DNA from: Bowmanella denitrificans
GTDB taxonomy: Bacteria > Pseudomonadota > Gammaproteobacteria > Enterobacterales > Alteromonadaceae
DNA: 64,000 nt
Assembly (NCBI RefSeq): GCF_002887595.1
Contig: NZ_PEBU01000013.1
Span: 1-64,000, forward strand
Direction of reading: 5' to 3'
In this document: positions 1 through 64,000 of the stretch, one piece after another
Layout: the number at the start of each line of letters is the position of its first letter
Position numbering within the stretch: position 1 is the stretch's first letter
The notes under the pieces: generated by a model
Databases searched by the model: none
Told to the model about the DNA's origin: nothing
What the model saw: the letters and a program-made list of their open reading frames with translations, nothing else
Position numbers and translations under genes: made by a program

Positions 1-57
1 ACAGACTATTTAGAGAGGGTGTTAGTGGCCGGTATGGGCGAAGTGCTCGAAAAATGA
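1..57 (+). CDS. C-terminal tail of an upstream gene (partial)
   Basis: An open frame enters from the left edge and ends in TGA at 55-57, giving the last 18 residues of a protein (ending GMGEVLEK). The next gene begins seven bases later in the same frame, which suggests the two are co-transcribed. Too little is visible to name a family. It is also possible that this is only chance open sequence. Confidence 0.4.
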   Translation, partial: TDYLERVLVAGMGEVLEK

Positions 58-63
58 GCATTC

Positions 64-780
64 ATGCTCTTGCCCTGGGGGTTGTACCATATTGTCTTTG
101 TCGTTACTGCAACCGTTTTCTTGTTCGGCTTGCAGGACGATGACCTGTTACTGCAGTTTCTTTCCAGTATTATGAAAGAGGAGATTGATGTCTTTCTCCT
201 AGAGCAAATAGTATTCTTTAATTTGCTGATTTTCTCGTTGCTATGGGCTAGCTTCTATTTTCGTGGTGTGTGCAACCGAGCAACAGTCATAGACTATGGC
301 CTGATGGTTTGCTTGTTCAATGTAATGTTTTTTGGTCTACATGTTTTAGTAAGCGAACTTCAACTAGGATTGTATTTCAAGATTCCTGTCGGCGTTTTTT
401 CGATGCTGATTTGTGCCCAACTTTTTAAAAAAAGGCAGATCCTGAGACGTTGGTTGGCTTGGAAGCTGCAACATATTGCGCCAAGTATTGCCAGCTTTTT
501 GATAAAGTCTACAATGCCTACTCACTTTGAATTTCGCATGAATAAAGTCGTGAAGTGGTATGTTGCTCTTGAAGTGATCTATTTTATATATATGGTTGGG
601 TATACCATTCTAATGGGTATACCTAATTCTGGCTCAATTGCTGATACCGAAGAAGCGAGAGGGCACGCCTATTCACTAATCATCTATACAGTTCTGTATC
701 AGATTGTAGGCTTGATTTATTTTGTCGAATTAACCTTGGCAATCAAAAAAGATTGGAAGCAACCTGATTTCCTTTTTTAA
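64..780 (+). CDS. polytopic membrane protein of unknown function
   Basis: A 238-residue protein with about five to six hydrophobic segments, at roughly residues 5-22, 47-66, 76-96, 104-117, 165-185 and 203-226. Charged stretches (KKRQILRRW near 122) separate the second and third pairs. I recognise no enzyme motif or named family. There is no good Shine-Dalgarno before the ATG, so translation may depend on coupling to the upstream frame ending at 57. Codon use and base composition are clearly more AT-rich than the genes from 1.3 kb onward, which is compatible with recent acquisition. Function unknown. Confidence 0.7.
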   Translation: MLLPWGLYHIVFVVTATVFLFGLQDDDLLLQFLSSIMKEEIDVFLLEQIVFFNLLIFSLLWASFYFRGVCNRATVIDYGLMVCLFNVMFFGLHVLVSELQLGLYFKIPVGVFSMLICAQLFKKRQILRRWLAWKLQHIAPSIASFLIKSTMPTHFEFRMNKVVKWYVALEVIYFIYMVGYTILMGIPNSGSIADTEEARGHAYSLIIYTVLYQIVGLIYFVELTLAIKKDWKQPDFLF

Positions 781-799
781 GTCCGCCTTTAGATGAATT

Positions 800-818
800 G
801 GTGGGGAAAATCCCCACC
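800..818. terminator. hairpin between convergent genes
   Basis: GGTGGGG at 800-806 pairs perfectly with CCCCACC at 812-818 around an AAAAT loop. It sits between the convergent stop codons at 780 and 824, where a shared terminator is expected. No strong T-run follows on either strand, so efficiency is uncertain. Confidence 0.5.
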
Positions 819-823
819 TAATC

Positions 824-955
824 TTATACTCTAACAGAGCCAGGTTTCCAAAATTGCTGACTCGCAGTGTCCGTGCTTTTGCCAATAGTGCTAGCATTCG
901 CAAATCCAGTGGCAAGCAGAGAACTCAGTAAAATTGCAACAACGTATTTTTTCAT
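824..955 (-). CDS. small secreted peptide, 43 aa, unknown
   Basis: Reading the minus strand from ATG at 955 gives MKKYVVAILLSSLLATGFA followed by NAS and a short polar tail ending WKPGSVRV, stop at 824-826. The start MKKY, hydrophobic core and A-x-A-like site (GFANA) form a textbook Sec signal peptide, leaving a mature peptide of only about 20-22 residues. AGGACC lies seven bases before the ATG, a plausible ribosome binding site. It is convergent with the membrane protein at 64-780. Mature peptides this short with a signal sequence can be bacteriocin-like, pheromone-like or remnants of longer genes; nothing here decides between these. Confidence 0.55.
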   Translation of the reverse strand: MKKYVVAILLSSLLATGFANASTIGKSTDTASQQFWKPGSVRV

Positions 956-1078
956 TACATAGGTCCTTTAATTAATGGGTTGAATGTACCAAGCAATCCT
1001 TTTGCAAGCCTTATTCCAACATTAATAAAACCTTCTCTAATAGGTTGACTAATACATTTTTTTTAAAATTGTCAGTTT

Positions 1079-1117
1079 TTTGACACGAAAATTTTAATTT
1101 AAAGGGTAAGTGTCAAA
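1079..1117. promoter_or_regulatory. perfect 8-bp inverted repeat TTTGACAC-N23-GTGTCAAA
   Basis: TTTGACAC at 1079-1086 is mirrored exactly by GTGTCAAA at 1110-1117. The left arm contains TTGACA, a consensus -35 hexamer, but no good -10 lies 16-18 bases downstream. The wide spacer suggests two half-sites of a regulator, or a long-loop hairpin, rather than a terminator. Position is just upstream of the tandem array and the 1265 gene. Confidence 0.35.
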
Positions 1118-1135
1118 GAGTTGCTGCTAAACTCT

Positions 1136-1211
1136 GGCATCAATGGCATCAATGGCATCAATGGCATCAATGGCATCAATGGCATCAATGGCATCAATGG
1201 CATCAATGGCA
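1136..1211. repeat. 9-bp tandem repeat, GGCATCAAT x8 plus partial
   Basis: Eight exact head-to-tail copies of GGCATCAAT (1136-1207) are followed by GGCA. On the plus strand in the frame of the downstream gene each unit encodes Ile-Asn-Gly. The unit length is a multiple of three, so copy-number change would not shift a reading frame; it would change spacing by 9 bases per unit. The array ends 53 bases before the ATG at 1265. All copies are identical, which points to recent expansion. Confidence 0.95.
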
Positions 1212-1264
1212 CTTATTGCAGTTCGCTGTATTGGCAGGCTCAGACCGGGGAATCTATCTTGAAT

Positions 1265-1678
1265 ATGGCGCTCTTTGGTAAAGCTTTACTGATCTGGCTG
1301 ATGATTCTGTTGCTGGCCATTGCCAACGGCATATTGCGTGAATCGGTGCTGTTGATTGTGCTGGTGAAAACCGCGGCTTTTATCATGAGTGGCCTGCTGC
1401 TATGCCTGTGTATTTTTGCTATGACCTATCTGGCGCTGCCCTGGTTTGGCAGGTTAGCGACCAGCCATTACTGGCGGATTGGTGCATTGTGGCTGGTGCT
1501 GACCTTAGCCTTTGAATTTATATTGGGCGCGGTGATTCAGGGCCATAGCTGGGCACGACTGAGTGAACCTTATACTTTTAAAGACGGTAATCTGTGGACG
1601 CTGGTGTTGTGTGTGACGTTCACTTCCCCCTACCTGGCCGCCAGACTGCGTTTTAAACAGGGCATTAAGTTTTTGTAA
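1265..1678 (+). CDS. small 4-TM membrane protein, unknown
   Basis: The protein starting at ATG 1265 (MALFGKALLIW) has 137 residues and four clear hydrophobic segments with short loops, ending in a basic tail (RLRFKQGIKFL). I chose this start because the in-frame extension back to a TTG at 1121 would put eight Ile-Asn-Gly repeats and no hydrophobic signal in front of the first membrane helix. I do not recognise the family. The nearest downstream gene is the YbbA-like ATPase, about 110 bases away with its own likely promoter, so functional linkage is unclear. Confidence 0.7.
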   Translation: MALFGKALLIWLMILLLAIANGILRESVLLIVLVKTAAFIMSGLLLCLCIFAMTYLALPWFGRLATSHYWRIGALWLVLTLAFEFILGAVIQGHSWARLSEPYTFKDGNLWTLVLCVTFTSPYLAARLRFKQGIKFL

Positions 1679-1790
1679 AGCTTGCTGTTCTGTCCCCGGT
1701 TTTTGCCATAGTACAAGCGGAATACTTTCACATAGGTTTCACAAACCTGTCGCTAGCCTGACTGCCATGCTTTTACAGATGGAATGCATT

Positions 1791-2453
1791 ATGACGGTCG
1801 GACTGGTACTGCGTGACTTAACCCATCAAATTGCCGTGTCAAAGAATCAGCCCCTTAGCTTGCTGGACAAGCTGGACTTGCAGGTGCCTGAAGGGCAGCA
1901 AGTGGCGATAGTAGGGGCGTCGGGCAGTGGCAAAACCACCTTGCTGAGCTTGCTGGCCGGCCTGGAGCCGGTTCAGCACGGGCAGCTTGAGCTTAGCTTA
2001 AATGGTCAGCCTTTGCCGCTGTCACAGCTGTCGCGACATAGCGGTTTTGTTTTTCAGCAGTTTCATTTGCTGCCCGAACTGGATGCCATCAACAACGTGG
2101 CGTTACCGCTGAAATTACGTGGTGATCGTCACGCCCTGGCCAGGGCTGCTGACTGGCTGGATAAGGTAGGGTTGAATAAGCGCCATGGCTTTGCTGTCAG
2201 TAAGCTCAGTGGCGGTGAGCAGCAGCGGGTCGCCATTGCCCGCGCCTTTGTCACCGAGCCAGGCATTGTGTTTGCCGATGAACCCACAGGTAATCTGGAT
2301 GAGCAAACCGCCACGGACGTAAGCCGTTTGATGCTGACCTGCTGCCGGGCAGCCAATACCAGTTTAATGTTGATTACGCACAATCAGGCATTGGCGCGGC
2401 AGTTGGATGCGGTGTACCACCTTCAGCATGGCAGGTTAAGCCTATGTCAATAG
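1791..2453 (+). CDS. ybbA: ABC transporter ATP-binding protein, YbbA/LolD-like
   Basis: A 220-residue ABC ATPase of the MacB/LolD/YbbA branch. Walker A GASGSGKTT lies near residues 42-50, a Q-loop FVFQQF follows, then the signature LSGGEQQRV, Walker B IVFADEP and the family-typical TGNLD, and a switch histidine in LITHN. I prefer ATG 1791 over in-frame ATGs at 1767 and 1779 because it gives the usual N-terminal length. Its stop overlaps the permease start by 10 bases, so the pair is translationally coupled. By family, the ATPase powers conformational change in an FtsX-like permease rather than import. YbbAP function in other bacteria is poorly defined; assignment to YbbA rather than LolD rests on the partner permease. 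Confidence 0.85.
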   Translation: MTVGLVLRDLTHQIAVSKNQPLSLLDKLDLQVPEGQQVAIVGASGSGKTTLLSLLAGLEPVQHGQLELSLNGQPLPLSQLSRHSGFVFQQFHLLPELDAINNVALPLKLRGDRHALARAADWLDKVGLNKRHGFAVSKLSGGEQQRVAIARAFVTEPGIVFADEPTGNLDEQTATDVSRLMLTCCRAANTSLMLITHNQALARQLDAVYHLQHGRLSLCQ

Positions 2454-4987
2454 TCCCCCCGGCTTTGCCAACAAAGTGCGCCGTTATAGCGCTGACCCTG
2501 CGCTACTTGTGGTTACAGACTAAGCAGCGCACCAATTTGATCCAACTGCTGACCTTGTCCCTGCTGTTTTTCTACTTGAGTTTTATCACTTTGCTGGGCA
2601 GCGGTGCGCAGCATTTTCTGCAGCAGAATTTACAGCAGTTACTGGGCGCTGACTCAGTAGTGCAGGGCTATCGCCCGCTACCAGATGATGCCTTGAATCA
2701 GTTAAAAGCCAGGGTTGAGCAACTCAGCGAAACACGGGTTTATCGACTTACCCTCACACACCAGACGGAGCACGGCAGTGGACAGGTTAATGCTGAGTTT
2801 GTGCAACTTAAGGCGGTGGATGACCACTACCCACTGCAGGGACAAGTACATATCAGTCAAAGTGCCTCTTTAGTGGCCTTGCCCACAGCACATGGACCGG
2901 CGCCAGGGCACATCTGGCTGGAACCACGTGTGGCTGCAGCTTTATCCATTCAACTCGGGGATGTGCTGATTCTGGGGCAGGCCAGACTGCGTTTTTCCGC
3001 ATTACTGATCGGCGAGCCAGACCGGCTGCTGGAAGGGCATTCCACCGACATGCGAGCGATGGTGCATCAGCACAGCCTGAATGTTGTGGCTACTGAGCAA
3101 GTGTTAGAAGTGAAAACCTATCGCTATCTGCTGGCACACACTGAGTCGCAACTGCAAACTATTCAACCCATCCTGGCCCCGCACAGTGATTTAACCCTGA
3201 CCAGCAAAGCACTGGGTAACCATCCGCTGGCCAGTGCCTGGCAACGGGTAGAAAAATTTATGGGCCTGATCACGGTGTTGCTGGTGGTGATTGCTGCTAT
3301 TACCCTGGCACTGAGCCATCAAAGTACCTTATTGCCAATCACACATTTCACCACCTTATGTGTGGCTAACGGTATGCCACGCAGCGATACCTGGCTGGTG
3401 GCGCTGTGCGGCAGTCTGTACATGTTGTTCATCAGCCTGTTACCGGCGTTGCTTTTGGCCATTTTAAGCGCCGAGTTGACGGTTATTGTGCTGGCGCAGT
3501 TTGATATTGCTATCAGTCTTGACTGGCAGATCAACGGGGTATTAAACGCAGTGTTGCTGGGAGCTGCGATCTTTGTCTGCCTGAGTCTGGGCGCCTGGTT
3601 AAACGTCATAACAACCCCCATCAGTACTTTGCTCAGACAAGCACACAGACCGACCGGTTTAAGCATGATTAGTTGGGGATTGCCATTGTGTGCGGTGGCC
3701 GCACTGGTCTGGTGGTATTCAGACAACTGGACGCTGACAACCATGATACTGGGCACATTGGCCCTGTGTCTGGGGTTTCTAATGTTGCTGACCTGGGCGG
3801 TGTTGAGTATGGGACGATGGGGGCTGACGAGCCGGGCGACGTTATTCGGCTTTACTTTGTACCTGATGCAAAAACGTATTGTGGTCAAAGGCGCACAAAT
3901 TATTGCACTGGGCCTGAGCTTAACCTTGTTATTGCTCTGTGTCCGTATCAGTCAGGATGTTACTGATGTGCTTGAACAGCTTAGTTTCCGGGAGCAGGGC
4001 AATGTGATTGTCAGCCAGGTGGATGACAGGCAAAAACAGGCGCTGGAAGCCTTTGTCGGTCTGCACAACGGTAGTCTGAATCCCTTTTTTGCTTTTCAGT
4101 ACGCCCAACTTACCCATATCAATAACGCTGCCTTAGCAGACTCAGGTTTGCAACCCAGTGAAACTCTGGCACGAATGGCCAGACCCATCAGGCTGCACTG
4201 GCGAACTCAATTAGCCACTAATAATCGTATTGAGCAGGGCACCTGGCCTGATACAGCACAGCTACAAAGCGAATACTGGCCGGTAACAGTGGAAGCCGAG
4301 GTTTTTGAAGACTTACAGCTCAATCTGGGTGACATCCTCAGCATGCAATTGGACAGCCGCCAGATTCAGTTGCAGGTTGTGGCAGTGCATAGCTATGTGC
4401 GTGGTGGCAGTCCGGTGACCTTCTGGTTTGTGGGCCAGGCACAGGCCCCTATTGCTGGCAGCAAGGTCTGGTATATGGGGGATGTTGACCTGCCAGAGCA
4501 GGCGTTGGCTGAGCTTGGCCAGCTATGGCAATCCCATCCTGGTATGCGGCTGATTGCGGTGGAGTCGCTGCTTGGTCAGACCCGTTTTTACCTGAATGTA
4601 TTGCTGGGCATGGTGCTGGGGCTCAGCCTGTTTATTGCCTTGTTAAGTAATCTGCTGATGGCCGCCGCCATTCAGGTTCATCTGGAGCAAGACAAAGTGC
4701 GCAATGCCCTGCTGCTGAGTTTTGGTCTGGGCAAGGGCGAACAAGTTCGCGTTGTGGTGTACGAATGGGCAGTGATCACCTTGCTACCGACGTTTGCTGC
4801 CATGGCCAGTGTGTATTTGTGTATGCAGGCATTTTATACCCATGAACTGGGCCTGCCTTATCAGGCCAATGGCTGGCGGCTGACCCTGGAAGCCATTTCT
4901 ATGGCGCTGGGCATTGCCACCGGTGGGATCCTGATGGCCAGGCGCCAGTTACAGCAATCCGTGCGCCAGTTGCTGACACAGCAGTAG
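2444..4987 (+). CDS. ybbP: FtsX-like ABC permease, YbbP family
   Basis: An 847-residue inner-membrane protein with the layout of YbbP permeases. There is an N-terminal membrane helix (about 24-46), a large periplasmic region to about residue 265, then several membrane helices between about 270 and 500. A second periplasmic domain follows, then three C-terminal helices (about 715-820) of FtsX type. No HlyD-like fusion protein is next to it, in line with YbbAP/LolCDE-type transporters that act without a separate adaptor. It overlaps the ATPase gene and is followed nine bases after its stop by the secreted propeller gene, so the three form one operon. Substrate unknown; relatives are thought to move or release hydrophobic molecules. 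Confidence 0.85.
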   Translation: MSIVPPALPTKCAVIALTLRYLWLQTKQRTNLIQLLTLSLLFFYLSFITLLGSGAQHFLQQNLQQLLGADSVVQGYRPLPDDALNQLKARVEQLSETRVYRLTLTHQTEHGSGQVNAEFVQLKAVDDHYPLQGQVHISQSASLVALPTAHGPAPGHIWLEPRVAAALSIQLGDVLILGQARLRFSALLIGEPDRLLEGHSTDMRAMVHQHSLNVVATEQVLEVKTYRYLLAHTESQLQTIQPILAPHSDLTLTSKALGNHPLASAWQRVEKFMGLITVLLVVIAAITLALSHQSTLLPITHFTTLCVANGMPRSDTWLVALCGSLYMLFISLLPALLLAILSAELTVIVLAQFDIAISLDWQINGVLNAVLLGAAIFVCLSLGAWLNVITTPISTLLRQAHRPTGLSMISWGLPLCAVAALVWWYSDNWTLTTMILGTLALCLGFLMLLTWAVLSMGRWGLTSRATLFGFTLYLMQKRIVVKGAQIIALGLSLTLLLLCVRISQDVTDVLEQLSFREQGNVIVSQVDDRQKQALEAFVGLHNGSLNPFFAFQYAQLTHINNAALADSGLQPSETLARMARPIRLHWRTQLATNNRIEQGTWPDTAQLQSEYWPVTVEAEVFEDLQLNLGDILSMQLDSRQIQLQVVAVHSYVRGGSPVTFWFVGQAQAPIAGSKVWYMGDVDLPEQALAELGQLWQSHPGMRLIAVESLLGQTRFYLNVLLGMVLGLSLFIALLSNLLMAAAIQVHLEQDKVRNALLLSFGLGKGEQVRVVVYEWAVITLLPTFAAMASVYLCMQAFYTHELGLPYQANGWRLTLEAISMALGIATGGILMARRQLQQSVRQLLTQQ

Positions 4988-4996
4988 GAGATAAAC

Positions 4997-6409
4997 ATGA
5001 GATTATTTCGCTCAATCGCCCTGGTTACGGCCATCGCAAACTTTGGTGCTCAGGCAGACCTGCTGGCGGCCGCCCGGCCGCAAATCTGGTCGCAAACAGG
5101 CGATAACCCGATGCTATTGGTGCCCCAGCAAGATGAATTGGTGCTGATGCGCCAAACCAAGGAGGGCTATGCTGCGCTGGGCAGCCTGAATGTTAAAACA
5201 CATGGCATACACGCCATGGCGATGGCCAATATCGCCGGGCGAACCTTACCTGTGTTTGTCACGGAGCAGGGCATTGATGTGCTGACAAATGCCGCGTCTT
5301 TGCTGCCGCAACGTCTGATTCAACTTAATCACCTGTACCAGGGACGGCAAATGCAGGACGCACTGGCAGCCATGCAACATATCGATTTTGTGTTTGACCT
5401 TAACCATGACGGTTTGAGTGATATGTTGCTGCCTGATGCCCAGGGCCTGGTATTGGCCATTCAGCAAGGCAATGGCGGCTTTCATTTACAGTCTGTGGCG
5501 TTACCCCGGCACAGTCACTTTACGGCGCTGAGCTTTGAAAGCCCGTCGGTCAGTTTGTCGCTGCCTTATGCCTTTGTGCAGGCTGATACAAAGGGTGATG
5601 GCCGGCGTGATTTGTTGTTTGTTTATGCCGACAAAGTGTGGGCTCTGTTGATGGAAACCACACCGGCAAATGCTGATAGCACCTTTACGCTGCATAGTAT
5701 TGCCAGCGTGGCTGATTATGTTCAACAGCAAGAAGAGCGGTTGCGATTTGCCGCTCTGACCGACATAAACGGCGACAGCGTACCTGATTTGATCTTGTAT
5801 CAAACCAATATTGATAAGGATACATCACAGCATCTGTTGGTTTACCCGGGGCAGCATAACGAAAACGCTCTATTGTCTTTTCGTGCAACAGCACAAGGGC
5901 GTATCAAAGTCACCGGTGAGCTGGTGGACGTCGGCTTTGCAGATTTTAGCGGCGATGGTAAAGCCGAAGCTTATACATTGGCCACTGAACTGGGGATGGG
6001 CAGTCTCTTTTCGGTTATCAGTGGTGGTGGGTTGGACATGCAGATCCACATGTATCTGCAAACCGATGATGGACAATTCAAACAGACTGACAGTGCCACC
6101 CAGACAACGGAATTTGCGCTAGATATGCAAGGCTTGCAATTTGGTACCTGGTTTCAGGCCGCGCCTTTTATCACAGCAAAGCGGCATGATCTGCTGTACC
6201 TGGCCGACAGCCAAACCCTCAAGCTTGCTGTAGGTCATCAGCAAAAAGGGCTGGCTGGCAAAGGTAAAAACCTGGCCCGCGCCGAACATAACCGACAGCA
6301 CTGGTTTGTGACCCTGGACACCGATAACGACCTTGTCTGGGAGCTGTATCTAAAGGAGTTTGAAGGGAAGGTACTCAAAAATCTGCAAAGAGTGACTATA
6401 CAGCCCTGA
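4997..6409 (+). CDS. secreted FG-GAP/VCBS-type beta-propeller protein
   Basis: A 470-residue protein with a signal peptide (MRLFRSIALVTAIANFGAQA). At least four Asp-rich calcium-binding turns of the FG-GAP/VCBS kind are visible: DLNHDGLSD (about 134), DTKGDGRRD (about 197), DINGDSVPD (about 256) and DFSGDGKAE (about 315). Spacing of 55-65 residues fits successive propeller blades. AGGAG lies seven bases before the ATG. It directly follows the YbbAP genes with a nine-base gap, so it may be a periplasmic partner of that transporter. That is inference; no enzyme residues are visible. Confidence 0.75.
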   Translation: MRLFRSIALVTAIANFGAQADLLAAARPQIWSQTGDNPMLLVPQQDELVLMRQTKEGYAALGSLNVKTHGIHAMAMANIAGRTLPVFVTEQGIDVLTNAASLLPQRLIQLNHLYQGRQMQDALAAMQHIDFVFDLNHDGLSDMLLPDAQGLVLAIQQGNGGFHLQSVALPRHSHFTALSFESPSVSLSLPYAFVQADTKGDGRRDLLFVYADKVWALLMETTPANADSTFTLHSIASVADYVQQQEERLRFAALTDINGDSVPDLILYQTNIDKDTSQHLLVYPGQHNENALLSFRATAQGRIKVTGELVDVGFADFSGDGKAEAYTLATELGMGSLFSVISGGGLDMQIHMYLQTDDGQFKQTDSATQTTEFALDMQGLQFGTWFQAAPFITAKRHDLLYLADSQTLKLAVGHQQKGLAGKGKNLARAEHNRQHWFVTLDTDNDLVWELYLKEFEGKVLKNLQRVTIQP

Positions 6410-6472
6410 AAGGTAGCTAGACACAAACCGATAATTAAGTCTTGCCAGAACAACAAATGAAAACTTAGAGTA

Positions 6473-6486
6473 TGTAAGCGCTATCA
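6473..6486. promoter_or_regulatory. LacI-family operator, TGTAAGCGCTATCA
   Basis: The 14-mer TGTAAGCGCTATCA fits the LacI/CcpA-type operator pattern TGWAANCGNTNWCA at every fixed position, with the central CG and near-dyad symmetry. It lies 24 bases upstream of the glycosidase ATG, where a bound repressor would block transcription or early elongation. No LacI-family gene is in the window, so the regulator must be encoded elsewhere. Confidence 0.6.
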
Positions 6487-6509
6487 TTTGATCTGGGGAC
6501 CCGCAGCAT

Positions 6510-7841
6510 ATGCCTGTTACATTCACTGCCCGTATGGGAACTACCCTGTTGCTATTAACCTGTCTGTTGGCTTGTGACAGCCGGCAACAACAGGTCAGTA
6601 CCGGTTCGGCACCGGCTAAGATGAAAGCCGTCCCGGCCGAACTGGTTCAACAAGATGGCCAGTGGCGTATATTGCGTGGCGGTGAACCTTATTTTATTAA
6701 AGGGGCAGGGGGCAGTCATAGCCCGGCTTTGCTGGCACAAAGTGGCGGTAATTCGGTGCGTACCTGGAGTACCGACAATGCTGAAGCGGTACTAAACAGC
6801 GCCCAGCAAAATGGTTTGACCGTGATGCTGGGCCTGCGCCTGGGCAAAGAGCGCCATGGCTTTGATTACAATGACCAACAGGCGGTTGCTGAGCAAAAAG
6901 AGCGGGTGCGTCAACTGGTACTGAAATATAAAGACCATCCGGCACTGCTGGCCTGGGGTATCGGCAATGAAGTTGACCTGTTCTATACCAATACCAATGT
7001 ATGGTATGCGGTAGAAGACATCGCCGCCATGATCCAGGAATTGGATCCTAATCATTTGGTGACGACCGTCACTGCCGGTATAGACAAAAGCAAAGCTGAG
7101 CTGATCGCCCAGCGGGTCCCCAGTATCGATTACCTCAGTATTAATATCTATGGTGGGCTGGAAAATCTGCCCGCACATTTAGATAGCATTGGTTACCAAG
7201 GCGCCTATGTGGTCACCGAATGGGGCCCGACTGGTCACTGGGAAGTGCCGAAAACCGATTGGGGGGTGCCCATAGAGCAAAGCAGCACCGAAAAAGCCCA
7301 GGTGTATCGACATCGCTACCAGCAGGGTATTGCTGCCGCGCCTGAACGGGCACTGGGTTCTTACGCCTTTTTATGGGGGCAGAAACAGGAAACCACGCCC
7401 ACCTGGTATGGGGTATTTACCGAGGCGGGCAAAGCCAATGAAGTGGTGGATAGTCTGACCTACTTATGGACAGGGCAATGGCCACTTAGTCGTGCCCCTT
7501 CCATTAGTGGCTTTAGCTTAAACGGCCAAACTGCCGGACAAAGTGTGCATGTAAAAGCCGGGCAAGCGGTTAACGTGCAGCTGACTTATCAGCCCGGCAG
7601 TGAAGATAGTGCATCTATTCGCTGGGAAGTACTACCCGAAAGTACCGATATTAAAGCCGGTGGTGATCCGGAAGCCCGGCCGCAAGCAGTGGTACTGACC
7701 GTCACCCCAACTGAACAGCCAGGCCAGATGGCATTCGCGGCCCCGCAAACGCCTGGCCCCTATCGCTTGTTTGCCTATGTGGAAAATGCCACAGGGAAAG
7801 TCGCCACCGCCAATATTCCTTTTATGGTGGATGGGCATTAA
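6510..7841 (+). CDS. lipoprotein glycoside hydrolase, clan GH-A (GH2/GH5-like TIM barrel)
   Basis: A 443-residue protein. The N-terminus ends in lipobox LLAC with Cys22, so it should be a lipoprotein. Residues about 48-330 look like a TIM barrel of clan GH-A: GIGNEVD carries the likely acid/base Glu154 after strand 4, and VVTEWGP carries the likely nucleophile Glu237. Residues about 335-443 form an Ig-like beta domain. The family number is uncertain; it resembles the catalytic part of GH2 enzymes without the N-terminal sandwich. A LacI-type operator 24 bases upstream implies induction by a sugar. An in-frame ATG at 6534 would also leave an intact lipoprotein signal. Confidence 0.75.
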   Translation: MPVTFTARMGTTLLLLTCLLACDSRQQQVSTGSAPAKMKAVPAELVQQDGQWRILRGGEPYFIKGAGGSHSPALLAQSGGNSVRTWSTDNAEAVLNSAQQNGLTVMLGLRLGKERHGFDYNDQQAVAEQKERVRQLVLKYKDHPALLAWGIGNEVDLFYTNTNVWYAVEDIAAMIQELDPNHLVTTVTAGIDKSKAELIAQRVPSIDYLSINIYGGLENLPAHLDSIGYQGAYVVTEWGPTGHWEVPKTDWGVPIEQSSTEKAQVYRHRYQQGIAAAPERALGSYAFLWGQKQETTPTWYGVFTEAGKANEVVDSLTYLWTGQWPLSRAPSISGFSLNGQTAGQSVHVKAGQAVNVQLTYQPGSEDSASIRWEVLPESTDIKAGGDPEARPQAVVLTVTPTEQPGQMAFAAPQTPGPYRLFAYVENATGKVATANIPFMVDGH

Positions 7842-7898
7842 GGGGCGTCAGGCTGATATACAGGGTTTGATGTACAGACTGGAACTGAAATGCCTGTT

Positions 7899-8351
7899 TT
7901 ACCAATACTCAACAATACGACTGACCTTGTCACCCTTAAATGCGAACAGGGTCAGGCGTAGCTCTGTGCCGCTGTCACTATGATAGGCACGTTGCACCGC
8001 CGCTGCCTGTTTACCCGGGATAATGTGGATCAGCCTATAACTGTCGGGTTCATCGTCCTGATAACGGCCTTGCTTAAAGAAGCTGACCGAGTTGTTGTAA
8101 AGGGTCTGCCTGGAATAGATGCCTCCGTAACCTTCGTGCTGATAAATATAGTCATCCGTGTACAAGGCAAACAGGGCATCAATAGCTGCCAAAGAAGATA
8201 GATTGCTGTAGGCGGTACGCTGAGCGTTCAGAACGTCTTGGGTCAGCTTGAGTATATGCTGCTGTTGTGGGCTTAAACCCGGTTGGCCGGCAGGCTCTGC
8301 ATAAGTTGCTTGGCTTACCAATAATGTCAGTAGCAAGAGAAAGTAACGCAT
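7899..8351 (-). CDS. secreted NTF2/SnoaL-like protein
   Basis: A 150-residue protein with a signal peptide (MRYFLLLLTLLVSQATYA, cleavage before EP). The mature part looks like a small NTF2-like cone: a helical N-terminus (NAQRTAYSNLSSLAAIDALFALYTDDYIYQH spans the usual helix-turn), then strands with YSRQTLYNN and a final strand ending VSRIVEYW. Such folds bind small ligands or act as isomerase-like enzymes; no catalytic pair is certain here. It is downstream of the esterase gene on the same strand, with a 34-residue open frame between them, so co-expression is plausible. Convergent with the glycosidase gene. Confidence 0.6.
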   Translation of the reverse strand: MRYFLLLLTLLVSQATYAEPAGQPGLSPQQQHILKLTQDVLNAQRTAYSNLSSLAAIDALFALYTDDYIYQHEGYGGIYSRQTLYNNSVSFFKQGRYQDDEPDSYRLIHIIPGKQAAAVQRAYHSDSGTELRLTLFAFKGDKVSRIVEYW

Positions 8352-8408
8352 AGGTTTTCCTGTTTTATCAAAGGGAGTTGCCGTATATCGTGCTGTTTGT
8401 TGCAGGCA

Positions 8409-8513
8409 CTAATCCAGGTAGCGCCGCATATGTTGAATTAAGCCTTCTATATTGAACTTCAGTACCCAGATTGTGCGCCCCTTGCAGTGTTTAAGCTGAT
8501 CATGCTTATTCAT
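8409..8513 (-). CDS. possible 34-aa small protein
   Basis: From ATG at 8513 the minus strand encodes a 34-residue basic peptide starting MNKHDQLKHCKGRTIW and ending MRRYLD. GAGGAA lies six bases ahead of that ATG. The frame lies between the esterase stop (8537) and the NTF2-like gene. There is no signal peptide and I do not recognise it. The good ribosome binding site favours translation, but a chance frame of this length is common. Confidence 0.35.
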   Translation of the reverse strand: MNKHDQLKHCKGRTIWVLKFNIEGLIQHMRRYLD

Positions 8514-8536
8514 ATTCAGTTCCTCATACATGGTTG

Positions 8537-9826
8537 TTATTTGGGGGGAGATGCCACATCGGCGTTATGGGCTTCGCTGACCATACCTAACTGCTTGGCC
8601 ATTTGTTGATAATGGGTAAGTAACGGGTCGTTGCTGCTGATTGCCAGCGAAATGGCTTTGGTCAGCAAAGGTTTAGCCTGGTTCGGTTGCCCGGCGGCCT
8701 GGTAGGTCTGTGCCAGAGCGGCCAGGGCTTTGGCTGAGCTGGGCTGCAATTGCACCCAGCGCTTACCCAGTGCCAGGGCTTCATCGTATCGCCCAGCCCG
8801 GCGCAGCATCATGGCTGCCGCCCGCAAACTATCGCTGTTGCGGGGAATATCGGCATTCGGCCAAACCCTGAAGCTAACCAATTCGCTTAAGTAGGCATAG
8901 TAGTTGTCTATTTGCTTCAGCATGCTTCCTGCCTCGCTGTTTTCGCGAAATGCATTAAAGTTCAGGCCAATATCAAAATCCTGGCGGGGAAAAACCAAAT
9001 CCAGGGCCGACAGTAACGCTTGAGCGACCATAGGGTAGTGCCCGAAATTAGTAATTTGTTCGGCGCGCACTTGGTAAGCGGGAAATGGCGCCAGCCGGGT
9101 GCTAAGCGTTTTTAAAGTGTCGGGCTGAGTAGGAGCTTCCGTTGCATCTGTGGTAGCAGAAGCAACGTACAGATAGCCCTTGTGCGCCGGACGCTTGACC
9201 AGTTGCTCGAACAGGCTGTCAATCAAACTGCTGTTGGGGTGATAGCCCATGCCAACCACGCTCGCTGCCGCAAACAGGAAGTGGCCGTCAAACAAGTTGG
9301 GATCTTTAATCAGGCTATGCGCTGCAAACGCGGCGGTGGGCGACATGCCTATCAGCAAGCGAAAGTCATTACTGCGCACCTGTTGGTCTACCTGTGGCAA
9401 TAATTCCTGTGCCAGATAGGCGTGAAACGCGTCTGCATCCTGCCCCCAGAAGGTTTTGTCATCCGCTGCGCCAGGCAAACCGCTTTGACTTTTATAAAGT
9501 TGCGGGGAAATCGAAATACCGTCATCGCTATGCACTGCCACGACAATGGATTTAGGCATGGCCGCTGTGGTGCCCAGATGGCGGGTGACGCCTACGACCA
9601 GATCGGCCAGGGTCCAGGTATCCAGGGTATAGATAACCGGATAGCGGATAAAATCAGCATCCAGATGATAGTCTAGCGGCAGATAAATATCGGCGCGCAT
9701 ACTGCGCTTTAAGTGACTGGACTCGATAGTCAGGCTGATCTTGTCCTGCAGCATGGTATTGGCATGGGTCCAGCAGGAAAACAACACTGCCCACAGCAGG
9801 GCAAACAAAGGGCAAAGCTTGTACAT
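8537..9826 (-). CDS. secreted alpha/beta-hydrolase (esterase D-like) with TPR-like C-terminus
   Basis: From ATG 9826 the protein has 429 residues; an upstream in-frame GTG at 9838 is less likely. A signal peptide (MYKLCPLFALLWAVLFSCW, then THA) precedes an esterase-D/Fes-type alpha/beta-hydrolase. The presumed nucleophile elbow reads GMSPTAA rather than GHSxGG, and a histidine occurs in NFGHYPM, so the catalytic Ser-His pair is present but the elbow is unusual. Residues about 330-410 carry two or more TPR-like helices (AAAMMLRRAGRYDEALALG; ALAALAQTYQAAGQPNQA). Family members hydrolyse acyl or siderophore esters; the substrate here is unknown. Divergent from the ToxR-like regulator at 10050. 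Confidence 0.7.
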   Translation of the reverse strand: MYKLCPLFALLWAVLFSCWTHANTMLQDKISLTIESSHLKRSMRADIYLPLDYHLDADFIRYPVIYTLDTWTLADLVVGVTRHLGTTAAMPKSIVVAVHSDDGISISPQLYKSQSGLPGAADDKTFWGQDADAFHAYLAQELLPQVDQQVRSNDFRLLIGMSPTAAFAAHSLIKDPNLFDGHFLFAAASVVGMGYHPNSSLIDSLFEQLVKRPAHKGYLYVASATTDATEAPTQPDTLKTLSTRLAPFPAYQVRAEQITNFGHYPMVAQALLSALDLVFPRQDFDIGLNFNAFRENSEAGSMLKQIDNYYAYLSELVSFRVWPNADIPRNSDSLRAAAMMLRRAGRYDEALALGKRWVQLQPSSAKALAALAQTYQAAGQPNQAKPLLTKAISLAISSNDPLLTHYQQMAKQLGMVSEAHNADVASPPK

Positions 9827-10049
9827 CTTTTCGCACACCTTATTTCGGGTTATGAATCCATGCCACCCTAAAATAGGCTCGGGCGATTGCCATGGGTGCC
9901 CCGTGATTTATCCCTGATTTTTCACTGATGCCTTTATTATTCAACAAGTTAAATTTATTTGTCTGGCAGCGCTGCGCATTAATCTGCGGCTGTTATGGCC
10001 TGTGCCTGTGTTACTATTCAAAGGTGCAGGACCATAACAATAACGATTT

Positions 10050-12089
10050 ATGAGCAAACAATTTCTTCTCGGGCAGGCCCAAATTGATCTGACCCGCAAT
10101 CAGATTATCCTGGCCGGGCAGAGGCAAACCATGCAGCCCAAGGCCATGGCGGTCTTGGCCGCGCTGATTGACGCACAGGGCCAGGTTGTAACGGTAGAGG
10201 CCTTGCTGCAGCGGGTTTGGCCCGGCACTGTTGTGACAGCCAATACTTTGCAGCGCTGTATCGCCCAACTGCGCAAAGCATTGGGCGATAACAGTCGTGA
10301 GCAACGCATCATTAAAACCCATGCTAAACAAGGTTATAGCCTGGAAGTCAGGGCCGAGCTGCCCGGCACCGATCTTGGTTCTGATGTTTCTTCTGGCAAC
10401 CGCCAGGGTTTATCTATACCTCATATGGTGGTAGCGGCTGTCGTCTTGCTGAGCTTGATCATGGCCGGTTTTTACCTCAGCGCCGATAACGTGCAGTCCT
10501 ACAATAAACTGCACTACCTGACGACCTCCAGCGGCAAGGAAAGCTTCGCCAGCTATTCGCCTGATGGCCGCTACATGGTGTTTCACCGCTTTTTGGGGCA
10601 ATGTGACAACCATTTGTGGAGCAAAGACTTACACAGTCAGTTGGAAACACGCTTAACTCACGAAGCGGGCTTTTTTCAGCAACATAGCTTTGCCCCTGGC
10701 GGCGACCGGCTGGCTTTTGTGGGTAAAAGTATCTGTGGCAAACCTGATGTACCCGAGTGCTGGGAATTGAAAACCCTGGATATCACTGCGGCGCTGGCCG
10801 GTAACCAGAATGCGCAAACCCGCATAAGTTGTGATGACGGTAGGCTATACGGGCCGCAATGGATGAATAACGGTAAGATTGCCTTGCTGAAAAAACCACA
10901 TAATGGGCAATGGCAACTGATTACCTACCATGTACGCGATAATCTTGCGCAGCCCTTGTATGCACCAACAGACCAGCGGTTATACAACCTGGCCTATTCG
11001 ACTGGATTAGATACCCTGGCGTTACTGGGAAAAACGGCTGATGGTAAAGACCAGCTCACCTTGCTTAATAGCAGCGGTGAGGTGCTGTCATCAGTGGTAC
11101 TACACTTTCCGCTGCCCTTATCGCAGTTTGAGCTGCTCGAATTGAGTTTTCATCCCAGTCAGCCGAAGTTATTGGTGTATAACAGCCAGCATCAGTTTGA
11201 AGTGAGCTTCAGTGGCCGTATAACCACAATTGGCCCCCTGGCTGCCAAGGCTATCTATTCATTGGTGTATGCGCCGCATCAGAACACATTACTGGCAGCT
11301 TATGGTATGCGGGACTGGGGCTTTTATCTGCATAATCTGTCGGCTGCAGGTGAGCAGATGCGCACCTTTCCTGAAAAGTGGGATTCCACTTTCGCCGACA
11401 CAGATGCCCGCTTTCAGCCTAAGGGCGAACTGATCGCCTTTGTCTCCAACCGCTCGGGTCAGCAACAGGTATGGCTGATGGACGAGCGGCGCGTCTGGCA
11501 GCTTAGCCAGTTTACGCAAGGTTCGATTGCCGGTCTGACCTGGTCTCCGTCTGGCCAACAGTTATTGGTTAATCATACCGACCGCCTGCTGTTGCTGGAT
11601 CTCAGCGGCGGTGTCGACGTGCTGCCCGCACCTTTTGCGGCTATGCAGCTTTATCAGTGGAGTGAGCAGGGCGAAATCTTGTTTTCCACACAGGTTGCAT
11701 GGCAACAGCGCATTGTTGCCTGGGATCCACATAAACAGCACTGGCAGCAATGGCATGTGCCAGATAGTAGCTGGGCGCAACTTGACGATAGCGGCCGGTT
11801 GCTCAGCTTGTACAACAATGGCCAGCTGTGGTTGCATGGCCGCGATGATGCAGAAGAGCCCAGGCAAGTGTTAAGTCAAATTAAAAAACGCTTTGTCTGG
11901 CATCATGGTCAGATTCTGGCGGTGGATAAGACCAACCAGTTGGTACGTTACCCCATGTCGACCTTACAGGAACTGAGCCGTTCTCCCCTGACCACCACCT
12001 CGTTGTATGTGGATGACAGCCAGGGCAGTCGCTTGCTGATTGCTGAGCTTAGCGATGTGCAACAGGATATTGTCGAGTTAAGGCCATAG
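10050..12089 (+). CDS. ToxR/CadC-type membrane regulator with periplasmic propeller
   Basis: A 679-residue, probably one-component regulator. Residues 1-100 are an OmpR/ToxR winged helix (LQRCIAQLRKALGDN, then KQGYSLEV typical of the wing). A single membrane helix at about 124-144 follows. The remaining ~530 residues, predicted periplasmic, contain TolB/WD-like repeats (YSPDGRYMVFHR, FAPGGDRLAFVG, FQPKGELIAFVS, WSPSGQQLLV), i.e. a beta-propeller sensor. By family it senses a periplasmic signal and activates nearby promoters directly from the membrane. It faces away from the esterase gene, so that gene and the NTF2-like gene are possible targets. Confidence 0.8.
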   Translation: MSKQFLLGQAQIDLTRNQIILAGQRQTMQPKAMAVLAALIDAQGQVVTVEALLQRVWPGTVVTANTLQRCIAQLRKALGDNSREQRIIKTHAKQGYSLEVRAELPGTDLGSDVSSGNRQGLSIPHMVVAAVVLLSLIMAGFYLSADNVQSYNKLHYLTTSSGKESFASYSPDGRYMVFHRFLGQCDNHLWSKDLHSQLETRLTHEAGFFQQHSFAPGGDRLAFVGKSICGKPDVPECWELKTLDITAALAGNQNAQTRISCDDGRLYGPQWMNNGKIALLKKPHNGQWQLITYHVRDNLAQPLYAPTDQRLYNLAYSTGLDTLALLGKTADGKDQLTLLNSSGEVLSSVVLHFPLPLSQFELLELSFHPSQPKLLVYNSQHQFEVSFSGRITTIGPLAAKAIYSLVYAPHQNTLLAAYGMRDWGFYLHNLSAAGEQMRTFPEKWDSTFADTDARFQPKGELIAFVSNRSGQQQVWLMDERRVWQLSQFTQGSIAGLTWSPSGQQLLVNHTDRLLLLDLSGGVDVLPAPFAAMQLYQWSEQGEILFSTQVAWQQRIVAWDPHKQHWQQWHVPDSSWAQLDDSGRLLSLYNNGQLWLHGRDDAEEPRQVLSQIKKRFVWHHGQILAVDKTNQLVRYPMSTLQELSRSPLTTTSLYVDDSQGSRLLIAELSDVQQDIVELRP

Positions 12090-12122
12090 GCTGGTACTTT
12101 CCAACTACTTGTGGGATTTCGT

Positions 12123-13019
12123 TTAATCCAGCCTGAGTTGCAGGTCGGGTTGACGGCCTTTGCCTTTGATATGGATGGCGTTATCGGTGAATTCCACCAG
12201 ACTATAGGCGGTTTGTGGGGTATCCAGCATGGCGTGGAAAGTAACAAAATGGATGCCATTGTGTCGCCCGTAATCGCCTTTATGGTTATGACCGTTAAAC
12301 CAGGTCTTTACCACCGGGTAGCGGCTGATCACTGCCATCACTTGTTGATGATTCCAAAGCTGATGCGGGTCGGCGGGATACAAGGGGAAATGGCATAACA
12401 ACACCACCTTCTTCTGCTCGTCGGTGGCCTGTTGCAATTGCCCATCCAGCCAGTTTAGCTGGTCTTCACCTATGGCACCGTTCCAGGTGGCCCCCAGAGC
12501 ATACTGCTTAGCTATCAGTGCCAGGTTTTGCTGATGTCTGGCACTGTCTGATGGCCAGCCGTGGTGACTGACATCATTGCCGTCCAGGGTGATAAAGCGC
12601 CATTGGCCAATATCAAATTGGTAGTAGCGGTCTGGCATATCCAGGGTTTGAGTGATCAGTCCTTTGTATTGCTCTGCCACATCAAATTCATGATTGCCCA
12701 GCACATGGTAGAAAGGCATCTTGCTGTTTGCTGTGATCGCTTTAAGCCGCGCATAGCTGTCAAAGTCCTGGTCGATAAAATCCCCCAGATGCAGAGTGCC
12801 TTTGGTCTGCTGGCGGTTAATGTCCTGCACTGCCTGTTGCAGTTTGTCAGGGCAACTGCGATACAGGCGCTCGCCTTTATTGCCTTTGTCGGCATATTGG
12901 CAATCGGCGATCACCGCCAGGGTAAAGGCTGGGGTATCGGCCCATGCAGGCGAGCTGATCATCAGGGCGGCCTTGGCAAGCAGAGCCAGCAGGCCGGGAT
13001 AAAAGGCTTGTTTATACAT
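12123..13019 (-). CDS. secreted metallophosphoesterase, ADP-ribose/CDP-alcohol diphosphatase (ADPRM)-like
   Basis: A 298-residue calcineurin-like phosphoesterase with a signal peptide ending PAWA. The opening IADCQYADKG with the following LYR matches the ADPRM (Mn-dependent ADP-ribose/CDP-alcohol diphosphatase) signature rather than ordinary D-x-H phosphoesterases, the usual His being Gln41. Metal motifs GDFID (Asp80), GNHEF (Asn109/His110), CHFPLYP and NGHNHKGD are all present. AGGAT lies six bases before the ATG. Known relatives are mostly cytosolic, so a periplasmic form suggests scavenging of nucleotide-linked diphosphates or CDP-alcohols. Substrate is inference. Downstream of the secreted gene at 13124 on the same strand. 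Confidence 0.8.
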   Translation of the reverse strand: MYKQAFYPGLLALLAKAALMISSPAWADTPAFTLAVIADCQYADKGNKGERLYRSCPDKLQQAVQDINRQQTKGTLHLGDFIDQDFDSYARLKAITANSKMPFYHVLGNHEFDVAEQYKGLITQTLDMPDRYYQFDIGQWRFITLDGNDVSHHGWPSDSARHQQNLALIAKQYALGATWNGAIGEDQLNWLDGQLQQATDEQKKVVLLCHFPLYPADPHQLWNHQQVMAVISRYPVVKTWFNGHNHKGDYGRHNGIHFVTFHAMLDTPQTAYSLVEFTDNAIHIKGKGRQPDLQLRLD

Positions 13020-13123
13020 TTGCTATCCTAAATAGCAATGTTGTTGGCAGGTTATTGGGCCTCATCCTGGCAGCGTCCCTGCCGCCTGAGTTTAGGCCTT
13101 TGTATCACACTAAAGATGACGAT

Positions 13124-14233
13124 TTAACGAGCGGCGGAGCGGCATTCCTTTACTGCAGTCTTCCAGTCAAACCAGGACATATAGGCGTATTGGCCGCCGT
13201 AATAAGCGACCAATCTGCCATCTTCACTGACCCTGAATCCGGCAGCACCATCGGCACCGCGACCATCGGGCAGGCTTGAGCTGCCCACCGTGGTTTGTGC
13301 ATAAGGTGTGGTGCTAGTGGCCAGGCTAAAGGTGCCATCGGCGTTAAAGTAGGCGCGATACGCCTTCACAATATTGTTGCCGGAATTGGCGCCACAGATA
13401 TTCTCCCCGGTGTAGGTATGCACCACATACCAGTTATTGGTGCTGTCTTTAACCAATTGGGCGTTCTGGCCAACACTTTTGCCGCAACCTGTGTTGGCAG
13501 GCGATTGATATTGATTGACCAGCGTAAAGGCGTTGATGTCCAGCTCGCCCTCGGCACTGGTACCGTATTGGAACAAATCGGCAGTATTAGCTTTGTAAGC
13601 AGCACCGGTACCGGCGTTCATATTGTGTAGGATCAGCCAGTTGTTACCCCCTTCCTGCGCCAGCCACACATCGGTGATCTGGCCTAGCGGATGGTTTGCT
13701 AGTGTAGCAATTTCGCCCTCATCGCCTTCCTGGCTGAATTGACGAATGCGTACCTTGTTTTCATTTTCTGAGGCGATAATCAGATAACCCCTGTCACGGC
13801 CGCTTTGTTGTGGCGCCGGTAACCAGGCGATGCCGGATGGATGCTGTTCGGTGATAAACAGTTTTTCCGTCATGGGCAGCGTCTGGTCTTTGCCAATCAG
13901 ATCTGAGCCATTTGTGAACTGGCTGGCCGACACGCGAAACGCCATGATTTGCCCATAATCACCATTGCCGGTTTCCGAATGGCTGACAAAAGCCAGTGCA
14001 CTGCCATTGCTGAAGCGGTGGCTCAGGGTCATAGATTGATGGTGGTCACTGATTTCAAAGGCATGATCGCTTTCGGTGTCCAGCGTGAAGTTCTGGCAGC
14101 TTTGGCCCAGGGTGTTCAGTGCATCAGCGATGTTGGTGTTAAGACGGGGCTGAACATAAGCATCGCTGGTGGCCAAAACCGGGCCGCTGCTGAGTAGTAA
14201 CAGCGCGGCAATTTGAGTTAATCGGGTTCGCAT
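13124..14233 (-). CDS. secreted beta-rich protein, unknown (propeller-like)
   Basis: A 369-residue protein with signal peptide (MRTRLTQIAALLLLSSGPVLA). The mature part has repeated beta patterns such as SGIAWLPAPQ, RGYLIIASENENKVRIRQF, GQITDVWLAQEGGNNWLILH and GFRVSEDGRLVAYYGG, spaced like propeller blades. Four cysteines (about 46, 249, 279 and the one near the end) could form disulfides. AAGGAT precedes the ATG by six bases. I recognise no enzyme motif. It is followed on the same strand, about 104 bases later, by the ADPRM-like enzyme, so the two may work on the same substrate. Confidence 0.65.
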   Translation of the reverse strand: MRTRLTQIAALLLLSSGPVLATSDAYVQPRLNTNIADALNTLGQSCQNFTLDTESDHAFEISDHHQSMTLSHRFSNGSALAFVSHSETGNGDYGQIMAFRVSASQFTNGSDLIGKDQTLPMTEKLFITEQHPSGIAWLPAPQQSGRDRGYLIIASENENKVRIRQFSQEGDEGEIATLANHPLGQITDVWLAQEGGNNWLILHNMNAGTGAAYKANTADLFQYGTSAEGELDINAFTLVNQYQSPANTGCGKSVGQNAQLVKDSTNNWYVVHTYTGENICGANSGNNIVKAYRAYFNADGTFSLATSTTPYAQTTVGSSSLPDGRGADGAAGFRVSEDGRLVAYYGGQYAYMSWFDWKTAVKECRSAAR

Positions 14234-14552
14234 GGCGTTATCCTTTTTGGGGTTAAGAGTTTATATAAGTGAGCTCTGGCCCGGCCCAATCTCGCTGGCC
14301 AGCACCTACCTGCCTGGAATGACTTACAGCGCAGGCACATTGCCAAAACAAACCAGGGCGCCACTTTTTCCAGCGCCGGGCCGCATTTCATAAAAAATTC
14401 ATACTCAGCACCGACTATGTCAGCGCTCAATAGGCGTGATCACAGCGCTGGTTTGCGCTGAATCTGAAGTTTTTTAAAGATTTTGCGACTTTTGTGAAAA
14501 ACCGGCCGGGGTTATTTGTCTTGTACTAAACGCAAGGTAGCAAGTTCGAAGT
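14234..14552. other. divergent intergenic region upstream of sigma gene
   Basis: A 319-base gap between the minus-strand secreted gene and the ECF sigma gene. It contains the ribosome binding site AAGGAT for the former and, at 14496-14522, an ECF-like promoter for the latter. The middle has a GC-rich stretch with small imperfect dyads (for example near 14380 and 14430) but no open frame or RNA gene that I can support. Confidence 0.5.
14496..14522 (+). promoter_or_regulatory. ECF-sigma-like promoter, GAAAAA-N16-GTCTT
   Basis: GAAAAA (14496-14501) is followed 16 bases later by GTCTT (14518-14522), then GT. The same arrangement, including a GGGT and TTTGTCTTGT context, recurs at 19239-19265 before the second receptor of the cassette. 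ECF promoters typically have an AA-rich -35 and a GTC-containing -10. The sigma ATG is 30 bases downstream, consistent with autoregulation. Confidence 0.65.
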
Positions 14553-15176
14553 ATGTCGTTATCGTCGAAAGTTGATCCCATTGGGGACTATTCCCTTCCC
14601 GCCAGGCAAAGCTCAAGCAAAAGCAGGGGCAATACCTATCTGCACAGCTTGTATCGGGAACATGCCGGCAATATTCGTAAGTATCTGCAACGCAATTACG
14701 GTTCTGGCCCGCCGGAGCCGGAAGATGTGGTACAGGATGTGTTTACTAAATTTGGTGAAAGTTTAGAGGCCGGCACAGAAGCGCACAGCGCGCTGATCGA
14801 AAACCCCAAGGCCTATCTGTATAAAATGGCAGTCAACCATACGTTGAATGCGATCGGCCGGGTCAAGCGTATCAATCAATTTATGGCCGAACAGATGTCT
14901 ACTGATGATGAGGGGCTGGATGAACTAGGCCCTGAGAACATTTGGGCCAGGCGCGACGAGCTTGGTGCGGTAGGCAAGGCAATGCGGTTGTTATCGGAAA
15001 AGCAGCGGCAGATATTAGTGCGCAGTCGGATCAAAGGTGAAACTTACGCGCAGATTGCACAAGCCCTGGATTGCAGCATAGCGGATGTATCCAGGCAATT
15101 GGTGGCAGCCCTGGCCATTTTGCATCAGGCCAGCCAGCAGGATGTTCACACCAACGGAGCTCAGCATGGCAGATAA
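14553..15176 (+). CDS. ECF sigma factor, FecI type
   Basis: A 207-residue RNA polymerase sigma factor. Region 2 spans about residues 29-115 (LYREHAGNIRKYLQRNYGS, then PEDVVQDVFTKFGE and NPKAYLYKMAVNHTLN, characteristic of FecI-like factors). Region 4 spans about 140-195 (LLSEKQRQILVRSRIKGETYAQIAQALDCS, a helix-turn-helix). The first 28 residues are an extra low-complexity tail. Its last 11 bases overlap the FecR-like gene. By family it is held by the FecR protein and released when an outer-membrane receptor binds its ligand; it then transcribes the receptor genes. The promoter motif at 14496 suggests it also reads its own gene. Confidence 0.9.
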   Translation: MSLSSKVDPIGDYSLPARQSSSKSRGNTYLHSLYREHAGNIRKYLQRNYGSGPPEPEDVVQDVFTKFGESLEAGTEAHSALIENPKAYLYKMAVNHTLNAIGRVKRINQFMAEQMSTDDEGLDELGPENIWARRDELGAVGKAMRLLSEKQRQILVRSRIKGETYAQIAQALDCSIADVSRQLVAALAILHQASQQDVHTNGAQHGR

Positions 15177-16179
15177 GCAATTTCCTACCCGGGACAGTCA
15201 GGCCGACATCCAGGCATTAGAGTGGGTGGTACAACTGCAATCAGGTCAATTTAGCCGGGACGATGAGCTGGCTCTCAAGGCCTGGCTGGGTCAGCACGCC
15301 AGCCATCAGCAGGCTTTTGAGCGGGCGGCCAGACTTTGGCAAAACACGGGTATAACGGATGAATTGGTGTTTTGTGCCGAAGCTCAGGGGCAAGCGGTAA
15401 CAGATATCGCCCGGCAAGGTTGGTGGCAACGGGCCAAACAAGCTTTTTCCTGCTGGGGGATGCCATATGGTTTATCGGCGGGGGCGTTTTCCATTCTGGC
15501 CTTGGCTGTTTTGTTGGGCTGGCTGTGGCGTGGCCATGGTGCTGACATTCAATACTATGCTTCCGATTATCAGGGCAATAGCCAGGTGCGGCTGCTGGAC
15601 GGTTCTGTTGTGACCTTAAGCGGGCGCTCATCGGTATCGGTGCAGCTTAGTGACGAAAAACGCAGTATCAAGTTGTTAGAAGGCGCGGCCCATTTTGCCG
15701 TAGCTAAAGATCGAGCCAGGCCTTTTGTGGTGTCGGTGGATAACCTACAGGTGTGGGCTGTAGGGACCGCCTTTGAGGTCAGAAAAGCCGAAGCGATTCG
15801 CATCTCGGTGGACGAGGGTCTGGTGGACGTGGTGGCCCGTACCCATAACAGCAACATGCTGACCTCATTGCGCGAGGGTGAACGAGTCAGTTTTGATACC
15901 CAGGGGCAATTTTCTGCGGTGCAGCCCTTTGATATAGAACAAGAACTAAAGTGGCGCGAAGGCCGGCTGATTTTTGCCCATGCGCCCCTTCGAGAGGTGC
16001 TGGCCGATATCAACCGTTATCGTCAGGTACCTATCTTACTGGCCGATGCCAGGCTGGGTGCGCTGCCGGTTACCGCAAGCTTTGCCATTAGTGATGCTGA
16101 GGGGCTGATTCAGGGCTTGGCAGTTACCCATCAACTTAAGGCGTCGCGTAGCGAGCAGCGCATAATGCTGAGTCGCTAA
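15166..16179 (+). CDS. FecR-type anti-sigma / signal transducer
   Basis: From ATG 15166 the protein has 337 residues. The N-terminus (QALEWVVQLQSGQFSRDDELALKAWL, about 14-60) is the DUF4880 sigma-binding domain. One membrane helix lies near 103-122 (SAGAFSILALAVLLGWLW). A FecR beta domain follows (LLDGSVVTLSGRSSV to FEVRK), then a DUF4974/STN-like C-terminus (LREVLADINRYRQVPILL) that contacts the receptor. The start overlaps the sigma stop by 11 bases, ensuring coupled synthesis; a longer in-frame extension to 15085 inside the sigma gene is rejected. It carries the signal from the periplasm to the sigma factor. Confidence 0.9.
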   Translation: MADKQFPTRDSQADIQALEWVVQLQSGQFSRDDELALKAWLGQHASHQQAFERAARLWQNTGITDELVFCAEAQGQAVTDIARQGWWQRAKQAFSCWGMPYGLSAGAFSILALAVLLGWLWRGHGADIQYYASDYQGNSQVRLLDGSVVTLSGRSSVSVQLSDEKRSIKLLEGAAHFAVAKDRARPFVVSVDNLQVWAVGTAFEVRKAEAIRISVDEGLVDVVARTHNSNMLTSLREGERVSFDTQGQFSAVQPFDIEQELKWREGRLIFAHAPLREVLADINRYRQVPILLADARLGALPVTASFAISDAEGLIQGLAVTHQLKASRSEQRIMLSR

Positions 16180-16264
16180 GGTAAAAATATCGAAGGTTTT
16201 TATTTCTGTCATATTTTCGCGGTAGCGTGCATGCCTGTGTTGGCAAGTGGAGCGTGGATAAGCG

Positions 16265-19162
16265 GTGATAAGAGGCAGTGTAGCCATAGGGCTGTTGTTA
16301 GGGACGCTGCTTTGCCCGGCCAAAACATCAGCCACTCAAACGGCCATAAGTTATGCGCTGACGATCCCTGCCTTACCTTTGGGCGACGCCCTGCGCCAAC
16401 TGGCCGAACAATCCGATTATTCCTTACTGGCATCCAGCGACATTCTGCCCGATATTCAGTCCACACCGCTTAACGGCGAGTACTCGCTGAATGAGGCCTT
16501 GAGCTTGCTGTTGACCGGCAGCGGAGTTAAAGGGCTATTGCAGGACAAGATGATCTTGCTGGTTGCTGAGGCTGCGCGGCCGGATAAAGTTCAGGCCCCG
16601 GCCATGCAAACGACACAAAGCGCCACAAAAGTGCTGGAAACCCTGGTGGTACGTGGTTATCGCGATAGTCTTAGCGCATCCCAGGCAAAAAAGAGGGCCA
16701 GCGCGCTGGTCAGCGATGCGGTGTTTGCCGAAGATATCAGTGATTTCCCTGAGCTGAATTTAGGCGATGCCTTGCAGCGCTTACCCGGTATGGTGGCTGA
16801 GCGCGATAACGGTGAAACCCGCCAATTAGGACTGCGTGGTTTAGGCCCTAACTTTGTGCGGGTGCAGGTCAATGGGGTGGAATCGCTGGCCACCTTTAAC
16901 TCGGTGTTTGATCACAGGGGCTCGGCCGGGCGCACACGTAATTTCGATTTTAATATTTTTGCCGCTGAGTTGTTTCGCTTGATCCAGGTGGATAAAACCT
17001 ATGCCGCCAGTCAGGATGAAGGTGGCATAGCCGGTACCATCGACCTGGTGACGCCCAAACCTTTTGATTATGAACAGGAGCAGGCAACCTTTTCAGTTAA
17101 AGGTGCCTATAACGACCTTTCTCAAGCCTATTCACCGCGTCTTTCTGCGCTTTTTTCCCGCCAATATGCCAACCTCGGTGCGTTGCTGGCTGTGGCATAC
17201 AGCGAAACGGACAGCAGTGAGACCGGCCATCGCGATTGGGGATGGCGGACCTTTTCCCATAAATTGGATGCCTCAATTCCTGCCAACACGCCAAGCCAGC
17301 AGCCCGCTGATTTGGTTGGCCCCACCGTGGCTTCGTACACGCTGGCCAACCGGGTACAGCAGCGACTGGGATTAACCAGTGCCTGGCAGTGGCGTGTCAC
17401 ACCGCTTTGGTCAGTGGATGCTGATCTGTTGTTCGCGCAACTGCAAAGCGTTGATAAGGAATACAATCTGGCCAACCAGGATCCGCAAGGCCTGCTGGCG
17501 CTGCAATCTGATGCCCATAATACCGTGCGATTTGCTGCCTTTGCGCAGGCCGATATTCGCAGCGAAGCAAAATATTCTGTGGTTCAGACCCGCTTTATCA
17601 ATGCCACCTTAAAAAGTCACTATCAAGCCAATGAACGTTGGCAGTGGTCCTGGCTGGGCAGTCTCTCTGAGTCACAATTTAGCAGTCCGGTGCATGACAA
17701 GATTTTCCTGCAAGCGCCACATCAGCCTTTCAGCTTTGACTATGGTGAGGATCGTCGCTTGCCGGTGAATCGCTACGGCGAGGATTTGCGCCGTGCGGAC
17801 ATTTGGCAGTTGCATCGTGCCGATGTACGTGAGGACGAGATCAGAAATCGCTTTTATACCGGCGAACTGAACGGCCAATTGCGCTTGAATCAGCAACTAA
17901 GTTTACAACTGGGCCTGCAATATAAGGATTTTCTCTCTGAAGGCTTTGAGCGCAGGGATGATGTGAGGGGCCTGAACGCTCTGGCATTGCCGTTCGTGGC
18001 CAGTACTCTGGCTCATCCGCAACACCCCCGGTATCAGGTGGCCGATGTCGGACAAAGCTTTGACCTGCTGCTGTCTGAGGGACTGATTGGGCGGGTGTCG
18101 GGCGGCGCATTTTCCCGTGAGTTGGACGAGGCATCCAATCGGCCGGGAACTGCCTTTGACGTGCAAGAGCAAAACACCGCGCTGTTTGCACAACTGGATT
18201 TTAGCTACCGGGATCTGCGCGGCAATCTGGGCCTGCGGTATCTGGATAGCCAGGTGCTAAGCCGCGGCGAAGCGCTGGCTCAGACGCAGGGAGGAAGCTT
18301 TACCCCGGTTTCGTTCAGCAATCACTATCACCAGTGGTTGCCAGCCTTCAACCTTGCCTGGGATTTGAATGACAGCCTGACCTTAAGGTTGGCAGCCGGA
18401 CGCAACCTGTCCCGTCCGGGGTTGAGCGACCTGCGTGCCACCACCGATGTCAGCATTGCCGATAATCGGGTCGATAATGGTAACCCCAATCTGACGCCGT
18501 TTATTGCCACATCCTGGGATCTGGGTGCCGAATATTATTTTGCTGAGCAGAACTTCCTTGGTCTGGTGCTGTATTACAAGGATTTAGACTCCTACATCGT
18601 CAGTCAGACTCGTCTGGTGAGCTTTGACGAGTTAAACCTGCCTGACAGCCTGCTCACTGAAGACCGTCAAGGTCAGCTTTTTGCTTTATCTCAGCCAGTG
18701 AATGGCCAGGGCGGCTTTATTCAAGGGGCGGAGTTGTCCAGCCGTTATGAGTGGACGCCGGGTTTTGGTTTGCTGGCCAATTACACCTACGCCAGCGGAG
18801 ACACGCATTACCAAATCAATGGCCAACAAGTGCGAGCGCCGCTGCTGGCGCTGTCCCGCCATACTTATAACCTGACCTTGTATCTGGAAAACGCGATTGG
18901 CGGTATCAGGCTGTCCACCACCTACAGAGATCGCTATTTTACCCAACCCGACAATATCAATATGTTTAGCGGCGTAAATGCCACGCAATTTGTCGATGCG
19001 GCGGCCTTTTATCGCCTCACCGAGCGACTCAAGCTGAGCTTTGAAGCCTTAAATCTCACCAATGAACCCATCGACCTGTTTGCGTCCCCTGTGGCCAATC
19101 GGCCTTTAGTGCACACCCAATCGGGGCGCACCTTCCAGTTCGGGATAAGCCTCAGCCTGTAA
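16265..19162 (+). CDS. TonB-dependent receptor with N-terminal STN signalling domain
   Basis: A 965-residue outer-membrane receptor starting at GTG 16265. After a signal peptide (ending about TSAT), residues ~30-95 form the STN domain (LPLGDALRQLAEQSDYSLL), the part that talks to FecR. A TonB-box-like LETLVVRG sits near 126, then the plug (FPELNLGDALQRLPGM; LRGLGPNF) and a C-terminal beta-barrel typical of TIGR01782 receptors. The protein ends in FGISLSL, with Leu instead of the usual terminal Phe. It follows the FecR-like gene after 85 bases and is probably in the same operon. Ligand unknown; TIGR01782 relatives import carbohydrates or other large substrates rather than only iron chelates. 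Confidence 0.9.
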   Translation: MIRGSVAIGLLLGTLLCPAKTSATQTAISYALTIPALPLGDALRQLAEQSDYSLLASSDILPDIQSTPLNGEYSLNEALSLLLTGSGVKGLLQDKMILLVAEAARPDKVQAPAMQTTQSATKVLETLVVRGYRDSLSASQAKKRASALVSDAVFAEDISDFPELNLGDALQRLPGMVAERDNGETRQLGLRGLGPNFVRVQVNGVESLATFNSVFDHRGSAGRTRNFDFNIFAAELFRLIQVDKTYAASQDEGGIAGTIDLVTPKPFDYEQEQATFSVKGAYNDLSQAYSPRLSALFSRQYANLGALLAVAYSETDSSETGHRDWGWRTFSHKLDASIPANTPSQQPADLVGPTVASYTLANRVQQRLGLTSAWQWRVTPLWSVDADLLFAQLQSVDKEYNLANQDPQGLLALQSDAHNTVRFAAFAQADIRSEAKYSVVQTRFINATLKSHYQANERWQWSWLGSLSESQFSSPVHDKIFLQAPHQPFSFDYGEDRRLPVNRYGEDLRRADIWQLHRADVREDEIRNRFYTGELNGQLRLNQQLSLQLGLQYKDFLSEGFERRDDVRGLNALALPFVASTLAHPQHPRYQVADVGQSFDLLLSEGLIGRVSGGAFSRELDEASNRPGTAFDVQEQNTALFAQLDFSYRDLRGNLGLRYLDSQVLSRGEALAQTQGGSFTPVSFSNHYHQWLPAFNLAWDLNDSLTLRLAAGRNLSRPGLSDLRATTDVSIADNRVDNGNPNLTPFIATSWDLGAEYYFAEQNFLGLVLYYKDLDSYIVSQTRLVSFDELNLPDSLLTEDRQGQLFALSQPVNGQGGFIQGAELSSRYEWTPGFGLLANYTYASGDTHYQINGQQVRAPLLALSRHTYNLTLYLENAIGGIRLSTTYRDRYFTQPDNINMFSGVNATQFVDAAAFYRLTERLKLSFEALNLTNEPIDLFASPVANRPLVHTQSGRTFQFGISLSL

Positions 19163-19238
19163 AGGTCGCCGGGCCGTGTTGGTGGGGTGTCAGCAGATCT
19201 TTAATTTATGAAACTTTTATGAAGATACGCCTTTTACT

Positions 19239-19265
19239 GAAAAGCGGGTAAGGGTCGTTTGTCTT
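19239..19265 (+). promoter_or_regulatory. second ECF-sigma-like promoter, GAAAAG-N16-GTCTT
   Basis: GAAAAG (19239-19244) and GTCTT (19261-19265) are separated by 16 bases, as in the motif before the sigma gene, and share TTTGTCTTGT at the -10. The start codon lies 73 bases downstream. This makes the second receptor the likely main target of the local sigma factor and places transcription start after 19265, ruling out the longer GTG-initiated frame at 19266. Confidence 0.65.
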
Positions 19266-19337
19266 GTGGCTGATGCATCAACAAGGCCGCATAACAGCGC
19301 CATTTACCACAAGAGCCGTTATTTTGAGGAACCCGCT

Positions 19338-22019
19338 ATGAACTCCCGTATCCGTATTCACAAAGTTGCCATTGGTGTGGCCAGTGCTTTAACCCTGTCG
19401 GCACAGGTTATGGCTGAGCAGGCCCCAGCTGGTGCTAACGCGATTGAACAGATTGTCGTAAAAGGCTATCGCTCCAGCCTTAAAGAGAGTGCGGCCATGA
19501 AACAGCAGGCCGACACTGTTACCGAAACGATTCTGGCTGAGGATATCGCCAATTTCCCCGATTTAAACCTGGCCGAATCGCTGCAGCGCATCTCCGGTGT
19601 CATCATTTCCCGCGACTCGGGTGAAGGCCGTCAAATTTCCTTACGGGGTCTTGGTCCTAACTTTACCCGTACCCGGGTTAATGGCCTGGAAGCGCTGTTT
19701 ACCACAGACTCAGGCATTGACCAGCGCGGTAGCGCATCGCGCACCCGCGACTTTGATTTCAGTGTGTTTGCCTCGGAACTGTTTAACCGCATCGATGTGC
19801 ATAAGTCCTATGATGCCAGCCTGGACGAAGGGGGACTGGCCGGCACGGTTGACCTGCATACCGCCCGTCCTTTTGACTATGCGGGGTTTCGCGGTGCGGT
19901 GTCGACCAAAGCCATTTACAATGACTTAAATAGCAGCACCGGCCCCCGTTTTGCGGGTCTGCTGTCCAATACCTGGGGCGACTTCGGTGCGTTAGTGTCG
20001 GTGGCCTATTCCCAGGTGGAAACCATCGAAAAGGGCTACCATGTCTGGTCCTGGCGTCAGGCCAATTTTGGCGCCGACAACGTCGCCTCCTCAGTGGATA
20101 ATGCGGTCGCCGAGCGCTTAATCAATGCCAGCGGCGCTGACCGGGTATTTGTGCCCAGGGCCAATAATATTGCCTCCTGGCATAACGACCGGGAACGTTT
20201 AGGCATTACCGCGTCCCTGCAATGGCAACCATCAGCAACAACCAAATGGTCACTGGATGGCCTGTATGGCAAATTGTCAAATGACCGCATTGAGAACCAG
20301 CTCTCCACCGCGGGTACGAATGCCTTTACCGGCGATGTGAATGCGGGCCAGCTGCTGGTTGATGGCGCTATTGTCGGTGATGATTTGATGTATGCCTCGT
20401 TTGAAAACCTGGATTTGCGCACCGAGTCTAAGGTCAGTTATGGGGAGACCGCTTTCTATCAGCTGTCTTTGCTGGGCGAGTTCGACCTGACCGACCATCT
20501 GCGGGCGACCTTATTACTGGGTACGTCTGATTCGGATTTCGACCAGCCCATTCACGACAAAGTGTTTGCCGAGGCTGAAGGTCATGCCTTCTCGGTTGAC
20601 TGGCGTAACGCTGCTCACGGGCAAAATACCTATGACTTTGATATTACCGATGCCAGCCAGTGGTCATTAATGCGCACCGACGTGCGTGAAGATCGTATTG
20701 AAAATGGCTATGACATAGCGCAAACCGACTGGAGCTGGGCGTTTGACAACAGCGAGTCACTGGACTTCGGTTTGCAGTTTAAACAGTACCAGTCTTCTGG
20801 CTATGAACGGCGTAACCGGGTGGACTGGGAAAACGATCCTACCGCGCCCGAGGCGGTATTTCAGCTAACCGAAATCCCTATTCTGCGCCCTTATGCCATT
20901 GCCAATAACCAGGCGACCTTTGAGCGGGTGGAAGCAACCGGACGCATTTCCCGTGACCTGGACGCCTCTTTTAACCGCCCCGGTACGGTATATCAACTGG
21001 CCGAAGACACTTTGGCGGTTTATGCCAAGTACAACTTCTTCCGCGAGTTAGCCGGTATGGATGTACGCGGTAATATCGGTGTGCGCTGGTACGAAACGGA
21101 CCAAACCTCAAGTGGAGAAGTGAATACCGGTGAGGGATTAGAGTATGTGACGTTCAACAAATCCTATGACGACTTTCTGCCCAGCCTGAATATCGCCATG
21201 GACCTGAGCGATGAGTGGGTGCTGCGCTTTGGTGCCAACCGCAATATTTCCCGCCCGGCTTTGAATCAATTGCGTGCAGCCGGTCAGGTAGGGGTAGCCG
21301 ATACGCGTATTGCCGCTGGTAACCCTAATTTACAGCGCTTTGTGGCCGACTCGTTCGACAGCTCGCTGGAATACTACAGCGAGGATCTGCGTTTTGCGCT
21401 GGGCGTTTTTTATAAGGATATGGACTCCTTTATCGTCGAGCAGTCGGTGACCATGCCCTATGCACAAACCGGTTATCCCTTGGCGTTTTTGGAATTTGAT
21501 CCCAGGGTGAATGCGCAAACCGAGTTCACTGTGAATCAGCCGATTAACGGCGATGGCGCCACTGTCCATGGTGTGGAGCTGGCCTTGCAGGCGGATATGA
21601 CCTTTTTGCCCGGTGCCTGGCAAAACCTTGGTTTTGCCGCCAACCTGACCCTGGCCGATGGTGAAACCACCCTGTTTAACGAAGGTCAGGCCTTTGAGGT
21701 CACGCCACCGGGTTTATCGGAATTGGCTTATAACATCACGGTGTATTACGAGACGGATATCTGGGGCGTGCGCTTGTCCCATGCTTACCGGGACGATTTT
21801 ATTGCCGGTGAAGGTGAAAGCCAGAACGTGGTGGAAGGCTATGACGACACCAGTTTCCTGGATTTCAAAGCCTTTTATAACCTGTCTGAGGCGTTGCAGT
21901 TGACGGTAGAAGGCAACAACCTTACCGATGAGCGTATTCGTCAGTTCCAGGATAATCGCACCCAGTCGTACACCACCAGTGGCCGCAACTTTATTGTGGG
22001 CATGTCTTATAAGTTCTAA
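19338..22019 (+). CDS. TonB-dependent receptor (TIGR01782-like), no STN domain
   Basis: From ATG 19338 the protein has 893 residues; GAGGAA sits eight bases ahead. A signal peptide ends at QVMA. EQIVVKGYR (about 40-48) is the TonB-box region, and the plug carries FPDLNLAESLQRISGV and ISLRGLGPNF. The barrel ends VGMSYKF with the canonical terminal Phe. It shares the plug, the GYRxSL start and many barrel segments with the receptor just upstream, so the two are paralogues that may recognise related ligands; only the upstream one has the signalling domain. Its own ECF-type promoter suggests strong induction once the signalling receptor is occupied. Confidence 0.9.
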   Translation: MNSRIRIHKVAIGVASALTLSAQVMAEQAPAGANAIEQIVVKGYRSSLKESAAMKQQADTVTETILAEDIANFPDLNLAESLQRISGVIISRDSGEGRQISLRGLGPNFTRTRVNGLEALFTTDSGIDQRGSASRTRDFDFSVFASELFNRIDVHKSYDASLDEGGLAGTVDLHTARPFDYAGFRGAVSTKAIYNDLNSSTGPRFAGLLSNTWGDFGALVSVAYSQVETIEKGYHVWSWRQANFGADNVASSVDNAVAERLINASGADRVFVPRANNIASWHNDRERLGITASLQWQPSATTKWSLDGLYGKLSNDRIENQLSTAGTNAFTGDVNAGQLLVDGAIVGDDLMYASFENLDLRTESKVSYGETAFYQLSLLGEFDLTDHLRATLLLGTSDSDFDQPIHDKVFAEAEGHAFSVDWRNAAHGQNTYDFDITDASQWSLMRTDVREDRIENGYDIAQTDWSWAFDNSESLDFGLQFKQYQSSGYERRNRVDWENDPTAPEAVFQLTEIPILRPYAIANNQATFERVEATGRISRDLDASFNRPGTVYQLAEDTLAVYAKYNFFRELAGMDVRGNIGVRWYETDQTSSGEVNTGEGLEYVTFNKSYDDFLPSLNIAMDLSDEWVLRFGANRNISRPALNQLRAAGQVGVADTRIAAGNPNLQRFVADSFDSSLEYYSEDLRFALGVFYKDMDSFIVEQSVTMPYAQTGYPLAFLEFDPRVNAQTEFTVNQPINGDGATVHGVELALQADMTFLPGAWQNLGFAANLTLADGETTLFNEGQAFEVTPPGLSELAYNITVYYETDIWGVRLSHAYRDDFIAGEGESQNVVEGYDDTSFLDFKAFYNLSEALQLTVEGNNLTDERIRQFQDNRTQSYTTSGRNFIVGMSYKF

Positions 22020-22040
22020 GGACTGTCGCTGCTGATCTGA

Positions 22041-22066
22041 AACGCCCTGGCTTTGCCCGGGGCGTT
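22041..22066. terminator. GC-rich hairpin after receptor gene
   Basis: AACGCCC (22041-22047) pairs with GGGCGTT (22060-22066) 21 bases after the receptor stop. The T-tract expected after the hairpin is missing; the repeat element beginning at 22068 starts exactly there, so the element may have landed in the terminator. Confidence 0.5.
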
Positions 22067-22067
22067 A

Positions 22068-22263
22068 GAGCCTGTTGACCTTCTGGGTATAGATTTTGTT
22101 CATATCCAGTCCCTTCTAATCACAACGCCGGGCTGCAGGCCTAGTGGGCCCTTTCTACGGCGTTATTACTCACTCATGTAGAATCACTACACCACGTTCG
22201 CTCTGCCTTGTATAAATGGCCCACAAACTGCTGCAAAATCATACTCAAAAGGTCAACACGCTC
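22068..22263. mobile_element. MITE-like element with ~30-bp terminal inverted repeats, TA-flanked
   Basis: GAGCCTGTTGACCTT at 22068-22082 is mirrored by AAGGTCAACACGCTC at 22249-22263 (14 of 15 match), and similarity continues inward to about 30 bases with a few mismatches. The inside has further dyads (AACGCCG with CGGCGTT; TGGGCC with GGCCCA), so the whole ~196 bases can fold. TA lies just outside both ends, the target duplication expected for IS630/Tc1-type mobilisation. It encodes no transposase. Mobilisation by an IS630-family enzyme is inference. Confidence 0.6.
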
Positions 22264-22390
22264 TATTTGCCTATCGCAAAGTGATGTCAAGCTGACAGCA
22301 TAAGTATTGCTTACCTGACACTTAAGATTTAAGCGTTGGTTTTGTAAACCGCCTGTTGCTAGATTCTCGCTCCCTAATCAGGAGTGACTT

Positions 22391-23884
22391 ATGTTGAAAG
22401 CTGTTGCCTTAAGTGCCTTGTTGTTTTCCCCTGTGTTGTTGGCTAAGACACCGGGCGAATTGGCACAATCTGCCGCCGAATATGCGGTGCAAACCTATGA
22501 ACAAGCCATGATAGACAGCCTTGCCAGTCTGGTCAGGCATAATACCGTAGCAGTGGAGGGTATACCCTCACCCGATAATCCTGTACACAGGGCGTTTAAA
22601 CAGGATCTGATCGGCCAGGCGGCTGCATTGGGCCTGGATTATCAGGATTATGGCTATGTGGTGGTGATTGGATTGGGGCAAGGCCCGGAAAAAATTGGCT
22701 TGATCACCCACGGTGATGTACAGCCAGTCAATCCTGATAAGTGGGCGAAATCCCCGTTTGAACTGGATATGACCAGTGAGCCGGGTAAATTGCTTGGTCG
22801 GGGAACCGAAGACGATAAAGGGCCAATCTCTACGGCTCTATTTGCCATGAAAGCCATTAAGGACAAGCAGATTTCCCTGCGCAAACGGATTGAACTTTAT
22901 GTCTATATGGCCGAGGAATCAGACTGGGGACCACTACAGGAATTTATTAAAACCCATACACTGCCTGAGCTGAATATCACTATCGATACACAATATCCGG
23001 TGGTAACAGCAGAAAAAGGTTTTGGCATTCTCAGCATGACATTCCCCAACCGGGCTTTGAATACCACACAGCCCTATATTAAGCACTTTGAAGGTGGCTT
23101 TTTTGCCAGCCAGATCCCTGAAGATGCTAAAGCGGTGATTGCGAACGCATCCAAAGCCTTGTTGGAAGGTATAAAGCAAAAGACAGCTGCCCAGCAGGGC
23201 ATGCAGTACGACTATGATTGGCGTGATAACAACTTGATTGTGACTGCCTTGGGCAAGTCTGCCCACTCATCCAAACCGGAAAATGGGGTCAATGCTATTG
23301 CTCATCTGGCCGATGCCTTGTCATCACAGCACTGGCCTTCCAATGCGGCAGGTTCGCTGGTGAATTTTATCAATGACCAATTAGGTACTGGCCTGTATGG
23401 CCAGCAGTTTGGCAGTATTGCCTATGCCGACGACTTTATGGGGCCTATGACGGTATCGCCTACCGTACTGAAACAAGTGGATAAGGGCATACAACTGAGC
23501 ATCAATATCCGCCGCCCAAAAGGCAAAAGTGCTCAGCAACTGGAACAGGAAATCGATTCGGCTCTGGATAGCTGGCAGAAGCGCAGTGCTGTCCGGTTGG
23601 AAGGTCGCCACTACCGAATTGACGATCCTTTTGTTCTGACTGATGCGCCGCATGTAGAAAAATTACTGGGGGTATTCTCGCATTATTCGGGTATAGAGGA
23701 TGCCCAACCGGTGTCCATCGGCGGCGCCAGCAACTCCAGATTGTTCCCCAATGCGGTGGGCTTCGGCCCCGCCATGCCCGGTAAGGAGTACACCGGGCAT
23801 TCAGAACATGAATTTATCACCCGGGAGCAATTTGTACTGAACCTTAGAATGTACACGGCAGCATTGGTGGAACTGGCTAATTAA
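22391..23884 (+). CDS. secreted M20-family dipeptidase (PepV-like)
   Basis: A 497-residue metallopeptidase with a short signal peptide (MLKAVALSALLFSPVLLA). Zinc ligands and the catalytic acid are visible: THGDVQP (His107, Asp109), GRGTEDDKG (Asp141), the Glu pair in AEESDWG (Glu175/176), and a C-terminal SEHEFI with His. The residues follow PepV/carnosinase-like M20 enzymes, which cleave dipeptides. GGAG lies before the ATG. It stands alone between the receptor cassette and a convergent cytochrome gene, so it may serve peptide use generally. Confidence 0.8.
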   Translation: MLKAVALSALLFSPVLLAKTPGELAQSAAEYAVQTYEQAMIDSLASLVRHNTVAVEGIPSPDNPVHRAFKQDLIGQAAALGLDYQDYGYVVVIGLGQGPEKIGLITHGDVQPVNPDKWAKSPFELDMTSEPGKLLGRGTEDDKGPISTALFAMKAIKDKQISLRKRIELYVYMAEESDWGPLQEFIKTHTLPELNITIDTQYPVVTAEKGFGILSMTFPNRALNTTQPYIKHFEGGFFASQIPEDAKAVIANASKALLEGIKQKTAAQQGMQYDYDWRDNNLIVTALGKSAHSSKPENGVNAIAHLADALSSQHWPSNAAGSLVNFINDQLGTGLYGQQFGSIAYADDFMGPMTVSPTVLKQVDKGIQLSINIRRPKGKSAQQLEQEIDSALDSWQKRSAVRLEGRHYRIDDPFVLTDAPHVEKLLGVFSHYSGIEDAQPVSIGGASNSRLFPNAVGFGPAMPGKEYTGHSEHEFITREQFVLNLRMYTAALVELAN

Positions 23885-23890
23885 TTCACA

Positions 23891-23919
23891 ATGCTGCGAC
23901 GCTTAATGCGTTGCAGCAT
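23891..23919. terminator. 12-bp hairpin shared by convergent genes
   Basis: ATGCTGCGACGC (23891-23902) pairs with GCGTTGCAGCAT (23908-23919) with a single G-U wobble and a TTAAT loop. The stop codon of the minus-strand cytochrome gene lies in the loop. It is placed between two convergent genes and should stop transcription from both, although there is no long T-run. Confidence 0.55.
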
Positions 23920-25003
23920 CCGCCTCATCAATAATGCCATCTGCCCGGGTCACCGGGTAGCCCAGATTCATCCAGCCAAAAATGCCTTCCCAGAGGACGG
24001 CGGTTTTGCTGTAGCCTTTGTCGCGCAATTGCCGGATCACATGCTCGGTGGCGGCTCTGGGGCAGGAGCAGTAACCGACAATTTGCACATCTTTGGGCAG
24101 GCCGGCCAGTTTGTCATCCAGATCGCTGTAATAAGGGAAAGGGATGGCCCCTTCAATATGGGCACGCTGCCAGACCGATGGCACCCGGGTATCCAGCAGA
24201 ATCATGCGTTTTTTGTCTTGCAGCGCCTGGTGTAAATCAGCAGACGACACATACATGTCGTCTGTCAGGGTAAATTGTGGGTCAGCACCTTGTGGATTCA
24301 CTATATATTGATCCGGCGTCGGCAATGCGCGCAGCGGCACGCTGTTCTGACTCTGATGACGGGCTTTGCTACGCAAAAACGCGGTGACATTATCAATATC
24401 CCGGTCGGACAAAATGCCGTAAAAGGACTTCATCGGCGTACCATCACGACCATTGACAATGGCGTAGCGAATAAACTCATCCTTGTTGTGTGCCAGTGCC
24501 GACGGATTAGCCAGCGCCGGGGCGTTGACTCCTTCGCCTTGCTCGCCATGGCAACTGGTACAATGCTGTTTAAACACCGCTTCACCTTTGCTGATATCCC
24601 CTGCAACCGGGTTTTCACTTAACCTGACCCGCTCGGCGCCGGATTGCCAGAACAGCCAGTAGGTGAGATCCCAGACTTCATCCAGATCCATGGGGCCGCC
24701 CACTTCGTCCAGATAACCTGCCATGGCCGTACCTTCGCGCCCATATGACAAAGGGCGCAAAATCGCATGCGGCACCCCGGATTCAAATAAGCTCTTGCTG
24801 CGCAATGAAGGCGCATGGTCATTGGCATAGCCTTGTCGGTCAGCACCGTGGCACAGCGAGCAGTATTTCTGGTAGTTAGCCTCGGCTTTTGCACTTTGTA
24901 ATGCGTTGAGCCGACGCGGCGGCTCCTGTTTTTCATAGACGGGTTTAGCAGCCAGACTACTGGCAAAAGTGAGAGAAGCCAGAATGGCTAAGATACGTTT
25001 CAT
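23903..25003 (-). CDS. diheme cytochrome c - rhodanese fusion, periplasmic
   Basis: A 366-residue secreted protein (signal peptide MKRILAILASLTFASSLAA). Two class-I cytochrome c domains follow, with heme motifs CSLCH at 48-52 and CTSCH at 148-152, and methionine-containing segments (GTAMAGYLDEV; GTPMKSFYGIL) as likely sixth ligands. Residues about 250-355 form a rhodanese domain with the catalytic-loop cysteine Cys312 in YCSCPRAATE and the GIFGWMNLGYPV end. The joining of electron-carrier hemes to a persulfide-handling domain suggests periplasmic sulfur oxidation or thiosulfate/polysulfide handling; that role is inference. AGGACC precedes the ATG. No other sulfur genes are near. Confidence 0.85.
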   Translation of the reverse strand: MKRILAILASLTFASSLAAKPVYEKQEPPRRLNALQSAKAEANYQKYCSLCHGADRQGYANDHAPSLRSKSLFESGVPHAILRPLSYGREGTAMAGYLDEVGGPMDLDEVWDLTYWLFWQSGAERVRLSENPVAGDISKGEAVFKQHCTSCHGEQGEGVNAPALANPSALAHNKDEFIRYAIVNGRDGTPMKSFYGILSDRDIDNVTAFLRSKARHQSQNSVPLRALPTPDQYIVNPQGADPQFTLTDDMYVSSADLHQALQDKKRMILLDTRVPSVWQRAHIEGAIPFPYYSDLDDKLAGLPKDVQIVGYCSCPRAATEHVIRQLRDKGYSKTAVLWEGIFGWMNLGYPVTRADGIIDEADAATH

Positions 25004-25199
25004 TTTGGTCCTGGGGCTTTGTTGCCTGAATACTCAAACTTTACCGGTTTTTAACAACATTACTCAATCTGTGTGGCCAATAGCGGCTTTTTGTCGTTAA
25101 GCGGGTTTTCAACATGCGGTGATACAAAATTTGAACAATTTCTGGCTGGTCAGCTGTATGTATGAAAGATATCTTATTGCAATACTAAGGGAATTGACC

Positions 25200-26549
25200 A
25201 TGCGCTTGAAAATAATTGGATTACTTGCAGCATTGAGCTTCAGCCTGCCGGTGATGGCGGATCTATCCGCTCGAAGTAAACAGCAACTGGATAACTATCT
25301 GGCCACGCTGGGGCAGCACAATAGAATGATGTTAAGTGTGGCGCTCAGCGAAAAAGGTAAACCCATTTACACCAATCAGCAGGGCTATGCGGCACTGGAA
25401 AGCCAGCAGACGCTGAATGCCGATACCCAACTGCGCATCGGTTCAATTAGTAAAACCTTTACGGCGGTAATGGTGATGCAATTGGTGGAGCAGGGGAAAT
25501 TACAATTGGACTGGACCCTTGGCCAATATTTCCCGGACTTCCCAAACAGTGACAAGATCACCATCCAACAGTTGCTGACCCATCGTTCGGGGCTGTTCAA
25601 TTTTACTGACGCCCAGGATTACAGCCAGTATATGCAAAGCCCCCAGAGTCACCAGCAGATGTTGGACAGATTTCTGGCCTTGCCCCCCAATTTCGATCCG
25701 GATGAAAAACAGGATTATTCCAATACCAACTATTACCTGCTGAGCCTGATTATTGAAAAAGCCAGTGGTAAATCCTATGCAGAGGTGCTCAACAAGCAGA
25801 TTGTTGAGCCGCTGGCGCTAAAGCGCACCGGCTATGGTGGCAAGATTACGCCAGAGCAAAATCAGGCATTGTCCTATCAATGGCAGGGGGACTGGCAGCG
25901 TGCCACAGAGACCGATATGAGTGTGCCATTCGGGGCTGGCGCTCTGGTGTCTACGGCCAGCGAGTTGAATCAATTTTTTCAGGCATTGTTCAGCGCTAAG
26001 CTTGTGTCAGCTGACTCCCTTAAAAAGATGCAAAAAATGCAGCCAGACTATGGTTTTGCGCTTTCCCCCATACCATTTAATCAATATCAGTTGCTTGGCC
26101 ATAGCGGCGGCATAGACGGCTTTGTATCGATGTCAGCTTATTTGCCGGAAAAGGGGTTGGCCATTACGGCGTTGTCCAATGGGGTGAATTATTCTTTTAA
26201 TGATGTGCTGATTGCGATGCTCAGCGCCTGTTTTGATATGCCGGTCCGTCCCCCCGAGTTTGCTACCGCCATAGACACTAAAGATATGGATTTACAGCGC
26301 TTTGTTGGCAATTACGTGTCCAGTCAGTTGCCGCTGGAGATTAAGGTGTTTGTGCAAGACAAGCAGTTGTTTGCCCAGGCCAGTGGCCAGGGCGCCTTTC
26401 CACTGACGGCTGTCAATGAACGGGAGTTTGTTTTTGAACAGGCCGGTATACGTATGTCGTTTGACGCAACTGACGAACCGCAGTTTAGCGGATTCGTATT
26501 AAAACAGGGTGGTGGAGTCTTTCAATATCAGCGAAAACCGGCTGAGTGA
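25200..26549 (+). CDS. serine hydrolase of the class-C beta-lactamase family
   Basis: From ATG 25200 (AAGGGA nine bases upstream) the protein has 449 residues and a signal peptide (MRLKIIGLLAALSFSLPVMA). SxxK appears as Ser82-Ile-Ser-Lys85, YxN as YSN in DYSNTNYY, and the third motif as GHSGG rather than KTG. It therefore belongs to the broad AmpC/DD-peptidase/esterase family but is probably not a resistance enzyme. A C-terminal ~100-residue beta domain is typical of secreted members. Activity could be D-amino-peptidase or esterase. It ends at a strong shared terminator. Confidence 0.8.
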   Translation: MRLKIIGLLAALSFSLPVMADLSARSKQQLDNYLATLGQHNRMMLSVALSEKGKPIYTNQQGYAALESQQTLNADTQLRIGSISKTFTAVMVMQLVEQGKLQLDWTLGQYFPDFPNSDKITIQQLLTHRSGLFNFTDAQDYSQYMQSPQSHQQMLDRFLALPPNFDPDEKQDYSNTNYYLLSLIIEKASGKSYAEVLNKQIVEPLALKRTGYGGKITPEQNQALSYQWQGDWQRATETDMSVPFGAGALVSTASELNQFFQALFSAKLVSADSLKKMQKMQPDYGFALSPIPFNQYQLLGHSGGIDGFVSMSAYLPEKGLAITALSNGVNYSFNDVLIAMLSACFDMPVRPPEFATAIDTKDMDLQRFVGNYVSSQLPLEIKVFVQDKQLFAQASGQGAFPLTAVNEREFVFEQAGIRMSFDATDEPQFSGFVLKQGGGVFQYQRKPAE

Positions 26550-26557
26550 TTTGGGTA

Positions 26558-26585
26558 AAGGCTGAGGCAAGCACCTCAGCCTTTT
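26558..26585. terminator. bidirectional terminator
   Basis: AAGGCTGAGG (26558-26567) pairs with CCTCAGCCTT (26574-26583) around CAAGCA and is followed by TTTT on the plus strand. It lies between the convergent beta-lactamase-family gene and the PEP-CTERM gene. Confidence 0.8.
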
Positions 26586-26589
26586 GCCA

Positions 26590-27066
26590 TTAACGGCGCA
26601 GATATTTGCGCGAAGACAAGGCTAGTAAGCCCAGGCCCAGAATAACCAGGCTGGAAGGCTCCGGAATACTGGTTTGATTTCCATTGGTTGAGACAATACG
26701 CATACTGGCCCAGGATGTTCTAACAGCATTACCATTGTTGTTCCAGGCGAAATAAGCATCGGCAGTCGAAACCTGTGGCATCTTGGCATTAGCCAGCCAC
26801 TTATTGTTTTGCAAATCAAAATCACCAAACAGGGTTAAATCCGCTAAGGTGACTTTGTGACCGTAATGCTGGCTGGTCCAATAAAAGCTGCTCAGCTCGC
26901 TCCACTGCAAAAGCTGATCCGAATTACTGTCAATACCGCTGAAGGTACCCAGTTCATCGTTATAGTTGGTAATATCAAAGGTAATAGTGATTAAGCTGGC
27001 ATTGGCAATACTACAAATACCTAAGCTGATGGCGACTACACAAGTTTTTAAGATATTCCTGATCAT
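26590..27066 (-). CDS. PEP-CTERM sorting-domain protein
   Basis: A 158-residue exported protein. A signal peptide (ending SIANA) is followed by a ~105-residue beta-rich domain with acidic turns (GIDSNSDQLLQW). The C-terminus is a full PEP-CTERM signal: SIPEPSS, a hydrophobic helix LVILGLGLLAL, then basic RKYLRR. By family, an exosortase (EpsH/XrtA type) cuts and anchors such proteins to the outer surface, often with exopolysaccharide. No exosortase is in the window, so it must be elsewhere in the genome. The mature domain is not one I recognise. Confidence 0.85.
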   Translation of the reverse strand: MIRNILKTCVVAISLGICSIANASLITITFDITNYNDELGTFSGIDSNSDQLLQWSELSSFYWTSQHYGHKVTLADLTLFGDFDLQNNKWLANAKMPQVSTADAYFAWNNNGNAVRTSWASMRIVSTNGNQTSIPEPSSLVILGLGLLALSSRKYLRR

Positions 27067-27216
27067 TAACTACTCCATGGTACGGGGATGTATCGGCATG
27101 GCTGCTCAGGCAATATTTGCGCCAATCTACCATTTTCTTTTTATTCAATACCTTAGGTGTTTTAGTCTAATCGGAAGACACTTCACGTGTAAATATAACT
27201 GACAGCATCTGTAAAG

Positions 27217-28566
27217 CTAACTGGTTGAGGAGTTGGTGGCAGGTGCTGACAAGTAAGCGGAGTCAGAACGCGTTGTTGGCGTTAGTCTGGTAGAAAAATA
27301 GCGCCACGACAGCCAGGTGGTGAGCATGCCAATGATGCCGACCCAGAATCCGGCATTTTTAATCAGCCCTACCCAGTTTATATCGGCGGATAACCAACTG
27401 GCGCTTAGCATCAACGCAACACTGCCAACATAACCACAGGCATCGGCGATGTAAATGAGAAAACCTGCGTTGCCAGGTTTGTCAGTACAGGCCAGCAAAC
27501 GTTCGAACAGCACACTGTTAAAGGGCACATAAGCCAGATATAACCCCATGCCTATGGATACCATCCAGATCACGGGGGAGATCAGATGCTGCCAGTAAAG
27601 CCAGGAAGCTGCTGCCGTTATCAAGCAGCCAAAGCCAATGCACAGATGGTTGACGGCCAAAGCCCGGTGGTTGCTCTTTATCAGCATCATCATGGCAATA
27701 ACCGACAAAATCATCAAAGCCACTGGTACTTCGGTGAGGGTATAAATCAGCGGCGAACCGCTGATACCTACATCAGCCCAAATATCGGCAACAAAGTTGT
27801 CTCTCAGATCGCGAAACAGACTCAACAATACATAGGCCAGGGTCAGCATGGCTAACCCCCAGCCATAGTGTTGCAAGTAATCCAGTCTGGCGGCTTTGTC
27901 CATTGGTACCCGCGCCCGCCGTGCGGCAATATCATCCTGATTGGGCGATGGTAATTGATCCAGCAACCATACCGACGACACCAGTAACGGCACAAACAGG
28001 AGGGCAGTCGCCAGGGGCATCCAGTGCTCACTGATGGCCATATGCAACATCAGATAACTGCCCACCGATTTCACCACCCCAGACGCCACGATAAAACTGG
28101 TGCAAAGACCGGCGGCCAGTACTTCTGTGACCCGCCGCCCTTCCAGATAACTGAATACAAACCCCCATACCATGCCAAGCGGCAGGCCGTTTAAAAACAT
28201 AAAGGGAATATTGTAAGGTGGAGGCACCAGAGCAAAGCCCAATAAAGCCAGGGCGGCCAGGCCGATTAGTTTGCAGATGCCTGCTGCGCGGCCCTGTTGT
28301 TTAAGTTCGGCAATAAATTTAATGCCCACCACTTTGGATAGTGCATACCCCAACATTTGTGACGACAGATACAGCACCTTAAGGGATACCCCCCAGTAAC
28401 TGGCATCTGCAAACAGAGCAACACTGACAGGTTTTCTAAATGCATACATACAGGCATAAGTGGAAAAAGCGGCCATAATCGCATAGGCGCAAAACAGCCA
28501 GGATGGCTGTTTCGAGAGCCATTGGCGCAAAATTCCTTTGGACTTACTCATTGTTGTAATATGCAT
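27217..28566 (-). CDS. DUF5690-family MFS-like transporter
   Basis: From ATG 28566 the protein has 449 residues and about 12 membrane helices in two halves. Segments such as YACMYAFRKPVSVALF near the start and PGNAGFLIYIADACGYVGS match the DUF5690 family, a distant MFS branch resembling organophosphate antiporters. ATG 28551 is an alternative start with no ribosome binding site. The first ~13 bases upstream hold the GntR-type operator at 28579. Given the phosphodiesterase, phosphatase and GntR genes beside it, import of glycerophosphate or a related product is the best guess; this is inference. Confidence 0.75.
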   Translation of the reverse strand: MHITTMSKSKGILRQWLSKQPSWLFCAYAIMAAFSTYACMYAFRKPVSVALFADASYWGVSLKVLYLSSQMLGYALSKVVGIKFIAELKQQGRAAGICKLIGLAALALLGFALVPPPYNIPFMFLNGLPLGMVWGFVFSYLEGRRVTEVLAAGLCTSFIVASGVVKSVGSYLMLHMAISEHWMPLATALLFVPLLVSSVWLLDQLPSPNQDDIAARRARVPMDKAARLDYLQHYGWGLAMLTLAYVLLSLFRDLRDNFVADIWADVGISGSPLIYTLTEVPVALMILSVIAMMMLIKSNHRALAVNHLCIGFGCLITAAASWLYWQHLISPVIWMVSIGMGLYLAYVPFNSVLFERLLACTDKPGNAGFLIYIADACGYVGSVALMLSASWLSADINWVGLIKNAGFWVGIIGMLTTWLSWRYFSTRLTPTTRSDSAYLSAPATNSSTS

Positions 28567-28578
28567 ATGTTTACACTC

Positions 28579-28590
28579 TGGTATGTACCA
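28579..28590. promoter_or_regulatory. GntR (HutC-type) operator TGGTATGTACCA
   Basis: TGGTA-TG-TACCA is a perfect dyad of the TGGTNNNNACCA pattern bound by HutC-subfamily GntR regulators. It lies between the divergent DUF5690 transporter and HAD phosphatase genes, 13 bases from the transporter ATG. The same sequence type occurs twice before the local GntR gene. Confidence 0.75.
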
Positions 28591-28630
28591 GTTTGGTGCT
28601 TGCTGAAGATTGATAGCAAAGTGACATGAC

Positions 28631-29305
28631 ATGCGAATGACAAAGGTGACGGTTTTTGATTTAGATGACACCCTGCTTGAGGGAGACAGTGCTCAGCTAT
28701 GGTTGGAATTTCTGTGTGAGCAGAACTGGCCTGGTGCGCAGACGGCTTTGCTGAATTGCAGTGCAATGATGGATGACTACTATCGCGGTGCTCTGGATAT
28801 GCAACTTTATATGCAGCACTGGGCCAGGCCTTTATTGGGAGCCAGTCCCTGCCAGTTGGCCCCTATGCTGGCACGCTTTGTTAGTGAGGTGATTGAGCCG
28901 AGGTTTTTCAAGCAGGCCCTCGCCAGGTTGCAAGTGCATTTGCAACAAGGGGACCATACTTTGGTGATTTCGGCCAGTCCGGCCATTCTGGTTAAAGCGA
29001 TCTGCGATTATTTGCAGGTTGAGCACTGCATTGGTATTGAGTTGGAGCTGCTGGAGGGGCGTTTTAGTGGCAAGGCGTTGCTGCCTTACAGCCTGGGAGA
29101 AGGCAAGGTCATCCGGCTCAGACAATGGTTCAAGGCACAGCAGCTCGAAGCGGCCAGCCAGCATTTGCACACTGTCTATTCAGACTCCATCAATGATGTA
29201 CCACTGCTGCAACTAAGTTGCCAGCCACAGGTGGTCAACCCTAATCCCGTATTGCTGGATATCGCCAGCGCCAAGGGCTGGACGGTACACCGCTGGCAGC
29301 GCTGA
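28631..29305 (+). CDS. HAD-IB phosphatase (SerB-like, TIGR01490 type)
   Basis: A 224-residue HAD hydrolase. Motif I is FDLDDTLLEGDS (nucleophile Asp10), motif II SAS near 118-120, motif III Lys in GEGKVIRL, and motif IV YSDSINDVPLL. The helical cap between motifs I and II fits the HAD-IB/TIGR01490 group, which includes phosphoserine- and lysophosphatidate-type phosphatases. It starts 40 bases after the GntR operator and is convergent with the repressor. It could dephosphorylate glycerol-3-phosphate or a head-group phosphate set free by the locus; the substrate is inference. Confidence 0.8.
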   Translation: MRMTKVTVFDLDDTLLEGDSAQLWLEFLCEQNWPGAQTALLNCSAMMDDYYRGALDMQLYMQHWARPLLGASPCQLAPMLARFVSEVIEPRFFKQALARLQVHLQQGDHTLVISASPAILVKAICDYLQVEHCIGIELELLEGRFSGKALLPYSLGEGKVIRLRQWFKAQQLEAASQHLHTVYSDSINDVPLLQLSCQPQVVNPNPVLLDIASAKGWTVHRWQR

Positions 29306-29331
29306 ATGAAGCGGCACAGCAAGGTTGTTGT

Positions 29332-30069
29332 TTATCTGTCCTGGGATGTCAGGCTGATGTGGGTTTGGTTTTCTACCATCAGCGCATCGTGTCGCCACAA
29401 TTCCTCGTCAAATTCGATGATCTCACCTTTTTCACTGTAAATGGTGCGCAGCACCCTAAGCCCCAATGCGCCGTCGTTTACCCCTAAGTAGGCAGCATGG
29501 GGATTAAACAGGCAGCAGGATTCAATCTGAATCGCAAAGGTTAACTGGCTGTGGCCATATTGATTCTTCAGCATGGCATTGATAGACAGGGACAGATCCT
29601 GCTTTTCCAGGCCGATAAAGTGGCGGTTATTGAAGAATATCCTTTCTACCACAACCGGGCGCCCGTCCACTGAGCGCAATCGGGTCAATTCGGTTACGGT
29701 GCTACGACCATCCAGTGCCATGACTTGGCTAATTCGGGCATCGGCCTTGCCTTTGTTTTGGGACAGCACCCTGGTGCTTGGTTCAAACCCCTGGGCAACC
29801 GTGTAGTGCAGAAAAGACACATGTCGCATCGGGTCGTAACGCAATTTGCGTGGACAGACGAACCAGCCCAGTCGGTTGCGCCGGTAAATTACCCCCATGT
29901 TTTCAAGTTGTGACAAGGCCTGTCGTAGCGTGGAGCGGGCTATCTGGTACAGATCACACAGTTCCCTTTCTGAAGCAAGCTGTTGACCTTCTGTCAGCTG
30001 CCCGGTTTGGATCTGCTCAGCAATGGTTTCTCTGATTGTCGCATAGGCATATCTGGCCATATCACTCAT
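29332..30069 (-). CDS. GntR-family repressor, HutC/UTRA type
   Basis: A 245-residue regulator. Residues ~5-72 are the GntR winged helix (LASERELCDLYQIARSTLRQALSQLENMGVIYRRNRLGWFV). Residues ~90-238 form a UTRA effector domain (VTELTRLRSVDGRPVVVERIFFNN; RVLRTIYSEKGEIIEFDEELWRHD). UTRA members sense sugar phosphates, phosphonates or similar small acids and bind TGGTNNNNACCA-like sites. Two such sites lie in its own promoter region and one before the transporter/phosphatase pair, so it most likely controls the whole 27.2-36.3 kb locus and itself. The inducer may be glycerol-3-phosphate or a head-group phosphate (inference). Confidence 0.85.
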   Translation of the reverse strand: MSDMARYAYATIRETIAEQIQTGQLTEGQQLASERELCDLYQIARSTLRQALSQLENMGVIYRRNRLGWFVCPRKLRYDPMRHVSFLHYTVAQGFEPSTRVLSQNKGKADARISQVMALDGRSTVTELTRLRSVDGRPVVVERIFFNNRHFIGLEKQDLSLSINAMLKNQYGHSQLTFAIQIESCCLFNPHAAYLGVNDGALGLRVLRTIYSEKGEIIEFDEELWRHDALMVENQTHISLTSQDR

Positions 30070-30162
30070 TGCTTCTCGCTCGTGTTCATCATCTTATTCA
30101 CCTGGGAATCATTATTCTTAGCATGGCGTATTTTTAATCTCAATTAAAAATAAAATATTCCC

Positions 30163-30174
30163 TGGTACGTACCA
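30163..30174. promoter_or_regulatory. GntR operator TGGTACGTACCA
   Basis: A perfect palindrome, 94 bases upstream of the GntR start codon, within an AT-rich stretch that looks like promoter DNA. It probably mediates autoregulation. It is identical in outer bases to the site at 28579. Confidence 0.75.
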
Positions 30175-30230
30175 ATTTAATATTTCTTTAATTAAATCGT
30201 CATGCGCCGGGCTTACTCTCTAATTGTTTT

Positions 30231-30242
30231 TGGAACGTACCA
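30231..30242. promoter_or_regulatory. GntR operator TGGAACGTACCA
   Basis: One base off the perfect dyad (TGGAA-CG-TACCA), 61 bases before the phosphodiesterase ATG and 68 bases from the neighbouring site. It likely controls the plus-strand phosphodiesterase/receptor/metallophosphoesterase genes. Confidence 0.65.
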
Positions 30243-30302
30243 ATTGCGTGTGCGAATGGCCAGTGACAATGTTGGTCCACTTAGGGAGTGCAGGAGGCGG
30301 TG

Positions 30303-31346
30303 ATGAAAAATAGCGGGACAGGCAGATATCAACAACCGGTGTGGGGTGGCGTTTTCGTCCGCCGTATAGCGGGTCTTTTCATCTTGTTGGCACTGATTGC
30401 CGTCAGCCCGTTGCAGGCTGAGCCTTTGGTGATTGCCCATCGCGGGGTGTCGGGATACTTACCCGAGCACAGTCTGGAAGGCGTGATCCTGGCCCATGGC
30501 ATGGGCGTGGATTATATCGAGCAGGACCTGTTTGTTACCCGTGACGATCAACTTGTGGTGCTGCACGACCCTTATCTGGAGCACACCACCGATATCGCCC
30601 GGCGTTTTCCCGAGCGGGTGCGTGCCGATGGACATTATTATGCGCTGGATTTTACCCTGGATGAATTGCAATCCCTGTCATTAACGCCCCGCCCGCATCT
30701 GCTAAAGCGAATGGACGGTAATACCGCTGCGCTGGCACCTCTGCATGCCAGAATCAGCAGTTTCGATGAGCAGATACGCCTGATTCGTTATCTGAACCGG
30801 GCCAGGGACATGCAAGTGGGTTTGTATCCTGAAATCAAAAAGCCTGCTTTGCATCGCCAGCAAGGCAAAGACATTAGCCGCTTGTTCCTGGCCGCACTAG
30901 AACGCCATCAACTTAACCAGGCCAGTGCCAAAGTAATAGTGCAATGTTTTGATTTTGCAGAAGTGAAACGCTTGCGCCAGTTAGGTTTGAAGACGCAGTT
31001 AGTGCAACTTATCGGTGCCGTGGAATGGGCCGACGCCGAAAGCGACTTTGCCTATTTGCAAAGTAAAGCCGGGGTGGCGGCAATGGCGCAAGTTGTTGAC
31101 GGTGTCGGCCCCTGGCACAGGCAGCTTTATCACCTGGATAACCGCCAGCCCAGCGATTTTGCAAAGTGGCTGAAACAAGCCGGGTTGCAGATCCACCCTT
31201 ATACCCTGAATTACAACGATACTCCGCAGGGCATGCCGTTTTCCGTCCTGCAGCAACTGCTGTTTGACATCGTTGGGGTAGACGGTGTGTTTACCGACTA
31301 CGCAGACCGTATTCTACCCGGTCCAGTGCGGCCAGACATCGAATAA
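30303..31346 (+). CDS. glpQ: periplasmic glycerophosphodiester phosphodiesterase, GlpQ-like
   Basis: From ATG 30303 (AGGAGG six bases before) the protein has 347 residues with an N-terminal signal segment ending LQA. The GDPD fold is clear: AHRGVSG (His46, Arg47), PEHS (Glu55), IEQDLFVTRD (Glu73, Asp75) and LHDP (His88), the catalytic and metal-binding set of GlpQ. It hydrolyses glycerophosphodiesters to glycerol-3-phosphate and an alcohol in the periplasm. It is the first gene after two GntR sites and is followed by the receptor 88 bases downstream. Assignment to GlpQ is by family; head-group preference cannot be read. Confidence 0.88.
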   Translation: MKNSGTGRYQQPVWGGVFVRRIAGLFILLALIAVSPLQAEPLVIAHRGVSGYLPEHSLEGVILAHGMGVDYIEQDLFVTRDDQLVVLHDPYLEHTTDIARRFPERVRADGHYYALDFTLDELQSLSLTPRPHLLKRMDGNTAALAPLHARISSFDEQIRLIRYLNRARDMQVGLYPEIKKPALHRQQGKDISRLFLAALERHQLNQASAKVIVQCFDFAEVKRLRQLGLKTQLVQLIGAVEWADAESDFAYLQSKAGVAAMAQVVDGVGPWHRQLYHLDNRQPSDFAKWLKQAGLQIHPYTLNYNDTPQGMPFSVLQQLLFDIVGVDGVFTDYADRILPGPVRPDIE

Positions 31347-31434
31347 CTACCCATAAATCGGATAAGGACGTTTCACCAGGCGTTAGGCGCGCTTTTAGAA
31401 ACTCACACATTCTCTAAACCAGTAGGAAGCTTGT

Positions 31435-34431
31435 ATGTATCAAACAAAACAACGCCAGACCGCCAGTGGTCTGCAGTGCCATTTCGTGAAGTCTCTGTTG
31501 TGTCTGTCGGTGGCAACGGCCTGTTCGCAAGCTGTGGCTCAGCAAGATAGCGCCTATCAGTCGGTAGAAAATGGCATGGAAGTGGTGGAAGTGCGGGGCA
31601 TTCGAGCCAGTATGGCCGAAAGTCTGGCGGTAAAGCGTATGGCCAGTGCCGTGGTCGAAGCCATTACGGCTGAAGACATAGGTAAATTCCCGGATAAAAA
31701 TATTGCCGACTCGCTACAGCGCGTGCCCGGCGTCATCATTCAGCGCAATGGCGGTGAAGGGGAATCGGTCAGTATTCGCGGTCTTGACTCCGACCTGACC
31801 CTGACCCAGCTCAATGGTAATTTTATTGCTTCTTCTCCGGGCAAACCGTCCCGCTCTTTTGATTACAAGTTATTGCCATCCGCCATGATTGGCCGGGTTG
31901 AAGTGTTTAAGACCCCTGAAGCGCGCCTGGACGAAGGTGGTGTGGGTGGTTCGGTGATTCTGCATTCCCGCAAGCCACTGGAAATGGACGCCAACGCCGG
32001 GATTATCAACCTCGAAACCACTTATGCCGATGTCACGGAAAAATACGAGCCGCAGTTTGCCGGCCTTTATTCCTGGAAAAACACCGCTGAAACCTTTGGT
32101 ATTCTGGCCGGTTATACCAGGCAGGACAGAACCAATCGCACCTTAAGTGGTGATATGTACTATTCCATGTATACCGCCGATCCTGCGGACAGGGACAATG
32201 GTACGGCTCAAGCCGTGGATGCTAATGGCAAGTCGGTCAATGATGCCTATTACTGGGACACCGTAACCGATGCCAGTGGTCGTCAGTACGAGGGCTACTG
32301 GTTGCCACGTGGCATTCGTACAGGCGTGGCCAAAGAAGACCGCGAACGTGAAGGTATTCAGGTAAGCACACAGTGGCGCCCCACCGACAGAATCGAAGTC
32401 GGGGTAAACTACTTCGGCTTCACGTTAGGGCAGAATCGCACCATGTCCTATGTGGATATGCCGGAATGGCATTACCGCCCTGACCGCTTGCTGGGCATGA
32501 CAGTGGACGACACCGATTCCATTATTACCGGCGCTGATTTTTCTGCCACAGCAGGTGGCAATGAAGTCGCGCTGGAATTTCCCTGGTATCGCGGCACCTA
32601 CCAGCGTATTGAAAATACCTCAGATACCTATGATGTGAATGTTAACTACCTGGGCGATAGTTTCTCTGCGCGCTTCGTGGCGGGGAATACCAAAGCCGAA
32701 GGTGGCCCCACCGAAGACTGGAAAGTGGCTTATAAGAGCCACAGGTCAGAAGCTCGCAGGGATGCCAATGGCAATGTGTTGACCGACGCCAATGGCGATA
32801 CCTTATATAACTACAACAATGCCTCGCAAACCGCCGGTTGGTCGCTGGCTGACGGCACTGTGAGCATGTACCTGGACCCGGATACCCTGACCAATATTAA
32901 AAATGGTCTGGGCGGCACACCGGACCGTGGCTCCATTAATTCAGGCTGGGAGCAGAGTATTCTGGAGGAAAGCTATGCGCAGCTCGACCTGGATTTTGAC
33001 GTGCAGTGGGGGCCAGTCAACCGTTTGCGCAGCGGGTTGAAATACCGGGACACCGAGCTGGAACGTTTTACCGGTGATACCCTGTGGTGGACGCCGGGGC
33101 TAAGTGCTGAGCAAGCGGCCAAACTGCAGGAGGGCGATACCTACGACAACGATCCGGATGGCCCAGGCGTACCAGACTTCAAAGATGTGATTAATGACAA
33201 ACCCGAAGACAACATTATTGGCGGCTTTAACATTAACCTGATGCCGACCATTAACTGGGACAGGTACCGGGATATTGTCAGCAGCCACTACCAGGACTAC
33301 TACTGGGAAAAGAAAATTTATGATTACAGCGTAGCAGAGCAGATCAGCGCAGCCTATGTACAGGCGGATTTTGAGCATAACAGCCTGCGCGGTAATTTAG
33401 GGCTGCGTTATGTGCGTACCCAGCGCACCACCTTATCCAACGAAATCAACGAGTACTTTCTGGATTATTACGACGATGCCACCGGCGAAGAGATCCCGGA
33501 AGACGAGCGCGAATACGAGGTGATCAAACCTGTCAGTGTGGAAAACACCGAAACCCATCTGCTACCCAGCATGAATCTGGTCTGGGATGCCACTGATGAT
33601 TTGGTGGTACGTTTTGCTGCGGCTAAAACCATTGCCAGACCGGACTACTTTGAACTTGGGCGCGAAGAAGCCCTGGCATATACCAGTCAGGAATGGGCCG
33701 ACGACCGTGCCGAATTCGGCGAACGCGAAGGCTTTGAAGGGCGTGGCGGTAACAAGAATCTGGACTCGTTCGAATCCGTACAATTAGATATGTCGGTGGA
33801 ATACTACTATGGCGAAGGTTCTGCCGTGGGGATGGCGCTGTTCCATAAAGACATTGATAACTTTATTGTGCCCATGCAAATCACTTATTCCCGTTATTTT
33901 GACGGTGAGCCAGGGGTAGTGGAAGCCGGCAATATCAGCATCAGTCCATACAGCACCTGGGCCAATGGTTCCGATGCCAAGTCAAAAGGGGTGGAGCTGT
34001 TCTTCCAGCATAATTTTGCCAGCGGCTTTGGTTTGTACGGCAACTACACCTACAACGATACCAATCAGGCGGATGTTAGTTTTAACGGCGAGAAGATTGG
34101 TCAGTCGGTCCTGGTAGGCAGTGCTGAATATCAGTACAACTTTTCAGCCTTCTATGAAAGTGACTTGTTCAGCGTGCGGGCTTCCTACAACAAACGTGGC
34201 GATGTGGTGCTGGGTAAGGTCAACGGCCTGGATGAAATACAGGACGCTTATGATCAGATTGATTTGAATGCTTCTTACAACCTAAGTGATGCCATCAGCC
34301 TGCAGGCGGCGGTGATCAACCTGACCGAGTCTGAGTCCAAAAGCTACCTGGGGGATGACAGCAAGGCCCGCTTATATCATTCCAGCTATGCCGGACGGCG
34401 CTTCTATGTTGGTTTGAACTACAGCTTCTAA
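31435..34431 (+). CDS. TonB-dependent receptor (TIGR01782-like) of the phosphodiester locus
   Basis: A 998-residue outer-membrane receptor. A long signal region ends at AVAQ, then VVEVRGIRASMAES (about 50-62) carries the TonB-box-like start. The plug contains FPDKNIADSLQRVPGV and VSIRGLDSDL. The barrel is large, with acidic loops (YYDDATGEEIPEDERE) that may bind metal or cationic groups, and ends VGLNYSF with the canonical Phe. GGAAG precedes the ATG. Its place between a glycerophosphodiesterase and a metallophosphoesterase suggests it imports a phosphodiester-containing molecule such as a phospholipid derivative or teichoic-like polymer; ligand is inference. A terminator follows. Confidence 0.9.
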   Translation: MYQTKQRQTASGLQCHFVKSLLCLSVATACSQAVAQQDSAYQSVENGMEVVEVRGIRASMAESLAVKRMASAVVEAITAEDIGKFPDKNIADSLQRVPGVIIQRNGGEGESVSIRGLDSDLTLTQLNGNFIASSPGKPSRSFDYKLLPSAMIGRVEVFKTPEARLDEGGVGGSVILHSRKPLEMDANAGIINLETTYADVTEKYEPQFAGLYSWKNTAETFGILAGYTRQDRTNRTLSGDMYYSMYTADPADRDNGTAQAVDANGKSVNDAYYWDTVTDASGRQYEGYWLPRGIRTGVAKEDREREGIQVSTQWRPTDRIEVGVNYFGFTLGQNRTMSYVDMPEWHYRPDRLLGMTVDDTDSIITGADFSATAGGNEVALEFPWYRGTYQRIENTSDTYDVNVNYLGDSFSARFVAGNTKAEGGPTEDWKVAYKSHRSEARRDANGNVLTDANGDTLYNYNNASQTAGWSLADGTVSMYLDPDTLTNIKNGLGGTPDRGSINSGWEQSILEESYAQLDLDFDVQWGPVNRLRSGLKYRDTELERFTGDTLWWTPGLSAEQAAKLQEGDTYDNDPDGPGVPDFKDVINDKPEDNIIGGFNINLMPTINWDRYRDIVSSHYQDYYWEKKIYDYSVAEQISAAYVQADFEHNSLRGNLGLRYVRTQRTTLSNEINEYFLDYYDDATGEEIPEDEREYEVIKPVSVENTETHLLPSMNLVWDATDDLVVRFAAAKTIARPDYFELGREEALAYTSQEWADDRAEFGEREGFEGRGGNKNLDSFESVQLDMSVEYYYGEGSAVGMALFHKDIDNFIVPMQITYSRYFDGEPGVVEAGNISISPYSTWANGSDAKSKGVELFFQHNFASGFGLYGNYTYNDTNQADVSFNGEKIGQSVLVGSAEYQYNFSAFYESDLFSVRASYNKRGDVVLGKVNGLDEIQDAYDQIDLNASYNLSDAISLQAAVINLTESESKSYLGDDSKARLYHSSYAGRRFYVGLNYSF

Positions 34432-34445
34432 GCCTGTTTAACCGC

Positions 34446-34478
34446 CAGCCCCTGCTTGTTTGAGCTGGGGCTGTTTTT
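34446..34478 (+). terminator. Rho-independent terminator
   Basis: CAGCCCC (34446-34452) pairs with GGGGCTG (34467-34473), followed by TTTTT. It stands between the receptor and the metallophosphoesterase, so the latter may be expressed at a lower level by read-through or from its own promoter. Confidence 0.8.
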
Positions 34479-34505
34479 GTTTGCCCTGCCCATACAGGAT
34501 TTAAA

Positions 34506-36347
34506 ATGACACCCATCCACTCCCGCTGGCTACTGAGTCTGGTCAGCCTTATTTGCTTGAGCTGGCTGACCGCCTGCCAGTCCGGTTTAACCAGCAGCAA
34601 AAAAGCCGAAGTCGCGGCCAATAGCCAATCCTTCACCCTGGCGGTGATCCCGGATACCCAGAAATACAGCCGCTATTCACCCGAGCGATTCCGCGCCCAG
34701 ACAAGCTGGATTGCGCAGAATTATGCCAGGCAGAATATTCGTTTCACCATGCATCTGGGCGATGTGGTTGATTTGCCCCATCACGACAGTGAATGGCTGG
34801 CAGCCCGCCAGGCCCTGGCGATTCTGGAGCAAAATCCCGACACGCCCTATTCGGTGCTGGCTGGTAATCATGATGTGCTGGCTTATGTGCAGGGCGGTAT
34901 AAATGACAATCAGGATGTGCAGCGTAATCCTGGCCAGGAACCCTTTATTCAGTATTTTTCTCCCCAGCGTCTGGCGACAACTGATGCAACCTTAGCCGGT
35001 TATGACAGCTCCGGTTTTAACCGCTACCACCTGTTTGAAGCCAACCACCAGCGTTTTATGGTGTTGGCCCTGGACTGGCGGGTGTCCGAGCTGACACTGC
35101 GCTGGGCTCAGCAGGTGTTGGATGAGCACCCGGATGTACCGGTGATCCTGACCACGCACCAGTTACTGAATGTGGATGCCGACGGCGAGGCCTTTTTTAC
35201 TGAGCATGGGGCCTATCTGTGGGACAAACTGATTAACAACAACGATCAGATTTTTATGACCTTTAACGGCCATCATCATGGTGAAGCGGTCAAGCGCAGC
35301 AAAAATGCCTATGGCCGCGATGTGATTATGCTGCTGGTGGATTACCAGTCCCATTTCTGGGGAGGCAACGGCATGCTGCAACTGGTGCAGTTTGACTTTG
35401 CCAATCAGGCGCTGAATTTCCGCTCTTTCTCGCCCTGGGTAGAAAGTATCACTGTTGCCGAGCGGCAGGAACATGACGAACTAAGCCGCTGGGAATTCAG
35501 CATTGCCATGGATCTGGATGCGCGCCTGCATGACTTTAACCTGTCCAGCCTTGGCCGTTTTCCGGGCAATATCGACGCTACATTGGGCTATTGGATCTTT
35601 GACGAGGAGCATCAGCTAACCGCTGCAAACGGCGATATGCTGTTTGCTGATTTGTCCGGCCGTGGTCAGCATATGGCGCTGGCGCGGTTAAATACCGCTA
35701 AATCAGAGCAGGCTGACTGGATTGAGCAAAGCGCCGAAAAGCCGCCTTTTGGCCATGCTGGTGGGGCACTGCGCTTTAAAGGGGATGGGGCGCAAAGGCA
35801 GGACAAAGGCGTGTTTTTACAGGCTAGATCTGCACTGAATGGTTTGTCTGGCAACATCGCAGAATTTACGCTGGAAGCCATCGTGCGTTTCCCGCAGGAT
35901 TGGCACGCCGATAAACACAGCTGGTCGGCGATTTTTGCCCAGCAAGCCAGTCACAGTCAGGTTTGTACCTTTCACCAACTGGACTGTCAGGGAAGCGATC
36001 CACCTATGCTACTGGCAGTATCCAGCCTGATGGAACTGCAGTGGCTGTCGTTATCGGCTAATCAGGCATCGCGCTCAAACTGGTCCTGGTCACTGAACAA
36101 ACAGCACTGGTATCACGTGGCAGTGGTGAACGACGGCAAATACAACACCCTGTATGTGAATGGTGCCAGAGTGATGCGTACCGCCGAGATTGAACAGCCC
36201 GGCGCTTTGTTGATGCCTGGCGGGCAGTGGTTGATCGGCGCAAGCAGCAGCGACGGCGACTACGCCAATCCATTTTTTGGTGATATTGCCGAGATTCGTC
36301 TGACCGGCCGAGCACTTCAGCCGGCACAGTGGTTAACCGCAAAATAG
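34506..36347 (+). CDS. lipoprotein metallophosphoesterase with C-terminal LamG-like domain
   Basis: A 613-residue protein with lipobox LTAC (Cys24). Residues ~43-330 are a calcineurin-like phosphoesterase: IPDTQKY, LGDVVD, AGNHDV, TTHQLLN and FNGHHHGE give the full dinuclear-metal set. Residues ~360-610 form a concanavalin/LamG jelly-roll (TLEAIVRFPQ; WYHVAVVNDGKYNTLYVNG; IAEIRLTGRAL), a ligand- or glycan-binding module. AGGAT precedes the ATG. It could be displayed on the surface or face the periplasm. With GlpQ next to it, an initial attack on a surface-bound phosphodiester polymer or glycan is plausible, but the substrate is inference. Confidence 0.85.
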   Translation: MTPIHSRWLLSLVSLICLSWLTACQSGLTSSKKAEVAANSQSFTLAVIPDTQKYSRYSPERFRAQTSWIAQNYARQNIRFTMHLGDVVDLPHHDSEWLAARQALAILEQNPDTPYSVLAGNHDVLAYVQGGINDNQDVQRNPGQEPFIQYFSPQRLATTDATLAGYDSSGFNRYHLFEANHQRFMVLALDWRVSELTLRWAQQVLDEHPDVPVILTTHQLLNVDADGEAFFTEHGAYLWDKLINNNDQIFMTFNGHHHGEAVKRSKNAYGRDVIMLLVDYQSHFWGGNGMLQLVQFDFANQALNFRSFSPWVESITVAERQEHDELSRWEFSIAMDLDARLHDFNLSSLGRFPGNIDATLGYWIFDEEHQLTAANGDMLFADLSGRGQHMALARLNTAKSEQADWIEQSAEKPPFGHAGGALRFKGDGAQRQDKGVFLQARSALNGLSGNIAEFTLEAIVRFPQDWHADKHSWSAIFAQQASHSQVCTFHQLDCQGSDPPMLLAVSSLMELQWLSLSANQASRSNWSWSLNKQHWYHVAVVNDGKYNTLYVNGARVMRTAEIEQPGALLMPGGQWLIGASSSDGDYANPFFGDIAEIRLTGRALQPAQWLTAK

Positions 36348-36356
36348 ATGGATAGG

Positions 36357-36384
36357 GCGGGCCAGGATTTTTATACAGGCCCGC
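36357..36384. terminator. hairpin between convergent genes
   Basis: GCGGGCC (36357-36363) pairs with GGCCCGC (36378-36384) across a 14-base AT-rich loop, between the convergent metallophosphoesterase and M20 peptidase genes. No clear T-run follows. Confidence 0.5.
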
Positions 36385-36396
36385 TTCATAGCCCCG

Positions 36397-37692
36397 CTAC
36401 TGATATTTTAAACGGTACATCAGCAGGGCGGCGCGTTTGGCTTGTTTGGGCAGTGAATCCAGCCGGCCCGTTTCTTCCACGGTGTGACCGGCCGTGCCGC
36501 TCATACCCAGCCCGTCGATGGCCATATCCACAAAGGCGGCAGTAAAAGACACATCGGCTGCGCCAGCATTCAAAGGGTTTACCGCCTCTACCATGCCTAG
36601 CCCCAGATCGACACTAACCTGACTGTAAAGGCTGAGCAGTTTACGATTGCCATCACTTGGCCCCATGGGCGGGTAACCTTCGCCGAACACGATATCTCCA
36701 CTGGTCTGGGGCAGGCTGCGGGCGACTATTGCCCGCATTTTTTCCTGCACCCGCTGTAGCTGCTCCAATGACACAGCCCGAATATCCCCTGTGACAATGG
36801 TATGTTCTGCGACGACGTTGTTCTTACCAAAAGTGCTGCCGCTGTTGCTGAGTGGGTCATGATTGACTGTGGTACCACCCATGATTCTGCCAGGGTTAAA
36901 GGTCAGCAAGGGTTCACTACGCAGCTCTTCATAAAAACTGTTAAGGATACGTGCGGTTTCATAAATAGCACCTGCGCCGATGCGATCCTGAAAAATCTGC
37001 GAAGAGTGAGAGGGGATGCCTTTTACGGTCAGTTGCCAGTCCACCGAGCCACGACGCGAGATGTTGGCGGTTTTAGGGTTGCCATCACCATTTTCAAACC
37101 CAAGCGCAATATCTGCCCATTGGGCACCATCCACCAGTGCTTGCTTTGACAGGGCAAGTGGTCTGCCACTCAGTTCCTCATCGCCAGTCATGACCACCAG
37201 AATGTTCATATTGGCCAGCTCGCCAGCGGCTTTAAGTGCCTTGAGCGCTTGCAGAATAATAATATTGCCACCTTTCATATCGGCAATGCCCGGTCCTCTG
37301 GCGCGATTGTCATCGAGTTTTTCAAAGCGTTGAAAGGGACTGTCGGGTTCGAATACCGTATCCAGATGGCCAATCAGCAGCATTTTTGGACCGTTACCAC
37401 CGTGCAGCTCGGCAATCAGATGACCGGCCCGGTTAAAGCTGGCACCGTCTTCAAAACGCGCCTGCATGCCGAGCTTTTCAAATTCTGGAATAAGCACATG
37501 TGCTACTTGTTTAACCCCGGCAAAGTTCATGGTGCCGCTGTTAATGTTGACCACCTGTTCCAGCAGTCCCAGCGCCTGTTGATTGGTTTGGTCTATATGG
37601 GCAACTAGTTTGGCTTCGGTTGCGTTTAAGCCGGCAGCTGCCGGGTGGCTTAGCATGGCGGCTAACGTCAGGGCCAGCGCTTTTCTTAACAT
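36397..37692 (-). CDS. secreted M20 carboxypeptidase (glutamate carboxypeptidase CPG2-like)
   Basis: A 431-residue exported metallopeptidase (signal peptide ending HPAAA). The dizinc site is visible in GHLDTVF, GIADMKGG and GDEELSG, and a dimerisation-domain segment HSSQIF follows. C-terminal GTAGHTVEE supplies the last ligand. These follow the M20A CPG2 type, which removes C-terminal glutamate from peptides or folates, though related members cleave other amides. It is convergent with the phosphodiester locus and has no obvious link to it. Confidence 0.85.
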   Translation of the reverse strand: MLRKALALTLAAMLSHPAAAGLNATEAKLVAHIDQTNQQALGLLEQVVNINSGTMNFAGVKQVAHVLIPEFEKLGMQARFEDGASFNRAGHLIAELHGGNGPKMLLIGHLDTVFEPDSPFQRFEKLDDNRARGPGIADMKGGNIIILQALKALKAAGELANMNILVVMTGDEELSGRPLALSKQALVDGAQWADIALGFENGDGNPKTANISRRGSVDWQLTVKGIPSHSSQIFQDRIGAGAIYETARILNSFYEELRSEPLLTFNPGRIMGGTTVNHDPLSNSGSTFGKNNVVAEHTIVTGDIRAVSLEQLQRVQEKMRAIVARSLPQTSGDIVFGEGYPPMGPSDGNRKLLSLYSQVSVDLGLGMVEAVNPLNAGAADVSFTAAFVDMAIDGLGMSGTAGHTVEETGRLDSLPKQAKRAALLMYRLKYQ

Positions 37693-37862
37693 AATGTCAG
37701 GCTCTTTGAATACCAGGTGCCGCTACTATGGCAAATTCTGCTGCGCTGAGCGACCCCCAGTCACAGGCTTAAGGGTATTCCATTTATTGGTAAAGATATA
37801 AACAGGCGTTGCATACCGGTATTAGGCTATAATCGCGCTTTTGCCGAATTCGGGAGTGAAGC

Positions 37863-38288
37863 ATGAGAGTTTGTGGCGTAGAGCTGAAAAGTAATGAAGC
37901 CAATATCAGTCTGTTGTCGTTAAAAAGTGGTTTGTTTCAGATCCCGGATTGCCGTGCACGTAAATTGGCGTTGAGTGACAACAGTGCCGAGGGGCTGCGC
38001 CAGTTTCAGGCAACTTTTGCCAAACTGCTGCAGGATTATAAGGTGGAGAAAGTGATTATTCGCCAGCGCCCACTGAAGGGCAAGTTTGCCGGTGGGGCTA
38101 TTGGATTTAAGCTGGAAGCGGCCATTGAGTTGATTGATGGTGTGGATGTGGTGGTATTCAGCAGTACCGACATGAAAGAATCACTGAAGCATAATCCTGT
38201 GTCGGTGGACTTTGCCGAAACCGGTCTGAAGCAATTCCAGGAAGCTGCCTTTACCACTGCCTATGCCTGGCTGATGCGCCACGGCTGA
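37863..38288 (+). CDS. DUF3010-family protein
   Basis: A 141-residue soluble protein starting MRVCGVELKSNEA with the DUF3010 features KVEKVIIRQRPLKGKFAGG and VVVFSSTDMKESLKHNP. The fold resembles the RNase H-like nucleases of the Holliday-resolvase type, but no catalytic set is certain. Family function is unknown. It is widespread in marine gammaproteobacteria, which supports the taxonomic reading of the window. Confidence 0.8.
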   Translation: MRVCGVELKSNEANISLLSLKSGLFQIPDCRARKLALSDNSAEGLRQFQATFAKLLQDYKVEKVIIRQRPLKGKFAGGAIGFKLEAAIELIDGVDVVVFSSTDMKESLKHNPVSVDFAETGLKQFQEAAFTTAYAWLMRHG

Positions 38289-38327
38289 TAGCTTCTTACT
38301 CGGTCTTGACTTTGAGAGATATTAATC

Positions 38328-38443
38328 AACCACAGAGACACAGAGAACACAGAGGTTATAACTGCAGCTTAGCATTTGAGGATTGAGGAATTCCTATCAG
38401 TTGATATTTTTAAATCGTCCATGTTCTCTGTGCCTCTGTGGTT
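38328..38443. repeat. CACAGAG-type inverted repeat element
   Basis: AACCACAGAGACACAGAG (38328 onward) is mirrored by CTCTGTGCCTCTGTGGTT (ending 38443), leaving an AT-rich centre of about 65 bases. Similar ACCACAGAGGCACAGAGAA elements are scattered between genes in many unrelated bacteria. It encodes nothing. It lies between DUF3010 and the terminator of the S46 gene. Confidence 0.7.
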
Positions 38444-38456
38444 ACATATTCAGCAA

Positions 38457-38478
38457 AAGGGGAGCTTGAGCTCCCCTT
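38457..38478 (-). terminator. terminator of the S46 peptidase gene
   Basis: AAGGGGAGC (38457-38465) pairs with GCTCCCCTT (38470-38478) with a TTGA loop; on the minus strand the hairpin is followed by TTTTGC. It lies five bases after the peptidase stop. Confidence 0.8.
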
Positions 38479-38482
38479 GTTG

Positions 38483-40636
38483 TTATTTAACGCCCATTTC
38501 TTTTAGCAGGTTGTCGGCACCGTCCAGTTCCATTTGCCACAGCATAAAGCGGTGATCGACCTGGATGGAGCGGGTGTTGGCCGGATTGAAATCCCAGTCA
38601 GAGATAATGGAATCCAAAGTGCCGTCAAAGGCCAGACCAACCAGCTCGGCTTTACTGTTCAGTACCGCAGAGCCAGAGTTACCACCAGTGATATCCAAAG
38701 TGGCCAGGTAATTAACCGGCACAGAATTCAGACTATCCACCTTATACGCACCGTATTGCTTGGCATTGATGGCATCCAACTGCTTCTGTGGTGCATTAAA
38801 TTCGCCTTCGCCGGTGGCTTTTTGCGTGATACCGCGCAAAGTGGTGAAAGGCGCCCAGGCGTTACCATCTTCGGTACCATGTGCACGACCTTTGACGTTA
38901 CCGAAGGTAACACGCAGGGTACTGTTGGCATCAGGGTAGACGGCTTTGCCCTGGCTGTGCATAAAGGCAATTTTGGCGCGCATATAGCTGGCATAGGCCT
39001 GCTGAATCTTACCTGCCAGTTCTTCTTCATCGGCTTCACGTTTGCGGTCCTGTTTGTACAGGGCCACCGCGGCTTTAACAAACACATCATCAGACTGGGC
39101 GAATTGCTCAGGTGTGGCAGTTAGCAGGGCCTCGCGGCTTTCCAGACTGGTCAGGCTGGTGTTGGCGTACCAGCTATCAATCAGCGCCTGAAGCTGTGCT
39201 TCGCTCATGTTATCCTTAACGCCCAGCGCTTTGTCGAAATGGCTGTCGCGCAGTTTTTTCGGCTGGGCGGCATACTTTTTCAGATCATGCAGATCCAGCG
39301 CTTTTTCCACGCTCACGTCAAAGTTACGTTCCATCGCGGCCACATAAGATTTGAACTTAGGCAGATCGCGTTCCTGGAAACCGGCTTTACGCTCGTTGTC
39401 GGGTTTAGTGTTTTCCTGAGCCAGACGATACAAGGCACGGGCAGTACCCAACAAACGTGGCGCGGCGGCATCCAGCAGATGTTCCTTTCTGTCATTACTG
39501 TGGCGCTCGGCCAGCAGCTTTTCAATCGCTGCCAGGTCTTTGGCATAGGCTTTCTTATTGTCGCGGCTGCTGTTTACCCAGGCGGTTAGTTCGGCATGCT
39601 CTGCCTGCTTGCGAGCCAGCAGGTCACTGTCGGCGAAACTGTCCAACATGCCCTGGCGGTTTTTCATATAGTTATTCAAACCGGCGACACGGCTGGCATA
39701 TTTCAGCTCGGCATCTTTGTTGTCTGCGGTTTCACGGGCGATGATATCCAGCGCATCACGGTAATCCTGCACGACAGTGGGGTAGCTCCATTCGAAGGTT
39801 TCAGCCACTTCGCTGGGTAAACGATGGCGGTTGGTTCGACCGGGGTAACCCAGAGCCATAACAAAATCACCTTCCTTAACGCCTTGTTTGGCAATGGTCA
39901 GGTGAAAATCTGGCTGATAAGGCACATTGTCCTGACTGAAATCGGCCGACTTACCTTCGGGGCTGACATAGGCACGGTAGAAGCTGTAGTCACCGGTATG
40001 ACGGGGCCACATCCAGTTGTCGGTGTCGCCACCGAATTTGCCCACCCCGGAAGGTGGCGCATGCACCAGACGCACGTCCTTGATTTCAAGCTGCTTGATC
40101 ATGTAGTACTCAAGGCTGCCGTAGAATGCTGACACCGTGCAGCGGTGCCCTTCGTCTTTCTCACATTCTGCCACCAGGGCTTTCTGGTTGGCTTCAATGG
40201 CATCCACACGCTTTTTACCGCTCAGTTTGGCGGTGCTGGCATCGATAACTTTGTCGGTAACTTCTTGCACGGCTTTGGTCACAAAAATGCGGCTGCCGGG
40301 GCGAGCCTGCAATTCTTCATCCATGCTCCTGGCTAAAAAGCCATTGGTGAGGATGTCGTTTTCTGCGGTGGCATTGTGGGCGATGCTGCCATAAGCACAG
40401 TGGTGATTAGTGGCAACCAGCCCCTGCGGGGACACAAATGACGCAGAACAGCCGCCCAGACTGACCACCGCGGCCATGGGGAATTCGGTTAGTTTAGTCA
40501 GGCTAGCCGGGTCCAGTTCCAGACCGGCCGCTTTCAGTTGCGGGGCGATTTCTGGCAACTGCTTGGGCATCCACATGCCTTCATTAGCGAACACGGCGCT
40601 ACTGGCCAGAGCCAGGGCCAAAAGGGACTTTTTCAT
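38483..40636 (-). CDS. S46 dipeptidyl peptidase, DPP7-like
   Basis: A 717-residue periplasmic serine peptidase, signal peptide MKKSLLALALASSAVFA. The chymotrypsin-like halves are split by a helical insert (about 270-550), typical of S46. Catalytic His79 is in TNHHCAYG, Asp in GGDTDNWMWPRHTGDYSF, and Ser in GGNSGSAVLN. The residue that sets P1 preference lies in the later LAFDGTLDS: Gly here, as in DPP7, not the Arg of the Asp/Glu-specific DPP11. So it should release dipeptides with hydrophobic P1. It likely serves peptide nutrition. Confidence 0.9.
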   Translation of the reverse strand: MKKSLLALALASSAVFANEGMWMPKQLPEIAPQLKAAGLELDPASLTKLTEFPMAAVVSLGGCSASFVSPQGLVATNHHCAYGSIAHNATAENDILTNGFLARSMDEELQARPGSRIFVTKAVQEVTDKVIDASTAKLSGKKRVDAIEANQKALVAECEKDEGHRCTVSAFYGSLEYYMIKQLEIKDVRLVHAPPSGVGKFGGDTDNWMWPRHTGDYSFYRAYVSPEGKSADFSQDNVPYQPDFHLTIAKQGVKEGDFVMALGYPGRTNRHRLPSEVAETFEWSYPTVVQDYRDALDIIARETADNKDAELKYASRVAGLNNYMKNRQGMLDSFADSDLLARKQAEHAELTAWVNSSRDNKKAYAKDLAAIEKLLAERHSNDRKEHLLDAAAPRLLGTARALYRLAQENTKPDNERKAGFQERDLPKFKSYVAAMERNFDVSVEKALDLHDLKKYAAQPKKLRDSHFDKALGVKDNMSEAQLQALIDSWYANTSLTSLESREALLTATPEQFAQSDDVFVKAAVALYKQDRKREADEEELAGKIQQAYASYMRAKIAFMHSQGKAVYPDANSTLRVTFGNVKGRAHGTEDGNAWAPFTTLRGITQKATGEGEFNAPQKQLDAINAKQYGAYKVDSLNSVPVNYLATLDITGGNSGSAVLNSKAELVGLAFDGTLDSIISDWDFNPANTRSIQVDHRFMLWQMELDGADNLLKEMGVK

Positions 40637-40873
40637 TGTGATTATTCTCGTTATGGGACTTGATACAAAGTAACGGATAGTCTTCGTCGGCGCCTGCTAT
40701 GTCAAGAGCACAGGCGCGCAACTGCCGGGGATTTGCGCCAGTCAGGTGGAAAGCTTGAGTGACAGCACATAGTTCTGTTGAACATCGCTGTTGGGCTCAT
40801 CAGTTGTTGGCCATCGTTATATGCAAACCTGCAGAAATAGACGTCAGTTGGCTATCCTTTTACACTTGGCAGT

Positions 40874-41470
40874 ATGAATTACCTAGCGCATTTATTTCTG
40901 GCCCAACCGACCGCCGATTCACAGATGGGCAATCTGCTCGGGGATTTTTGCCGGGGTGTGGATACCTCACAGTTTTCGCCGCCTGTATTGGCGGGGCTGG
41001 CTAATCACCGAAAGGTGGACCGATTTACTGATAGCCATTCCGAAGTCAGAGCCTGTAAAGCCCTGTTCAGTGCCAGACGCAGGCGTTTTGCTGGCATCGC
41101 CCTGGATGTGCTGTTTGATCATTTTCTGATTCGGCATTGGTCGCATTATTCCAACCAGCCATTCGAGGTATTTTGTCAGGCCAGTTACCAGCGCCTGGCA
41201 GAGCGTTTAGAGCATATGCCGCTGCGTATGCAGCGGGTGGTGGGTAGCATGATTGAACAACACTGGCTTGCCCATTATACCAGCCTGGCAGGCGTGGGGC
41301 TGGCGCTGGACCGAATTGCCGGACGTATCCGTTTCGCCAATGAATTTTTTGGCAGTGTGGAAGAGATTGAGCGTTATTACCCGGCGTTTGAAGCCTGTTT
41401 TACGGCTTTTTTTCCAGAATTGCTCAGGCATACTACACAATCGCCATTAGAAATCAGACAACCACAGTAA
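40874..41470 (+). CDS. acpH: acyl carrier protein phosphodiesterase, AcpH
   Basis: A 198-residue protein with AcpH features: MNYLAHLFLAQ at the start, GNLLGDFCRG, HRKVDRFTDSH with conserved His and Asp, and DVLFDHFLIRHW. AcpH removes the 4'-phosphopantetheine group from holo-ACP in the cytoplasm, an HD-like metal-dependent reaction. Length matches the family (about 190-200). It lies 16 bases before the LysE/RhtB gene and may be co-transcribed with it. Confidence 0.9.
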   Translation: MNYLAHLFLAQPTADSQMGNLLGDFCRGVDTSQFSPPVLAGLANHRKVDRFTDSHSEVRACKALFSARRRRFAGIALDVLFDHFLIRHWSHYSNQPFEVFCQASYQRLAERLEHMPLRMQRVVGSMIEQHWLAHYTSLAGVGLALDRIAGRIRFANEFFGSVEEIERYYPAFEACFTAFFPELLRHTTQSPLEIRQPQ

Positions 41471-41486
41471 TAAGGAATATTCGGTC

Positions 41487-42107
41487 GTGACCTATATGAC
41501 CCTGCTGCTATTTTTACCCGCGTGCTTTGCACTGAATATGGCCCCCGGCCCAAATAACCTGCTTTCCATGGCCAATGCCAAGCAATATGGCATCAGGGTT
41601 GCTTGTTATGCGGGAGTGGGGCGTCTTGTGGCGTTTATGGGGATGATTGCACTGGCCGCCAGTGGTCTTGCTACCGTGCTGTACGCTTCTGAAACCTTGT
41701 TTTTTTTCATAAAAATACTCGGTGGACTTTACCTGATATGGATGGCGTTTCAGCTGTGGCGAGCTGAGCCAGTCAATTCTGATCAGACCATGGTGCAAGG
41801 CAAAAGTCTGATGCAACTGGCCAGGCAGGAGTTTTTGCTGGCTGCCGGCAATCCTAAGGCGATATTGATTTTCACCGCCTTTCTTCCCCAGTTTATTGAT
41901 TCGGGCAGGGCGGTTGAAAGTCAGTTTCTGGTTCTGGGGGCGTTGTTTCTGGTTTTGGAGTGGGTCGCGATAGCCATTTATGCGTTTTTTGGCCAATCCC
42001 TGCGTCACTGGTTTTCCCGCCCCAGTATGAGGCGTTTGTTTAACCGGCTATGCGCCAGCCTGCTGGGGTCCGCTGGTATTGGCCTTTTGCTTGCACCGCG
42101 TCAATAA
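41487..42107 (+). CDS. LysE/RhtB-family amino-acid exporter
   Basis: A 206-residue inner-membrane protein with six predicted helices. The RhtB family signature is clear: NMAPGPNNLLSMANA near the start and AAGNPKAILIFTAFLPQF mid-sequence. GTG 41487 is taken as start with GGA upstream; ATG 41496 (MTLLLFLP) is possible. Members export amino acids or homoserine lactone-like compounds. Substrate not readable. It follows acpH closely. Confidence 0.85.
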   Translation: MTYMTLLLFLPACFALNMAPGPNNLLSMANAKQYGIRVACYAGVGRLVAFMGMIALAASGLATVLYASETLFFFIKILGGLYLIWMAFQLWRAEPVNSDQTMVQGKSLMQLARQEFLLAAGNPKAILIFTAFLPQFIDSGRAVESQFLVLGALFLVLEWVAIAIYAFFGQSLRHWFSRPSMRRLFNRLCASLLGSAGIGLLLAPRQ

Positions 42108-42191
42108 TCCGAAGCCTGGACTTTTGCTCAGTCGGTGAGTCAGGCAATATTGTTGAAGTTTTATTCATGGCCAAAATATAAGAAGCAGGTA

Positions 42192-42677
42192 ATGATCAAA
42201 CCAATCACCAAAGCAGAGTTTGGAGTTTTCTGGCCGACCTTTGCCGATATTATTCAGGCCCGTGAAACCTATGCTTTTGACCCTGATATGACCCAGGAGC
42301 AGGCTTATCAGCTTTGGTGCTTGTCACCACAAAGGGCCTACGCCTATGTGGATGAGGGTGAGGTATTGGGCACATACTACCTGAGGCCAAATGCTATGGG
42401 GCCCAGTCGTCATATCAGTAACTGTGGTTATATGGTCGCGCCCGAGGCCAGGGGCAAGGGCGTGGCCCGTAAGATGTGCGAACATTCACAGCAAATCGCG
42501 CTTGAGCTTGGTTATAAAGCCATGCAGTTTAATAGTGTGGTTTCCACTAACAAGGTCGCTATTAATCTTTGGCAGACGTTAGGCTTTGAGATTATTGGCA
42601 TTATCCCCAGGGCTTATGAGCATGGCCAGCTTGGTTATGTGGACAGCTATATTATGTACAAATGGCTGTTATCCTGA
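42192..42677 (+). CDS. GNAT-family N-acetyltransferase
   Basis: From ATG 42192 the protein has 161 residues. The acetyl-CoA binding motif is YMVAPEARGKGVARKM (Q/RxxGxG/A as ARGKGVA), preceded by the beta strand GEVLGTYYLRPN and followed by GYKAMQFNSVVSTNKVAINLWQTLGFEI. An upstream ATG at 42135 would add 19 residues outside the domain and is less likely. The acceptor could be an amine, peptide or antibiotic; nothing decides. Confidence 0.85.
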   Translation: MIKPITKAEFGVFWPTFADIIQARETYAFDPDMTQEQAYQLWCLSPQRAYAYVDEGEVLGTYYLRPNAMGPSRHISNCGYMVAPEARGKGVARKMCEHSQQIALELGYKAMQFNSVVSTNKVAINLWQTLGFEIIGIIPRAYEHGQLGYVDSYIMYKWLLS

Positions 42678-42782
42678 TGTTCGCATGCCCCTGGAAATAA
42701 ACGTCCAACAGTCAGCAAGTTATTCAGTTTTGGGTCATTCAGGGTAAAATCAGTTGCTACCCGACAGCAGTGAGCCCAGCCA

Positions 42783-43136
42783 ATGAACAAAACCACCACC
42801 AAACTGGAAAATAATCTGATTAAGGCCCTGACTATGGCGTGCGAGGAATTCAAACGCTGGGATATGGGCTTTGACTGGCTGACCCATACGGTCAGTCATA
42901 ATCGCTTTCCCGACAGCCTGGTGGTCACCTGCGTATTTTTGAGCAAAGCGCAGATGCAGCAAGTGCTAAGCGATAGCCTGGATGCCAGAATGCGTAAGGA
43001 AATTCAGACCCGTTTGCTGAAAGCCGGTATTCGCCCCAAAGGTATTCGCCGCAATGTGCGCATGGACAACGAAGAGGATTGCGCCGCGCAGGACAGTGGC
43101 AATTGGGCCGCACGACTGGAACGTTTTCGTGGTTGA
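42783..43136 (+). CDS. conserved small protein, unknown
   Basis: A 117-residue basic, cytoplasmic protein. The N-terminal part (NNLIKALTMACEEFKRWDMGFDWLTHTV) resembles small marine gammaproteobacterial proteins sometimes labelled Fis-family regulators, but I see no helix-turn-helix. The middle has a strand SLVVTCVF, and the tail is highly charged. Function unknown. Confidence 0.65.
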   Translation: MNKTTTKLENNLIKALTMACEEFKRWDMGFDWLTHTVSHNRFPDSLVVTCVFLSKAQMQQVLSDSLDARMRKEIQTRLLKAGIRPKGIRRNVRMDNEEDCAAQDSGNWAARLERFRG

Positions 43137-43227
43137 CAACAGGATTCTGGGGCCTATTATATGCGCCTCAGGTGGCAGAGACGCCTGTCCGCAGAAGATG
43201 AAATCACTCTGAGCAATTATTAGTAAC

Positions 43228-43242
43228 AGTTCAATTTGAACT
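43228..43242. promoter_or_regulatory. palindrome AGTTCAATTTGAACT before the MATE gene
   Basis: A perfect 7-bp dyad (AGTTCAA-T-TTGAACT) 45 bases before the MATE start codon. Its size and place suit a dimeric repressor such as those controlling efflux pumps. No regulator gene is adjacent. Confidence 0.4.
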
Positions 43243-43287
43243 AAGTTGGCTTTGCGGAGCGCCATAAAAACTTAGGAGAATTGAATT

Positions 43288-44685
43288 GTGACTGTCACAA
43301 CTGATGCCGGTTCGGCATCTTCGCAAAACATACTATCTTCTCCGGCGATCCTGTCGGTATTTCTAAAACTCAGTGTGCCTATGGCCATTGGTATGTTGCT
43401 TAATGGTTTGCATACCCTGGTGGACGCCTTGTTTATTGCTCAGTTTGTCGGTGAACAGGCCTTTGCCGCCGTGTCGGCCGTATTCCCGTTGCAGGTGGCC
43501 TTGGTTGCTTTGGCGGCGTTATTTGCCAATGGCGCATCAGTGCTGCTAAGCCGCAGTTTGGGGGCGGGGCGTGCGCAAGACGGCCAGCAAATTGTCAGTA
43601 CCGGCAGCTTTCTGGCCTGGCTAATTGCCGCCATGGTGGCCCTGGCTACCTGGTTTGCTGGGCCACTATTGCTGGCCGCGATGGGGTTGGAGCAAAGCTT
43701 GTACGCCGATGCCTGGATCTATTTAATGATCAATGGGGTGGGCTGTGTGGTGCTGTTTAATTTATCCGTGGTGGCTGATGTACATCGCGGCCTGGGCCGC
43801 AGTAATACCTTGTTTTTGATTATCCTGCTGGGGGCGCTGGCGAATATTGCACTGGATATTTTGCTGGTTATTTTACTCAATTGGGGCGTCACAGGCGCGG
43901 CGCTGGCAACCTTAATATCCCAGGGATTGGCCTGGTGGTATGGGATAAGAGCACTCAACAGCAAGCCAGAATTACGTCAGGCATTACGGCCTTACTGGTA
44001 TCGCGGCTGGGCCCGGCGCATCTTATTGCAAGGCTTGCCAGTGACGCTGATGTATTTAGGCGGGGCTCTGGTGATGCTGACCTGTACCGTACAGATTGCC
44101 AGGCTGGCGGCTGAGCAGGGCGAGGCCATGCTGGCGGCCTATGGTTTGCTGGGGCGGATCAGCATTTTTATCAGTTTGCCGATGATTGCCATGACGCATA
44201 GCTGTCAAACCCTGACCGCTTATCACGCCGGAGCTGGCAGCAAACGTCTGGCCAAACAGAGTATTAAGGTAGGGCTGTTGTCAACATCTGGCTATCTGAG
44301 CCTGATGGCATTGCTGTTGATGCTGGCCATGCAGTCTATTGCCGGGTTGTTTAGCGACAATCCGCTGCAGGTACATATGGCCACGGATATCGCCAGTTTG
44401 CTTTATCTTGCACTACCTTTGGCCGGTATCAGCGCGGTGGCCATTGCTGCCCTGCAGGCGCTGGGTAAACCGCATCTGGCGCTGGTATTGTCATTGGCCA
44501 AAACCTACCTGTTTATGATGCCGATGTTGGTGCTACTGGCCTGCTGGGCCGGGCTGGATATGATGTGGTATGCCTTTCCCGGTGCCGAACTGCTGTCGGT
44601 TGCTCTGGTGCTAAGCCTGGTATTTATCAGCCGTCGCCATTTATGGTCAACATCTGAGGAGGCGGGTTATGCAACTGGCCATTGA
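43288..44685 (+). CDS. MATE-family multidrug efflux protein
   Basis: A 465-residue inner-membrane protein of about 12 helices in two pseudo-repeats: VPMAIGMLLNGLHTLVDALFIAQFVG and the matching second half LPVTLMYLGGALVMLTC. These are hallmarks of DinF/NorM-type MATE carriers, which export cationic compounds using Na+ or H+. Start is GTG 43288 with AGGAG ahead. Its final 17 bases overlap the next gene, which has its own ribosome binding site inside this gene. Confidence 0.88.
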   Translation: MTVTTDAGSASSQNILSSPAILSVFLKLSVPMAIGMLLNGLHTLVDALFIAQFVGEQAFAAVSAVFPLQVALVALAALFANGASVLLSRSLGAGRAQDGQQIVSTGSFLAWLIAAMVALATWFAGPLLLAAMGLEQSLYADAWIYLMINGVGCVVLFNLSVVADVHRGLGRSNTLFLIILLGALANIALDILLVILLNWGVTGAALATLISQGLAWWYGIRALNSKPELRQALRPYWYRGWARRILLQGLPVTLMYLGGALVMLTCTVQIARLAAEQGEAMLAAYGLLGRISIFISLPMIAMTHSCQTLTAYHAGAGSKRLAKQSIKVGLLSTSGYLSLMALLLMLAMQSIAGLFSDNPLQVHMATDIASLLYLALPLAGISAVAIAALQALGKPHLALVLSLAKTYLFMMPMLVLLACWAGLDMMWYAFPGAELLSVALVLSLVFISRRHLWSTSEEAGYATGH

Positions 44686-45178
44686 AGAAGTAAAAATTCG
44701 CGCCAAGAAATTGCTGAAACAGCTGCGTAGTGGTCAGTCACCTGGTTGGATTACGGTGCAGCGCACATCCGAAGACTGGCAGCTAAAGCATGTACAGCTA
44801 CTGCTGGCCCGCCAACTGGGATTTGGTGACTGGCAGCATGCCCACCAGATACTAAGCGGGGCAGTGCATGGTGATGCTAAGGTGGATTTTGGTCAGCTCT
44901 GGTATGAGCGCGCTTGCGGCACACTGGTGAATCATTGGTTTGCAGATTACCGCGAAGCGCGCCAGGCCTTGCATACGCTTGAAGATCATTGTCTGTATCC
45001 TTTTCGTCACCAGTTTGTGGTGGCCGCGCCGTTGTATGCGGAGCTGTTGGGGCTACCTGCTCTGACATCCCCTGAATGGCAGCAGACCAACCGCGATTTG
45101 GTGAAGGGCTACGGCGGCTCAGGCTGGCAACAACTAACGTTGCGACGTATTTGCCATAAGCTGGATAGCTTAGGATAA
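44669..45178 (+). CDS. conserved protein overlapping the MATE gene
   Basis: A 169-residue soluble protein. GAGGAGG lies inside the end of the MATE gene, seven bases before the ATG, and the two coding regions overlap by 17 bases, so it is translationally linked. Residues ~30-62 (LKHVQLLLARQLGFGDWQHAHQIL) resemble the short LARxLGFxDW module found beside glyoxalase-superfamily domains, but no such domain follows here. The remainder is not recognised. Confidence 0.7.
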   Translation: MQLAIEEVKIRAKKLLKQLRSGQSPGWITVQRTSEDWQLKHVQLLLARQLGFGDWQHAHQILSGAVHGDAKVDFGQLWYERACGTLVNHWFADYREARQALHTLEDHCLYPFRHQFVVAAPLYAELLGLPALTSPEWQQTNRDLVKGYGGSGWQQLTLRRICHKLDSLG

Positions 45179-45182
45179 AACC

Positions 45183-45204
45183 GGCCCGTCAGGTAAGACG
45201 GGCC
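45183..45204. terminator. hairpin between convergent genes
   Basis: GGCCCGTC (45183-45190) pairs with GACGGGCC (45197-45204) around AGGTAA, right after the stop at 45178 and before the convergent small gene. The following TAATC is only weakly T-rich. Confidence 0.65.
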
Positions 45205-45219
45205 TAATCAACGGCATGA

Positions 45220-45399
45220 CTAATGACTGCTGAAGTGACGGGGTAGGATCAATTCATCCAACTCGATATTGGCACACAGGGTCTGCAGATGCCGGTGCAG
45301 CTTGTGTTTGATCTCGGGTATGGCGATATCCGGCCTTGCCTGACTAAGCAGAAATATCGCCAGGAACCCTGCACAACGGACTTTGCTGGACTGTTTCAT
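45220..45399 (-). CDS. small exported or membrane protein, 59 aa, coupled to the membrane gene
   Basis: From ATG 45399 the minus strand encodes 59 residues: a basic start MKQSSKVR, hydrophobic CAGFLAIFLL, then a polar mature part ending HFSSH. The ATG overlaps the stop of the preceding membrane protein gene by four bases (ATGA), a strong sign of real, coupled translation. The N-terminus is a plausible signal peptide. Family not recognised. Confidence 0.6.
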   Translation of the reverse strand: MKQSSKVRCAGFLAIFLLSQARPDIAIPEIKHKLHRHLQTLCANIELDELILPRHFSSH

Positions 45400-46073
45400 A
45401 CCCGCCTCATGAAGTCGAAGCTGGCTTTACCCAAACCGACTCTGTACAGCCAGTAAAGCAACACTGCCAGTACCAGCAGTACCGGAATCGCCAGTACGCT
45501 GAGGTGGCGCATAAATTCAGGGAACAGTTTGGCCTGACCGAGAAAAAATGCGGCTGTGGCCATAAACAGCGCAAAACACATGCGCCAAATATGTCGTAGC
45601 AGCCCCGCTTTGGCCGACAGGCCACCGCCAACCAGCATTTTCACGTCCATGCCTGCGGCCAGCACGTTGACAAGGGCGAAGAAATAATACGCCTGATAGC
45701 CAAAACCGTCTTTTTTGCCGTCAAGGCTGTGCTGCGCGTCAATGGCAAAGCCCAGCAGCATTGCTACAATCCCCAGGGCGCAGCCCAGTAACACAAACTC
45801 CAGATTGCGACGCCAGTTGCTGCGCGGTTTAACTGCCAGCCAGGCCGTTGCCACCAAATAGCTGATAAGCAGGCCGTTACACAGGGATAACATAATGCTG
45901 CGTTGCCATGCTACCCAGGCACCAGATAGACCGAGCGCCAACATGGACAGCCCAAACACAATCCCGAGCTTCTTATGTAGCGGTGTGGCTTTAGCTAAAG
46001 CTAATACCCCGAAGCCTGACAGTATGGCGCTGGTGCCAGCCAGCGCATGTAAGGTGATGCTGAATGAAATCAT
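45396..46073 (-). CDS. DUF2306-like polytopic membrane protein
   Basis: From ATG 46073 (AGGACC eight bases upstream) the protein has 225 residues and about seven helices. The start LHALAGTSAILSGFGVLALAK and HKKLGIVFGLSM resembles DUF2306/heme-binding-like membrane proteins with histidines in the first helices (His at about 9 and 33). Function of the family is not settled. Its stop overlaps the 59-aa gene start. Confidence 0.7.
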   Translation of the reverse strand: MISFSITLHALAGTSAILSGFGVLALAKATPLHKKLGIVFGLSMLALGLSGAWVAWQRSIMLSLCNGLLISYLVATAWLAVKPRSNWRRNLEFVLLGCALGIVAMLLGFAIDAQHSLDGKKDGFGYQAYYFFALVNVLAAGMDVKMLVGGGLSAKAGLLRHIWRMCFALFMATAAFFLGQAKLFPEFMRHLSVLAIPVLLVLAVLLYWLYRVGLGKASFDFMRRV

Positions 46074-46145
46074 TTGCAATAGGTCCTGAATGTAAACGCC
46101 TATTGCTATTACAAACCTTGTGCCAGAAGTAAAAAAACTATATAC

Positions 46146-46165
46146 AACAATCTGTTATGATTGTT
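46146..46165. promoter_or_regulatory. AT-rich dyad AACAATC-N6-GATTGTT
   Basis: A 7-bp inverted repeat between the 3' end of the kinase gene and the upstream side of the DUF2306-like gene. It may be an operator for the latter or a weak terminator for the kinase operon. Confidence 0.3.
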
Positions 46166-46243
46166 TTGGGTGATATGGGAGGGCACTTAGAGGTGAAATT
46201 CCCAAATTCGGGCCAGCATCGTCCCGAAAATGGCATACGGCAA

Positions 46244-47572
46244 TTACGCCAAGGGCAGCTCTATTATGGCGCAGCAACCCGATCCTTCAGGTCGGTTGGT
46301 CAGTGATATTTGTCCACCGTGAGCTTCGACAATCTGGCGGCTCAGCACCAGGCCGATTCCCGAGCCGCCTTGCTTAGTGCTGTAATAGGGCACAAACAGG
46401 TTGTCCGTATTGCTGATACCGACCCCGTTGTCACAAATATGCAGGTGTAACCGGTCTGCTGAGCATGTCCAGTGAATACAGATTTCCCCTGATTGTTCTG
46501 CTTGTTGCATGGCTTCCTGCGCATTCTTTAACAGGTTGATCAGCACCTGCTGCATTTGCACCGGGTCAAGTTGGACCTGCGGTGAGTCTGCATTGAGCAA
46601 TCTGATGGGCTGTGTGGCAAATAAGGCGATGCAGTTGTCCAGTAGCTCACGCAAGGATGTGGGTTGTTTGTTGGGCGTCGGCAGGCGTGCCAGCTGTTTG
46701 TAACCGTCGACAAAACCTTTCAGTCCGGCGGCCCGCTCACCAATCAGTGTCAGCCCATGTTGCAGATCTGTTTGCAGCTCAGCAACGGTTGTGGTTGGCT
46801 GCCCAACCAGGCGTTGCAGAGTCTGGCTGATGGACATAATAGGCGAAAGAGAGTTGTTGATTTCATGGCTGATGACCCTGACCAGGCTCTGCCAGGCTTT
46901 GTTTTCCTGTTGGCGCAGAATATGACTGACATCGGTGATGAACAGTAATTTGTGCGGTTTACCGGCTTCACGAAAGGCGCGGATGTGTACATTAAAACGT
47001 CCCTGGCGCTGGCGCAGTGGCAAGGTCACGGCCTGATGGCTGCCGTCACTGAGGTTATGCAGAGGCTGCAGTTGTTGCAGCAGTTGTGGGTCTGGGCTGC
47101 CTTCGTCCACCTGCAACAATACCCTGGCGGCCGGATTGATAAAGCTGATATCGCCCTCTGGGGTAAAGGCCAGGATCGCCACATCAATCTGTTCAATAAT
47201 GGTTTGCACCAGCAACTGACTTTCCACGGAAATCAGCCGCTGTCTGCTCATTTGTTCCGACAGGGCATTAATCGCCAAGACCAATTCGGCAAAGGCGCCC
47301 CGCTGGTGCCCGACTCTTGCTCGCAGGCTGTAGTCCCCGCGGGTTATGGCATCCAACAGGTTGTACAGGCTGCGAAACTGAAACAGCGAACTTTGCCAGA
47401 TCTGATAGCAGCAATAGCCGATCAGCAAACTGCCGAGCAGCGCCGTCAGCAGAATCAACCAGATGGATATCCTGGCCTGCACCATTACCAGCAGGGCCAA
47501 TAAAAACACCGGCAGCGCTGCCAACAGGCAGAGTCTGACCAGTCGCAGTTCAAAGGCTAAGGGGCGGTGCAT
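46244..47572 (-). CDS. sensor histidine kinase, NtrY-like
   Basis: A 442-residue membrane kinase. Two helices at about 14-31 and 36-57 are joined by only a few residues, so there is almost no periplasmic sensor; sensing is probably from the membrane or the cytoplasmic PAS domain (about 118-220). A HAMP-like stretch lies at about 60-112. The H-box VISHEINNSLSPI has His236, then the N-box NLLKNAQEAM, the G-box GVGIS and GGSGIGLVLS. It starts three bases after its response regulator. Short-loop intramembrane kinases often sense membrane stress; here they flank an exporter, so a substrate such as a peptide or drug is plausible. Confidence 0.88.
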   Translation of the reverse strand: MHRPLAFELRLVRLCLLAALPVFLLALLVMVQARISIWLILLTALLGSLLIGYCCYQIWQSSLFQFRSLYNLLDAITRGDYSLRARVGHQRGAFAELVLAINALSEQMSRQRLISVESQLLVQTIIEQIDVAILAFTPEGDISFINPAARVLLQVDEGSPDPQLLQQLQPLHNLSDGSHQAVTLPLRQRQGRFNVHIRAFREAGKPHKLLFITDVSHILRQQENKAWQSLVRVISHEINNSLSPIMSISQTLQRLVGQPTTTVAELQTDLQHGLTLIGERAAGLKGFVDGYKQLARLPTPNKQPTSLRELLDNCIALFATQPIRLLNADSPQVQLDPVQMQQVLINLLKNAQEAMQQAEQSGEICIHWTCSADRLHLHICDNGVGISNTDNLFVPYYSTKQGGSGIGLVLSRQIVEAHGGQISLTNRPEGSGCCAIIELPLA

Positions 47573-47575
47573 GCG

Positions 47576-48946
47576 CTATTTTTCCAGACGGCGGTAAAAT
47601 GCACTGCGGCTCAGTCCCAGCGACTCGGCGGCGCGAATGGCATTGCCATCGAAATATGCCAGGCGCTGGCGGATAAGTTCCGCTTCAATGATCTCCAGAG
47701 AGCGTAAGTCTGCTTCGTTATTGCCAGCAATGGCATTGTCAGCAGTCCCGGCGGTGTTATTCAAACCAAGATCCTGTGGGCCAATTTTACCGGAACGGCA
47801 TAAGATATGTGCGCGTTCCATCATATGTTGTAGCTCCCTGACATTGCCTGGCCAAGCATAGGTTTGCAGGGTATGTTGAGCCGCTGAATCAATACTCAAT
47901 CTGGGTTGGTTGTACTTGCGCGCCACCTTATCCAGAAAGGCCATCGCCAGGGGCAAAATATCCTCTTTGCGCTGCCTTAGCGGTGGGATCTGAATTTCTA
48001 CGGTATTTAGCCGGTACAACAAATCTTTGCGAAAAGTCCCCAGTCTGACGGCTTCACCCAAATCAGCGTTGGTGGCACAAATCAGGCGAATATTTACTTG
48101 CTGGGTTTTACTGGAACCAACCTTTTCAAACTGACTGTCTTCCAACACACGCAATAATTTGCCTTGCTGAGAATAGGGCGTATTGGCGATTTCATCCAGA
48201 AACAAGGTGCCCTGGTCGGCCAGTTCGAATCGGCCGATACGTGCGGCCTTGGCATCAGTAAAAGCGCCTTTGACGTGACCGAACATTTCACTTTCAAACA
48301 GACTTTCTGTGACCGCACCCATATTCACCGATACCAGGGGAGTCTGGTTGCGATGGGACAAATCGTGGATATAGCGCGCATACAGGCTTTTCCCTGTGCC
48401 GTTTTCACCGGTCAGCAAGATACTGGCGTCAGTAAAGGCCACCTGCTGGATCAGAGCCATCAATTCTTTACTGCTATCAGATTCGGCCACCATTTGCGTG
48501 TCGCCGCTCAGTTCGGCTTGCAGCAGTTGATTGTGACCGGATAATTTCTGACTGTGCCGCTGAATGCCCGCTAATTTCAACTGATTCTGCACTATGGCCA
48601 TCAGCCGATCATTTTCCCAGGGTTTTTGGATAAAGTCGTTGGCACCCAGTCGCATACTTGCCACCGCTACATCAATGCTGCCCCAACCCGACATGACAAC
48701 AATCGGCAGGCAATCGTCCTGTTGGCGGATGCGTTGGAGCAGTTCCAGACCTTCTTCACCTGACGTGGTGTCCCTGCTGTAATTGAGATCCATCAGCAGC
48801 AACTGCACATCCCGTTGCGCCAAAATGGTCAGCACTTCTTTGGGGGAACTGGCCATGATGGTTTGGTAGCCTTCGGCTTTCATTAACAGACCCAGGGCGG
48901 AGAGTACGCCCGGGTCGTCGTCGGCAATCAATAAGTGTTCAGACAT
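47576..48946 (-). CDS. NtrC-family sigma54 response regulator with GAFTDA loop
   Basis: A 456-residue activator. Receiver domain residues 1-125 hold Asp9-11 and phospho-acceptor Asp53 (LLLMDLNY). The AAA+ domain has Walker A GENGTGKS (180-187), Walker B LFLDEI (248-253) and arginine fingers. The C-terminal Fis-type helix-turn-helix (about 430-455, GNAIRAAESLGLSRSAFYRRL) binds DNA. The sigma54-contact loop reads GAFTDA (227-232) instead of GAFTGA. The following kinase lies three bases downstream. The palindrome before the exporter operon is the likely binding site. Confidence 0.9.
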   Translation of the reverse strand: MSEHLLIADDDPGVLSALGLLMKAEGYQTIMASSPKEVLTILAQRDVQLLLMDLNYSRDTTSGEEGLELLQRIRQQDDCLPIVVMSGWGSIDVAVASMRLGANDFIQKPWENDRLMAIVQNQLKLAGIQRHSQKLSGHNQLLQAELSGDTQMVAESDSSKELMALIQQVAFTDASILLTGENGTGKSLYARYIHDLSHRNQTPLVSVNMGAVTESLFESEMFGHVKGAFTDAKAARIGRFELADQGTLFLDEIANTPYSQQGKLLRVLEDSQFEKVGSSKTQQVNIRLICATNADLGEAVRLGTFRKDLLYRLNTVEIQIPPLRQRKEDILPLAMAFLDKVARKYNQPRLSIDSAAQHTLQTYAWPGNVRELQHMMERAHILCRSGKIGPQDLGLNNTAGTADNAIAGNNEADLRSLEIIEAELIRQRLAYFDGNAIRAAESLGLSRSAFYRRLEK

Positions 48947-49002
48947 GGATTATCCAATCCGCTAGTCGGCAGCCTTGAACTTGTTGCCAGGGCAGCCGAC
49001 CA

Positions 49003-51435
49003 TTATTCATAACGTAACGCCACCGCCGGTTCCATACTAAGGGCTCGTCTGGTTGGCAGCCAGGTGGCAGTGAGCACCACTGCACCTATTATCAGAATCA
49101 GTAGGGTGGCAATCAAAAACAGCGCCTGTGGTGGCGTAGCCATAACCTGTGACATGCCGTAGCCTAACCCGCAGCCGACGATTAAGCCAGGGATCCCCCC
49201 CCACAACAGTTGTGCAGCACCGGCAAGTAAAAGCTGTCTGGCAATGCGCTGTTCGCAGGCGCCCAGCGCCCGTTTCACGCCGATTTCCTGGGTGCGTTGA
49301 CGTATGGTATTAGACATCAGGCCATAGATGCCGCTGGCGGTCAGTAACACCGTGGCGCAGCCAAACAATAAGAACACGCCGCTTAAAAAACGCATTGGGC
49401 CTGTTTTGCGGGTCAGGAACGCCTGGTAGGTTTCAATGCGGTAGGCCGGTAATTCCGGATCCAGGCTTTGCAGGGTTTTACGCAGGGCCAGGGTGGCACT
49501 GTGTACATCAGATTTTAACCGCATTGCCAACACCATTTGTGCCTGAGGCAATTGGCTGTATGGCCTGAACACGCTGGGCATACGGCCATCGGCGGAACTG
49601 GGTTTGTCCTGACTGACATGGCGCACCACGCCGACAATGGTCAGCCAATGTGGTGTTTGTCCATCATAGTCCACCACTCGAATGCGTTTACCCAAAGGCG
49701 ATTGGTCACCAAAGTGGGCTGTGACGAAACTGTCGGTGACTATGACGGTGGCTTTATCCTGCCCTTCGTCCTGGGCGCTGAAATAGCGGCCCTGGCGCAA
49801 CTCAACCCCAAGCTTTGCCAGGCTGCCCGGCATGACCAGAATATGATTGGCTCTGGGGAAACTGGTTTGCTGATCGCTCAGGTACTCCTTACCGTCAATC
49901 GCAATGGCCGTCACCGGTGCCGGCATACCAGGTAAGGCCGTGCTAATCATCACATCCCCCAGGGCGCTTTGTTGTTGTAATTGTGATTGCAGTTGGTTGA
50001 ATAACGTCACCTGCTGCTGCGCTTGGCTGTACCGGCTGGAGGGCAACAGCACACTGGCGATCAGAATATTGTCGGTTTTTACCCCATAGTCTGCCCTTTC
50101 TTCAAGGTAACGGGATACCACAATCACGCCAGCAACAATCAAGATAGTCAATGACAAAAATATTTCGCTGATCACCAGCACACGGTTGAGGCGCCCGGTT
50201 TTCTTGCTGAGCGCCCCACGGGTTCCGTCACGCAGCACCTGATTGAAATCGCCGCCGGAGTTTTTCCAGGCGGGCAGGAATCCAGTAATAAAGATGGTGG
50301 AGACTAAGAACAGCAGGAAAACTTTCAGGGTAAAGGCATCGATACCAAACTTAAACCAGAACACCTGGCGGCCATAGCTGAAGCTGGCGGTTACCCGTTC
50401 GGTGACCTCCAGCCCCCAGGCCAGCAGCAACAGGCCAATAATGCCACCTAATGTGCAGATTAAAATACTTTCCCACAGTAACTGGCTAATCAATCTGGCG
50501 CGCGGAGCCCCCAAAGCCATGCGAATGGCGGTTTCCTTGCCACGCTCGATGGCGCGTGACAACAGCAGGTTGCCAACATTGAATGACGCCAGAAACAGAA
50601 TTAGTACGGCCGCCACCTGCATGGAATAAACCACAGCAATGCCGTCTTCGGCCACCGACAGAGGAATACTATGGCAATAGGCACCCAAGCCACTATTGGT
50701 CTGTGGGTAGCGCTGCGCCAGCCGCTCCATCAGCAGGGCCAATTGCTGATTCACCTCGGTGGTGCTGTAGCCAGATTTAATATGCGCCAGTCCGTAGACC
50801 CGCCCTGCTTGCTGACGTGACACCGCGGCGGGAGATTCATTGAGGGGTAACCAGAGCTCCGCCACATTCGGGAACAGGTAATCCTGCGGCATCACGCCCA
50901 GGATGCGGTGGCTGACACCATCGATTTTAACCTGTCGTTCCAGTATATCGCTGGCCCCGGCAAACTGGCTTTTCCAAAGGTCATAGCCAATCACTACCAC
51001 AGGTTCTGCACCAGGCAGATTTTCCGCCTGGTTGAAGGTGCGGCCCATCAGCGGCTGAGTGCGGGTAAGCTGAAAAATATTCGGCTCGGCTCTGACTCCG
51101 CTGTAACGCACTGCACCGTCGCGTCCTGACAAATTGACCGTCACATTGCGATAGGCACCCATCTCGTCCAAACCCTGAACGGCTTCTCGCAACATCTGAT
51201 AGTCTTGGTAATTCAGCGGGTTACCTTCCAGCGCGCCATGCCGGGACTGGCTGATTTGTACCAGGCTGTCACCGTCGGTAAACGGCAAGTCTTTAAACAC
51301 CATAGTGTTGATAAAGGAAAATAAGTACAGGCTCAGCCCGATACCGGCTGCCATTACCAGGGTGGTGAGTGCGGTAAACCCCGGACTTTTGGCCAGCAGA
51401 CGCAGTGCATAGCGGCAATCACTTAGCATAAACAT
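49003..51435 (-). CDS. MacB-like ABC permease (FtsX/MacB_PCD)
   Basis: From ATG 51435 (GAGGA eight bases before) the protein has 810 residues. It is longer than classical MacB membrane parts because it holds two FtsX units: one N-terminal helix plus periplasmic MacB_PCD domain, three helices (about 275-390), a second helix and periplasmic domain (about 415-670), and three final helices (about 680-805). The start overlaps the ATPase stop by 17 bases; the frame extension to 51573 inside the ATPase gene is rejected. With the HlyD-type adaptor and ATPase it should form an exporter like those for peptides or macrolides, perhaps working with TolC. Substrate unknown. Confidence 0.88.
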   Translation of the reverse strand: MFMLSDCRYALRLLAKSPGFTALTTLVMAAGIGLSLYLFSFINTMVFKDLPFTDGDSLVQISQSRHGALEGNPLNYQDYQMLREAVQGLDEMGAYRNVTVNLSGRDGAVRYSGVRAEPNIFQLTRTQPLMGRTFNQAENLPGAEPVVVIGYDLWKSQFAGASDILERQVKIDGVSHRILGVMPQDYLFPNVAELWLPLNESPAAVSRQQAGRVYGLAHIKSGYSTTEVNQQLALLMERLAQRYPQTNSGLGAYCHSIPLSVAEDGIAVVYSMQVAAVLILFLASFNVGNLLLSRAIERGKETAIRMALGAPRARLISQLLWESILICTLGGIIGLLLLAWGLEVTERVTASFSYGRQVFWFKFGIDAFTLKVFLLFLVSTIFITGFLPAWKNSGGDFNQVLRDGTRGALSKKTGRLNRVLVISEIFLSLTILIVAGVIVVSRYLEERADYGVKTDNILIASVLLPSSRYSQAQQQVTLFNQLQSQLQQQSALGDVMISTALPGMPAPVTAIAIDGKEYLSDQQTSFPRANHILVMPGSLAKLGVELRQGRYFSAQDEGQDKATVIVTDSFVTAHFGDQSPLGKRIRVVDYDGQTPHWLTIVGVVRHVSQDKPSSADGRMPSVFRPYSQLPQAQMVLAMRLKSDVHSATLALRKTLQSLDPELPAYRIETYQAFLTRKTGPMRFLSGVFLLFGCATVLLTASGIYGLMSNTIRQRTQEIGVKRALGACEQRIARQLLLAGAAQLLWGGIPGLIVGCGLGYGMSQVMATPPQALFLIATLLILIIGAVVLTATWLPTRRALSMEPAVALRYE

Positions 51436-52150
51436 GGTGCTTGTCCTCACTTTGCGGGTTGAGCTGCAGCCTGTCAGAGACAATGCGGCCGTCAAGCACT
51501 TCCAGCCGACGCTTGGCCTGGCTGGCTGAGCGGGGATCGTGCGTGACCATACAGATGGTGGCGCCGTCGGCATGCAACTTGTCTAATAACTGCATCACCG
51601 CCTCGGCATTTTTGGAGTCCAGGTTACCTGTGGGTTCGTCGGCCAGTAATAAAGAAGGTTTGCCGGCAATGGCCCGCGCAACGGCGACTCGTTGTTGCTG
51701 ACCGCCGGATAATTGCGACGGATAATGCTTGGCACGATGAGACATGTCCACCTTATCCAGCGCGTCTTTTACCCATTGTTTGCGCTGGGCCTTACTCAGA
51801 TCGCGCCGATAGGTCAGGGGCAAGGCCACATTTTCTTTCACATCCAGATCGCTGATAAGGTTAAAAGACTGGAAAATAAAGCCAATTTCCTGGTTACGGA
51901 TCCTGGCGCGCTCTTTATTGGGCAGGTTGGACACGTCATGTCCGGCCAGCACATAGCGACCGGCTGTGGCAGTATCCAGTAAGCCCAATACCGATAGCAG
52001 GGTTGACTTACCGCAGCCGGAAGGGCCGGAAATTGACACATAGTCACCCTTGGCGATGCTCAGCGAAATATCACTCAGCGCATGGGTTTCCAATTCTTCC
52101 GAGTAATACACTTTCTTAAGATTATCTATTTTTATCAATAGGTTGTTCAT
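51419..52150 (-). CDS. MacB/LolD-type ABC ATP-binding protein
   Basis: A 243-residue ATPase with Walker A GPSGCGKST (42-50), Q-loop FIFQSF, signature LSGGQQQRV, Walker B LLLADEP and TGNLDSKN, plus switch His in VTHD. This is the MacB/LolD/FtsE branch that pairs with FtsX-type permeases. It sits between the adaptor gene (32 bases upstream) and the permease (overlapping). Confidence 0.9.
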   Translation of the reverse strand: MNNLLIKIDNLKKVYYSEELETHALSDISLSIAKGDYVSISGPSGCGKSTLLSVLGLLDTATAGRYVLAGHDVSNLPNKERARIRNQEIGFIFQSFNLISDLDVKENVALPLTYRRDLSKAQRKQWVKDALDKVDMSHRAKHYPSQLSGGQQQRVAVARAIAGKPSLLLADEPTGNLDSKNAEAVMQLLDKLHADGATICMVTHDPRSASQAKRRLEVLDGRIVSDRLQLNPQSEDKHHVYAK

Positions 52151-52182
52151 AATCGCTCACTTAGTGGCTGTGCTATTCTAGC

Positions 52183-53439
52183 TTAGTTGATACGAAACTT
52201 GGGATAGCCGCTGAAACGGCTGGGATCTGAGGTGACGACCAGGTCGCCGGCTTGCAGACCGTCCAGGATCTGGATTTGGTTAATTGAGCCCTGGCCAAGG
52301 GAAACCGGCACTAACTCGGCGAAGTTCCGGTCCTGGCTAAGTTTGTACAGGGTCGTCTGACTCTGACTTTGGGCGTATAAAGGTCGGTCAACAAACAGGG
52401 TGTCGGCGATATTGCTAATATGAATTTCGCCATCCACCGACAGCGCCGGGCGGGCGTCATCGGGCATCGGGCCAGACAACGCCACATCCACCTGTACCTT
52501 GCCACCTGTTACGGCAGGATCCACCCTGATGACCTGCCCCTGGATGGTGCTGTTGCGGGTATCAATAGTGACCTTCTGGCCTGGTGTAACAGCTTTAATC
52601 TGAATTTCAGGTACCTGTAGCTCGGCAATCAAACTATTGTGCTGGGCCAGTTTGGCCAGGTTTTCGCCCATCAGAATGCGTTTGCCTGGTTCCAGCGGCA
52701 CTTCCAGCACAATGCTGTCCATACTGGCCCGTACCTGCAGGCTGTCTACTTGTTGTTGCAGTTGTTCGTGTGCTTTGCGGGCTTTTTCTAATCTGGCCTG
52801 ACGGGCGGCAGCCTGGGCAATCAGGTTGTCCTGCATTTTCAGCAGTTCCTGCTCACTGATTTGCAGGCGCTGACGGAACTGCTCGGTTTCCAGTTTAGTA
52901 CGCTCATAAGTCAGTTGGGAGATGGCACCGCTGGATTGTTTAAGCAGTTTTGTTTCGGCGTTGTATTTCAGCAAACTACTGTCATAGTCCAGTTTTGCGT
53001 TCAACAATCTGGCTCGCTGAGCCAACACCGCGGACTCTTGCGCCACCTGACCGGCCTTGATATCTGCTTGCAGAGCGGTCAGCTCCCAACTGGCTTCCTC
53101 CAGTTGTCTTTCAAGTCTTGGATTGCTGAGTATGGCTATCAGGTCCCCTTGTTTAACCTGGTGGCCCGCTTTGACGATAAGTTGTTCCACTTTGGCGTCC
53201 ACATTGGCCGACAGCCAACGTATATGTTCCGGGCTCAGTACGCCGCTGCCTCTGACCGAAACATGAAAATTCCCGCGCTGCACTTTACTGAAAACGATGG
53301 AGTCAGCGGCGACGGCATAATCAGCCTGGCCGAGCAGCCACCAATATCTGGCAGCCACACTCACTACAAGTACCAACCCCAGGCCCAGCAGGTAAGGCCG
53401 GATACGCAGGGCAGGGCGTTTTTGAATGGCGATATCCAT
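52183..53439 (-). CDS. HlyD/MacA-type membrane fusion protein
   Basis: A 418-residue periplasmic adaptor with one N-terminal anchor (about 14-33). A lipoyl-like half-motif (VDAKVEQLIVKAGHQVKQGDLIAIL), a long coiled coil (about 105-245) and the second lipoyl half followed by a barrel domain (VTPGQKVTIDTRNSTIQG) are visible. It is the first gene of the operon. It probably links the ABC pair to an outer-membrane channel. A palindrome 136-151 bases upstream of its start is the candidate activator site. Confidence 0.88.
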   Translation of the reverse strand: MDIAIQKRPALRIRPYLLGLGLVLVVSVAARYWWLLGQADYAVAADSIVFSKVQRGNFHVSVRGSGVLSPEHIRWLSANVDAKVEQLIVKAGHQVKQGDLIAILSNPRLERQLEEASWELTALQADIKAGQVAQESAVLAQRARLLNAKLDYDSSLLKYNAETKLLKQSSGAISQLTYERTKLETEQFRQRLQISEQELLKMQDNLIAQAAARQARLEKARKAHEQLQQQVDSLQVRASMDSIVLEVPLEPGKRILMGENLAKLAQHNSLIAELQVPEIQIKAVTPGQKVTIDTRNSTIQGQVIRVDPAVTGGKVQVDVALSGPMPDDARPALSVDGEIHISNIADTLFVDRPLYAQSQSQTTLYKLSQDRNFAELVPVSLGQGSINQIQILDGLQAGDLVVTSDPSRFSGYPKFRIN

Positions 53440-53574
53440 CTGATATTTCCCGGTTTGTGATTAAAGGTCGCCGGATGCTGGGCGACCAAGGGGCTAAATC
53501 AGAAAGCAATCAGGAACTATGCCAAGGTTTAATGCATTGAAATATAAGAAATAATTTGATGTGGTTTGTGATTC

Positions 53575-53611
53575 GTCCCATTTTTGGGACAAACAAAGGG
53601 AAGCCGTCCCA
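53575..53611. promoter_or_regulatory. candidate NtrC-type activator site: GTCCCA-TTTT-TGGGAC plus half-site
   Basis: GTCCCA (53575-53580), TTTT, TGGGAC (53585-53590) form a perfect dyad; a further GTCCCA follows at 53606-53611, 31 bases (about three helical turns) from the first. It is ~140 bases upstream of the first operon gene, a usual distance for a sigma54 enhancer. A TTGGCA (minus strand, 53525-53520) with an imperfect -12 lies between it and the gene. Confidence 0.5.
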
Positions 53612-53673
53612 GTTTTGCTCATGGCACAATGATACAACGGCAGTCCCCGCATAGGGCGACTGCCGCAATCTGA

Positions 53674-54066
53674 TTAGCCGCTGACGTGACGGGCATCCCG
53701 CTCCGCTACCAGGCGGTTGATTTGCTCGTCGGCCGGGCGAATTTCAAACGGGCCGACACCCACGCCAGGGTGCGCAGACATCAATTCAATGGCATGCTGC
53801 ATATCCCGTGCTTCCAACAGCAAGATACCGCCCAGCACCTCTTTGGTTTCAGCATAAGGACCGTCTGTTGCTTTAATCCGGCCATTTTGCTTGCGCAGGG
53901 TAACGGCCTGACCGGCACTGGCCAATGCCTCACCACCGAGAAAATGACCGCCACGACGCAATACATCATCGTATGCAAAGCATTTTTCCATTAGCTGCGC
54001 GGCTTCATCGTCACTGATGTCCTGCCACATGGACTCATCCAGATAACCTAAACAAATAAACTTCAT
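53674..54066 (-). CDS. YCII-related (DGPF) protein
   Basis: From ATG 54066 (AAGGAGA before it) the protein has 130 residues. [27 protein letters not shown] and MKFICLGY fit the YCII/DGPF family, small dimeric alpha-beta barrel proteins often encoded near ECF sigma factors. Here one ECF41-like sigma gene lies 1 kb away. No catalytic role is certain. Confidence 0.8.
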
Positions 54067-54160
54067 CTTCGTCTCCTTTTGGGTTGTTTCAGCCTCTGGT
54101 CGAACGGGCATGTCAGGCGATCGACATTTTTGCCAGGGTGCAGTGGGTTTTTATGTTGCC

Positions 54161-54553
54161 TTAACCATCGCCCAGTAACTTTCTGAGTTTTTCTTCGGCA
54201 AGCTCAGCCGGGGTTTTTTCGGAATCTGGTTTGGTGTCGGTATTTTCTGGGGGCGATTGACTGTCATCACCAAATAAGGCCGCCAGCTTGGCTTTGGCCT
54301 CTGCACGTTTATCCCGGTAACCGCCCTGATAGGCACCGTCGGTGGGTTTGAAATAATCGCAGAAGTTGGCCTTTTCTTTATCGTTAGGCGGCTCTGCGCG
54401 CGGTTCGTTGCAGTGCCTGTTATCAAAAAACTCACAGCATTTGCAGCAGTGCAGATCTGCCCCGCAGGTTGAGCATTCTTCTCTGCGTGATAACGGCAGC
54501 AGCAAGCCGCTAAGGGCTGCGCCACATTGCCAGCATTGCAGATTGGTAGTCAT
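54161..54553 (-). CDS. cysteine-rich zinc-ribbon protein
   Basis: A 130-residue protein. Paired CxxC knuckles appear in CWQCG and CSTCG (residues 7-31), then a further cluster HCCKCCEFFDNRHC and FCDYF. A charged, likely disordered tail follows (residues 80-130). At least two zinc sites are likely. Function unknown; the pattern is shared by conserved marine gammaproteobacterial proteins. Confidence 0.75.
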   Translation of the reverse strand: MTTNLQCWQCGAALSGLLLPLSRREECSTCGADLHCCKCCEFFDNRHCNEPRAEPPNDKEKANFCDYFKPTDGAYQGGYRDKRAEAKAKLAALFGDDSQSPPENTDTKPDSEKTPAELAEEKLRKLLGDG

Positions 54554-54644
54554 GGTCTTTATCCGTCTGCTCTTGGTGGCTTCAGCTTAGTCGTATTGCT
54601 GCAGCCTTGACAGTGGCGGCCACAGAAATTGGCTATTAAGCATA

Positions 54645-54670
54645 AAGCCCGGGCTCGTCTGAGCCCGGCA
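54645..54670 (-). terminator. terminator of the sigma-DoxX pair
   Basis: CCGGGCTC (54649-54656) pairs with GAGCCCGG (54661-54668) around GTCT; read on the minus strand it is followed by GCTTTAT. It lies just after the DoxX-like stop. Confidence 0.65.
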
Positions 54671-54678
54671 GCACCTGA

Positions 54679-55047
54679 TTATTTAACGGGAGCAAGAACC
54701 AAGCGGCCATAGCTGATAAACACACACAGCACCGCCACGGTTAGCCAGTAATACAGGGGACCGGCGTTAGCTTCACCCGATTGCCAATGCAGCAGGCTGA
54801 AAAGCAGCATGGTTGCGGCGATCACCAGCGAAGCAAACGGGGCTAGTATGGCGCCAGGTTTATATAAAAGCGGTAAAACCAGACACAGGCTACATAGCAG
54901 TTCAAGTACACCCAGTCCCAGCCAGGCCGCATTTGGAATGGCGGCCAAAGACGGCATGCCCTGAGCAGGGTTGCTGAATTTCCACAGTGCACCTATGGCA
55001 GTATGTACCGCCAGCAATACTTGCAAGATCCATAACAGAATATTCAT
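54679..55047 (-). CDS. DoxX-like membrane protein
   Basis: A 122-residue protein with four helices in the DoxX-like pattern: ILQVLLAVHTAIGALWKF, NAAWLGLGVLELLCSLCLVLP, then ILAPFASLVIAATMLL. Its ribosome binding site AGGAG lies in the end of the sigma gene and the genes are two bases apart. DoxX relatives are frequent partners of ECF41-type sigma factors and are tied to redox or thiol stress. Confidence 0.8.
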   Translation of the reverse strand: MNILLWILQVLLAVHTAIGALWKFSNPAQGMPSLAAIPNAAWLGLGVLELLCSLCLVLPLLYKPGAILAPFASLVIAATMLLFSLLHWQSGEANAGPLYYWLTVAVLCVFISYGRLVLAPVK

Positions 55048-55049
55048 AC

Positions 55050-55955
55050 TTATGCTCCTTGCTCGGTTGCCGGGCCTTCAATCAGGCGGATATCCATGTT
55101 ATCCAGTCTGACTCTGTCCATTACCACATCGATGCTGGTGATCTTGCCGTCAGTGATACTAAAGCAGAACGCCACCATGGTTGTGCCATTTGCCCCCCAG
55201 GTTGCCCCTGGTATGCCGTCCACCAAGCTAAGCATGGCCCCCATTGCCTTGCCTTTAAGCGTATTGGCCACCTTAGTTGCCCCTGACATCTCTGCTTCAA
55301 ATTGCGGCGCACCCTTAGCCTGATTAGCCTTAGTGATTTTCAGAGCAGTGGCATCCGCACGCAGAATGGCATCCGGGTGCAGCAAACTCAGCAGTGCCTG
55401 AAAGTCACCTTGTCTGGATGCCTGCAGAAAAGCGGCAACCAGATGCTGCTGCTGGGTATCATCCTGTCTGCGTGATTTGGCGCCCTGAACCTGGCGGCGG
55501 GCGCGGCTGGCCAGTTGCCTGGTGGCTGCTTCTGAACGTTCGATAATAGGTGCAATATCGGCAAAGCTGAGATCAAACAGATCATGCAGGACAAATGCGA
55601 TACGCTCAGGGGGAGAGAGGGTGTCCAGTAGCAGTAACAGAGCAGGTCCCAGTGAGTCGGCAATCAGCAGCTCGGTTTCCGGTCCTTGTTGGTTGCCGAT
55701 TGGCAAGTCCAGCGCCGCATCGTCTGCCTCTGGCTTGCGTGCCCGTAACTGGTCCAGACAGATGCGTGATACAACAGTTATTAACCAACCCTGCAGATTG
55801 TTTATCTGTTCGGCGTCACTGCGATTAAGCCTGAGCCAGGCTTCCTGCACCGCGTCTTCGGCTTCATTGCTTGAGCCCAGCATCCGGTAAGCCACCGACT
55901 GAAGATGTTGGCGATGGCGGTTGAAATGCTCTGCCAACCAGTCCTGTTTGTTCAT
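55050..55955 (-). CDS. ECF41-type sigma factor with C-terminal SnoaL domain
   Basis: From ATG 55955 (AGGAT nearby) the protein has 301 residues. Region 2 (FNRHRQHLQSVAYRMLGSSNEAEDAVQEAWLRL) and region 4 (SPPERIAFVLHDLFDLSFADIAPIIERSEAATRQL) are followed by a SnoaL/NTF2-like tail (about 175-300), the built-in regulator of this group. ECF41 members lack a separate anti-sigma factor; the tail plays that role. The adjacent DoxX-like gene is the expected target or partner. Confidence 0.88.
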   Translation of the reverse strand: MNKQDWLAEHFNRHRQHLQSVAYRMLGSSNEAEDAVQEAWLRLNRSDAEQINNLQGWLITVVSRICLDQLRARKPEADDAALDLPIGNQQGPETELLIADSLGPALLLLLDTLSPPERIAFVLHDLFDLSFADIAPIIERSEAATRQLASRARRQVQGAKSRRQDDTQQQHLVAAFLQASRQGDFQALLSLLHPDAILRADATALKITKANQAKGAPQFEAEMSGATKVANTLKGKAMGAMLSLVDGIPGATWGANGTTMVAFCFSITDGKITSIDVVMDRVRLDNMDIRLIEGPATEQGA

Positions 55956-56185
55956 GGTATATCCTGTATTGTTTAAGTGTTGATTCACAGCCCCAAAAGG
56001 ACTCAATCAAGATGACGAACGACACTATATCAATGTGACAAAAATCGCGGGTTTATTTTTAATTAATTGAAAATAAAGAAGATAAATTTATTCCTATGGA
56101 TTAGGTATAGCTTGCATCAAGCCAGCATGCATGACCTGCTGGCTATTCTGCCATGGCGATAATGTCTTAGGCAGGCGAAGGAGGA

Positions 56186-56941
56186 TTACACCTGCACAAC
56201 CTGTAAATTACGCTCCTGCAAAGCCTGCACAATAGCAGCATCAGCGTCCTGGTCGGTGATCAGCACATCCAGTTCCCGCACATTGGCCACCTGGTGGTTG
56301 GAAATCAACCCCAACCGATCTACCCCGCCCATCACAATGGTTTGGTCTGCCTGCTCGACAGAGACGCGCATAATTTCCGCTTCCTCCAGATACTTGGCCG
56401 AAAAGCCCCGCTCCGGGTGCAGTGCACAGGCACCGGTAAAATAGCTGTCAAAGCGCATCTTGCGCAGGGTATTTGTGGCAGCGGTGCCCACGCAGCGCAG
56501 CGCTGGTTTAAAAAAGGTGCCGCCCAGCAGAATCACTTCGACCTTTTCATGGTGCACCAGCTCGCAAGCGATCAGAGGGCAAGCGCTGACTACGGTCAGC
56601 GGCATATCTCTGGGAATCGCTTTTGCCAGATACAGGCAGGTTTCGCCGGAGTTCAGCAATATTGTCTGGCGTGGCTGAATAAAAGCCAGCGCAGCATTGG
56701 CACGCTTTTGTTTGGCCGGGTGTTTAACTTCCAGCCGATCGGCATAGTCCGGCACATCCAGTTGCATGGGCAGAGCACCGCCATGCACCCGGCGCAGCAT
56801 CTGTCGCTCTCCCAACTGATTAAGATCACGGCGCACCGTATCTTCCGATACCCCTAATTGTTGGGCGAGATCAGCAGCATAAACCCGGCCCTTATGATTC
56901 AGTTCTTTAAGGATCAGAGACTGGCGTTCGGCCAATAGCAT
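56186..56941 (-). CDS. DeoR-family repressor
   Basis: A 251-residue regulator. The N-terminal helix-turn-helix is MLLAERQSLILKELNHKG... YAADLAQQLGVSEDTVRRDLNQL, and the sugar-phosphate-binding DeoR C-domain has NSGETCLYLAKAI, LGGTFFKPALRCVG and the TGA-type FTGACALHPERGF. AGGAAAT precedes the ATG. It is divergent from the HAD phosphatase/SemiSWEET pair and presumably represses it until a sugar phosphate accumulates. Confidence 0.88.
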   Translation of the reverse strand: MLLAERQSLILKELNHKGRVYAADLAQQLGVSEDTVRRDLNQLGERQMLRRVHGGALPMQLDVPDYADRLEVKHPAKQKRANAALAFIQPRQTILLNSGETCLYLAKAIPRDMPLTVVSACPLIACELVHHEKVEVILLGGTFFKPALRCVGTAATNTLRKMRFDSYFTGACALHPERGFSAKYLEEAEIMRVSVEQADQTIVMGGVDRLGLISNHQVANVRELDVLITDQDADAAIVQALQERNLQVVQV

Positions 56942-56960
56942 GATATTTCCTGTTTATGCA

Positions 56961-57032
56961 TGTTTTTGCCGATTTTACTTGAACATCCTGCATGAGCAAG
57001 GGTATATTTTGCTTGTTGTTGCCTGTTTTTGC
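56961..57032. promoter_or_regulatory. TGTTTTTGC direct repeats in the DeoR-HAD divergent region
   Basis: TGTTTTTGC occurs at 56961-56969 and 57024-57032, with weaker TTTTGC/TTGC copies between. Several spaced direct repeats are what DeoR-type proteins often bind. The region is unusually T-rich on the plus strand, so chance similarity is possible. Confidence 0.35.
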
Positions 57033-57095
57033 TTTTTCTTGGTCTGAAACGGGCAGTTCTGTGCAAACTCACGGTTTTTTATTAAAGGAGAGCCG

Positions 57096-57740
57096 ATGGA
57101 CAGTTTTTCTCTGGAGCTGGATCGTTATCAGGCGGTCATTTTCGATATGGACGGTACGTTGCTGGACTCATCAACCGCCATTCGCGAGGTATTCCATACT
57201 TGGTGCCAACGCCACCAATTAGATTTGGAGCAAGTACTGACTATGTGCCACGGATCCAGGGTACGGGATTTTCTGGATCAGTTAGCGCCGCATTTAGATG
57301 CGGACGAAGAGGACGGCTGGTTGTTTGCTGAGGAAGCCAGAGTGACAACGGGGGTTGTACCGATCTCAGGTGCCAGCGAATGGTTGCAACGCGTGTCTGC
57401 TCTGAATATGCCATGGGGGATCGCCACCTCAAGCAACAGGTCAGTCGCTTTGGCTCGTCTGAATGCGGCCAATTTGCCGGTCCCTGAGGTGCTGATTACT
57501 GGTGACCAGGTTGAACAGGGCAAGCCGCATCCGCAGCATTTTTTGCTGGCGGCAGAAAAACTCGGCGTCAATCCAGCCAGGTGCCTGGCATTTGAAGATT
57601 CGCCAAACGGCATTTTATCTGCACAATCAGCCGGTTGCGATGTCATCGTAATCGGGGAATCGGCACATGCCTCGGCGCAAGCACAGCAGGTTGTGGCCAG
57701 GTTGCGGGACTATCAGCCGTTGCTGGCGGCGCAGGCTTAA
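57096..57740 (+). CDS. HAD-IA sugar phosphatase (beta-PGM-like)
   Basis: A 214-residue phosphatase. Motif I FDMDGTLLDSS (Asp17/19), motif II ATSS, motif III K in GKPHPQHF and motif IV FEDSPNGI are complete; a small helical cap follows motif I. Members act on sugar phosphates such as 2-deoxyglucose-6-P or sugar-alcohol phosphates. AAGGAG precedes the ATG. It is divergent from the DeoR repressor and 14 bases before the SemiSWEET gene. Confidence 0.88.
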   Translation: MDSFSLELDRYQAVIFDMDGTLLDSSTAIREVFHTWCQRHQLDLEQVLTMCHGSRVRDFLDQLAPHLDADEEDGWLFAEEARVTTGVVPISGASEWLQRVSALNMPWGIATSSNRSVALARLNAANLPVPEVLITGDQVEQGKPHPQHFLLAAEKLGVNPARCLAFEDSPNGILSAQSAGCDVIVIGESAHASAQAQQVVARLRDYQPLLAAQA

Positions 57741-57754
57741 TACGGGACACAGCA

Positions 57755-58030
57755 ATGGAAAATGTCACCAGATTACAGAGCCAGGAAAAATACTGGGATA
57801 TCGCGGGCATTGTTATTGGCCTGATGGGCTGCCTGGCGCAACTTACTCAAGTCGTCAGTGAATGGCAGCGCAGTGAACCTGCCACTATGTCGCTGGCCTT
57901 TGTTATCGGCTATTGGTTGGTGTTTGCTTTCTGGCTGGCTTACGGGCTGTTTTTTAAGCGCCCGGCCATTATTGTCACCAACAGTATTGCCTTGCTTTTA
58001 CAAAGTGCCTTGCTGATGGCGCAGCTATAA
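57755..58030 (+). CDS. SemiSWEET sugar transporter
   Basis: From ATG 57755 the protein has 91 residues with three membrane helices: IAGIVIGLMGCLAQLTQVV, SLAFVIGYWLVFAFWLAYGLFF and IIVTNSIALLLQSALLM. The layout and length match bacterial SemiSWEETs, dimeric uniporters for sugars. The usual PQ of the first helix is replaced (AQ). A longer frame from 57635 within the HAD gene is rejected. Together with the HAD phosphatase it may release excess sugar, a sugar-phosphate-stress relief unit under DeoR (inference). Confidence 0.75.
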   Translation: MENVTRLQSQEKYWDIAGIVIGLMGCLAQLTQVVSEWQRSEPATMSLAFVIGYWLVFAFWLAYGLFFKRPAIIVTNSIALLLQSALLMAQL

Positions 58031-58053
58031 ATTAGCGCGAGACCAAGTACAAG

Positions 58054-58093
58054 GCGGGTAGGCAGATTACGCCCTCTCAATCTGCTTACCCGC
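58054..58093. terminator. 15-bp hairpin, bidirectional terminator
   Basis: GCGGGTAGGCAGATT (58054-58068) pairs with AATCTGCTTACCCGC (58079-58093) with one mismatch, then TCTTT. It lies between the SemiSWEET gene and the convergent TPR gene. Confidence 0.8.
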
Positions 58094-58109
58094 TCTTTAC
58101 CAGCTCAAC

Positions 58110-59099
58110 CTATTCAGCATCCCCAATCTGACTCAGGCGCTTCAAAGCCCTGCGTATGTCTTTGTGTACGCTTTGATCTGTACTGAGCTGTTGTGCTTGT
58201 AAGTAACTTTGTCTGGCCAGTACGTGTTCTTTGGCTGACTCAGCCAGTTCGGCCTGCAGCAGCAGGGATTGCACATAATAGTCGTCATAAACCCGATCTT
58301 CGCTTAGCAGTCGGGTTAAGGCTTGCAGACCTTGCTGCTGACTGCCATAGCCCTCCAGGCTGAGATAGCCGCTCCACTGGCAGGCATCCCGCCATATGGG
58401 TAATGATGTTGCCTGCTTAGGTGTCAGCAGGCAGGTTTGATAAAAACTCTGCTGTGCGTCTGCCTTTTGATCATAGGTAAGTTGTAACTGCGCGGCGCGC
58501 TCCATCAGTGGCACATTTTCGCTGAAGTTGGCCTGCACCTCAGCTATCAGCTTGTGGCCCTCTGGTTGATTCTGGGTATTTTGGGCGTAATCCATCGCGG
58601 CCAGCAGGTGGTAATGCTGATTGAGTTGTGCAAGTCGCTCAACCAGCGCTTTGGCTGCCTCTTTGTCCCAGCCCCACAAACTGTCCCAGGCCAGCGCTTT
58701 AGCTGCTTCGCGCATATATTTAGGATTATCCGGCTCTAGCTCATAAGCGCGCAGCATGTGCTTTACGTGACGGTCTATATAGCCCATTTTATTGATAAAA
58801 CTGGATTGCTCTTTCACTTCATACCAAAGTCGGCCTGCCTGATAATGTACTTCGGCATTGTCAGGGTAACGTCGGGTCAGTGCTTCCAGCTGTTTGTCCT
58901 GATCGTCGGCATCCTTTGCCACGGCCAGGGCAGACTGCCAGATAGCCTGCTGTTCGGGTGAAAGTGTCTGCTCCTGAAGCAAACGTTCCATTTGCATGTA
59001 GTCTCTTAGATAGTAAGCATTTTGCAGATTATCCTGGCCCTGAACAAATAAACTGAACAGGCAGCATGCGGCTGCCAGCCCTAGTAGTTTGTGTTTCAT
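58110..59099 (-). CDS. secreted TPR protein
   Basis: From ATG 59099 the protein has 329 residues. The start overlaps the stop of the ABC/M1 gene by four bases (ATGA), with GGAGGA ahead. A signal peptide (MKHKLLGLAAACCLFSLFVQG) precedes at least four TPR-like helix pairs (YYLRDYMQMERLLQEQ; AEVHYQAGRLWYEV; PKYMREAAKALAWDSLW; ARQSYLQAQQLS). It may be a periplasmic partner of the peptidase domain. Confidence 0.75.
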   Translation of the reverse strand: MKHKLLGLAAACCLFSLFVQGQDNLQNAYYLRDYMQMERLLQEQTLSPEQQAIWQSALAVAKDADDQDKQLEALTRRYPDNAEVHYQAGRLWYEVKEQSSFINKMGYIDRHVKHMLRAYELEPDNPKYMREAAKALAWDSLWGWDKEAAKALVERLAQLNQHYHLLAAMDYAQNTQNQPEGHKLIAEVQANFSENVPLMERAAQLQLTYDQKADAQQSFYQTCLLTPKQATSLPIWRDACQWSGYLSLEGYGSQQQGLQALTRLLSEDRVYDDYYVQSLLLQAELAESAKEHVLARQSYLQAQQLSTDQSVHKDIRRALKRLSQIGDAE

Positions 59100-62000
59100 T
59101 TTTCCTCCTTGCTGAGTTGCAGCTGTTCCAACCATTTCACCGGTTCCACCTGGCTGGTAAACAGCATGTCTATCAGTGCGCGTTGTTCAGGTACCTGGTT
59201 AATCAGCGCCTGAATAAAATCGATGGAACCGGCCGGAGGTTTGGGATAGCTGTATTCGCGGCCCAGGGTTTGCAGTGCTGCAAGAATGGGCTGGTCACCG
59301 ATAGCCTGACGCAGTCTGGCAAAAACCAAAGTGGCGCGTGAATACTGATCGTGTGGCGACTCGGCACTAATTAAACTGCGCATTGGCTGGCGGTTATGCT
59401 GCTCGGCATTCAGGTAACGCTGTTTTTCATAGTTAACCAGGGCCTGCATGGCTGATTGGCCTTGCTGCCGCTCGAGCATCACCAATTCAATATATTTAGC
59501 CAGCGACTCAACCAAAAACGCACTGTCCTGCTCAATGCCGTTGCCCAGGGCATGGCCAAACCACTGGTGGGCGGTTTCGTGCACTGCGCGGCGGTATGCC
59601 TGACTGTAGGGCATGACATTATTTTGCAGGCTGCGAAATCCTACCCGGCTACCAATCAGAATCAGCTGGGGCAGGGCATAACCCGTAGGGCTTAGATCGG
59701 GTTTTTCAATCAGCGTCAGGGTCTTACCGTTGTACGGATTGATATGGGTAGATAAAAATTCCACGGTTTGCGCCATAGCATCAAGTGTCATGGGCACATT
59801 GGCCTGATGGTCGGGCTGATAGGCCACCTGCAGGGTCAGCCCCTGAATAACACGGCTGCTTAATTTAAGGGGCGCGGCGATAAACCCCTGTATATTACGA
59901 ACAGGTTGGTTCGTCACAAAACGGCGGTACTGACGATTATCCTGTTGCCAGCTGCGAATCAGTTCACCCTGGGTAAAGCTCTGATAGCCCAGTGGTGTGG
60001 AAATCTGCGTGTCCATGCTGCTCCACTGATAGCCATCCCGGCTTTTGTCTCTGGCTGCCAGCGCCTGTTCTACAGACTGTTCGGCTTTCACGGGCAGGCC
60101 GTACTCGCGACGTAGATCCGTGCTTTGCAGTTCACGAATGGGCAGATAGCCTATTGCCGGAAAATAGGGGATAGCGCGCAGATAGCTAAATTCCCGGGTC
60201 AATATTTTATGCTGAGGTAACGCGCTATAACCGCTTTGCATAAGCGTCAGGCTGAAATCCAGCGTCAGCGACTGGCCTGGCTGAAGCGGCTTTGCAAGCT
60301 TGAAAATACGTTGTCCCAACCTTTGATCGTACATCAGGTGATTATCGGTATTAAGGCTGATACTGTGCAGCGGGACCTGCCAGTTCTCACCCACCAGAAT
60401 CTGCTCTATTGGCTGATTCTGCTTATTCAGCAGTTGATACTGGCCATGGATCTGCACTTGTCGCTGGTCAGGGTAAAAGTCCACTTCAGTACGGATATGC
60501 TGAATGTCTGGCATTGGCAAGTTGGCAAAACCTTTATAGGTTTTCTCGTAGCTGGCCAGCATTGCAGCGCGCTGGTCGGGGGAGAAATACTGGCCGTTCA
60601 ATTCCAGCCCGGACTGAATGGCATAGCCCTGCAAGGTCAGAGGCACGCTGAGTAGCAGGCAGGTCAGCCCGGCAGCGAGCCTTTGTGGCGGCCAACCCCG
60701 GCCTTGAATGCGGGTCAGGGTGCCAATCAATAGCACCGCAGCAAACAGCCACCAGAATCGCGTGAACGCCCAGAAGCCATCCAGATTAGGGGCATAACCC
60801 CAGAAGCCGTCCGCTGCGCTTAGCGGTGTTGCAAAAGGCCGGGCCAGCGGATGATGAATGTCGAGCAGTGCGGCCAGTGGCGTAAAGTGCAGAATCAGCA
60901 GCAGCCCACATAGACACAAGGCAGCAAGACGGTGCCCGATGCCGGCCTGAATGGCCAGAAATACCGTACCTTGTGCCGCCAGGGGCAGTCCGGCATACAG
61001 CATAAAGCGCCCATATTCCGTCAGTTGCACCGGACTTTGTGCTAGCCACTGGCAAAAAATGGCGGTACTGGCCGCCAGTAATAAAATGCTCACCAGCAAA
61101 CCTTGCAGGCACACCAGTCTGGCCAATAGCACGGTCCATGGTGCAATTGGCAGGGCCTGTACGATGCCAGCAATATTGAGCTGTTTGTCTCGCCTGCTTA
61201 ACAGATCGCTGAAATACAACAGCAGGGCTGAGCCAAACAGCGGTAGTATGTCCCACATAAAGCGATTTATCGCATCAAAACTCAGACCGGTAAGTTCAGC
61301 GCCGGGTTCGCTATGATGAATGGAAGGGTAGGTTTCGCCAGCAACAAGCGCACACCAGATAAGCCCTATCAGCCAGATTACCGGGCGCTTGAAAATTTGC
61401 CCGGCTTGCATACGGGTGAGGGCGTATAGCTGATGCCAGGCGCCTGGCTGTGCCGGAATGAAGTGAAAGGTTGTGACATTTGAATCCTGGCTTTTTAATG
61501 GCAAATCCCATGCCGGCTTTTTGGTGTTATCGCGGCGATTTTTCAGGCGAACCGCACAGTAAGCCAAAAGTGTGGCGGCCAGAATAATCAGTAACCTGTT
61601 CAGCATGACTAAGGCCAGGTCCGGCTGTTTAGCCATAAGCGGCGTTAAGCCAAACCAATCCAGATAGTTCATTGTACTGACCAGCCACGGGGCGGGTGTT
61701 TGCGCGCCTGCCATCAGTGGTGAGCCACTGGCCGTGGCCAGTAGGGTATAGCTGACAAAGCATAAAAAGGTTGCCAGATAAGTCAGTACCGGAGAAGAAT
61801 TCAGGCTATGCAGCAACCAGAAAAACGCGACAAACAGTAAGCTGGCCGGCAGGCCGATGAGCAACTGCAGACCTTGCAGGTTGAGGGCAACACTCAATAT
61901 CACCTGATATTCAGGAAGTTGATTTGCGCTGCTGAGCAGTCCCGCCAGCAAACCCGTTGCAGCGACTATACCCAGCAGTATCGTCAGGCAGGTCAGGCCG

Positions 62001-62302
62001 GCGACCTGCACCATCTGTTGCCGGGTTTGTGACAAAGATGCACTCAGTACCAGCTCTCGCATCTTATAGCTGTCTGCCCTGTAAAGACTGAAAACCGCCA
62101 GCAGGCCGGTGGCCCAGGGCAGCGCCATCATACACAAGGCACCGACCAGGTGCTGTAAATGCGCCTGGGTGAACAGCTCAGCCTGGCTGGTATGGATGCC
62201 GCATCCAACAAAATAGCCAAACAGCACAGCGACAACTGTCAATATCCAATACAGCGGCTGGCGAAGCCCCAAGCGTATCTCATTTAACATCAGGGTCCGC
62301 AT
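59096..62302 (-). CDS. ABC-2 permease fused to M1 aminopeptidase
   Basis: A 1068-residue inner-membrane protein. The first ~560 residues hold two ABC-2 type permease units (about 12 helices). A linker helix near 545-565 leads into a periplasmic M1-type metallopeptidase. The zinc site is HETAH (908-912) and Glu932 in VESLAKY, with HExxH-X19-E spacing as in known ABC/M1 fusions. It overlaps its ATPase gene by one base and the TPR gene by four. Fusion proteins of this type are common in Bacteroidetes and gammaproteobacteria; role may be export coupled to peptide trimming. Confidence 0.88.
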   Translation of the reverse strand: MRTLMLNEIRLGLRQPLYWILTVVAVLFGYFVGCGIHTSQAELFTQAHLQHLVGALCMMALPWATGLLAVFSLYRADSYKMRELVLSASLSQTRQQMVQVAGLTCLTILLGIVAATGLLAGLLSSANQLPEYQVILSVALNLQGLQLLIGLPASLLFVAFFWLLHSLNSSPVLTYLATFLCFVSYTLLATASGSPLMAGAQTPAPWLVSTMNYLDWFGLTPLMAKQPDLALVMLNRLLIILAATLLAYCAVRLKNRRDNTKKPAWDLPLKSQDSNVTTFHFIPAQPGAWHQLYALTRMQAGQIFKRPVIWLIGLIWCALVAGETYPSIHHSEPGAELTGLSFDAINRFMWDILPLFGSALLLYFSDLLSRRDKQLNIAGIVQALPIAPWTVLLARLVCLQGLLVSILLLAASTAIFCQWLAQSPVQLTEYGRFMLYAGLPLAAQGTVFLAIQAGIGHRLAALCLCGLLLILHFTPLAALLDIHHPLARPFATPLSAADGFWGYAPNLDGFWAFTRFWWLFAAVLLIGTLTRIQGRGWPPQRLAAGLTCLLLSVPLTLQGYAIQSGLELNGQYFSPDQRAAMLASYEKTYKGFANLPMPDIQHIRTEVDFYPDQRQVQIHGQYQLLNKQNQPIEQILVGENWQVPLHSISLNTDNHLMYDQRLGQRIFKLAKPLQPGQSLTLDFSLTLMQSGYSALPQHKILTREFSYLRAIPYFPAIGYLPIRELQSTDLRREYGLPVKAEQSVEQALAARDKSRDGYQWSSMDTQISTPLGYQSFTQGELIRSWQQDNRQYRRFVTNQPVRNIQGFIAAPLKLSSRVIQGLTLQVAYQPDHQANVPMTLDAMAQTVEFLSTHINPYNGKTLTLIEKPDLSPTGYALPQLILIGSRVGFRSLQNNVMPYSQAYRRAVHETAHQWFGHALGNGIEQDSAFLVESLAKYIELVMLERQQGQSAMQALVNYEKQRYLNAEQHNRQPMRSLISAESPHDQYSRATLVFARLRQAIGDQPILAALQTLGREYSYPKPPAGSIDFIQALINQVPEQRALIDMLFTSQVEPVKWLEQLQLSKEEK

Positions 62303-63171
62303 CAGGCTGCCTCCTGCACTTGTTGCACAAGGTGCAGAAAATAGCAGTCCTGCAGACAGGGGATGGCTGGTTCAAAGTGACTTCCGGGTTGCTCCTCACA
62401 GAACAAACGGACCACTGGATTGCCATAGTGCAGCCGTTGGCTGAGTAAGATGGCATGCTCGGGTATCACGCCCTGTTGCGGTCCTTGCCATATCCTGTTG
62501 GACAGACCGCTGAACAGGGCGCCGGTCTGACCACTGGCGACTATCTTGCCGTCCAGCAATATGGCGGTTTGGCGGCACAGATGTTCGATATCCTCAACAA
62601 TATGCGTAGACAGCAGCACCAAACGGGTTTGCGCAATGTCGTGCAGAAGTTGGTGCAGACGCAGACGCTCAGCGGGATCCAGGCCCGACGTTGGTTCGTC
62701 AAAAATCAATACCTGCGGATCGCCTAACAAAGCTTGTGCCACCCCAAAGCGTTGTAACATGCCCCCGGAAAAATGACTGGGTTGCCGCTGAGCATGTGCT
62801 GTAAGGTTGGTCAGTGCTAACACCTGTTCAATCTGCTGACGACGCTGAGCCCGACTGTTCAGGCCTTTAAGAATGGCCAGGTGTTCTAACAGCCCCTGGC
62901 AGGATATATGGGGATAAACGCCAAAGTGCTGCGGCAGGTATCCCAGTTTGTTGCGCAATCTGGTTGGTTGTTGCCACACATCCTGGCCATTGAAAAGGAT
63001 GTGGCCACTGTCTGGTGTCTGAAGCGTGGCGATGGTGCGCATTAAACTGGATTTGCCTGCACCATTAGGGCCAAGTAGTCCTACCATGCCCGTGCCCAGT
63101 TGCAAAGAGATGTCCTGCAGGGCGCGCGTGCCGTCGGGGTAGGTTTTGTGAATGTTGTGAAGTTCCAGCAT
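62302..63171 (-). CDS. ABC transporter ATP-binding protein (CcmA-like)
   Basis: A 289-residue ATPase. Walker A is GPNGAGKSS (near 34-42), Q-loop LPQHFGVY, signature FSGGMLQRF (Phe in place of the usual Leu), Walker B VLIFDEPTSGLDP and switch STH. This is the ABC-2 (CcmA) group that pairs with the permease just downstream. GGAGACC precedes the ATG. The last ~60 residues extend beyond the fold, as in many ABC-2 ATPases. Confidence 0.9.
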   Translation of the reverse strand: MLELHNIHKTYPDGTRALQDISLQLGTGMVGLLGPNGAGKSSLMRTIATLQTPDSGHILFNGQDVWQQPTRLRNKLGYLPQHFGVYPHISCQGLLEHLAILKGLNSRAQRRQQIEQVLALTNLTAHAQRQPSHFSGGMLQRFGVAQALLGDPQVLIFDEPTSGLDPAERLRLHQLLHDIAQTRLVLLSTHIVEDIEHLCRQTAILLDGKIVASGQTGALFSGLSNRIWQGPQQGVIPEHAILLSQRLHYGNPVVRLFCEEQPGSHFEPAIPCLQDCYFLHLVQQVQEAA

Positions 63172-63348
63172 GGTTGGTCTCCAAATTTTTTTGGCAGGCT
63201 ACGGGGCATGCCTTAGGTGATAAAGGCTTTAATGACAAAGGCGCTGATTTTTATGACATGATTGATTTCGAAGGGTAAATTGACGTTTATCAGTAAAAAC
63301 GGCGGGTTTGTCATGATTCGGCTGACAAGCTCGGCCAATTGACCAACC

Positions 63349-64000
63349 ATGACAACCCAGCCACCCGAACCCGTTATTGCCATTATGTTGAAAGCGTTAT
63401 CGTTCCAACCCTTTTATAAACTGCAGCCTGTATTACCGGTTCTGGTAGCGATTCTGGTTGAGGCCCTGGTAAGGCTGCACGGCTATGCGCCAGAGCAATA
63501 CGACGACTATATCCAGTTGCGCGGTGGCTGGGCGCTTTACCTGCAAACAGCCTTGCAGCTGCTGTTGGAAAGTCTGCCACTGATGGCGGCGCAGTGGTGG
63601 CTGGCAGGCCATTCGGATTGGCGTGGTTATCTTGTTTGGTTAGCGGGCTTTGCGATCTATCCCGCATTCAGTCTGATGTTACAAGGTGGCTGGCCTGAGG
63701 CTCTGCCGCTGTTGATGGGCGTGCAGTATTGGTTGCTTGCGGCCGGATTATCCTTGACGTACTGGCTACATAAGGCTTATCAGCAAAGCGCCACGCTGCA
63801 TCAGCGACAAGCATGGTGGCGTTATATGCTGTCACTGGATGCTGCTTTATTATTGTGCCTGGGTGGCTGGGTGCTGCTGATGAGTGGCATGTTTGTGTAT
63901 AACCCCGATCCTATGCATAACCAGCCCCTTGAGCCACGACTTGACCCCGGCCAGATGTTAAGCCAATGGCCACTGACTTTATACTATGGCTGGCAGTTTG
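63349..64000 (+). CDS. polytopic membrane protein, cut by window end
   Basis: An open frame from ATG 63349 (MTTQPPEPVIAIMLKAL) runs off the right edge after 217 codons; ATG 63385 is an alternative start. About four helices are visible (PVLPVLVAILVEALV; LYLQTALQLLLESLPLMAAQ; LVWLAGFAIYPAFSLMLQ; DAALLLCLGGWVLLM). It is divergent from the ABC/M1 operon. Such N-terminal membrane domains occur in LytTR-type regulators and histidine kinases of related bacteria, but the part that would show this is outside the window. Confidence 0.6.
   Translation, partial: MTTQPPEPVIAIMLKALSFQPFYKLQPVLPVLVAILVEALVRLHGYAPEQYDDYIQLRGGWALYLQTALQLLLESLPLMAAQWWLAGHSDWRGYLVWLAGFAIYPAFSLMLQGGWPEALPLLMGVQYWLLAAGLSLTYWLHKAYQQSATLHQRQAWWRYMLSLDAALLLCLGGWVLLMSGMFVYNPDPMHNQPLEPRLDPGQMLSQWPLTLYYGWQF

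Follow-up and report, generated by a model that had tools for sequence, protein, structure and literature searches.

Six genes and three short dyads lie between positions 27,217 and 36,347 of the window, i.e. the 64,000-nucleotide stretch of Bowmanella denitrificans contig NZ_PEBU01000013.1 that was analysed, and all of them had been listed by a sequence-only reading of this DNA. Three of the genes follow one another on the plus strand. The first (30288..31346, starting at GTG 30288 or ATG 30303) encodes an exported GlpQ-type glycerophosphodiester phosphodiesterase (GDPD) with a signal peptide visible in its sequence; a score of 290.8 bits against NF008354, above the GlpQ-type equivalog cut-off of 254, predicts glycerophosphodiesterase activity, and its best PDB relatives were 1ydy (5e-64) and 1t8q. 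The genome holds a second GDPD (at C6), 51.6% identical to that of the locus. Next comes a TonB-dependent receptor of the Xanthomonas–Caulobacter type (31435..34431; TIGR01782, 636.9 bits versus a cut-off of 310), 86% identical in a congener, followed by a lipoprotein (34506..36347; 82% identical in the congener) that combines an N-terminal lipobox LTAC, a calcineurin-like metallophosphoesterase domain (PF00149, 25.1 bits, cut-off 21.5; motifs PDTQ, GDVVD, GNHD, TTHQ and GHHHG) and a LamG domain (PF13385, Laminin_G_3, 45.4 bits). A structure search found no near solved relative of the metallophosphoesterase domain, and the whole protein had matches at E≤1e-20 in 4 of 295 genomes of the order, its own included, with a near full-length match only in G281 (54%), where the other locus genes are absent.

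By its gene content, the locus resembles the phosphate utilisation systems (PUS) of Bacteroidetes. The Flavobacterium PUS, in the passages of PMC8115612 describing them, are induced by low phosphate and have secreted phosphomonoesterases and phosphodiesterases encoded next to a TonB-dependent uptake system of the outer membrane; the co-localised secreted phosphoesterases are here the GDPD and the metallophosphoesterase. Unlike those systems, the present locus is proteobacterial, has a PhnR-like, substrate-type regulator with an operator of its own, and lacks a SusD partner, as no SusD, and so no PusCD-type pair, was found among the nine proteins scanned. The earlier proposal of a GntR-controlled locus for organophosphates, akin to a polysaccharide-utilisation locus, is supported, with a TonB receptor, phosphoesterases that are secreted, and a carrier that probably moves organophosphates across the inner membrane.

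That carrier and a cytoplasmic phosphatase are encoded on the other side of the regulator gene. The phosphatase (28631..29305, plus strand) belongs to the HAD-IB type, with 132.9 bits against TIGR01490 (cut-off 98.3) and the motifs FDLDDT and SDSINDVPLL, and it stayed below the histidinol-phosphatase cut-off (NF052360, 162.1 bits versus 280). The carrier is a DUF5690 permease of the MFS (27217..28551, minus strand; PF18943, 500.5 bits, gathering cut-off 25). Its open reading frame begins at GTG 28671, overlapping the HAD gene; the start of the conserved protein is ATG 28551 (or 28566), so that the operator-like dyad TGGTATGTACCA at 28579..28590, whose consensus is shared with sites beside related regulators, most likely sits between the two divergently oriented genes.

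The regulator (29332..30069, minus strand) carries GntR and UTRA domains (PF00392, PF07702) and had been taken for a HutC-type protein, an identity rejected at 84.5 bits against TIGR02018 (curated cut-off 220). Its nearest family is instead PhnR, the regulator of 2-aminoethylphosphonate catabolism (TIGR03337), and related regulators occur in PhnW/PhnX loci; nevertheless, its 216.6 bits fall short of the curated equivalog cut-off of 296.75, and a comparison of full-length sequences gave the recognition helix RSTLRQAL versus RVTLREAL in the typical PhnR-like regulators. Orthologues are 71% identical in G341 and 55–57% identical in Pseudoalteromonas.

Upstream of the regulator gene lies a pair of operator-like dyads, TGGTACGTACCA at 30163..30174, the regulator-proximal member, and TGGAACGTACCA at 30231..30242, 68 bp from it. 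In the congener (L140) the former is identical and the latter has an unchanged sequence (read as TGGTACGTTCCA from the opposite strand), the two being spaced 67 bp apart. The pattern TGGWANNTACCA gave six strand-hits in the window versus 0.22 expected, a number reached by none of 100 shuffles, which places the cluster far above chance. A fourth place with this pattern, 12092–12103, lies about 20 bp beyond the stop of another phosphoesterase gene. Promoter-like sites showed no excess (10 versus 10.3 in shuffles), and terminator-like sites a weak one (14 versus 10.7). Over the whole genome the dyad pattern showed no enrichment: it had 24 hits on the forward and 24 on the reverse strand, its backward reading 18 and 24. 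Of its 33 distinct positions, 3 are at the locus; the signal is thus one of clustering at the locus. Beside the four other genomic sites matching the strict form TGGTAYRTACCA, three of them inside open reading frames and one at an open-reading-frame junction, no gene of the locus kind was recognised, and a genome-wide regulon was rejected.

Comparison across genomes showed how far the operator follows the regulator. Strict TGGTAYRTACCA sites are present in all seven loci of the regulator's own clade and in 8 of the 42 PhnR-like loci outside it (15 of 49 distinct loci altogether), with none in the 25 loci of one group of typical PhnR-like regulators, scanned 1.5 kb to either side; among DUF5690 loci that have no PhnR-like regulator, 2 of 70 carry one. 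The predicted operator therefore appears firm within the clade and weaker beyond it, and the expectation that the dyad would precede orthologues of the regulator held for the near ones.

The gene set as a whole, which had been expected to be conserved jointly, is not. The syntenic locus of the congener keeps the regulator, the paired dyads, the receptor and the metallophosphoesterase, with GlpQ, DUF5690 and HAD-IB absent at that place, and among 86 DUF5690 loci a GlpQ-type GDPD was found near the carrier in that of the window and in none of the other 85. A receptor and metallophosphoesterase without neighbouring DUF5690 and HAD-IB genes also count against the scavenging pathway that we favour below. 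They would fit an operon of receptor and metallophosphoesterase under GntR control, beside which an unrelated DUF5690/HAD-IB pair and a GDPD had been inserted by chance; yet the DUF5690/HAD-IB pair bears a matching dyad of its own at 28579, and GntR regulator, DUF5690 and dyad recur together in Pseudoalteromonas and in a Cellvibrionaceae metagenome-assembled genome (MAG), making such chance neighbourhood highly improbable and the least likely of the readings weighed here.

The wider distribution of DUF5690, overlooked by the earlier reading, places the family mostly in phosphonate-utilisation loci, matching the phosphonate type of the regulator. The scan found the family in Bacteroidota, Balneolota, Pseudomonadota and Bdellovibrionota; 62 of the 86 loci had a C–P catabolic enzyme nearby and 51 had at least two kinds, while the same profiles found none in 150,505 control bases. 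Of the same loci, 54 held an outer-membrane receptor, 45 a secreted phosphoesterase and 11 a phosphatase of the cytoplasm, either HAD-IB or HisJ-type. The secreted enzymes include phosphocholine-specific phospholipase C, as at a Caulobacter locus (TIGR03396, 762 bits, cut-off 580). Among the 24 loci without a C–P enzyme, six lacked any profiled enzyme or receptor, some of these being short contigs. These frequencies, with a regulator type and operator common to some phosphonate loci, could mean that the permease of the window still imports aminophosphonates, which are cleaved elsewhere in the cell. Unlike phosphonate catabolic loci, however, the region 25001–38000 and the rest of the window contain no profiled C–P cleaving enzyme. 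A whole-genome search, which among the C–P enzymes covered PhnW and the Phn-HD oxygenase, found neither over cut-off (for PhnW six weak matches, the best 39 bits versus 360.8), and GlpQ chemistry is not known to free phosphonates. A phosphonate cargo at this locus is thus very unlikely.

Thirteen homologues of the HAD-IB phosphatase were found in 395 genomes of the family, ten of them near DUF5690; in four of these ten loci the neighbours are a TonB receptor and a phospholipase C of the phosphocholine-specific type, and in three an NPP-type phosphodiesterase with PhyH and HD oxygenases. At G121, the sole HAD-IB locus profiled for it, the phospholipase C scored 756 bits against TIGR03396 (cut-off 580). 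The remaining 3 of 13 lack a nearby DUF5690, two of them (G340, G370) having no profiled gene at all. In a congener, G371, just HAD-IB and DUF5690 stand between flanks common to the larger locus of G341. In the DUF5690 tree, the copy of the window is sister to Pseudoalteromonas copies (support 99/92) that adjoin PhoA, PhoD and another TonB receptor with no C–P enzyme, and the next branch (100/100) is the Cellvibrionaceae copy within a phosphonate locus. The regulator tree differs, with the Cellvibrionaceae regulator placed elsewhere, and the histories of carrier and regulator may therefore be separate.

As to what the carrier may transport, its AF2 model (pLDDT 92.9) gave five best Foldseek matches in the PDB that were all G6PT/SLC37A4, although the whole MFS matched with similar E-values and the rmsd of these five was 5.6–6.8; GlpT (1pw4) ranked 4 in one search and 38 in another. 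At the sequence level, the DUF5690 profile had no match among solved structures at E≤10, and the protein had none in NCBIfam at E≤0.01, including the OPA family of GlpT and UhpT (TIGR00881). Two arginines, R39 and R247, are invariant in all 52 aligned DUF5690 sequences and are predicted to be phosphate ligands by analogy with R45 and R269 of GlpT. DUF5690 is probably an inner-membrane organophosphate carrier, the best matches of its predicted fold being organophosphate antiporters, and this candidate function is new here. A comparable protein is AepP, a GlpT-like 2-aminoethylphosphonate permease that aligns to GlpT with 27.75% identity (E 9e-37) according to a passage of PMC8316502. Like DUF5690, AepP is an MFS carrier that keeps company with PhnW/PhnX-type genes, and its relationship to the organophosphate antiporters is one that DUF5690 may share; in contrast to AepP as described there, DUF5690 showed no sequence relation to GlpT in these searches, and it sits also in loci without C–P enzymes.

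The substrate first suggested was a glycerophosphodiester. In this reading GlpQ would release glycerol-3-phosphate, DUF5690 would import it in place of GlpT, and HAD-IB would dephosphorylate it. Periplasmic GlpQ feeds an organophosphate carrier in GlpQ–GlpT/Ugp uptake, and the locus likewise joins a periplasmic GlpQ to a putative organophosphate carrier, albeit with a different carrier family, a different regulator and an added outer-membrane receptor. The GDPD exceeds its equivalog cut-off and has a second copy in the genome, a genome search for GlpT/OPA carriers found none over cut-off (best 56 bits versus 407.75), and GlpT is among the fold matches of DUF5690. The proposal was nevertheless built on GlpQ, the least constant member of the set and one that the congener locus and the other DUF5690 loci do without, and elsewhere HAD-IB and DUF5690 accompany phosphocholine-specific phospholipase C or phosphonate enzymes. 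We therefore consider this reading unlikely.

On balance, an inducible phosphate-ester scavenging system, with cleavage outside, import by DUF5690, cleavage by HAD-IB and control by the PhnR-like repressor, is the best account of the locus and somewhat more likely than not. The TonB receptor and the metallophosphoesterase–LamG lipoprotein would take hold of a phosphodiester at the outer membrane and cleave it there, with the extra periplasmic GlpQ cutting glycerophosphodiesters. DUF5690 would then import a small phosphomonoester, as gene context and predicted fold suggest, and the HAD-IB phosphatase would split it in the cytoplasm into alcohol and phosphate. The repressor would act on TGGTAYRTACCA, an operator recognised by comparison, in front of the gene that encodes it, of the receptor operon and of the permease and phosphatase genes; the imported compound or a product would release it. 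The locus would in this way combine a permease family found mostly in phosphonate loci and a regulator of phosphonate type with a phosphatase in the place of C–P enzymes. For the imported compound, phosphocholine or phosphoethanolamine is slightly favoured over glycerol-3-phosphate; these amino-alcohol phosphate head groups correspond, as esters, to the aminophosphonates dealt with by related loci. Against this stands the GlpQ of the operon, which would yield glycerol-3-phosphate and a free alcohol and so favours glycerol-3-phosphate.

More tentatively, DUF5690 at large may carry intact lipid head groups, i.e. phosphocholine or phosphoethanolamine in the ester loci and aminoethylphosphonate with its N-methyl forms in the phosphonate loci. 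A single permease would then serve in both settings, in many cases together with TGGTAYRTACCA and a regulator of the PhnR-like type, its partners being a cytoplasmic phosphatase in some loci and C–P enzymes in others. A literature search retrieved no paper on 'DUF5690' or 'TGGTATATACCA' (supplements and most subscription journals lay outside it, and earlier work may use other names), none joining PhnR, GntR, aminoethylphosphonate and operator, and none joining glycerophosphodiester, TonB-dependent, GntR and regulon; the passages of PMC8154272, PMC12366243 and PMC10590968 on transporter, TonB and DUF name no such carrier. In a passage of a 2023 marine phospholipid study, direct transport of the intact head group into the cell was still to be determined (PMC10132767), and the combination of DUF5690 and HAD-IB with a TonB receptor and a phospholipase C specific for phosphocholine offers a direct candidate for this route. 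The analysis gives a testable function to a Pfam family of unknown function, names a candidate operator, and connects the scavenging of phosphonates with that of phospholipids through a shared carrier family and a shared type of regulator; the head-group reading, if true, would provide bacteria with a phosphatase-independent route for the uptake of whole head groups.

Family scans and a pattern search of the window recovered all six genes and three dyads named in the sequence-only reading. The DUF5690 gene (27217-28551, minus strand) and the HAD-IB phosphatase gene (28631-29305, plus) are divergently encoded, and so are the GntR/UTRA regulator (29332-30069, minus) and a signal-peptide-bearing GlpQ-type phosphodiesterase (30288-31346, plus), followed by a TonB-dependent receptor (31435-34431, plus) and a lipoprotein that joins a calcineurin-like phosphoesterase to a LamG domain (34506-36347, plus). 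One dyad (28579) sits in the DUF5690/HAD-IB intergenic region, and a pair with a 68 bp spacing (30163 and 30231) in that of regulator/GlpQ. The DUF5690 ORF as listed opens at a GTG at 28671; alignment puts the conserved protein start at ~28551, so the 28579 dyad most likely lies upstream of both DUF5690 and HAD-IB genes. A PEP-CTERM protein (26590-27066), found between the DUF5690 gene and a beta-lactamase-fold gene, was not found at the syntenic place in the congener G341.

The regulator had been read as HutC-type, which did not hold: its best family was PhnR (216.6 bits, below the cut-off of 296.75), far exceeding HutC (84.5 bits). In each of two related genomes, a locus containing TGGTATATACCA twice also encodes PhnW, PhnX and ABC-transporter-like proteins, and its regulator is 37-38% identical to that of the window. 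Full-length sequences gave the recognition helix as RSTLRQAL in the window and Pseudoalteromonas regulators versus RVTLREAL in typical ones, and the congener motif begins RSTL. Because the regulator tree did not place a Cellvibrionaceae regulator next to the window clade, it is the family of the regulator, not the Cellvibrionaceae locus, that speaks for its phosphonate ancestry.

For the dyad, TGGWANNTACCA yielded 6 strand-hits in the window versus 0.22 expected. Genome-wide it occupies 33 distinct positions in 5.48 Mb, with 24+24 strand-hits about equal to the 18+24 of a reversed control pattern, and of the 4 other TGGTAYRTACCA sites in this genome three fall inside ORFs and one where two ORFs meet, none with a recognisable link; we thus regard the dyad as a candidate local operator. 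One of the genome's other strict TGGTATGTACCA sites (G000:C5:247026, position 8027 of retrieved locus L184) occupies the narrow interval separating two small neighbouring ORFs of 113 and 146 aa, which look like a two-gene module. In G341, the region separating the receptor and regulator genes holds TGGTACGTTCCA and TGGTACGTACCA at a 67 bp spacing, and alignment with the window showed both dyads kept and the intervening stretch diverged. Four of five Pseudoalteromonas loci carry TGGTACATACCA plus TGGTAYGGACCA, and the fifth a single site. Among 49 distinct PhnR-like loci compared, which are related and hence not independent, TGGTAYRTACCA was present in 15, namely in 7/7 of the regulator's own clade (window, G341 and five Pseudoalteromonas; tree support 100/100), so that the expectation of dyads upstream of regulator orthologues was borne out there, and in 8/42 outside it (the second locus of G341, G624, G642, G466, a Cellvibrionaceae MAG, G250, G085 and G240). 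A group of 25 typical PhnR-like loci, also outside the clade, had none within the 1.5 kb covered on each side of the gene; of DUF5690 loci without a PhnR-like regulator, 2/70 had it. Four Caulobacter loci gave no strict dyad, one of them (L046) having TGGTATAGACCA.

The gene set proved not to be conserved as a whole. The syntenic locus of G341 retains the metallophosphoesterase-LamG protein (82% identical), the receptor (86%), the regulator (71%) and the dyads, and no GDPD, HAD-IB or DUF5690 gene was found in it; its HAD-IB and DUF5690 genes lie elsewhere, in a phosphonate-type locus with a strict operator. The window-type regulator occurs in 2/5 genomes of the genus sampled. As a GlpQ-type GDPD was also not found in the other 85 DUF5690 loci (best 80 of at least 535, plus congener and order loci), GlpQ is the least constant part of the locus. 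The glycerophosphodiester reading has this least constant part as its sole basis, although an accessory role for GlpQ, acting on deacylated phospholipids, remains in keeping with the locus. A sigma-70-type factor, a FecR-like anti-sigma factor and a TonB receptor form a cell-surface signalling set at 14553-19162, and similar sigma/FecR genes adjoin other GDPD genes at G000:C7 (L160) and G341:C6 (L158). There (L160 9243-13532; L158 9352-13639) the GDPD is directly beside a 1087-aa protein and the FecR/sigma-like genes, a different GDPD locus of this genome and G341 that is perhaps surface-signalled.

DUF5690 is rare in the order (4/247 genomes, own counted) and occurs in 2/4 congeners. Its neighbourhoods were compared in 86 loci, comprising the best 80 of at least 535 candidates in named genomes, close to the query by construction, plus three from the order, two from congeners and the window; each covered up to 10 kb either side, contig permitting, with neighbours called by tblastn and clusters identified by scanning representatives against the families rather than every member. 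In this best-80-plus-6 set, PhnX or PhnX-like (TIGR03351) enzymes were found in 52 loci and the TIGR03364 FAD enzyme in 38, PhnX-like and TIGR03364 being families of proposed function, with PhnW in 17, PbfA in 15 and the HD oxygenase in 11. Of the 86 loci, 62 (59 with PbfA excluded) had one or more kinds of these phosphonate-catabolic (C-P) enzymes and 51 had two or more, and none was found in 24; 150,505 control bases from own and related genomes, small and unmatched to the Bacteroidota dominating the 86, had none. The same 86 loci held TonB/SusC receptors in 54, secreted phosphoesterases in 45 and a HisJ-type PHP phosphatase in 7. Many Bacteroidota loci (among L040-L090) combine SusC/SusD, an NPP-type phosphodiesterase, PhnX-like, the TIGR03364 FAD enzyme, HTH-cupin and DUF5690, with LamG on the phosphodiesterase in the one scanned; these PUL-type phosphonate utilisation loci may have phosphonolipids or phosphonoglycans as targets. 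Five Chitinophaga loci (L044, L049, L053, L061, L073) hold an HTH-cupin regulator, SusC, SusD and DUF5690; a search with the phosphonate and phosphoesterase profiles turned up nothing in them. For a second calcineurin-like phosphoesterase in the window (12123-13019, PF00149 50.7 bits), relatives (cluster 38: L038, L076, L092) occur in other genomes within DUF5690/phosphonate loci, and a dyad, TGGAAAGTACCA, lies at 12092, just beyond its stop codon.

Homologues of the HAD-IB phosphatase (E<=1e-35) were detected in 13/395 family genomes, with DUF5690 in the retrieved stretch in 10 (window, G441, G652, G423, G624, G642, G466, G341, G371 and G121) and not found in that stretch, tblastn included, in G398, G340 and G370. 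Four of the ten (G441, G652, G423, G121) combine phosphocholine-specific phospholipase C (PC-PLC), a TonB receptor, HAD-IB, a DeoR-like regulator and DUF5690; the G121 PC-PLC passes its cut-off (755.6 versus 580.25 bits), and in the remaining three PC-PLC was assigned with a profile derived from the G121-type cluster. Three (G341, G624, G642) have a TonB receptor, an NPP-type phosphodiesterase, HAD-IB, PhyH and HD oxygenases, DUF5690, a PhnR-like regulator and the operator; G466 has PhnW, and G371 kept HAD-IB and DUF5690 alone between flanks common to the G341 locus. The G398 locus holds PhnX, a TonB receptor and a PhnR-like gene, and none of the profiled genes was found in those of G340 and G370. 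A ureidoglycolate-lyase-like protein recurs beside HAD-IB in phosphonate-type loci (L156 11647-12435, PF04115 44.8 bits; L177 9411-10121, L178 8887-9570 and L181 10309-10998, which share the opening sequence of L156). A cytoplasmic phosphatase adjoining an inner-membrane carrier points to phosphomonoester import. HAD-IB is similar to histidinol-phosphate phosphatases, though it stays below their equivalog cut-offs, and the PHP protein of DUF5690 loci is of the HisJ family (TIGR01856); histidinol phosphate is, like phosphoethanolamine, an amino-alcohol phosphate, a weak parallel.

A tree built from 80 DUF5690 proteins placed the window protein as sister to the Pseudoalteromonas copies (support 99/92), and the next branch (100/100) was a Cellvibrionaceae DUF5690 in a phosphonate locus with PhnW, PhnX, HD oxygenase and a TonB receptor; the label 'no C-P enzyme' needed at least 10 changes on this tree. 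The Pseudoalteromonas loci, whose regulator and operator belong to the same clade as those of the window, hold PhoA, PhoD and another TonB receptor; C-P enzymes were looked for in them and none was found. The carrier and regulator have thus been retained in the window/Pseudoalteromonas clade while the enzymes differ. A DUF5690 model from 52 sequences (pLDDT 92.9) had G6PT/SLC37A4, an organophosphate antiporter, as all top five PDB matches (TM 0.62-0.64 on the query), with other MFS carriers close behind and GlpT at rank 38 (rank 4 with an earlier, poorer model). Sequence profiles found no relative among solved structures at E<=10; R39 and R247 are invariant in 52/52 sequences.

Genome scans of B. 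denitrificans found no PhnW over cut-off and no Phn-HD oxygenase, so phosphonate use by this genome is unlikely, and no GlpT/OPA carrier over cut-off, which leaves DUF5690 as the sole organophosphate antiporter candidate that these scans turned up. As the homologous HAD-IB/DUF5690 pair sits with PC-PLC in relatives, we infer that phosphocholine/phosphoethanolamine would be slightly favoured over glycerol-3-phosphate as the substrate. Compared with the Flavobacterium phosphate utilisation systems (PMC8115612), the window locus would work alike, but no SusD was found among the nine proteins scanned, and the regulator is of a substrate type. DUF5690 is not an AepP (PMC8316502). The import of intact head groups is left open in PMC10132767, and the window locus and its relatives provide a concrete candidate for it.
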